This document shows positions 1 to 21,239 of a stretch of DNA of 21,239 nt, piece by piece. The translations under genes and the position numbers were made by a program. This DNA is from a virus: IMG/VR virus record IMGVR_UViG_3300010148_000157, positions 1 through 21,239 of that record. One strand, given 5' to 3'. Position 1 is the first letter of the stretch. Each line of letters opens with the position of its first letter. Below the pieces are notes generated by a model. That model worked only from the letters and a program-made list of their open reading frames with translations. It ran no database searches and was not told the origin of the DNA.

Positions 1-1
1 A

Positions 2-694
2 CGTAAGGGTTATCAAATAGACGCTGTCAACACCCAAAAGTCCCAATCTTTAGCTGAAGAAAGACAAAAAATTCAACAGCGTGAAGACGAACTGAGTAAG
101 GTGATCCCATATCTAAGTCAAGCTGCTAATCAGTATACCCAGAAACTTCAATCTGAATTAGTTCAACCAGACAAGACACTGGAGCAGACAGACCCAATTG
201 AGTACAACCGACAAGTTGCAGACTACGTGATGAAGACCCAGGAATTAGCGCAAGCTAAGGAAGAGGCTAGGCAAGCGCAAGAAGCTGCGCAACAGCAAGC
301 ACTTGTACAACACCAGCAACGTGTTCAAGATGAGTATGTAAAATTACAAACTAACATACCCCATCTAAAGGATCCAGTTAAACGCCAAAAAATATCAAAG
401 GAAATGGCAAAATACGCTAGCGAGATAGGCTACAGCAATGAGGAATTTTCTCAACTGTTTGACCATCGAGATGCCACAACTTTATTTAAGGCAATGCAAT
501 GGGACAGGCTCCAGGCAAGGAAACCGACTACCCTTAAAGAAGTCGCAGCCAAGCCAAAGGTTGGAACAATTAAGTCATCAGCCAGACGCAGTAACAATGA
601 AATTGGACAACAAAGATATAAGGATGCAAGAGCAAAATTAAAGAAGACTGGTGATGTAAGAGACGCAGCAGCAGTATTCCTTAATCACGTTTAA
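2..694 (+). CDS. scaffolding protein, C-terminal part (5' end outside window)
   Basis: The reading frame is open from the first bases, so this is the 3' part of a longer gene; the GTG at 101 is internal. The visible part is almost entirely charged and helical: a Gln/Glu/Lys/Ala-rich stretch (coding about 240-340) typical of a coiled coil, then a basic C-terminus ending in a helix with the pattern KKTGDVRDAAAVFL. Low complexity, high charge and a basic C-terminal helix directly upstream of the capsid gene are what scaffolding proteins of podoviruses look like; they template procapsid assembly and bind the coat through the basic tail. No protease or connector motif is seen. The call rests on position and composition rather than on a diagnostic motif. 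The gap to the capsid gene is 35 bases and contains only a ribosome binding site. Confidence 0.7.
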   Translation, partial: RKGYQIDAVNTQKSQSLAEERQKIQQREDELSKVIPYLSQAANQYTQKLQSELVQPDKTLEQTDPIEYNRQVADYVMKTQELAQAKEEARQAQEAAQQQALVQHQQRVQDEYVKLQTNIPHLKDPVKRQKISKEMAKYASEIGYSNEEFSQLFDHRDATTLFKAMQWDRLQARKPTTLKEVAAKPKVGTIKSSARRSNNEIGQQRYKDARAKLKKTGDVRDAAAVFLNHV

Positions 695-729
695 TTTAAC
701 CTCAATTTTCATTTAATGGAGAATATATT

Positions 730-1674
730 ATGGCATTAGCTACTAACGCCTTGACCTCATATTCAGCTGTTGGTAATCGAGAAGATTTACAAGATACTAT
801 TTATTCTATCGCACCAACTGACACGCCAATTATGAGCGCCATAGGGCAAACCTCAGCAGCAGCGACAACGCACGAATGGCAAACAGATGCCCTAGCGTCA
901 GCTGCTACTAATAACGCACAACTTGAGGGCGATGAAATTTCTGTTGCTGCAAGTTCTGCAACAACCAGGGTAACAAATATTTGTCAGATCATGAATAAAA
1001 CCGTTACCGTTACTGGATCGCAAGAAGCTGTTAACAGTGCTGGCAGAGCGTCAGAACTGGCATACCAACTTGCCAAGCGCAGTAAAGAGCTAAAAAGAGA
1101 CATCGAGGCTACCATTACTGCTAACCAAGGCCAGGCAGCTGGCAACGCTACTACTGCTAGAAAGATGAGAGGACTACCATCCTGGTTATCTACTAACATT
1201 AGTAAAGCTGGTGGATCTGCTGCTAACGCAACTGGTGCAACTGCTGGTAGAACTGACGGCACTCAAAGAGCGCTTACAGAAGCAATCTTAAAAGATGTTA
1301 TCAAACAAGCATGGGACGAAGGTGGTGAGCCTACAGTCGTTACTGTTGGATCTTTTAATAAGGGTGTTATCAGTGGATTTACTGGTAGATCCCAGGCAAG
1401 GCAAAACATTGCAGCAGACAGCATTCAAGCAGCAGCTGCACTCTACATTGGTGACTTTGGCACATACACAATTACGCCAAATCGTTTCCAACGTGCAAGA
1501 GACGCATTTGTCTTAGATCCTTCAATGGCATCACTGGCTTACTTAAGACCAGTTCAAACTATTGAATTAGCGAAAACTGCTGATGCTGAAAAAAGAGCGC
1601 TTATTACTGAGTTGACATTAGTCATTAATAATGAAGCTGCTCACGGTGGAGCATTTGACCTAACAACATCGTAA
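730..1674 (+). CDS. major capsid protein, SU10/DUF5309 type
   Basis: 314 residues. The N-terminus carries the signature I associate with SU10-like (DUF5309) coat proteins: NREDLQDTIYSIAPTDTPIM, then THEWQTD around residue 49, a Lys/Arg-rich helix (about 115-125, KRSKELKRDIE) and a C-terminal beta strand region ending ELTLVINNEAAHGG. The length fits the family, which has the HK97 fold and lacks a large delta domain. It builds the icosahedral head with the upstream scaffold. The start is set by a GGAG ribosome binding site (717-723) 6-10 bases before ATG. A strong intrinsic terminator follows, as is usual for a capsid gene, whose message is needed in the greatest amount. Confidence is high from motif pattern and context. 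Confidence 0.92.
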   Translation: MALATNALTSYSAVGNREDLQDTIYSIAPTDTPIMSAIGQTSAAATTHEWQTDALASAATNNAQLEGDEISVAASSATTRVTNICQIMNKTVTVTGSQEAVNSAGRASELAYQLAKRSKELKRDIEATITANQGQAAGNATTARKMRGLPSWLSTNISKAGGSAANATGATAGRTDGTQRALTEAILKDVIKQAWDEGGEPTVVTVGSFNKGVISGFTGRSQARQNIAADSIQAAAALYIGDFGTYTITPNRFQRARDAFVLDPSMASLAYLRPVQTIELAKTADAEKRALITELTLVINNEAAHGGAFDLTTS

Positions 1675-1700
1675 TTCCTGTTTTTCCTCCAGGATTACTT

Positions 1701-1729
1701 GGGGCGCTCTTAGGGGCGCCCTCTTTTTT
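1701..1729 (+). terminator. intrinsic terminator after the capsid gene
   Basis: GGGGCGC (1701-1707) pairs with GCGCCCT (1716-1722), a 7-bp stem with one G-U pair and an 8-base loop, followed by one C and six T (1724-1729). GC-rich stems are rare in this AT-rich window, so it stands out. It lies 27 bases after the capsid stop codon and would reduce transcription into the downstream tail genes. Confidence 0.85.
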
Positions 1730-1740
1730 ATAGGATTTTT

Positions 1741-2034
1741 ATGAAAAAATTATTAGACAAAACTGCTAATGGTAGGATCAACGAATACTTTGACTACGAT
1801 CCAATAACGCAAAAGGTCACTATTTACAGACAGGAATACGTCAACCCAGTAGTTGATTTTGCGCAAGCGCTACACAATGAAGCGCCTTTAGACAAAGACA
1901 TGAAATTAGCTGCAATGGTTCCAGATCATGTACTGACGCACGCCCTACAAAATAAATGGGGCGATGACGATTGGAAGAGATGGGCAAATAATTCAGATAA
2001 CGACAAATTAAGAGTGTACAAAGGGAATTTGTAA
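1741..2034 (+). CDS. conserved small phage protein between capsid and adaptor
   Basis: 97 residues, no membrane segment or signal peptide. The second half has the pattern PLDKDMKLAAMVPDHVLTHALQ followed by DDDWKRWANNSDNDKLRVYKG. I recognise this as a family commonly placed between capsid and adaptor genes in marine podoviruses: a hydrophobic helix, then Trp-rich acidic text and a C-terminal basic strand. Its role is unknown to me; a virion or assembly role is inferred only from position. The start has AGGA (1732-1735) upstream of ATG, and the gene begins 11 bases after the terminator. The stop overlaps the next start in a TAATG, implying coupled translation with the adaptor. Confidence 0.8.
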   Translation: MKKLLDKTANGRINEYFDYDPITQKVTIYRQEYVNPVVDFAQALHNEAPLDKDMKLAAMVPDHVLTHALQNKWGDDDWKRWANNSDNDKLRVYKGNL

Positions 2035-2657
2035 TGGCCTTAAATACTTACGCATTATTGCAAACATCGATAGCTGACCAGTTAAACAGGACTGACTTAA
2101 CAGCTGAGATTAAAGACGCAATACTGTTAACAGAAAAAAGATTAAACAGAGTATTAAAATACCCAAAATTAGAAAAGCGTGCCACTGCAACACTCAACGC
2201 AGAATTTGAGGCAGTGCCATCTGATATGCTGGAAATGGTCAGTATTAAACTAAAGACAAACCCAGAAAGTACAGTTGAGCAAGTATCATACGATCAATTA
2301 CATGAACTTGTGCCGTCAACGTCTACTGGCAAGCCACGTTACTTTGCCAGGCAAGGCAAGGAATTAACATTTAGGCCAATACCAGACGCAACAGGCTACA
2401 CAGCAGAACTTATTTACCAGGCAGAAATATCAGAATTATCAGACAGTAATACGACTAATGACGTGTTAACTGACTTTCCAGATTTATATCTTTACGGCTC
2501 ACTTATACACATGGAGGCACACGTAAAGAACGACGAAAGAATTGCCCTTTGGACAACGCTTTTTAACGAGGCATTACTAGAGGCGCAAAAGAACTCCCAG
2601 GCAAGTAAATACGGTGGGGGATTACTTAGAATGAAACCAGGCTTTGCAGTTACATAA
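2034..2657 (+). CDS. head-to-tail adaptor (tail tubular A / gp6-like)
   Basis: 207 residues. The N-terminal half is helical (LNTYALLQTSIADQLNRTDL, then a second helix with EKRLNRVLKYP), followed by a beta region with FEAVPSDMLEMVSIK and FRPIPDATGYTAELIYQAE, and a long C-terminal helix beginning FPDLYLYGSLIHMEAHVKND. That arrangement matches phage adaptor proteins that sit beneath the portal and join it to the tail nozzle. The C-terminal Tyr/Leu-rich helix that scaffolds the ring is well preserved. It is coupled to the preceding gene by a TAATG overlap. In most podoviruses the nozzle gene follows directly; here the fibre array separates the two by about 6.5 kb. Confidence 0.8.
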   Translation: MALNTYALLQTSIADQLNRTDLTAEIKDAILLTEKRLNRVLKYPKLEKRATATLNAEFEAVPSDMLEMVSIKLKTNPESTVEQVSYDQLHELVPSTSTGKPRYFARQGKELTFRPIPDATGYTAELIYQAEISELSDSNTTNDVLTDFPDLYLYGSLIHMEAHVKNDERIALWTTLFNEALLEAQKNSQASKYGGGLLRMKPGFAVT

Positions 2658-2669
2658 GGAGAAACAATC

Positions 2670-3104
2670 ATGTCTGCTTTAACAAATGACGCTGAGAATA
2701 TCATGTTAGATATTTTACTTGGCAAACGAACATCCCAGGACGGTGGAACTACTAGCACTGCTAATATGTACGCTGCAATGGGTTTATCAACATCAATATA
2801 CGTAGGACTACACACAGCGTCACCAGGAGAAGCTGGATCTACATCTAATGAATTAAGTGGTAATAACTATTCTAGAACATTAGCAGCATTTGATGCAGCT
2901 TCTAGTGGAGCAAGTGATAATAGTGGTTCTGTCGAGTTTCCAATAGCTAGTGGAACTTGGGGAACAATATCACATTTTAGTCTACATACTGCGTCAACTG
3001 GTGGAACAATGTTAGTTCACGGTGCTGTTACAACATCTAAATCTGTAGTCAGTGGAGATACAATTAGATTTTCAGCTGGTGACTTAGACATAAGTATTGA
3101 CTAA
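2670..3104 (+). CDS. tail fibre-like protein (small, beta-rich)
   Basis: 144 residues. After a short helical N-terminus the protein has the pattern YVGLHTASPGEAGS, then NYSRTLAAFDAA, WGTISHFSLHTA and a C-terminal TSKSVVSGDTIRFSAGDL. This set of motifs is familiar from small phage tail proteins usually annotated as tail fibre proteins; it is expected to be an all-beta virion component. It has a strong ribosome binding site, AAGGAG (2656-2661), and ends in a TAATG overlap with the large fibre gene, which supports joint production. Base composition is like that of the backbone genes (CCAGG sites present), unlike the genes that follow. The exact place in the virion is unknown. Confidence 0.7.
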   Translation: MSALTNDAENIMLDILLGKRTSQDGGTTSTANMYAAMGLSTSIYVGLHTASPGEAGSTSNELSGNNYSRTLAAFDAASSGASDNSGSVEFPIASGTWGTISHFSLHTASTGGTMLVHGAVTTSKSVVSGDTIRFSAGDLDISID

Positions 3105-4675
3105 TGGCATTAGTAATAGCTGACAGAGTTAAGGAAACTACAACCTTAACTGGGACGTCAAATGCAATAAATTTAGGTGGCGCATTTACAAGTTTTTCTA
3201 CTTTTGCCAGTCACATGACAAATAATGACACTACGTATTACTGTATAGAGGATACGAGTGGTGGCTTTGAAATAGGCCTGGGAACTTACAATAGTTCGTC
3301 TAATAACATTGCCAGGACAACAATACTTAAAAGCAGCAACAGTAATAACGCTGTCAATTGGTCATCTGGATCTAAATCCGTATTTATAACTGTGCCAGCA
3401 GATAAGTTTTTTATCAAAGACGCAAACGGTAACAATTCAAGTATAGATGCAAAAGCACCACTAGCTTCACCATCTTTAACTGGAAATCCTACAGCACCAA
3501 CTCAATCAGCTAGTGATAACTCTACAAAAATAGCAACAACGGCTTATGTAGATAATCAAGTCGCAACGGAAAATACCATTGCTGAAATGGATGATGTAAC
3601 GATTACAAGTATCGGTGATAATGAAATTCTACAGTACAATAATTCAACCTCAAAATTTGAAAATCAAACATTAGCAGAAGCTGGAATACTTACTGGTAAT
3701 CAAACTATCACATTAAGTGGTGACGTTAGTGGTTCTGGCACTACTTCAATAGCAGTTACAATAGCTGACGATAGCCATAATCATACCATAGCCAATGTAG
3801 ATGATTTGCAAACAACTTTGGATGCGAAATCTACTGCAAGTAAAACGGAAACACTTACTAACAAAACATTTGATGTTGAAGGTACTGGAAACTCAATCTC
3901 TAACATTGACGTAGCAGACTTAAAGACTGGAGTATTAGATACTGATATATCAAGTGTATCTGGAAGTGATGATACTTTAGCTTCAGCCAAAGCTATTAAA
4001 ACTTATGTTGATAGTCAAACTGTAAGTGGATCAGTTACAGGCATTACATCAATTACTAACGCAAGTTTAGTTATAGGGCGTGATGCTGATAATGATATAG
4101 ACTTTAGTACAGATAATGCTATTGTATTTAGAGCAAATGGACAAGACCAAATAAGACTTATCGATGGTGCTTTACGACCTAGCACAGATAATGATGTAAA
4201 TTTAGGTATTGTTGGTGCAGAATTTAAAGATTTATACTTAGATGGCACTGCTAATGTTGATGGCATAAGTAATTCTGGCAATATATCAAATCTTGGATAT
4301 ATATGGCAACAAACTGATGGTCAAATTGTATACTTTGGTACTAGTGCTGAAGTTCGTTTAACTCATGTACATAATGAAGGGCTACAATTGTATCAGGCTA
4401 ATCAATTACAATTCCGTGATGGTGATATTAATATTGGTTCACCAGCCGATGGTGATTTAGATATTAATGCTGATGATGAAATAGAACTTAATGCAACATT
4501 AATAGATATTAATGGCAATCTTGATGTTTCTGGGTCATTAACATTAGGTGGCACTGCAATTACATCAACAGCAACAGAATTAAATCATTCTGATGGTGTA
4601 ACATCTAATATTCAAACACAACTAGATGCCAAAGCAACAAAAGGTTTTGCAACAGCTATGGCTATAGCACTTTAA
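3104..4675 (+). CDS. long tail fibre with marine-phage anchor domain
   Basis: 523 residues. Residues 1-105 form an anchor domain recognised from many marine phage fibres (ADRVKETTTLTG, then NDTTYYCIEDTSGGFEIGLG and SVFITVPADKFF). Residues 140-153 carry STKIATTAYVDNQV, a hallmark of tail fibres, followed by repetitive beta-helix-like text with TASKTETLTNKTFDVEG (245-260), a second AKAIKTYVDSQ (295-305) and TELNHSDGVTSNIQTQLDAK near the end. It most likely forms a trimeric receptor-binding fibre. The anchor part uses backbone-like bases (CCAGG, GGCGC), while the part after residue ~110 does not, so the gene appears chimeric. No chaperone domain is visible at the C-terminus. The start overlaps the previous stop. 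Confidence 0.85.
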   Translation: MALVIADRVKETTTLTGTSNAINLGGAFTSFSTFASHMTNNDTTYYCIEDTSGGFEIGLGTYNSSSNNIARTTILKSSNSNNAVNWSSGSKSVFITVPADKFFIKDANGNNSSIDAKAPLASPSLTGNPTAPTQSASDNSTKIATTAYVDNQVATENTIAEMDDVTITSIGDNEILQYNNSTSKFENQTLAEAGILTGNQTITLSGDVSGSGTTSIAVTIADDSHNHTIANVDDLQTTLDAKSTASKTETLTNKTFDVEGTGNSISNIDVADLKTGVLDTDISSVSGSDDTLASAKAIKTYVDSQTVSGSVTGITSITNASLVIGRDADNDIDFSTDNAIVFRANGQDQIRLIDGALRPSTDNDVNLGIVGAEFKDLYLDGTANVDGISNSGNISNLGYIWQQTDGQIVYFGTSAEVRLTHVHNEGLQLYQANQLQFRDGDINIGSPADGDLDINADDEIELNATLIDINGNLDVSGSLTLGGTAITSTATELNHSDGVTSNIQTQLDAKATKGFATAMAIAL

Positions 4676-4686
4676 GGAAAATATAT

Positions 4687-5022
4687 ATGGCACAAGATTT
4701 TGAACGTACAATAACTAAAGACATAGATGCTTCTTTAACAGATATAAGAGCAACATCTGACTCTGATGATGCAATAGTTGGATTACGATTAGTTAACACC
4801 ACAACTTCTACAATAACGGCTAGAGTAGCCATAACAGATAACTCAAATAATGTTACAGCTTTCTTAATTAAAAATGCACCAATACCAAGTGGTTCATCAT
4901 TAGAACTTATAGATGGTGGTGCGAAGATAGTCTTACAATCTGGAGATAAGTTAAGAGCTGGATCAGATGCAACAGACTCTATGGATGTTGTTGTGTCAGC
5001 AGTAGATACAATATCGGAGTAA
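4687..5022 (+). CDS. small beta-sandwich-like fibre-module protein
   Basis: 111 residues, no signal or membrane segment. Alternating polar and hydrophobic residues predict a beta sandwich; the stretch IPSGSSLELIDGGAKIVLQSGD (split by predicted turns) resembles small marine phage proteins found beside fibre genes. Function is unknown to me; a decorating or fibre-associated role is inferred from its position between two fibre genes. AAGGAA (4673-4678) serves as ribosome binding site. Base usage is that of the AT-richer fibre island. Confidence 0.65.
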   Translation: MAQDFERTITKDIDASLTDIRATSDSDDAIVGLRLVNTTTSTITARVAITDNSNNVTAFLIKNAPIPSGSSLELIDGGAKIVLQSGDKLRAGSDATDSMDVVVSAVDTISE

Positions 5023-5028
5023 TAACTT

Positions 5029-5982
5029 ATGGGTCACATAGGAAAAACAGTAAGTCAAAACGTAGTCAGTGGAAGTGAGATAACTGATGGTACAGTTACT
5101 GGTGCAGATTTAGCGAGTGATATTGTAATATCAACAACTACAAGCAATACAACTAATGGAACTTTTTTAAATACTGGTGGTCACAATACGGCAAATGGTG
5201 TTGTCCATGTAAAACAAAGTGGTGCAACTAATAATCCTACAATGGTTTTAGAACAAGTTGGTGATGGTGGTAATAGTGGAGATACTCAAGGATTACATAT
5301 TAAAATGGGTGGTCAAAATCAAGGCACTGGTAAAGCTATAAGGGTTACAACAACTAATGCAAATCTTAATAGTGGTAGTGCTTATGATGCCTTTTCATTT
5401 ACAAATGGTGGTGAAATAGATGTAAAAAATTCATCAAATCAAGATACATTAAACTTGAGTTCGGCTGGTTATCTTACAAAACCAAGACACCCATATTTTG
5501 CTGTAAGAAGAGGAAATAGTGCTGGTGAGCAAATGGTTAATGCATCAAACTCTGGTTCAGTAGCAGTTCCAGTTACGTTTGATACAGAAGAACTAGACCC
5601 TTTTAGTATGTTTAATAATTCTACTTACAAAGTATCTATTCCAGTAAGTGGTGTTTATGCATTTCATTTTTCAATTTTAACTGGGATTTTAATACCTAGT
5701 TCTGGTGTAAATTGGTGTTCTTATGAATTAATGTTAAATGACAGTACTGCTTCAAGAATATCTGGCACACCAAAAATGTATGAAGAAGTATATAATGCTA
5801 GTGGAAGTGCAAATGCTGGAGTTGGGGGTAGTGGAAGATATTTCAAAAAAGTAACTGGCAGTTGTCAAGTTTATGTTAGTTCAAGCGATACAGTAAGATT
5901 AATGTTTTATTGTACAGATAGTACAAATGCTAGAATACATAGTGGTTCACACTCTACATTTTGTGGATATTTATTAGGTTAA
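5029..5982 (+). CDS. fibre protein with C-terminal C1q-like head
   Basis: 317 residues. Residues 1-150 are Gly/Asn/Thr-rich and repetitive (VSGSEITDGTVTGADLASDI near the start), typical of a fibre shaft. Residues 151-317 look like a C1q/TNF-type jelly roll: PYFAVRR, FDTEELDPFSMFNNSTYKVS, IPVSGVYAFHFSI, and a closing SHSTFCGYLLG. In that fold the D-x-x-x-MF-N-x-S-T-Y and SGVY strands are the characteristic core. Such heads trimerise and bind ligands, so this is a good candidate for receptor recognition. Two cysteines (in NWCSYE and TFCGYL) are unusual in this protein set. Fold assignment is by motif pattern only; the binding partner cannot be read from sequence. Confidence 0.75.
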   Translation: MGHIGKTVSQNVVSGSEITDGTVTGADLASDIVISTTTSNTTNGTFLNTGGHNTANGVVHVKQSGATNNPTMVLEQVGDGGNSGDTQGLHIKMGGQNQGTGKAIRVTTTNANLNSGSAYDAFSFTNGGEIDVKNSSNQDTLNLSSAGYLTKPRHPYFAVRRGNSAGEQMVNASNSGSVAVPVTFDTEELDPFSMFNNSTYKVSIPVSGVYAFHFSILTGILIPSSGVNWCSYELMLNDSTASRISGTPKMYEEVYNASGSANAGVGGSGRYFKKVTGSCQVYVSSSDTVRLMFYCTDSTNARIHSGSHSTFCGYLLG

Positions 5983-5997
5983 TGAGGAGTATATATA

Positions 5998-6267
5998 ATG
6001 CCAAAATACACAGTTGAAATTACAGATATTGAAGATAAAGCAATGTCTTATATAGCAGTAGAAGTGCAAAATTGGATAGATACTGCTGTTACTGAAAGAG
6101 CAAGAAGAGCAAAAGCAGATATACTTGAATTGAATATGAAACATTGCAATGCAAATGGAATAGCTATAGCAGAAAATCCAGATAAACAACTTGAACAAGC
6201 ATTTACTTTGGGTGTTGTTAAAGCACTTAAAGATGTTTCTGAAAGTCCAGAAAGAAGTGGAGATTAA
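5998..6267 (+). CDS. small fibre-module protein of unknown function
   Basis: 89 residues, acidic and mainly helical, with an N-terminal strand (KYTVEITDIEDKAM) followed by a helix containing VEVQNWIDTAVTERARRAKAD. It resembles small proteins next to fibre genes in marine phages, but I cannot assign a function. The ribosome binding site GAGGAG (5984-5989) is strong and well placed. It sits between the C1q-type fibre and the S74 fibre, so a helper or structural role in fibre assembly is a reasonable guess and no more. Confidence 0.6.
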   Translation: MPKYTVEITDIEDKAMSYIAVEVQNWIDTAVTERARRAKADILELNMKHCNANGIAIAENPDKQLEQAFTLGVVKALKDVSESPERSGD

Positions 6268-6271
6268 TTAG

Positions 6272-7732
6272 ATGCCTTATATTGGTAAAGGTGCAAACGG
6301 ATTTGGAATAAGAGAAACTTTCCAGTACACAGCCACATCAAATCAAACGGCTTTTACAGGATCAGATATCAATTCTAAAACCCTGTCATTTGATAATGGT
6401 TCCCTGGTAGATGTCCTATTAAATGGAGTAATGTTAAAACCTACGACTGATTATAATACTAGTACAGCTAATACGATTACTCTGGTAAGTGGTGCATCTA
6501 CATCTGATGAAGTGATGATAGTCGTGTATGATGTCTTCAGCTTATCTGATGCCTTAAGTAAGTCTGGTGGGGCGATGTCTGGAAGTATAACTAATTTTAC
6601 CTCTACTGGAATAGATGACAATGCTGATGCTACGGCTATTACTATAGACAGTTCAGAACGAGTAGGTATTGGTGAAGCAAGTCCTTCTGCTCCATTACAT
6701 ATAGAAACTGGCACTACTACAGATATTTTGAGATTTGGTGCTAACGGCAGATGGGGATTTCAAAGAGCAAATAGCGATAGTCGATATCTTTCTTTTAGTA
6801 GAGCTATGAATGGTACTGCTTCTTCTGTTTTAACAGTTGATGGCGATAATGGTAATGTAGGCATAGGAGATACAACACCAACATCACCTTTAGGAGCAAA
6901 CTATAGGGCTTTAGATATTAATAGTGGAGTTTGGGGAGGTACTGTTAATTTTTCTGGAAATAGTGGTGGTTACATTGGTAACAGACACTCTGGAAATGGT
7001 GGATTAGGATATTATGCTTCTTCTAGTCAAGGACATTTTTTTCATGTGAATGGAACTACAGATGCAGTTGTTACTATGCTTTCAGATGGTAGAGTTGGTG
7101 TAGGAGATGGTGGACAAACAAATGTAAGAATGACTTTAACAGAAAATACAGATACTGATACTATTGGATTAAAAGCTACTACTGGTGCATCTAGTTTTAA
7201 TGGTATAACTATTTGGTCTGTTCATGGAAGTAGTATTGCATCGTCAGCAGTACTATATGGTGGCTACGCAAATTCTGCACACAAATTTATTGTTAGAGCC
7301 GATGGAGACATTGAAACTGCTGGTTCTACTTCACTATCTGGTATTTCCGATATTAATTTTAAAGAAAACGTAGTTGATGCAAACTCTCAATGGGATGACA
7401 TTAAAGCATTAAAAGTAAGAAACTATAGTTGGAAAGAAGATAAATTAGATAAGGCAGATAAAATAGGTCTTATTGCTCAAGAAGCTGAATTAGTAAGTCC
7501 TAATTTAGTTTTTACAAGAGATAAAATAAATGACGTTCAGTATATAAAAGATGAAAATGGTAAAGATATAGATAACCCAGACTTTGGTAAAAAAATTGAA
7601 GGCGAAACTTATAAAACTTTAAAATATTCTGTACTTTATACAAAAGCACTTAAAGCACTTCAAGAAGCTATGGAGCGAATAGAAACACTTGAAGCAAAAG
7701 TCAAAGCATTGGAGGAAGCATCTAATGAGTAA
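6272..7732 (+). CDS. tail fibre with self-cleaving S74 chaperone domain
   Basis: 486 residues. Residues 1-95 are a marine-phage anchor domain (FQYTATSNQTAFTG, VDVLLNGVMLKPTTDYN, then DEVMIVVYDVFSLSDA). Residues 100-355 are a Gly/Ser/Asn-rich shaft with repeated short patterns such as ERVGIGEASPSAPLHIETG and GNVGIGDTTPTSPLG. From residue 359 the peptidase S74 intramolecular chaperone begins: SDINFKENV with the Ser359/Lys364 dyad at the known spacing, KALKVRNYSW, IGLIAQEAELVSPN, and a terminal leucine-zipper-like coiled coil (LQEAMERIETLEAKVKALEE). In this family the chaperone trimerises, folds the shaft and is released by cleavage just before the serine, here giving a 128-residue fragment. The anchor has backbone-type bases (a CCTGG at 6403), unlike the distal part. 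It overlaps the next gene by 8 bases. Confidence 0.88.
   Translation: MPYIGKGANGFGIRETFQYTATSNQTAFTGSDINSKTLSFDNGSLVDVLLNGVMLKPTTDYNTSTANTITLVSGASTSDEVMIVVYDVFSLSDALSKSGGAMSGSITNFTSTGIDDNADATAITIDSSERVGIGEASPSAPLHIETGTTTDILRFGANGRWGFQRANSDSRYLSFSRAMNGTASSVLTVDGDNGNVGIGDTTPTSPLGANYRALDINSGVWGGTVNFSGNSGGYIGNRHSGNGGLGYYASSSQGHFFHVNGTTDAVVTMLSDGRVGVGDGGQTNVRMTLTENTDTDTIGLKATTGASSFNGITIWSVHGSSIASSAVLYGGYANSAHKFIVRADGDIETAGSTSLSGISDINFKENVVDANSQWDDIKALKVRNYSWKEDKLDKADKIGLIAQEAELVSPNLVFTRDKINDVQYIKDENGKDIDNPDFGKKIEGETYKTLKYSVLYTKALKALQEAMERIETLEAKVKALEEASNE
7711..7716 (+). promoter_or_regulatory. ribosome binding site GGAGGA that fixes the next start
   Basis: GGAGGA at 7711-7716 lies 8 bases before the ATG at 7725, inside the 3' end of the S74 fibre gene. 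It decides the start of the following gene: an in-frame ATG at 7689 has no such site and would overlap the coiled coil by 44 bases. Confidence 0.75.
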
Positions 7733-8318
7733 TGCACGATTAAGAAGCTCAATGAAAACTCCTAGTGGTTTTCTTTTAAATGAAACAACTATTAGTAATG
7801 ATGCTAACATTAATTTTGGGAGTTCTCTTATAACTGATGATTATGATCTTTATGATGTTTATGTAAAAGATTTAATTCCAGCTACAGATAATGTTCAATT
7901 ACAATGTAGATTAGGTGTTGGGGGTTCTATTGATACTGGCACTAACTATTCAACTCATTCACAAATGTGGGGTACAAAGTCTAGTGATGTTGGAGAAAAT
8001 ACTTCTGCTAATCAGTCATCGTCTGCTAAATTTCATTTAACAGCTAGTACAGATCAATCATTGGGAACAGGAGATGGAGAGTCTTGGAACGGAAGATATA
8101 GATTTATTAATTTAAGAAGCACAACATTTATTAAAGGTATGCAAGGATTAGATTCAGGTGGAATGACATCTACTGAATATTTTTCAGTACTTAGATCAAG
8201 CAAATATGTTAGTAAATATAATGTTAATCGAACAAGTAAAGTTGATACAATAAGTATTTTTGCAAGTTCTGGAAATTTAACAAGTGGTACAATAAGTTTA
8301 TATGGTATTAAAACATGA
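7725..8318 (+). CDS. fibre-module protein, beta-rich
   Basis: 197 residues from the ATG at 7725, chosen because GGAGGA precedes it and because the overlap with the preceding gene is then only 8 bases. The N-terminal part (SSLITDDYDLYDVYVKDLIP followed by TDNVQLQCRLGVGGSIDTGT) matches a family of phage proteins near tail fibres that I know as uncharacterised beta-sandwich proteins: a Tyr-Asp-x-Tyr strand, then a Leu-x-x-Arg strand and a Gly/Ser loop. No catalytic motif is seen. It probably binds glycans or caps a fibre, but this is inference from fold class and neighbours. The stop overlaps the next start in an ATGA. Confidence 0.7.
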   Translation: MSNARLRSSMKTPSGFLLNETTISNDANINFGSSLITDDYDLYDVYVKDLIPATDNVQLQCRLGVGGSIDTGTNYSTHSQMWGTKSSDVGENTSANQSSSAKFHLTASTDQSLGTGDGESWNGRYRFINLRSTTFIKGMQGLDSGGMTSTEYFSVLRSSKYVSKYNVNRTSKVDTISIFASSGNLTSGTISLYGIKT

Positions 8319-8614
8319 CAAAATTATACCAACAAATAGACGGAGTTAAAGTTGAATTAACTGCTGAAGAAATTGCATTAAAAGAAAAAGAAGAAAAAGA
8401 GTGGGAAGACGAAAAGCCTGTAAGAATAAAGGAAAGTTTAAGAAATAGAAGAGAACCTTTGTTATTCGAAGCTGATTATAAAATAAATACACTTGTAGAT
8501 AATGGTGGTGATGCATCTGCTTGGAGAAAGTATAGACAAGAGCTTAGAGACATTACTAAAGCATCTGACTTAAATAATGTAACATTTCCAAATAAACCAG
8601 ATGATGTTGATTAA
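8315..8614 (+). CDS. tail fibre assembly chaperone-like protein
   Basis: 99 residues, strongly charged. It has the pattern of phage tail assembly chaperones (Phage_tail_APC-like): a charged helical N-terminal half (LTAEEIALKEKEEKEWED), then RNRREPLLFEADY, a Trp-containing AWRKYRQELRDI and a closing P-rich tail (TFPNKPDDVD). The Arg-Asn-x-x-Glu-x-x-Leu, Tyr-Arg-Gln-x-Leu-Arg-Asp-Ile and final Pro-rich segment are the recognisable positions. Such proteins help fibres fold or attach and are not part of the virion. It closes the AT-richer fibre island and overlaps both neighbours (ATGA before, TAATG after). Confidence 0.75.
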   Translation: MTKLYQQIDGVKVELTAEEIALKEKEEKEWEDEKPVRIKESLRNRREPLLFEADYKINTLVDNGGDASAWRKYRQELRDITKASDLNNVTFPNKPDDVD

Positions 8615-9204
8615 TGCTAGGCCATTACCCTTTATCAGCGCATTCCATTGCGTCTGCTGGCCATAAATTCCAGGATTTTGCTGCAAGTATTTCATCAGCA
8701 TTAACTGTTTCATCAACTGTTGTATTAATTAGAGAAAACGCAGCCAATAGACCTACAACTGTCGTAGGCACTGGAACAATAAAACTAATTAATGGCGCAG
8801 CTGGTAGCGCAAGTTCATCCTTGGCAACGTCTGGTGGAATGACAGCAATTTTTTCTGGGGCAGCAAATGTATCAACGTCTGCTACAACGACAGGCGCTGT
8901 AAAGTTAATACGTAATGCAAGTGGAAATGCATTAACAGCTGTTACAAGTGCTGGTTCCATAAATTTAATTAGAGGTGTAGATGGTTCTGTATCAGTTGCT
9001 GTAAATCAAAGTACTGAAATGAACGCAATACTAGCACTAGTGGCCAACGTAACAGGCACTGCGCCTATGACAGCATTACTAACTATACTAGGTGACATTT
9101 GGACAGTACAAAATGCTAGTTCAACGTCATTTAGTACGCAATCAGCAGCTAGTACAAGTTACGCAGAGCAAGCGACAACAACAACAGAATATTTGGTACA
9201 ATAA
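8614..9204 (+). CDS. repeat-rich low-complexity virion-type protein
   Basis: 196 residues of Ala/Ser/Thr/Val-rich repeats. Residues about 20-155 contain degenerate units of about 30 residues in which a hydrophobic strand (VVLIRENAA, IKLINGAAG, VKLIRNASG, INLIRGVDG) alternates with a Thr/Ser/Ala strand. Residues 163-196 are a second repeat type of exactly ten residues: aromatic, two any, Gln, then Ala/Ser/Thr text (WTVQ, FSTQ, YAEQ, YLVQ). No signal peptide. I recognise similar repeat proteins from marine phage tail regions but no function. Bases return to the backbone type here (CCAGG at 8670, GCGC at 8638). It lies just before the nozzle gene and overlaps it by one base, so a tail-associated role is likely. 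Confidence 0.65.
   Translation: MLGHYPLSAHSIASAGHKFQDFAASISSALTVSSTVVLIRENAANRPTTVVGTGTIKLINGAAGSASSSLATSGGMTAIFSGAANVSTSATTTGAVKLIRNASGNALTAVTSAGSINLIRGVDGSVSVAVNQSTEMNAILALVANVTGTAPMTALLTILGDIWTVQNASSTSFSTQSAASTSYAEQATTTTEYLVQ
9100..9201 (+). repeat. 3.4 ten-residue coding repeats, aromatic-x-x-Gln
   Basis: Four in-register units with periods of exactly 30 bases encode WTVQNASSTS, FSTQSAASTS, YAEQATTTTE and a final YLVQ. The aromatic residue at place 1 and Gln at place 4 are invariant, while the DNA itself has diverged, so the pattern is maintained at protein level. Confidence 0.8.
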
Positions 9205-10670
9205 TGGCAAAAAAACTATTTTCAATTAGAGGATCACAATTAACTGAAAGTGGTATTTTTAAGTCTACTCATGCCCTGGACGCACCGTTATGGACAGATG
9301 GCGTAAACGTCATATTTAAAAATGGTGGCGCACAAAAGATTGGTGGAAGTACACAAGTCGCAACACAAAGTGTGACAACACCAGTAAGAGGCGCAGAGGC
9401 TTATCAATTAAGTGACAATATCCAAAGGTTGTTTTTTGGCACTACAGATAAATTATACATGTATGTCCCTGGAACTGGAATTACCCAGGAAGGCACTGGC
9501 TACAGTGGTAATGAACATGAAGGCGCTACTAGCATTGCAACAACTTGGTCATTTACGTCATTTGGAGATCTTGTAATAGCAACTAACGGCACGTCAGCGC
9601 CTCAAATATGGAAACTGACAACTGACGCCTTTGCAGCGCTGTCAAGTGAAACAAATGCCACTGGTGTTCCAAGTACAGCAGAAATAGTAATGAGAATTAG
9701 AGGCCATATACTATTGTTTAATACTAACAGTGGTGACAATACTATTGCATTTAGTGACGTAGAAAGTCCTCACATATACACGCCAACAAGTACAAATGCA
9801 GCTGGATCACTAGTAGTGAGAGACATGAATGGCGCTATTAAAGCTGCTGTACCATTTAAGGATGGCGCATTAGTTTTAGGTAAAGACCAGGCGTTTACTG
9901 TTAAATATGTTGGGTCACCGTTTTTCTTTACTTACAAGCAAGTTACAACAGGCATAGGCGCTGTGTCTAAGGCCAGTGTAATAGTTGTGAATAACATTGC
10001 CTACGGCATGGGACAAAGAGGTATATGGCAATTTGACGGCCTTAATTACAAGTATATTGATACACCAGCACTACAGGAATTTATCCAGGCAAATTGGGAA
10101 GACAGTGAGTTATCTAAGGTTTGCGCTACGTATGACTTAGAAAATAAAACAATTTACTGGTTTATCCCCACTGCTAACAATTCAGAAAATAGCCTGGGCG
10201 TTGTGTATAATGTGCAAAACGGTAGTTGGTCACGCATTGACTTTGGACGTACTGCTGCTGTTCCTTACATGGGAGCATTTAAGCATCCATACATGTTTGC
10301 GCATTCTGGTAGTACAGCAAGTTTAAGATCACATAACACTGAAGTAAATGACAATGGATCTGCATTATCAGCAACATTGACGTCAAAGCCACTAGATTTT
10401 AATGAAGCAAATTTATTTAAAAGTATTACTTTTGTGTCACTGCAAATGAGAACACTGACAGGAACTGTAAACGTCAGATTAGGTACACAAAATAATTTAG
10501 ATGACAGCGTGTCATTTTCGTCATCGACTGCCCTGGACGATGGTTTTGAAAAAATTAACGTAAGGCAAACAGGGCGCTTTATTACTTTAGAAGTATCCAG
10601 TACTGCCACAGGCGCTAACTGGGCAATGACTGGATTTGATATGCATGGTGTTCCAGCTGGGAGGATATAA
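9204..10670 (+). CDS. tail nozzle/hub-like structural protein
   Basis: 488 residues, beta-rich throughout. The N-terminus has LDAPLWTDGVNVIFKNGGAQ (26-43), a Trp-Thr-Asp-Gly-Val-Asn-Val pattern common to podovirus tail tube/nozzle proteins, where the strand WxxGxNVxFxxGxxxKxGG recurs. Further strands alternate with Gly turns (RLFFGTTDKLYMY, FGDLVIATNGTSAPQIWK, RGHILLFNT, IAYGMGQRGIWQFDG), suggesting a beta-propeller-like body as in P22 gp10-type hubs. It would form the lower tail, through which DNA passes, below the adaptor. Overlaps on both sides (one base each) fit coupled translation. The alternative is another large tail protein; there is no enzymatic motif. Confidence 0.72.
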   Translation: MAKKLFSIRGSQLTESGIFKSTHALDAPLWTDGVNVIFKNGGAQKIGGSTQVATQSVTTPVRGAEAYQLSDNIQRLFFGTTDKLYMYVPGTGITQEGTGYSGNEHEGATSIATTWSFTSFGDLVIATNGTSAPQIWKLTTDAFAALSSETNATGVPSTAEIVMRIRGHILLFNTNSGDNTIAFSDVESPHIYTPTSTNAAGSLVVRDMNGAIKAAVPFKDGALVLGKDQAFTVKYVGSPFFFTYKQVTTGIGAVSKASVIVVNNIAYGMGQRGIWQFDGLNYKYIDTPALQEFIQANWEDSELSKVCATYDLENKTIYWFIPTANNSENSLGVVYNVQNGSWSRIDFGRTAAVPYMGAFKHPYMFAHSGSTASLRSHNTEVNDNGSALSATLTSKPLDFNEANLFKSITFVSLQMRTLTGTVNVRLGTQNNLDDSVSFSSSTALDDGFEKINVRQTGRFITLEVSSTATGANWAMTGFDMHGVPAGRI

Positions 10671-11884
10671 TGCCTATACTTCCTCAACGTGGCCAGGATG
10701 AAGAAGCTAACGAATACCTAGACAGAATACTGCCAGAACTAAATGAAATATTAGAAAATTCTGTTAGTGGTGGCGCATTTGTAAAAGACGGTAAAATATT
10801 TGTAAAAGTTGTTTCACCGTACAATGCAGCAGATAAAGACTTAGAATTAGGCAAGATGCTTACTAATTCTGCAAATATAGTAACAATAGACACTGAGAAG
10901 TTAGAAGACGCAGCTGTTACCCTGGCTAAAGTTGCTAATGGATCTATTAGTGGTGATAAGCTAGTTACAAGTGAAGCCGTTATAACGCAAAGCGCTCAAA
11001 TAGGTGACGCTACAATACTGACTGCTGCTATTGGTGACGCACAAATAACAAACGCAAAAATAGGCAGTTTAGACGCTAATAAAATAACATCTGGGTCACT
11101 TGCAGCAGATCGACTAGGCGCCAATAGTATTACGGCTGGCAAGATAGCAGCAGACACAATAACAAGTGACAAGATTGCAGCCAATGCCATTACAAGTAGT
11201 GAGTTAGCGAGTGACGCTGTAACAGCAAATAAAATTGCAGCGAATGCAGTGACAACTGATAAGTTATCAGCAAATAGTATTACAAGTGCAAAGTTAGCTA
11301 CAAGTAGTCTTATAACCCAATCAGCGCAGATAGATGACGGTATTATTACGAATGCTAAAATAAACAGTCTAAACGCAGATAAAATTAGTGGTGGCACAAT
11401 AAGTGCTAGTTTTTTGTCTGGTGGTACTCTTACTATTGGATCTGGTGGTATAGAAACTATTGTAGGATCCTTTAACCCAGCAAACTTAAACGCTGGCGTT
11501 ATTTTACAAGTATTAGCTAATAGTGTTGGACGAGGTAGTGGAACAAGTACATCAACCATTCCAAGTACTACATTTACGTCAACGAATAATACTTCATTTA
11601 ATACAGATGCAGTTGTCATATTAATTGCTAATGCAAGTACATTTTCATCTGGACAGGGAACGCAAATAGCTACACGTTTTATGACAGGGTCAACGGCTTT
11701 GGCATTAACTCAAACGGCAGCTTGCAGTGGCGCTGGAAATGCTGATGTTCGCATACACGCAGCTAGAGTACAATTAAACAAAAATCAGCAGTACTTTGCC
11801 AGTATATCATTTAATGACAATGGACAAGGCGAAGCTGGTCAAGGAACAGGATCAGCTGTAATTTTAGAAGTCAGACGAGTTTAA
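10670..11884 (+). CDS. tail protein with decad (beta-helix-like) repeats
   Basis: 404 residues. Residues 1-75 are a globular N-terminus with a predicted strand region (GAFVKDGKIFVKVVSP). Residues 81-240 are ten-residue repeats in register, clearest at 151-210: ANSITAGKIA, ADTITSDKIA, ANAITSSELA, SDAVTANKIA, ANAVTTDKLS, ANSITSAKLA. Such IT-x-x-KIA repeats occur in phage central tail and fibre proteins, where they form a slender trimeric beta shaft. Residues from about 275 form a compact C-terminal domain with many Thr/Ser, possibly a tip. It follows the nozzle gene, so it may be a central spike or tail-tip fibre. Receptor binding is inferred, not shown. Start overlaps the nozzle stop (TAATG). 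Confidence 0.72.
   Translation: MPILPQRGQDEEANEYLDRILPELNEILENSVSGGAFVKDGKIFVKVVSPYNAADKDLELGKMLTNSANIVTIDTEKLEDAAVTLAKVANGSISGDKLVTSEAVITQSAQIGDATILTAAIGDAQITNAKIGSLDANKITSGSLAADRLGANSITAGKIAADTITSDKIAANAITSSELASDAVTANKIAANAVTTDKLSANSITSAKLATSSLITQSAQIDDGIITNAKINSLNADKISGGTISASFLSGGTLTIGSGGIETIVGSFNPANLNAGVILQVLANSVGRGSGTSTSTIPSTTFTSTNNTSFNTDAVVILIANASTFSSGQGTQIATRFMTGSTALALTQTAACSGAGNADVRIHAARVQLNKNQQYFASISFNDNGQGEAGQGTGSAVILEVRRV
11120..11299 (+). repeat. six exact-length 30-base coding repeats
   Basis: Six consecutive 30-base units encode the ten-residue pattern (A/S)(N/D)-x-(I/V)T-x-x-(K/E)(I/L)(A/S). No unit is inserted or missing in this block; flanking units are more degenerate. The DNA copies differ at many third positions, so they are old. 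Confidence 0.85.
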
Positions 11885-12255
11885 TGAACGTAAAGCCACA
11901 ATCCAGTCCAGAGGATTGGATTAGACTGGAACAGTACATTGATGACAGTCTCAGCGTAGGCGTAAGACTGTACACAGTTACTGATATATTTAAAGCTATT
12001 AGTACTGGTGAGATGCAGTTTTGGCCAGGTAGAGACTGCGTCATGGTCACAAGTATAATTAATTACCCACAATGCAAAATGTTAGACATTGTAGTGGGTG
12101 GAGGTAACTTGAAAGAGTTACTGTCAATGGAAAAGATTTTAGCTATTTACGCAAAGCAACACGGTTGCAAATACCTAAGCACTGGGGGTAGGCGTGGATG
12201 GTTTAAAGCAACTAAAAGTCAACACCAAGTAATAACCGTTTTTAAGGAGATATAA
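11884..12255 (+). CDS. small GNAT-like phage protein
   Basis: 123 residues. The order of elements matches short acetyltransferase-like proteins seen in tail/ejection regions of marine podoviruses: N-terminal helix (PEDWIRLEQYID), a strand-containing MQFWPGRDCVMVTSI, a hydrophobic beta strand with CKMLDIVVGGGNLKEL (65-79, the usual acetyl-CoA-side beta bulge place), a helix (MEKILAIYAKQHGCK) and the C-terminal GCKYLSTGGRRGWFK (94-108). The family core Gly-Arg-x-Gly-Trp is kept. Substrate is unknown; modification of a virion or host protein or a purely structural use of the fold are both possible. It overlaps the genes on both sides by one base, so it is made together with tail and ejection proteins. 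Confidence 0.65.
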   Translation: MNVKPQSSPEDWIRLEQYIDDSLSVGVRLYTVTDIFKAISTGEMQFWPGRDCVMVTSIINYPQCKMLDIVVGGGNLKELLSMEKILAIYAKQHGCKYLSTGGRRGWFKATKSQHQVITVFKEI

Positions 12256-13076
12256 TGCCTAGTAAACAAAAAGTAGCAACAACTACATCGACAACAGATA
12301 TACCAGAGTGGATGAAACAGGACTACGTAATACCAGCACTAGATAAAGCTAAGGGTATGCTAGACGATGAATTTACGCCATTTACAGGCGATAGATTTGC
12401 TGACAAATCACAGTTTACAACTGACGCTATGAACAAAATAACTGGTATGTCTGGCATGTCTTTAAAAGACAGATCCGATTACATGAACCCATTTACAAAT
12501 GAAGTTATAGACGCCAGTAACCAGGTAATTAAAGATGAAACAATGGCTTTGAACACAGATCTTTTAGGTAACAGCTACAACATTGGCGCAGACACTAATA
12601 CCAGGGTTGGCGTTGCCCAGGGTGAGTTAGCGAATTCGGCAGCAGACGCCATAGCTGATAACACCAGTAGATTAAAAATGGCTGGATTTCAGCAAGCTGG
12701 CCAGGATATGTTGCAAGACTTTAATTTAGGCGTGTCACAAGCTGACAACTTATATAAAGCTGGCGCAGTAGACCAGTCATTTGACCAACAACAAAAAGAC
12801 TTTGACTATGGCGAATTTTTGGGCGCCCAAGGTCAAGAAGCCAAAAACTTAAATCAATTACTGGCAGCTATTGCTGGCGTTCCACAAGGCCAGGTATCTA
12901 CGCAACAAACACCGTACACGAGTAACCCATTTGCTACAGCTATTGGCATAGGCAGTAAAATTATGATGCCTCAAATGGGATTTATGTCTGGCACTGGTGG
13001 CCTGTCACCTTTTGGGTTAGGAACTGGTGGTTTTAATCCTTTTAGTGGCTTTAATCCATTTCAATTTGGGATATAA
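12255..13076 (+). CDS. DNA ejection / internal virion protein
   Basis: 273 residues. Residues 16-40 (IPEWMKQDYVIPALDKAKGM) and YMNPFTNEVIDA (76-87) are a pattern I recognise from podovirus ejection proteins, in which Tyr-x-Asn-Pro-(F/Y)-Thr-x-x-Val-Ile-Asp precedes a long Gln/Asp/Asn-rich helical region (about 90-215). The C-terminus is Gly/Phe/Pro-rich with the repeat GFNPFSGFNPFQFG. Proteins of this kind are packaged in the head and enter the host with the DNA. It is the first of three such genes in a row, and its start overlaps the GNAT-like gene by one base. The Phe-Pro tail could mark membrane contact or a packaging signal; that is inference. Confidence 0.72.
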   Translation: MPSKQKVATTTSTTDIPEWMKQDYVIPALDKAKGMLDDEFTPFTGDRFADKSQFTTDAMNKITGMSGMSLKDRSDYMNPFTNEVIDASNQVIKDETMALNTDLLGNSYNIGADTNTRVGVAQGELANSAADAIADNTSRLKMAGFQQAGQDMLQDFNLGVSQADNLYKAGAVDQSFDQQQKDFDYGEFLGAQGQEAKNLNQLLAAIAGVPQGQVSTQQTPYTSNPFATAIGIGSKIMMPQMGFMSGTGGLSPFGLGTGGFNPFSGFNPFQFGI

Positions 13077-13079
13077 TTT

Positions 13080-14744
13080 ATGAATATTTTAGACGTAGCA
13101 ACACAGCCAACAAGTTCAAGAAAGCGCTTTGACAATTTAAGGCGTTACAATGCACTGCACTCTTTAGGTGACATGCTTATAGCGTATGGCGCACCTACAA
13201 AGGTTGGCGAAAATAATTTAAATGCGTTTATGCAAATTAGTGAAGCTGCCAATAAAAGAAATACTAATATTATGCAGCAAGAGCAGCAGTTTAACCAGGC
13301 ATCGTCATTACTGCCATTAGTTGATCAATACGCTACTTCACTTAACCTATCGCCAGAACGTATAGCACAAATCAAAGCAGATCCAGTAGGCAATGCGTCT
13401 TTTCTACAAGCATTACAAACTAATAATATGAATACGTCATTTGCTACATCTAAAGCAATTAAAGGTAATTTAGCGTCACTACAATTAGCAAAAGCAATGG
13501 GTATGCCTATGCTACAAAATAAATCTGAAGAGGAATTACAGGGTTTAAGTTCTAATACTCAACTGCAACCATTCCTACAAACCTTTATTCAAGAAAAAGC
13601 AAAAAGAGGATTTCCAGATTTACAAGTCATGCAATTAAATAATGGTCAACTTGCTGTTTTTGATAAAAATGGTATTGGATTAAAAGCTGACGGTAGTATT
13701 GATCAAAATATGATTACAATTATAGGTGACAAAAAAGCAAATACAATGAATGTCACAGAGCCTTCATACGATAAAGAAAAAGGTATGTGGATGCAAAAAA
13801 CAGTAATACTTGATAAAAATACACCAGACAAAACAAATTCATATGGATTTGCAGTTGTAGGACAATCACCATCAAGACCTTTATTTGCAGAAAAAACTTC
13901 AGATACACAAAAAGTACAAGACGCATTAGAAACATTGCAGATACCTGGAATAGATAAAAATAGTGCAGAATATAAAGCAGCTAAAATGTTTTTAGATAAG
14001 TACGCTAACCAGGGTAAAATGTCACTGGAAATAGGTGAAGACGGTTCAGTCAAATTTACGCAAGGCATGCCTGGTGATAGTGGATTATCTACTAAAATGG
14101 CTAATGACATTGACGATCAAATACTAACACTTGGTGAAGATCTTTTAAAATTAGATAATATTTTTGCTAATTTTGATCCATCATTTTTAACTTTAGGTGG
14201 AAGATTTGACAGGGCAAAACTTTCTTTTAAGGATTTAATGGCTGGCGCAATACCAGGTATAGATGCATTAGACGAGACAGAAAGAAATAGGTTATCTAGC
14301 CAAACAAATTTCTTTGCAGACGTAGCAGAACGATTTAACCAAATACTTTTAAAAATGTCTGGTGCAGCTGTTATGGAAGGTGAATTTAAACGACAAGCAG
14401 AAGCAAATCCAAACAAAAAAGATACGCCAACAGTTTTCATTACTAAAGTAAAACGCCAAATGAAATTTATTATTGGCGCTTTAGGACGATTAGATAAATT
14501 AAAAAAGCAAGGCATATCTGGTGATTTGTTTATGACAGAGTTAAAGAAAAACGGCTCTAGTATTTTTGGTGAAACTGTAGAAAGTGGTGACGAACATGTT
14601 GCTCAAATGATAACAAATAGAGCAGCTGAAATATTACAAGAAAATGAAAATTACGAACAACCTCAAGCTATTAATCTAGCTGTTCGTGAAGTATTTCAAG
14701 AACTAAACATACCACTAAGTTTTTTAAAATTTTACCGTAATTAA
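13080..14744 (+). CDS. internal virion (ejection) protein, helical
   Basis: 554 residues, mostly alpha-helical and Gln/Asn/Lys-rich, no signal peptide or clear membrane span. The N-terminal part contains SRKRFDNLRRYNALHSLGDM and a long helix (AFMQISEAANKRNTNIMQQE), while the C-terminal third has FFADVAERFNQILLKMSGAA followed by KRQAEANPNKKDTPTVFITK. I recognise it only as the type of large protein between the ejection protein and the longest internal protein of marine podoviruses. No lytic transglycosylase motif is seen. Function inferred from length, helicity and position. Its ribosome binding site is weak, and only three bases separate it from the previous stop, so translation may depend on coupling. 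Confidence 0.65.
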   Translation: MNILDVATQPTSSRKRFDNLRRYNALHSLGDMLIAYGAPTKVGENNLNAFMQISEAANKRNTNIMQQEQQFNQASSLLPLVDQYATSLNLSPERIAQIKADPVGNASFLQALQTNNMNTSFATSKAIKGNLASLQLAKAMGMPMLQNKSEEELQGLSSNTQLQPFLQTFIQEKAKRGFPDLQVMQLNNGQLAVFDKNGIGLKADGSIDQNMITIIGDKKANTMNVTEPSYDKEKGMWMQKTVILDKNTPDKTNSYGFAVVGQSPSRPLFAEKTSDTQKVQDALETLQIPGIDKNSAEYKAAKMFLDKYANQGKMSLEIGEDGSVKFTQGMPGDSGLSTKMANDIDDQILTLGEDLLKLDNIFANFDPSFLTLGGRFDRAKLSFKDLMAGAIPGIDALDETERNRLSSQTNFFADVAERFNQILLKMSGAAVMEGEFKRQAEANPNKKDTPTVFITKVKRQMKFIIGALGRLDKLKKQGISGDLFMTELKKNGSSIFGETVESGDEHVAQMITNRAAEILQENENYEQPQAINLAVREVFQELNIPLSFLKFYRN

Positions 14745-14755
14745 TAGGATAAAAA

Positions 14756-17233
14756 ATGAGTTTAGACGATCTATTGAGACAAGCAGCAAACGTACAGGAC
14801 AACAACACCCAAATAAATGCAGCTGGTGGTAATTTAAGTAATTTACTTACTGTTGCTGCTGGAGCAGATAACGCCAGTGAAGCAAATATTGCAGAAGTAC
14901 CAGAAGGCACAACTATTAATACTGGGTTTCAATCAGCTATGGGCATGGGATCCAGGATGGCTGGTTCATTTGCGTCTGATATGGGTGAAAGAATTAGAAT
15001 ACTGTCTAGGTTTAGTGGAATACCAGTAGAAGATTTCTTTTTAGATCCTACTGGCAACCTTGTTTACCGTACAGTTATGAATGGCAAGGAAACATACAAC
15101 AGGGTAGACCCAGGCGCTTTAGACAGCGCAAAAGAATTATTTAAACAAACAATGTTAACTGCTGGTCAAGCAAATGTTGCTGGTAACCCAAGTCAACAAG
15201 CGCAAGACATGAATGCTCAATTTGCAAAAGAATTACAGGAAACAAAAGTAACCGTTGATGACTTATCAGCTATTGGGTCTAGCATACTGGCAGAAACGCC
15301 AGCGTCTATTCCAGAAATGATTACAACTGGTGGCGTTGCAATGGCGCCTTTTACTGGTGGCACAAGTGTAATACCTGGTGCAATAGCTGGCGCAGTTGGT
15401 GAAGTGGGAAGGCAAGGTATAGGAAATTTGTTAGATCCACGTCCAGGCGCTAATATTGATATGGGGCAAGTGGCAACAGCTGCTGTTATTCCAGGCGCAT
15501 TAGAAGGTGGCAGTGCTGGTGTAAATTTTGCTAAAAATAAAATAATGGGTCAATCCCCTCCTCCTGGTGTTATCAATGCGTCAGATTTTGGAAAGATTAA
15601 GAAAAGCGTAAACGATCAAAGTCTTAATGATTTTATTACTATGGCACGAGATCAGTTTGGTATTGACTTGTCATTGCCCCAGGCATCTGGTCTTAGTTCA
15701 TTGCAAAAGCTAGAACGTAAAGTAAGGCGTAACCCAGACGCTGGTAATATATACGATGAATTTTTATTTGGTGATATTTCACCATTAACTGATCAAGTCG
15801 TGCAAATGGGTGGCCAGTACAAGCAAGTTAAAGAAGCTATTGAAAATATTTTATTGCCATCTGTAAATCGTAAACCTGGTAGCTTAGACGCACAAGCAGT
15901 TATTGGAAAAGCAATTGACGCATCAAGTCAAATAAAAGAAAAGTTTGTTAAAATGCGATCTAAAATATTTGATAAGTTTTACGCAAAGGCACGAATTGAA
16001 ACGCCTCAACTATCATTTAATGTGGCACGTAATGCCTGGCGATCTGTCGAGCAAATAATAAAAGACACATCTGGAACTCCTCAAGGCAAAATTATACAAC
16101 AATATGCTAATCAATTATACAAAGTTAAAATGAGAGACGGCAAGGTTGTTCCAAAACTTACCAGTGACGGTAAGCCTGTCCTCGATGGCGCTGGCCAGCC
16201 AATACCACAAATGGAATTTAGAACTGATATTAATAATTTAAATGAAATAAAAAAATCATTAGACACTTACATACAAAGAATTGACGATGACGCACCAGGC
16301 GCAGACAAAACAGCTAAGTTTGGTTTAAATGTTTTAAGAAGCGCATTACTCAATGGCATGAAAAACGAAAGTCCTAATTACGCTTTGGCATTAAAGTCAT
16401 TTGAAAACTTTACTAAAAATTACATGGATCCATTTGATAACTCTATTGCTGGTATAATAGGCAATTTAGGTAGAGATAAAACAAATGCAGTCAATGCATT
16501 AAGTAGAGTATTTTCAAGTAATCAAGTAACGCCAGGCGCACTGATGAGGTCATTTGAATACTTTAAACAATTACCAGGAGGCGCACAATTATTTAGAGAT
16601 GCACAGCGTGTTTACATAGAGCAGCAGTTTAAGAATATTGTTGAGAAAGTATCTAATACGCAAGCTGGTGACATGTCAGCAAATTTAGCGCAACGTGTAT
16701 ACGGTCAATTCTTTACACCAGAAAATATGAAAATATTAGCTGTTACAATGGATAACCCAAAAGATATAGAAAATATTGAAAAGATGGGCAAAGTAATGTT
16801 TGCCATACGTAACACGCTAAGAGAAGGATCACCAACAGCAACTGACATTAAAGACGCAGACGTTTTATCTTTAAGTGCTAAAGCTGGTCAACTAGCAGCT
16901 GACGTTGACGTAACAAAACCAGCGTCACTAATTGGAGCGTCACGTCAAAAAATAGACGATATTTTATACGGCCGTGCATACCAACAACTAGCAAAAATAT
17001 TTACATCAAAAGACGCATTGAGGCGCCTAGAGGCACTTAAAGAATTAGATCCTAAAGGCAAGACTGCCAGGGCAATTGTTATGGCTGTTCTTAATGCAGC
17101 AATAGACGGTAAGTATGATGAAGTTGAAGGACTAGATATTGAAGATTTACCACCTACACTAAAAGCAAAAATAGGTGACCTTCAATGGCAAAAAAATAAC
17201 TTATTTAAAAACCCTACAAATATAATTCAATGA
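14756..17233 (+). CDS. large internal virion (ejection) protein
   Basis: 825 residues, the longest in the window. Residues about 180-255 are Gly/Ala/Pro/Ile-rich and weakly hydrophobic (ETPASIPEMITTGGVAMAPF, then VIPGAIAGAVGEVGRQG and VIPGALEGGSAGVNFAK), which looks like a flexible membrane-active stretch. The rest is helical, with segments such as LKNFTKNYMDPFDNSIAG. Large proteins with such amphipathic Gly-rich stretches in podoviruses build the periplasmic channel for DNA entry. No enzymatic domain is evident. AGGAT (14746-14750) is the ribosome binding site. The stop overlaps the next start in an ATGA. Confidence 0.68.
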   Translation: MSLDDLLRQAANVQDNNTQINAAGGNLSNLLTVAAGADNASEANIAEVPEGTTINTGFQSAMGMGSRMAGSFASDMGERIRILSRFSGIPVEDFFLDPTGNLVYRTVMNGKETYNRVDPGALDSAKELFKQTMLTAGQANVAGNPSQQAQDMNAQFAKELQETKVTVDDLSAIGSSILAETPASIPEMITTGGVAMAPFTGGTSVIPGAIAGAVGEVGRQGIGNLLDPRPGANIDMGQVATAAVIPGALEGGSAGVNFAKNKIMGQSPPPGVINASDFGKIKKSVNDQSLNDFITMARDQFGIDLSLPQASGLSSLQKLERKVRRNPDAGNIYDEFLFGDISPLTDQVVQMGGQYKQVKEAIENILLPSVNRKPGSLDAQAVIGKAIDASSQIKEKFVKMRSKIFDKFYAKARIETPQLSFNVARNAWRSVEQIIKDTSGTPQGKIIQQYANQLYKVKMRDGKVVPKLTSDGKPVLDGAGQPIPQMEFRTDINNLNEIKKSLDTYIQRIDDDAPGADKTAKFGLNVLRSALLNGMKNESPNYALALKSFENFTKNYMDPFDNSIAGIIGNLGRDKTNAVNALSRVFSSNQVTPGALMRSFEYFKQLPGGAQLFRDAQRVYIEQQFKNIVEKVSNTQAGDMSANLAQRVYGQFFTPENMKILAVTMDNPKDIENIEKMGKVMFAIRNTLREGSPTATDIKDADVLSLSAKAGQLAADVDVTKPASLIGASRQKIDDILYGRAYQQLAKIFTSKDALRRLEALKELDPKGKTARAIVMAVLNAAIDGKYDEVEGLDIEDLPPTLKAKIGDLQWQKNNLFKNPTNIIQ

Positions 17234-17436
17234 CAGTATCAGAAAAAGTAGCTGTCTTAGAAAGTCGCATGACAGCGCTGGAAAAACGTATAGACAACAT
17301 GGATAAAAAATTAGACCAACTAATAGAAGCTGCATACATGGGCAAAGGCGCCTGGTGGATGTTACTCCGAGTAGGAGCAGTGTTTGTATTAGCGTCTGGA
17401 TTGGTAGCCTGGTTAGTAGATAAAATACTCAAGTAA
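17230..17436 (+). CDS. small coiled-coil/one-TM membrane protein, holin candidate
   Basis: 68 residues. Residues 3-33 form a heptad coiled coil (VAVLESRMTALEKRIDNMDK); residues about 41-64 are a single membrane span (WWMLLRVGAVFVLASGLVAW) followed by a short basic tail. That build, a soluble coiled coil before one C-terminal span, is shared by XhlA-type and several small phage holin-like proteins. It opens a run of five small membrane or exported genes; the ATGA overlap with the ejection gene ties its expression to the structural operon. A holin or holin-regulator role is inferred. Confidence 0.65.
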   Translation: MTVSEKVAVLESRMTALEKRIDNMDKKLDQLIEAAYMGKGAWWMLLRVGAVFVLASGLVAWLVDKILK

Positions 17437-17918
17437 TGATTGACCCCATTACGCTAGGCGCTGCTGTCAGTACAGCCACGCAATGCTATAGCCAAATTAA
17501 AAAACTTATCCAAACAGGGCGTGACATAGAAGATATGTCTGAGACTGTTGGTAAATGGATGGGCGCTGTTTCTGATATTGACAATATCAATAAGCATTCA
17601 AACAGTCCAAGTACATTTGATAAACTCTTTAATGGCTCTGTCGAAGAAGTGGCTATGAAAAGCTACAGTGCTAAAATAAAAGTACAGAAGCAACGTGAGG
17701 AATTAAAAAACTGGATTGTTGGACACTACGGCTTACAAGGTTGGGATAACTTACTGAAAGAAGAAGGCCGTATAAGAAAAGCCAGGCAAGAAGCTGTGTA
17801 TGCACGTGAAGAGCAAAAACGCATGATACGTGACTACACTATTATGGGCATTGCAGCACTTGTTTTACTTAGTGCGTTAGGCTGGATGATCTGGCTTATT
17901 TCTAAAAGTGTAACGTAA
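17436..17918 (+). CDS. tail-anchored membrane protein, conserved in marine phages
   Basis: 160 residues. Residues 1-115 are helical and soluble (MIDPITLGAAVSTATQCYSQ, MGAVSDIDNINKH, then SVEEVAMKSYSAKIKVQKQR), residues 116-130 are strongly basic, and residues 131-156 form a C-terminal membrane span (TIMGIAALVLLSALGWMIWL). I recognise this family as common just after the ejection genes in marine podoviruses but know no function. The N-terminal domain should be cytoplasmic, with the span as tail anchor. Position beside holin-like genes suggests a link with lysis or with membrane entry. Start overlaps the previous stop (TAATG), and its stop overlaps the next start. Confidence 0.7.
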   Translation: MIDPITLGAAVSTATQCYSQIKKLIQTGRDIEDMSETVGKWMGAVSDIDNINKHSNSPSTFDKLFNGSVEEVAMKSYSAKIKVQKQREELKNWIVGHYGLQGWDNLLKEEGRIRKARQEAVYAREEQKRMIRDYTIMGIAALVLLSALGWMIWLISKSVT

Positions 17919-18217
17919 TGCTTATGTTGTACAATTACATTTATTATTTTTTAATATTTTTCTGCGTAATATCTTTTTTATTTATTGTAGCGTTTGCAAG
18001 AGACAAGGAACACACGACATGCAGACTGGCAAAACAGTTATTAGAAAATAAAACCAGAGTTTGTGTTTATGTTGGTGCTAACTATACGCAATGGAATGAA
18101 TACGTTCCAATAGGCGCTGGTGAATGCCCCAGGGAAATACACTGTAAATACAGGCCAAATGAAAAACCATTTACATTAAAGAACGTCATAAAAAGCATAA
18201 AGGATAGTTTTAAATGA
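17918..18217 (+). CDS. membrane-anchored four-cysteine protein
   Basis: 99 residues. Residues 5-27 are one membrane span (YNYIYYFLIFFCVISFLFIV); the rest should lie in the periplasm and holds four cysteines (35, 49, 70, 76), with CPREIHCKY as the most recognisable part. The even number and an outward domain fit two disulfide bonds. I have seen related Cys-containing proteins after the preceding family in marine phages; function is unknown. It could act in lysis or in blocking entry of other phages (superinfection exclusion); neither is shown. The window lacks a recognisable spanin pair, and this lacks a lipobox. ATGA overlap with the next gene. Confidence 0.65.
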   Translation: MLMLYNYIYYFLIFFCVISFLFIVAFARDKEHTTCRLAKQLLENKTRVCVYVGANYTQWNEYVPIGAGECPREIHCKYRPNEKPFTLKNVIKSIKDSFK

Positions 18218-18531
18218 ACGCAAGAGTATACAACCACGATCTAGACGGTGACGGTAAAATTTCAAAAGAAGAATTAGAAATAGAAGAGCGTATGCTGCGT
18301 TTAGAAAATGCAGACAAAATGCAAGACCAGCAAAGACTGATGGCATGGGCAGCAATGGCGTCAAGTATTGTTACTGTTATTGTTCTTTTATTACCAATAC
18401 TTGATGTATCACGCATGCAAGCTGCTGGTGCATTTTTAAATACTTTCTTGGTTGCCCAGACTTCAGTAGTTATTGGCTTTATGGGCGCAACAGCTTGGAC
18501 ACGAAAAAAGGAAAATGGCAATGGTAAATGA
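18214..18531 (+). CDS. EF-hand plus two-TM membrane protein, holin-like
   Basis: 105 residues. Residues 9-20 are a canonical EF-hand loop (DLDGDGKISKEE): Asp9, Asp11, Asp13, Gly14, Ile16, Ser17 and Glu20 fill the calcium-binding places. A charged helix follows (EIEERMLRLENADKMQD), then two membrane spans at about 44-63 (LMAWAAMASSIVTVIVLLLP) and 72-92 (FLNTFLVAQTSVVIGFMG) and a basic tail. Two spans with a charged end resemble class II holins; a calcium-binding loop on such a protein is unusual, although I recall EF-hand-bearing small membrane proteins in marine phages. Only eight residues precede the loop, so the first helix of a normal EF-hand is missing. It overlaps both neighbours by ATGA. 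Confidence 0.7.
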   Translation: MNARVYNHDLDGDGKISKEELEIEERMLRLENADKMQDQQRLMAWAAMASSIVTVIVLLLPILDVSRMQAAGAFLNTFLVAQTSVVIGFMGATAWTRKKENGNGK

Positions 18532-18722
18532 CATGGGCGTTATTAGTGTTCTTATCTGGAACGCTACAAAAGGATATGTATTATTTCTCTGATTTGGATA
18601 CGTGCCTTAGAATTGCACAGAAAATTAGATCACAAAACTATGATCCATCACTCGCTGGGGATAGTAGGATATGGGTCAAGGCTTATTGCGTACCTAAAAC
18701 AGTACCTAAAAATAAAGAATAA
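18528..18722 (+). CDS. small exported protein with two cysteines
   Basis: 64 residues. Residues 2-13 (TWALLVFLSGTL) are a short hydrophobic N-terminus that may act as a signal or anchor; the remainder is soluble with YYFSDLDTCLRIAQKI and a second cysteine in VKAYCVPK (Cys26, Cys54). The phrase F-x-D-L-x-x-C-x-x-x-A plus a late Y-C-x-P recurs in small marine phage proteins near lysis genes. Function unknown. The last of five overlapping small membrane/exported genes; its TAA overlaps an ATG that begins a 37-codon frame. Confidence 0.6.
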   Translation: MTWALLVFLSGTLQKDMYYFSDLDTCLRIAQKIRSQNYDPSLAGDSRIWVKAYCVPKTVPKNKE

Positions 18723-18835
18723 TGAAGCGCCTAAATATTTGCAAGGCTGCAAAAAATTATAAAAAAGTTAAGGGGAATGTTCGTCAGGGGTGTCAGCATT
18801 CCTCACCAGTTATGAGGGGTAATTGTTTAATTTAA
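18722..18835 (+). CDS. possible 37-residue leader peptide
   Basis: The frame starts in a TAATG overlap with the preceding stop and would give a basic, Cys-containing peptide (MKRLNICKAAKNYKKVKGNV..., three Cys, ending GNCLI). Both the coupled start and coverage of the hairpin segments 18772-18825 would fit a leader peptide whose translation changes RNA folding. There is no sequence family I recognise, and a 37-codon frame can arise by chance, so this is weak. Confidence 0.25.
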   Translation: MKRLNICKAAKNYKKVKGNVRQGCQHSSPVMRGNCLI

Positions 18836-18853
18836 ACTTTTTTATGTTATGAT
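18823..18853 (+). promoter_or_regulatory. sigma70-like promoter candidate before the holin/lysozyme genes
   Basis: TTGTTT (18823-18828) and TATGAT (18848-18853) are separated by 19 bases, and TG at 18845-18846 gives the extended minus-10 form TGnTATGAT. A second, perfect TATAAT lies at 18868-18873 but has no good minus-35 partner. This is the only non-coding stretch of the window longer than about 70 bases, so a separate start for lysis genes is plausible. Confidence 0.45.
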
Positions 18854-18856
18854 TTT

Positions 18857-18882
18857 TAATTGCTAAATATAATCTGCAATTA
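18857..18882 (+). repeat. inverted repeat around the TATAAT box
   Basis: TAATTGC (18857-18863) and GCAATTA (18876-18882) are perfect inverted repeats with a 12-base spacer that contains TATAAT (18868-18873). It may be an operator or an RNA hairpin; it competes with the longer pairing of segments 3 and 4. Confidence 0.55.
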
Positions 18883-18909
18883 TCCCTCACCCAACAGAGG
18901 AGTAATACA

Positions 18910-19290
18910 ATGGTTTTATCAAGCCTAATAGCACCAGCTACAAAAATATTAGATAAGTTTATACCAGACGCTGACACAAAACAAAAGTTGGCGCATGACT
19001 TAGCGACAATGGCCGATAAGCATTCTCAAGAGCAAATACTCGCTCAATTGGCAATTGCTAAAGAAGACGCAAAAGGTAATTGGTTCCAGTCATCCTGGCG
19101 TCCACTTATTGGTTGGATCGCTGGCCTGTCACTAGCTATCAATTATTTAATTTCTCCAATTTGCGCTGGCTTTGGGTTTGTAATACCCCAGGCAGATATG
19201 AGTGTAATGATGCCAATATTACTTGGTATGTTAGGCATTGGTGGCATGAGAAGTTTTGACAAGCTAAACAAAACTGACACTAAAAAATGA
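18910..19290 (+). CDS. holin, three-TM family
   Basis: 126 residues. The N-terminal half is an amphipathic helix (IAPATKILDKFIPDADTKQK, then helices to residue 55), followed by the family marker WFQSSWRPLIGWIAGLSLAI (58-77), a hydrophobic SPICAGFGFVI and a last hydrophobic MPILLGMLGIGGM (101-113). The Ser-Trp-Arg-Pro-Leu-Ile-Gly-Trp signature is typical of Holin_3TM/GTA-type holins. It would pore the inner membrane at a set time so the downstream lysozyme, which has no signal peptide, reaches the cell wall. A strong ribosome binding site, AGAGGAG, ends 7 bases before ATG. The ATGA overlap couples it to the tiny basic proteins that follow. Confidence 0.82.
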   Translation: MVLSSLIAPATKILDKFIPDADTKQKLAHDLATMADKHSQEQILAQLAIAKEDAKGNWFQSSWRPLIGWIAGLSLAINYLISPICAGFGFVIPQADMSVMMPILLGMLGIGGMRSFDKLNKTDTKK

Positions 19291-19553
19291 GAAAAAGAAT
19301 AAAGTTAACTGCCAAACACAAATCAAAATCTGGTGGATTAAATGCTGCTGGTAGACGAGCAGCTAAAGCGCAAGGATCTAATTTAAAAGCGCCAGTTTCA
19401 TCTAAGCAAGCAAAGAAATCACCAGCTGCTGCAAAACGCAGAAAAAGTTTTTGCGCCAGAATGTCTGGCATGAAGAAAAAGCTAACCAGTGCCAAGACTG
19501 CTAGAGATCCCAATAGCAGAATTAATAAGGCCTTACGTAAATGGGATTGTTAA
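19287..19553 (+). CDS. small basic protein (DUF6321-like)
   Basis: 88 residues, very rich in Lys/Arg/Ala/Ser. It contains GGLNAAGRRAAKAQGSNLKA (20-39) and a highly conserved C-terminal end (KSFCARMSGMKKKLTSAKTA, then RDPNSRINKALRKWDC). I recognise this from many marine phages, where the C-terminal RDPNSRINKALRKW motif is almost invariant; I recall the family label DUF6321 but am not certain of it. Two cysteines (in FCARM and at the very end) might coordinate a metal or pair. Charge and size suggest nucleic-acid binding, perhaps inside the virion or on host DNA; unproven. ATGA overlap with the holin. Confidence 0.78.
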   Translation: MRKRIKLTAKHKSKSGGLNAAGRRAAKAQGSNLKAPVSSKQAKKSPAAAKRRKSFCARMSGMKKKLTSAKTARDPNSRINKALRKWDC

Positions 19554-19566
19554 AGGAGAAACTATT

Positions 19567-19650
19567 ATGCCGTATGGAACAGGAACTTATGGATCTACTA
19601 AAGGCAGACCAGCCAAAAAATCTAAAAAGAAAACTAAGAAAGGCAAGTAA
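19567..19650 (+). CDS. 27-residue basic protein MPYGTGTYG...
   Basis: A 27-residue frame (MPYGTGTYGSTKGRPAKKSK followed by KKTKKGK) with a strong ribosome binding site AAGGAG (19553-19558). The MPYGxGTYGSxxGRPxKK opening is one I know from many marine phages, so I regard this as a real gene despite its size. Eleven of 27 residues are basic, clustered at the C-terminus, with GRP resembling an AT-hook core (Arg-Gly-Arg-Pro is the classical form). Minor-groove DNA binding is an inference. It lies in a compact run of four such genes. Confidence 0.72.
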   Translation: MPYGTGTYGSTKGRPAKKSKKKTKKGK

Positions 19651-19815
19651 ATGAGTTTATACAGAAACATTGCAAAAAAAAGAGCCAGGATAAAAGCTGG
19701 CTCTGGTGAGAGAATGCGCAAGCCTGGAACTAAAGGCGCTCCAACTAACGCAGCATTTAAAGCAGCTGCTAAGACAGCTAAGAAACCTAAGAAAAAAGGT
19801 AAGAAAGGTAAATAA
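19651..19815 (+). CDS. 54-residue basic protein MSLYRNIAKKRA...
   Basis: 54 residues beginning directly at the base after the preceding stop. Its opening MSLYRNIAKKRARIKAGSGE and the following RMRKPGTKGAPTNAAFKAAA are a pattern I recognise from marine phages; the end is a Lys/Gly tail (KPKKKGKKGK) much like that of the preceding gene. There is no space for a normal ribosome binding site except AAAGGC/AAG within the upstream gene, so it is probably translated by coupling. Function unknown; charge suggests binding of nucleic acid or ribosomes. Confidence 0.72.
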   Translation: MSLYRNIAKKRARIKAGSGERMRKPGTKGAPTNAAFKAAAKTAKKPKKKGKKGK

Positions 19816-19817
19816 AT

Positions 19818-19976
19818 ATGGCAGTCAAGGCATTAACTCAAAGGCAAAAAGATACACTGAAAAGACACTCAGTGCATCACACGTCTAAGCACATGACTGA
19901 GATGCGCAAGCTAATGCGATCTGGAAAGACGTTCACTCAATCACATAAAATAGCAATGAAAAAAATTGGGAAGTAA
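19818..19976 (+). CDS. 52-residue basic helical protein
   Basis: 52 residues: MAVKALTQRQKDTLKRHSVH, then HTSKHMTEMRKLMRSGKTFT and QSHKIAMKKIGK. The pattern LTxRQxxTLKxHSxHHTxKHMxxMRKxMxxGKTFTxxH is recognisable from small proteins of marine phages; four His and many Lys occur in amphipathic helices. No function known to me; helix-helix DNA contact is possible. It sits between the previous basic gene (2-base gap) and the lysozyme (2-base gap). An overlapping frame at 19706-19888 in another phase is rejected as a shadow. Confidence 0.72.
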   Translation: MAVKALTQRQKDTLKRHSVHHTSKHMTEMRKLMRSGKTFTQSHKIAMKKIGK

Positions 19977-19978
19977 AT

Positions 19979-20434
19979 ATGATAAGTCCAAAATCTATGA
20001 ATGAATTAGTTGATGAAATAAAAAGAGATGAAGGCGCTGTTGTAGAAAATGGACGCCACGTTGCCTACGCTGACAGCGAAGGTTATTGGACAATTGGTGT
20101 AGGAAGACTTATAGACAGCAAGTTACCTGGCGCTGGTCTAAGAGACAGTGAAGTAGAGCAAATGCTACAGAATGATTTAAGTGAATGTGTCGAAGACTGT
20201 CAAAAGACTTTTGCCTGGTTTAACGATTTACCAGACTTAGCAAAAAAAGCATTGGTAAATATGCGCTTTAATGTTGGAATGCCACGTCTTAAAAAATTTG
20301 AAAAAATGTTAAACGCCTTGGAAACTGGTCAATTTGAATGGGCAGCAGAAGAATGTTTGGACAGCAGATGGAGTAGGCAAGTGGGCGCAAGAAGTGAAAG
20401 AATTGCTGAACTCTATCGATCATGCGCCACTTAG
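19979..20434 (+). CDS. endolysin, T4-type lysozyme (GH24)
   Basis: 151 residues. The catalytic set of T4-type lysozymes is in place: Glu18 (in IKRDEG), Asp32 and Thr38 within YADSEGYWTIGVGRLID, and the later FNVGMPRLKKFEKMLNAL. The Glu-to-Asp distance is 14 residues, against 9 in T4, so the loop between them (VVENGRHVA) is longer by five. It cleaves the beta-1,4 bond between N-acetylmuramic acid and N-acetylglucosamine. No signal peptide is seen, so it needs the upstream holin for release. Ribosome binding site GGGAAG (19968-19973). Its stop is only two bases away from the minus-strand gene. Confidence 0.93.
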   Translation: MISPKSMNELVDEIKRDEGAVVENGRHVAYADSEGYWTIGVGRLIDSKLPGAGLRDSEVEQMLQNDLSECVEDCQKTFAWFNDLPDLAKKALVNMRFNVGMPRLKKFEKMLNALETGQFEWAAEECLDSRWSRQVGARSERIAELYRSCAT

Positions 20435-20436
20435 GG

Positions 20437-20979
20437 TTAAATTAATTTAGCATTACTGTAATCTTTAATGTAATCTTTAATGTCTTTAAGGCGATCATTA
20501 GTATAATCAAAATCTGGATTTTTTTGATAGTCCTCACAAAGAACCCAAGTAACTAAACCCTTATAAGTTTTGTTAGTATAATTCTGGACTTTAATTTTTT
20601 CTATTCTAAATCCTAATGCCTTTAATGAAGATCCAGTTTCACCTGGCTGCGTGTATGTAACTATATATTTAAAACCTAAAGCAAAACACGCTGTAATAGC
20701 TTTTCCTAATAAAAAACTAGCGACATTTTTAATATTAGTTTCTATTGGCAATCCAGAAATATCTTTTGTTACAAGCCTACGAATTTCAATATGATCTCTT
20801 CTTTTAGACCATTCATGGCTAGAACAAGTATCAACTGTTACAACACCTAATAAAATTCCATATTCATCTTTAGCGCCAATAGAAAATTTGTGACGCTTTA
20901 GTGGTTTGCTGTGCCTATGGTGAAGTAATGTAAATTGAGCAGCTTCTTGTAGCTTTATTCTTATATGTTGAAGTTTCAT
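20437..20979 (-). CDS. XF1762-like protein (GNAT-looking fold)
   Basis: 180 residues. I recognise the XF1762-type pattern: LLHHRHSKP (18-26), HKFSIGAKD (30-38), a strand with GILLGVVTVDT, then RRDHIEIRRLVT, NVASFLLGKAITACFALGFK and IVTYTQPGETGSSLKALGFR. The last four follow the order of GNAT acetyltransferase strands and the Ser-Leu-x-x-Leu-Gly-Phe end. The HHRH motif is notable as possible catalytic or metal residues. Substrate unknown; a link to Mom-type DNA modification is a hypothesis from fold only. The C-terminus IKDYIKDY arose from a 12-base tandem duplication. It is co-transcribed with the minus-strand gene upstream (ATGA overlap). Confidence 0.72.
   Translation of the reverse strand: MKLQHIRIKLQEAAQFTLLHHRHSKPLKRHKFSIGAKDEYGILLGVVTVDTCSSHEWSKRRDHIEIRRLVTKDISGLPIETNIKNVASFLLGKAITACFALGFKYIVTYTQPGETGSSLKALGFRIEKIKVQNYTNKTYKGLVTWVLCEDYQKNPDFDYTNDRLKDIKDYIKDYSNAKLI
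20458..20481 (-). repeat. 12-base tandem duplication at the 3' end of the XF1762-like gene
   Basis: GTAATCTTTAAT occurs twice in tandem (20458-20469 and 20470-20481, plus-strand orientation), with a degenerate third part following. On the minus strand it encodes IKDY twice, keeps the frame, and adds four residues just before the C-terminus. Confidence 0.85.
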
Positions 20980-21236
20980 ATTAAATCCATTTGCCTGGCG
21001 TCTTGTGTAACATTAAATGTAATGTCAACTAATTGGTAATCTGGTGATCCAGGAAACTTACTTTTAATAACACGTCCCACTGGTTTAAGTTCTTTTAAAT
21101 CGTCTACAGATAGGCGCATTTTCTTATCACCATGCAATACCACCATCCCACCTTTTTGTATGGCCTTACGCACCTCATAATCACGTACAGAGACTTTGTC
21201 TCCCATCCATAACTTGTTTACTTTTTTAGTTAACAT
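20976..21236 (-). CDS. 86-residue phage protein of unknown function
   Basis: 86 residues, compact, alternating strands and turns: KLWMGDKVSVRDYEVRKAI, GGMVVLHGDKKMRLSVDDL, RVIKSKFPGSPDYQLVDITF. I recall similar small proteins (W-x-G-D-x-V-S-V-R-D-Y) from marine phages, without a function. The start is the ATG at 21234-21236, three bases from the window edge, so upstream signals and longer in-frame starts cannot be excluded. The stop overlaps the start of the XF1762-like gene in an ATGA, so the two are probably one operon. Opposite orientation to the virion and lysis genes suggests a different expression time. Confidence 0.6.
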   Translation of the reverse strand: MLTKKVNKLWMGDKVSVRDYEVRKAIQKGGMVVLHGDKKMRLSVDDLKELKPVGRVIKSKFPGSPDYQLVDITFNVTQDARQMDLI

Positions 21237-21239
21237 TAG

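Follow-up and report, generated by a model that had tools for sequence, protein, structure and literature searches.

Why should some five kilobases of tail-fibre genes in a marine phage differ in composition from the genes on either side? The window analyzed here is the whole 21,239-nucleotide stretch of IMG/VR record IMGVR_UViG_3300010148_000157. A first-pass annotation, made from the sequence alone, had noted that CCAGG and GCGC sites are missing from about 3.4 to 8.6 kb, and had proposed that the distal parts of the fibres and their small companions have a different history from the virion backbone. We conclude that the segment at 3.43-8.60 kb is very probably a horizontally exchanged host-recognition cassette, carried by a podovirus-type phage with a DUF5309-type capsid.

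Composition of the island

The motif gap lies where the annotation had placed it. CCAGG occurs at position 3312 and then at 8670, with none in 3317-8669; GCGC occurs at 3180 and then at 8638, with none in 3184-8637; GGCC occurs at 3275 and then at 8620. The sole CCTGG of the gap is indeed at 6403. The longest GCGC gap spans 5,458 bases, a length reached in none of 20,000 uniform draws, and the longest CCWGG gap, cut short by the lone site at 6403, spans 3,091 bases (P = 0.004).

The change near 3.4 and 8.6 kb is also found in base composition and codon statistics. GC content is 0.341 in the island versus 0.412 to its left and 0.381 to its right, the CpG observed/expected ratio is 0.38 versus 0.70 outside, and the skew of G over C is higher in the island. 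In GC3, every one of the seven island genes falls below each of the 20 backbone genes used for comparison (Mann-Whitney U = 0, p = 1e-6). Synonymous codon use differs between island and backbone (summed chi2 208, 40 df, p ~ 1e-24), chiefly in GAT/GAC, TAT/TAC and GGT/GGC, which rules out amino-acid content as the cause of the shift. Blind dinucleotide segmentation returned 3851-8575, with a score of 108 versus block-permuted maxima of 56-93.

The tetranucleotide signature of the island correlates with the cassettes of seven other phages at r = 0.64-0.87, values partly inflated by homology between the cassettes, and with its own backbone at r = 0.31-0.35. Backbone pieces correlate at r = 0.80-0.88 among themselves and with backbone relatives. 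Within the first fibre gene, fibA, the signature switches at the breakpoint described below. The N-terminus of fibA and a fibre-like gene at 10670-11884 both keep backbone features, so the signature cannot be put down to fibre function alone.

Genes of the block and their exchange among phages

The phages and loci compared are labelled L. Three in IMG/VR are pieces of the same phage as the window: L002 matches 7982-20667 at 99.95% identity, L005 matches 1-4564 at 99.96%, and L006 matches 1-3609 at 99.6%. Both junctions are independently confirmed, because the L005 and L002 contigs cross them. L003 is 95.2% identical to the window over 1-3833 and 96.5% identical from 8599 onward, and has 3836-8598 replaced save for a hub block at 4634-5129 (88%). 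L004 and L008 are 83.8% identical to the window up to 3423 and 83% from 8610 onward; in L004, 3424-8609 is replaced, with short islands of similarity inside. Block replacement between otherwise near-identical phages is seen in both L003 and L004, which have other fibre genes in the block in the same architecture, orientation and gene order as the window. The parts of the region are as follows.

3104..3430, + strand: N-terminal anchor of the first fibre (fibA aa 1-109), backbone part; nucleotide identity 95% (L003) and 84% (L004) up to 3423
3423..3449, + strand: left exchange boundary; L004 identity stops at 3423, L098 identity begins at 3443 and L091 identity at 3449
3449..3835, + strand: shared fibre middle (fibA aa ~113-243); nucleotide identity 89.7% to L091 and 85.8% to L098, inside the 95.2% L003 match
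3836..4592, + strand: variable shaft of the first fibre; replaced in L003, L004, L091 and L098
4593..5166, + strand: hub block, made up of the fibA C-terminus, a 111-aa protein (4687-5022) and the N-terminal ~35-45 aa of the next protein; 75-90% nucleotide identity in 13 of 17 phages
5029..5982, + strand: predicted fibre/adhesin; its N-terminal anchor is conserved and its variable head C1q-like (PF00386, Pfam C1q, at aa 174-218)
5998..6267, + strand: 89-aa small companion; amino-acid identity 56% (L003), 66% (L090) and 49% (L091)
6272..7732, + strand: S74 fibre with shared N-terminus (to ~6705), variable middle and intramolecular chaperone C-terminus (Peptidase_S74 PF13884 at aa 359-413, E = 7e-10)
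7725..8318, + strand: g7725, probable distal receptor-binding protein of 197 aa, overlapping the S74 stop codon; amino-acid identity 78% (L091) and 37% (L004)
8315..8614, + strand: tail-fibre assembly chaperone (Phage_tail_APC PF16778, E = 2e-8; phrog_4912)
8598..8612, + strand: right exchange boundary, falling on the final codons of the assembly chaperone; L091, L004 and L097 identity stops at 8598-8599

The left switch coincides with the start of the tail-fibre repeat motif ASPxLTGNPTAPTQxxxDNSTKIATTAYVD, which is carried by the fibre middle, and a second breakpoint, relative to L003, L091 and L098, is at 3835. At the right boundary, identity restarts at 8599 in L003 and at 8610 in L004. The fibA anchor retains CCWGG (3277 and 3312) and GCGC (3180). 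These junctions are unusually clean for this type of swapping.

The receptor-recognition genes of the cassette, with their Peptidase_S74, C1q and Phage_tail_APC domains and tail-fibre PHROGs, suggest that its proteins bind receptors. Of 397 IMG/VR stretches that match the pattern, 365 are relatives of the 111-aa hub protein, which is also represented in 49 phage records. The protein encoded at 5029-5982 aligns well across phages at aa ~1-36 only, and 5166-5967 has no nucleotide relative among the 17 phages compared. A family search with the 89-aa companion gave no match, and PDB sequence searches with the S74 fibre and the 7725-8318 family gave no usable match. Predicted structures of the 7725-8318 and 5029-5982 proteins were of unusably low quality (pLDDT 48 and 42), and a fold search returned nothing significant. 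The N-terminus of the S74 fibre (MPYIG-type) is common to 13 phages, and its distal part is 85% identical in nucleotides to L088 over 7083-7720 and 88% identical to L089 over 7613-7739. The assembly chaperone has 82% amino-acid identity to L091 and 60-62% to L097, L105 and L111.

Parts of the block also occur in phages with other backbones. In the unrelated podovirus L091/L092, the gene upstream of the fibres encodes an internal virion protein (phrog_6651), and the capsid, scaffold and head genes of the window have no match. Nucleotide identity between L091 and the window is nevertheless 90% in the fibre middle, 89% in the small-protein hub and 84% across the last two genes; at the protein level, it is 95% for fibA aa 110-243 and 90% for the hub protein. 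L091/L092, L095, L096, L097 and L098 all share cassette genes with the window and have few or no backbone matches.

To lay out this sharing, the window was compared in 100-base steps with 17 phages. Outside the island, the map contains backbone relatives only, plus one short 67% match; at 2600-3423 and 8600-9200 essentially just two backbone relatives match, compared with as many as 13 phages at positions in the cassette. Inside it, the best neighbours change from block to block: L003, L091 and L098 at 3449-3835; L111 alone at ~3900-4290 in the shaft (90% identity); 13 phages at 4600-5000; none at 5200-5970; up to 13 at 5970-6700; L104 at ~6850-7090; L088 at 7083-7720; and L091 at 7717-8599. 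Conserved blocks alternate with variable heads along the cassette, and in these alignments the nearest relative changes across at least seven blocks, which makes the island a patchwork and not a single import. The g7725 domain is fused in L107 and L110 to the MPYIG-type N-terminus that starts the S74 fibre in the window, and heads thus move from one anchor to another. The hub gene (333 nucleotides) of L003 is 96% identical to that of L091 and ~89% identical to that of the window, and a tree pairs L003 with L091, although for so short a gene the AU test does not reject a window plus L003 grouping (p = 0.16).

Taken as nucleotide alignments, the comparisons establish whole-block replacement between near-identical backbones and block sharing with unrelated ones. 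The proposed separate history of the distal fibre parts is borne out by the replacement in L003 and L004 and the 84-90% sharing with L091, and extends, as had been suggested, to the small companions, which also lie within the mobile cassette. The edges of the annotated island match the replacement breakpoints; of its anchors, only the N-terminal ~110 codons of fibA (3104-3423) fall on the backbone side. The S74 'anchor' in which CCTGG 6403 had been placed likewise belongs to the mobile cassette.

The fibre-like gene outside the island (10670-11884) has repeats of type ITAGKIAADTITSDKIAANAITS, and its distal part (10941-10994 onward) diverges from L004 but not from L003.

Site contrasts and alternative explanations

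Under a codon-shuffle null, in which amino acids and codon counts are held fixed, the island has one CCWGG versus 0.3 expected, which is no shortage, and no GCGC versus 2.0 expected, a weak shortage. The backbone is enriched in CCWGG (46 versus 19 expected), GCGC (54 versus 22) and GATC (43 versus 25). The CCWGG/GCGC contrast is thus largely one of backbone enrichment, and we reject purging within the island as the origin of the gap, because the island's own codon usage predicts almost none of these sites. Other sites are absent from the backbone: CGCG (9.4 expected from codon shuffles), GGNCC (6.8), CCGG (8.1) and GANTC (16.6-30 expected). The case for CCGG absence as restriction avoidance is weakened by a second-order Markov expectation of ~1.4, CCG and CGG themselves being rare. 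With CCGG discounted, the absence of CGCG, GGNCC and GANTC stays striking.

The four GANTC sites of the window are all in the island, at 4759 and 4975 in the hub block and at 8079 and 8151 inside the 7725-8318 gene. In four phages with two unrelated backbones (the window, L003, L004 and L091), there are none in 68,163 bases of backbone and 11 in 19,592 bases of cassette; the P value of 7e-8 assumes independent sites, and not all 11 are independent, because L091 7412 and 7484 match window 8079 and 8151 by position. GANTC is a sharper marker of the cassette than CCWGG/GCGC.

Several further site patterns were seen. The backbones of the window (1-3423 and 8613-21239), L003, L004 and L008 all lack GANTC, CGCG, GGNCC, CCGG and AAGCTT, and this lineage is enriched in CCWGG, GATC, GCGC and CAGCTG. 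GGCC occurs 24 times in the window versus none in 25 kb of L004. The non-palindromic word CGGA is absent from the backbone (19.7 expected from codon shuffles) and occurs six times in the island. In L094 (20 kb) and L092, CCWGG and GCGC are nearly absent and CCSGG is enriched ~5-6-fold, a pattern complementary to that of the window lineage, as if CCNGG had switched between W and S types.

These contrasts could be taken to mean that the backbone is the odd part, a phage C5 methyltransferase and past restriction pressure having enriched CCWGG/GCGC and purged GANTC, CGCG and GGNCC. We judge this close to an even call, leaning slightly against it. Backbone CCWGG and GCGC exceed the codon-shuffle expectation ~2.4-fold, against counts close to expectation in the island. 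The 36.9-kb relative that holds L004 encodes a cytosine-C5 methyltransferase (PF00145) lying across the two ends of its contig; among solved structures, its catalytic half is nearest to M.HhaI. This candidate enzyme lies outside the window fragment. The account would cover the CCAGG/GCGC contrast but leaves the block replacement, the shared blocks in unrelated phages and the switch in codon usage unexplained. No N6/N4 adenine methyltransferase (PF01555) was found in the window, L003, L004, L092 or L094 records. The methyltransferase account is compatible with an exchanged cassette, and both can hold. The two methyltransferase pieces are at L193 1-492 (- strand) and L194 1267-1947 (- strand), the two ends of the 36.9-kb contig, and the same stretch is also open over long runs in a second reading frame.

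It is improbable that the composition is intrinsic, with fibre genes being AT-rich and CpG-poor from protein make-up or expression level and not from foreign origin. The cassettes of L003, L004 and L091 and the fibre regions of SAR11 isolates all have GC contents of 0.33-0.35, and in L004 backbone and cassette scarcely differ (0.34 versus 0.33). However, synonymous codon use differs with amino acids fixed, the fibA N-terminus and the 10670-11884 gene keep the backbone signature outside the island, and the edges of the island coincide with replacement breakpoints. The cassettes of all phages compared are AT-rich and CpG-poor, so part of the composition may still be intrinsic to fibre genes.

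A metagenome assembly chimera that joined a fibre block to the backbone would account for blocks with different nearest relatives, but we consider it very remote, given the independent contigs across both junctions, reading frames that continue through every junction, and the shared architecture with different inserts in L003 and L004. Fibres are the usual targets of diversity-generating retroelements and invertible systems, but hypermutation or inversion in place of import is just as implausible, as the phages differ by whole blocks swapped for non-homologous sequence and not by point changes within a short repeat, and orientation and gene order are identical in relatives.

Proposed exchange mechanism, known systems and GANTC in other phages

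For a cassette exchanged between phages, the conserved blocks (the fibA repeat motif, the 4687 hub, the MPYIG-type S74 N-terminus and the assembly chaperone) could serve as sites at which homologous or homeologous recombination swaps the heads, and a head swap would change the receptor recognized. Single-strand annealing recombinases, which two sharing phages appear to encode, probably help: L094 codes for a RecT-like annealing protein and a RecE-like exonuclease, and a RecT-like match also occurs in the L092 record. Proteins of this type are reported to recombine diverged DNA (PMC2327257, PMC3945230). Two annealing-protein families detected no recombinase in the window's own lineage, and therefore the enzyme of the donor or host may act. 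We infer that the island looks foreign because its composition is that of a cassette pool circulating among marine alphaproteobacterial phages, and because it has probably spent too little time in the present backbone to adopt its codon use or lose GANTC.

The phenomenon is already known, in that metaviromic islands, shared modules and domain shuffling cover the exchange. Metaviromic islands (Mizuno et al. 2014, PMC3909814) are under-recruiting regions in near-identical marine phages, including those of SAR11, that hold tail-fibre, C1q-domain and tail-fibre-assembly genes and in which fibre C-termini vary more than N-termini; the gene content, the setting in near-identical phages and the variable C-termini are as in the window. 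They were defined by read recruitment, whereas the window cassette is defined by contig comparison, breakpoints and donor-like blocks in unrelated backbones. In the Alteromonas phages A5, V22 and P24 (PMC10579305), a fibre and its cognate chaperone are likewise common across families with no homology elsewhere, but that module has ~59% similarity and ten genes including injection machinery, unlike the 84-90% nucleotide blocks, recombination inside genes and backbone anchor left behind seen here. Receptor-binding protein domain shuffling (PMC10684548) similarly joins a constant N-terminus to a C-terminus exchanged across taxonomic boundaries; in the window, several adjoining fibre genes are shuffled jointly within one cassette. 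Like the window backbone, GANTC-depleted pelagiphages (PMC9516812) have lost all or nearly all copies of the alphaproteobacterial CcrM-type site; their depletion is reported as genome-wide density by clade, whereas the window shows backbone-only depletion with the remaining sites confined to the cassette. What is new is that the breakpoints are resolved, that the patchwork has several donors, and that the cassette alone escapes the loss of GANTC.

These results place exactly, inside genes, the points at which a receptor-binding cassette is exchanged as it moves among unrelated marine phages, and show that a single contig can be enough to flag recent imports by composition and site avoidance. 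Where unrelated phages have fibre blocks in common and avoid GANTC completely, as the window lineage and L091/L094 do, they are candidates for sharing a host, which matters for uncultured phages lacking known hosts.

Pelagibacter and other alphaproteobacteria methylate their DNA at GANTC, a site in which about half of 33 pelagiphages are depleted (PMC9516812). Its avoidance here thus makes an alphaproteobacterium the likely host. Genome contigs scanned for relatives as a host clue yielded none; relatives of the hub protein are found in SAR11, SAR116 and Roseobacter phages, and also in cyanophages and others.

In five SAR11 isolates with roughly normal backbones, fibre GANTC is 22 versus 66 expected, the most depleted of 243 spaced words, and in Roseobacter phage CRP-1 it is 2 versus 14 expected in the fibre region and 23 versus 25 in the backbone. 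Cyanophage Syn5 has no fibre GANTC depletion. Among 35 non-redundant IMG/VR loci, the GANTC ratio is 0.70 in fibre genes versus 0.78 in the rest and is lower in the fibre genes in just 8 of 17 pairs; the isolates had suggested a general scarcity of GANTC in fibre genes, which is not replicated there. GATC in the same loci stands at 0.31 in fibre genes (80 versus 261 expected) and 0.73 in the rest (223 versus 307). Another proposal, in which every site avoided by any carrier would be missing from the cassette, was dropped, as expected counts were too small and CpG words are generically low.

The cassettes of the window, L003, L004 and L091 have 11 GANTC versus 37 expected, and their backbones none. 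It is conceivable, if rather doubtful, that cassettes experience a time-averaged restriction/methylation regime, between complete GANTC loss and normal density, because they might move through phages and hosts with different sets of avoided sites. In that case, the sites still left in a cassette could be used to date its transfer and to trace its path.

The Pelagibacter phage HTVC011P (L181, 39.9 kb) has no GGNCC, CCGG, CGCG, GCGC, GGCC, CCWGG or AAGCTT, and a single GANTC, at 33623 in the fibre region. Its GATC count is zero in the fibre and backbone genes tested, and an anti-restriction protein is annotated.

What the first reader, a model, noticed from the sequence alone, without database searches (positions are those of the whole stretch)
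19287..19976. Cluster of four tiny, very basic proteins between holin and lysozyme
88, 27, 54 and 52 residues, all Lys/Arg-rich, in one coupled run; two end in near-identical Lys/Gly tails. I recognise each opening pattern from marine phages but no function. They might condense DNA in the head (histone-like), bind host nucleoid or inhibit ribosomes. Tiny genes of this kind are missed by most gene callers.
Basis: partly seen in the sequence, partly recalled or inferred. Interest (0 to 1): 0.52.

Follow-up and report, generated by a model that had tools for sequence, protein, structure and literature searches.

The report
Basic mini-proteins for phage heads
Four tiny, strongly positively charged proteins sit side by side in this marine phage; related proteins recur in many aquatic phages, several of them beside head-building genes, and they are most likely packed with the DNA inside the virus head.

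Summary
The four genes are real: 88, 27, 54 and 52 residues, net charge +26, +10, +19, +12, one coupled run between holin and lysozyme, under purifying selection (dN/dS about 0.2-0.34). P1 is Pfam DUF6321, P3 and P4 match function-unknown PHROGs, P2 matches neither library. They form a shuffled cassette in viral contigs: partners lie within 600 bp three to five times more often than under random placement, and fuse (P2+P4 in 12 loci; P3+P1 in 42 distinct proteins). Three lines point to the head. Members lie in the head-gene block of six cultured T7-like phages. In T4-like contigs, short DUF6321 proteins often carry a leader like that of T4 internal head proteins (9/21, 19/45, 12/21 in three sets, against 3-9% of neighbouring genes). 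S-CREM2 gp137, which ends in DUF6321, was detected in virions. Against: a leader-bearing relative is not named in the S-SZBM1 virion paper, long forms mostly lack the leader, the window's proteins lack it, and no member was found in P-SSP7 or Syn5. Best reading: accessory, capsid-interior, DNA-binding mini-proteins. DNA binding itself is untested.

The parts
18910..19290 (+). Holin (GTA_holin_3TM), upstream neighbour whose stop overlaps P1's start
   Evidence: PF11351 3.3e-15; phrog_3427 holin 5.1e-27
19287..19553 (+). P1, 88 aa, DUF6321 domain; net charge +26; predicted helical domain
   Evidence: PF19846 8e-21, 74.9 bits v cut-off 28.5; AF2 pLDDT 85.4, pTM 0.65
19567..19650 (+). P2, 27 aa, MPYGTGTYGSTKGRPAKK..., net +10; invariant GRP (AT-hook-like core, motif recalled)
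   Evidence: alignment A4; GRP in 13 of 13 distinct P2 sequences; no Pfam match
19651..19815 (+). P3, 54 aa, SLYRNIAKKRARIKAGSGERMRKPG..., net +19, Lys/Gly tail
   Evidence: phrog_16028 1.7e-19, function unknown; alignment A3
19818..19976 (+). P4, 52 aa, net +12; predicted three-helix mini-domain with invariant His 17, 21, 25, 43
   Evidence: phrog_31838 9.1e-10; alignment A2; AF2 pLDDT 93.0, pTM 0.73
19979..20434 (+). Phage lysozyme, downstream neighbour
   Evidence: PF00959 1.2e-13

Best explanation
The four genes are a cassette of conserved, interchangeable basic mini-proteins made late in infection. They enter the head during assembly or packaging and sit among the packaged DNA, where their lysines and arginines contact the phosphate backbone and help neutralise or organise the DNA. 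T4-like aquatic phages use two of the modules (P3, P1) fused into one protein, often behind a capsid-targeting leader; this phage uses them unfused. Shown: the genes, their conservation, charge, clustering, fusions, head-block position in six cultured phages, leader enrichment on short T4-like relatives, and one relative in virions. Inferred: that the window's proteins are in the virion, and that they bind DNA there. They are accessory, not universal.
For: Purifying selection. Net charge always positive: P1 domain +6 to +27 in 141 distinct sequences and +8 to +18 in 120 from L258-L417. Clustering: P1 within 600 bp of P3 in 44 of 52 P3 loci that hold P1 (12.6 expected); of P4 in 33 of 37 (9.3 expected); P2 near P4 26 of 26 (5.9 expected; 12 loci have the two as one fused ORF); P3 near P4 25 of 25 (5.3 expected). 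Fusions: P2+P4 in 12 loci, P1+P3 in 4 of L009-L248; 42 distinct P3+P1 proteins in L258-L417, all in the order P3 then P1. Position: scaffold-[members]-capsid in HTVC201P, HTVC134P, CRP-403, S-SBP1 and P-SCSP2; capsid-[P2,P1,P3]-tail tube in P-SCSP1f. Leader plus protease site modelled on T4 IPI/II/III: 9/21, 19/45 and 12/21 of DUF6321 proteins <250 aa against 16/522, 42/459 and 13/366 other genes in the same loci. Of the 25 contigs longer than 61 kb behind those loci, 19 encode a T4-type prohead protease (PF03420) and 20 a gp23-type capsid protein; 0 of 18 records with unfused forms have the protease (nine are contigs that may be incomplete). S-CREM2 gp137, which ends in DUF6321 (44.7 bits), was detected in its virion proteome with 4 unique peptides (PMC10665884 Table 3, passages). 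In T4, ipIII and ipII lie next to lysozyme gene e. A T4 review says that among positively charged residues only lysines of internal proteins were seen touching DNA phosphates (PMC3012670, passages).
Against: S-SZBM1 gp084 starts MKTFKQYITEA and ends in DUF6321, but is not named in the held text of the paper that reports 30 virion proteins (its number 192 there is inferred from a constant offset). The 4 peptides of S-CREM2 gp137 cover 4.1% and may not include the domain. Long DUF6321 proteins mostly lack the leader: 1/19, 6/19, 0/40. In loci found with the window's P1 the leader is on 0/25 extended forms, and with P3 or P4 on 3/34; on stand-alone forms 0/16, 0/38 and 0/29. A fixed-length leader pattern set earlier gave 0 of 61 in the domain-only set; the two-part pattern was made after that, and the three sets share some contigs. 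Window proteins: 0 of 4 carry a leader. In S-SBP1 the scaffold-capsid gap also holds hli and psbA, so it is a cargo site too. No member found in P-SSP7 (44,970 of 45,176 bases) or Syn5. No fold or Pfam evidence of DNA binding.
Confidence: 0.47

Rival explanations
1. Packaged and ejected effectors: the mini-proteins travel in the head but act in the new host, coating the nucleoid or shielding phage DNA, as T4 IPI* blocks a restriction enzyme.
For: T4-type leaders on short relatives; T4 IPI* is injected and inhibits gmrS/gmrD (PMC3012670, passages); a Mom-like DNA modification gene follows the lysozyme.
Against: The same families occur in phages of cyanobacteria, SAR11, a roseobacter and Limnohabitans with conserved basic residues; T4's internal proteins are described as highly diverse. 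A host-independent target such as DNA fits better, but this is an inference.
Confidence: 0.2
2. Assembly aids: basic clamps or adaptors that act on the scaffold, terminase or capsid lattice during head assembly and leave before maturity.
For: Head-block position in six cultured phages; portal and terminase clusters among the larger neighbour clusters; DUF6321 protein between the terminase subunit genes in S-SZBM1 and S-CREM2.
Against: One relative was detected in virions; the other common site is the lysis module, as in the window; no member found in P-SSP7 or Syn5.
Confidence: 0.15
3. Lysis accessories: cationic peptides that help holin and lysozyme break the envelope.
For: Window position; the window's holin family within 600 bp in 26 of 80 P4 loci and 7 of 80 P3 loci; three endolysin clusters of 20, 11 and 7 loci among neighbours in the 160 loci L089-L248 (one representative of each was identified).
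Against: No hydrophobic segment: highest 19-residue hydropathy -1.24 to -0.31 against 1.72 for the holin. Six cultured phages place members among head genes.
Confidence: 0.07
4. Inhibitors of host translation or transcription that bind ribosome or RNA.
For: Size and charge. Weak single-member Pfam matches only: SRP19 E 0.037 to one P3 member; TGT E 0.05 and a LARS1 domain E 0.4 to one P4 member each.
Against: Those matches are at chance level; late-gene position in the well-annotated contexts is not where early host-takeover genes are expected; leaders on relatives.
Confidence: 0.05

Closest known systems
Pfam DUF6321 (PF19846)
   Same: P1 matches over the whole 72-position model at 74.9 bits, cut-off 28.5
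   Different: DUF6321 is a domain of unknown function; no paper in the library holds the word
PHROGs 4689/727 (P1), 16028 (P3), 31838 (P4)
   Same: Strong matches
   Different: All are listed as function unknown; P2 matches no PHROG at E 1
Bacteriophage T4 internal head proteins IPI, IPII, IPIII
   Same: Small, lysine-containing; ipII and ipIII lie next to lysozyme in T4; short DUF6321 relatives in T4-like contigs share the leader and protease-site pattern
   Different: The window's proteins have no such leader and are far more basic (T4 IPI, IPII, IPIII K+R/D+E are 13/11, 19/15, 34/25)
Chlorovirus PBCV-1 'basic adaptor domain' proteins A278L and A282L
   Same: Basic, DNA-associated proteins packaged in a dsDNA virus (PMC3281028, passages)
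   Different: Kinase-fused 63-69 kDa proteins of an algal virus; sequences not compared here
AT-hook (HMGA-type minor-groove peptide; recalled)
   Same: P2 keeps GRP in 13 of 13 distinct sequences, with K/R within three residues after it in 13 and before it in 12
   Different: No Pfam match for any of 10 members at E 10; not the full recalled consensus

Membership tests
DUF6321 (PF19846) | Score over Pfam's curated cut-off | tested here: met
   74.9 bits v 28.5
T4-type internal head proteins | N-terminal capsid-targeting leader with prohead-protease site in the window's own proteins | tested here: not met
   0 of 4 match the strict or loose pattern
T4-type internal head proteins | Such a leader on short DUF6321 relatives in T4-like contigs | tested here: met
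   9/21, 19/45, 12/21 v 16/522, 42/459, 13/366; fails for long forms, 0/40 in the domain-only set
T4-type internal head proteins | A T4-type prohead protease encoded by the same virus | tested here: met
   For relatives: 19 of 25 contigs longer than 61 kb; 0 of 18 records with unfused forms. Not tested for the window, which is a fragment
T4-type internal head proteins | Presence in mature virions | tested here: inconclusive
   From papers on relatives only: S-CREM2 gp137 detected, S-SZBM1 gp084 not named
AT-hook proteins | Match to the Pfam model | tested here: inconclusive
   0 families for 10 members, but HMMER filters drop most weak matches; GRP core kept in 13 of 13
Histone-like or other known DNA-binding folds | Sequence or fold match | tested here: inconclusive
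   No PDB sequence match for P1, P3, P4 at E 1 (P2 not searched); no fold match at E 0.001 for P1, P4
Holin or spanin-type lysis proteins | Hydrophobic membrane segment | tested here: not met
   Maximum 19-residue hydropathy below zero in all four
Chlorovirus basic adaptor domain | Sequence homology | not tested
   No such sequence was fetched

The most novel reading that the evidence does not exclude
Aquatic tailed phages share a modular, chromatin-like toolkit of basic mini-domains (a minor-groove peptide P2, a helical DUF6321 domain P1, a linker-like P3 and a three-helix, possibly metal-binding P4) that coats the packaged genome; T7-like phages make it as separate mini-proteins, T4-like phages as fused, protease-processed internal proteins.
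Probability: 0.22. Interest if true: 0.82.

Novelty: new variant of a known kind. Interest (0 to 1): 0.58.

Why it matters
A 2012 paper states that there is no evidence that basic proteins contribute much to neutralising phage DNA (PMC3281028, passages), although a T4 review reports lysines of internal proteins in contact with DNA phosphates (PMC3012670, passages). If these mini-proteins are in the head, they would be a widespread case in phages of abundant ocean bacteria, would give a testable role to DUF6321 and several function-unknown families, and would show that the same modules serve as free mini-proteins in one phage type and as fused internal head proteins in another.

Tried and rejected
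Fold comparison: P1 gave one Foldseek match at E 9.8 and VIA Z 2.6; P4 gave 13 at E 5 or more and best VIA Z 3.0. Neither is informative. Weak Pfam matches of P4 to PEX11 (6 of 13 members, best E 0.0049; for the window's P4 15.2 bits v cut-off 23.8) were dismissed as helix and charge similarity.

A first leader test gave 37 of 104 extended DUF6321 ORFs against 97 of 976 genes in the same loci and 8 of 1661 in L009-L248, but used loci found with leader-bearing queries, one of which used the leader itself as a search word. I therefore repeated it with a domain-only query: the fixed-length pattern then matched 0 of 61. A two-part pattern fitted to T4 IPI-III and made after seeing those data gave the figures reported. 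Rows with open 5' ends and duplicates by the first 25 residues were dropped before these counts; sequences are related and some contigs occur in more than one set, so p-values overstate.

Cellular genomes: 17 loci, 16 from metagenome-assembled genomes and one from an isolate, Nonlabens xiamenensis; not followed further apart from an HMM scan in which P1 is found in all 17 and P3 in one. P1's own closest viral loci rarely hold partners (P3 13, P4 5, P2 2 of 80), so the cassette is common around P3 and P4 but not around every DUF6321. Of 55 P2-type genes only 14 have P1, P3 or P4 within 1 kb. The neighbour clusters were identified by one representative each for 20 clusters; the remaining clusters, the largest among them, which looks like the window's holin, were not scanned.

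Papers: none in the library holds 'DUF6321'. Searches for small basic phage proteins, histone-like phage proteins and internal head proteins of cyanophages listed nothing that describes this cassette; of the papers listed there I read passages of PMC9860041 and PMC3281028 only. In the P-SCSP1u cryo-EM paper a find gave no occurrence of gp17 or gp18 (PMC10575957). Passages of PMC3037559, PMC9602691, PMC9964418 and PMC13002823 gave nothing that names these proteins.

Full report
What is there. The window (a 21,239-base viral record) is the late half of a tailed phage: head scaffold, major head protein, virion proteins, a DNA-ejection protein, then holin, four tiny ORFs, lysozyme, and a convergent Mom-like gene. 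The four ORFs lie at 19287-19553, 19567-19650, 19651-19815 and 19818-19976. P1's start overlaps the holin stop; the others follow at 13, 0 and 2 nt. Their K+R/D+E counts are 28/2, 10/0, 20/1 and 14/2.

Are they genes? ORF coverage of the 690 bp is 99.7% and none of 1000 dinucleotide shuffles reaches it. Pairwise dN/dS is about 0.31, 0.34, 0.23 and 0.20 for P1-P4 (pairs are not independent). The window's P1 keeps 85% identity with L009 at a synonymous difference of 0.92.

Families. P1 is DUF6321. P3 matches phrog_16028 and P4 phrog_31838, both of unknown function. In the phage collection P1 is in 289 records, P3 in 66, P4 in 8; for P1 the organism names are cyanophages (Synechococcus, Prochlorococcus, Planktothrix), Pelagibacter phages, marine viruses and uncultured phages.

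The cassette. In viral contigs found with P3 or P4 (the best 80 of each scan), partner families lie within 600 bp: P1 in 44 of 52 P3 loci that hold it and in 33 of 37 P4 loci, P2 in 26 of 26 and P3 in 25 of 25 P4 loci, each three to five times the number expected for random placement in the same loci. The orders vary: P1-P3-P4, P3-P4-holin, lysozyme-P4-P1, lysozyme-P2-P4 and others. P2 and P4 are one 77-residue protein in 12 loci, and P3 and P1 are one protein in 42 distinct sequences of L258-L417. Such swapping and fusion suggests shared function. The link is not universal: loci found with P1 hold P3 in only 13 of 80, and P2-type genes have a partner within 1 kb in 14 of 55.

Where they sit. 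I fetched the surroundings of members in eleven cultured phages that are not T4-like, chosen by me from the hit lists. Six T7-like phages place members in the head block: between scaffold and capsid genes in HTVC201P, HTVC134P, CRP-403, S-SBP1 and P-SCSP2, and between capsid and tail-tube genes in P-SCSP1f. HTVC111P has P4 after lysozyme; Lederberg has P1 about 1.3 kb from a peptidase gene; MED4-184, Hodr and DC33 are too little annotated to tell. No member was found in P-SSP7 or Syn5. Among the 160 loci L089-L248, neighbour clusters identified by one representative each are endolysins (20, 11 and 7 loci), portal (19, 8, 6), terminase (19, 8) and integrase (19), and the window's holin family lies within 600 bp in 26 of 80 P4 and 7 of 80 P3 loci. 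The scaffold-capsid gap of S-SBP1 also holds hli and psbA, so position alone does not prove a head role.

Link to the head interior. In T4-like aquatic phages DUF6321 is often the C-terminal part of a longer protein: S-P4 gp060 is annotated as a structural protein, and S-SZBM1 gp084 reads MKTFKQYITEA..., like T4 IPII and IPIII, MKTYQEFIAEA.... A pattern of leader plus protease site, fitted to T4 IPI-III, matches 9/21, 19/45 and 12/21 DUF6321 proteins shorter than 250 residues in three sets, against 16/522, 42/459 and 13/366 other genes in the same loci. It matches 1/19, 6/19 and 0/40 longer ones, 0/25 and 3/34 extended forms in loci found with the window's P1 and with P3 or P4, and no stand-alone form (0/16, 0/38, 0/29). 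The pattern was made after an earlier one failed on the domain-only set (0 of 61), and the sets share some contigs. Of the 25 contigs longer than 61 kb behind these three sets, 19 encode a T4-type prohead protease and 20 a gp23-type capsid protein, so most are T4-like and hold the enzyme that such a site needs; 0 of 18 records with unfused members encode that protease (nine are contigs that may be incomplete). Papers state that such leaders of about ten residues carry proteins into the T4 prohead and are then cut off (PMC7697877, passages; PMC3012670, passages).

Direct evidence. S-CREM2 gp137 ends in DUF6321 and is in the table of proteins detected in that phage's virion proteome, with 4 unique peptides and 4.1% coverage; the authors themselves caution that some proteins may have stayed with virions through CsCl purification (PMC10665884, passages). 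S-SZBM1 gp084 is not named in its paper's held text (PMC9146016, find); its number there, 192, follows from the constant offset between paper and record numbering. K/R-rich proteins give poor tryptic peptides, so absence is weak evidence, but it is evidence against.

Structure. P1 is predicted as a helical domain (pLDDT 85.4), P4 as three helices (pLDDT 93.0), with no informative fold match. P4 keeps four histidines in 13 of 13 aligned sequences, which suggests, but does not show, metal binding. P2 keeps GRP in 13 of 13 distinct sequences, the recalled core of the AT-hook.

Mechanism. The simplest reading is that these are accessory proteins packed with the DNA, whose lysines contact phosphates, as reported for lysines of T4 internal proteins (PMC3012670). 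Ejection into the host with a protective or nucleoid-binding role is the main rival and would share the same packaging step. A lysis role is disfavoured by the lack of any hydrophobic segment and by the head-block positions. Nothing here measures DNA binding.

Novelty. The separate families were already collected as function-unknown entries. What appears new is that they form one shuffled, fusing set that links unfused mini-proteins of T7-like phages with internal-protein-like fusions of T4-like phages; my literature searches found no description, within a library that lacks most subscription journals.

Noticed in passing
window 20437-20979 (-): Mom-like DNA modification protein (phrog_1384, 6.8e-17), convergent with the late operon.
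   Followed up: no
window 18214-18531: Small protein with an EF-hand-like DLDGDGKISKEEL stretch (PF13202 E 0.00014, below cut-off) followed by hydrophobic segments, upstream of the holin.
   Followed up: no
window 14756-17233 and 13080-14744: 825- and 554-residue proteins downstream of a DNA-ejection protein with no PHROG match at 0.01; candidates for further ejection proteins.
   Followed up: no
window 19681-19704: Stem of 8 pairs followed by a T-run on the minus strand, inside P3's coding sequence; terminator-like for antisense transcripts.
   Followed up: no
L002:4909-4980 (P-SCSP1f) and L436:2655-2744 (S-SBP1): Unannotated P2 genes in cultured cyanophage records.
   Followed up: partly
L162:4505-5809 and its cluster: A cluster of integrase-like genes beside the cassette in 19 P4 loci (one representative identified), so some carriers may be temperate.
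   Followed up: no
L438 (Limnohabitans phage DC33, PQ492659): A 39-kb record labelled Inoviridae carries a P3 gene; the taxonomy label looks wrong for that genome size.
   Followed up: no
L441 (OQ414635): Record named Hodr carries locus tags of another phage, EXVC032PBaldr.
   Followed up: no
L008:3630-5219, L007:2688-5672: Cyanophage structural-type proteins that look like strings of small basic Cys/Trp-containing modules, of which DUF6321 is the only one Pfam recognises.
   Followed up: partly
S-CREM2 virion table (PMC10665884): A CRISPR-Cas9-like nuclease and a SAM hydrolase are listed among proteins detected in the virion.
   Followed up: no
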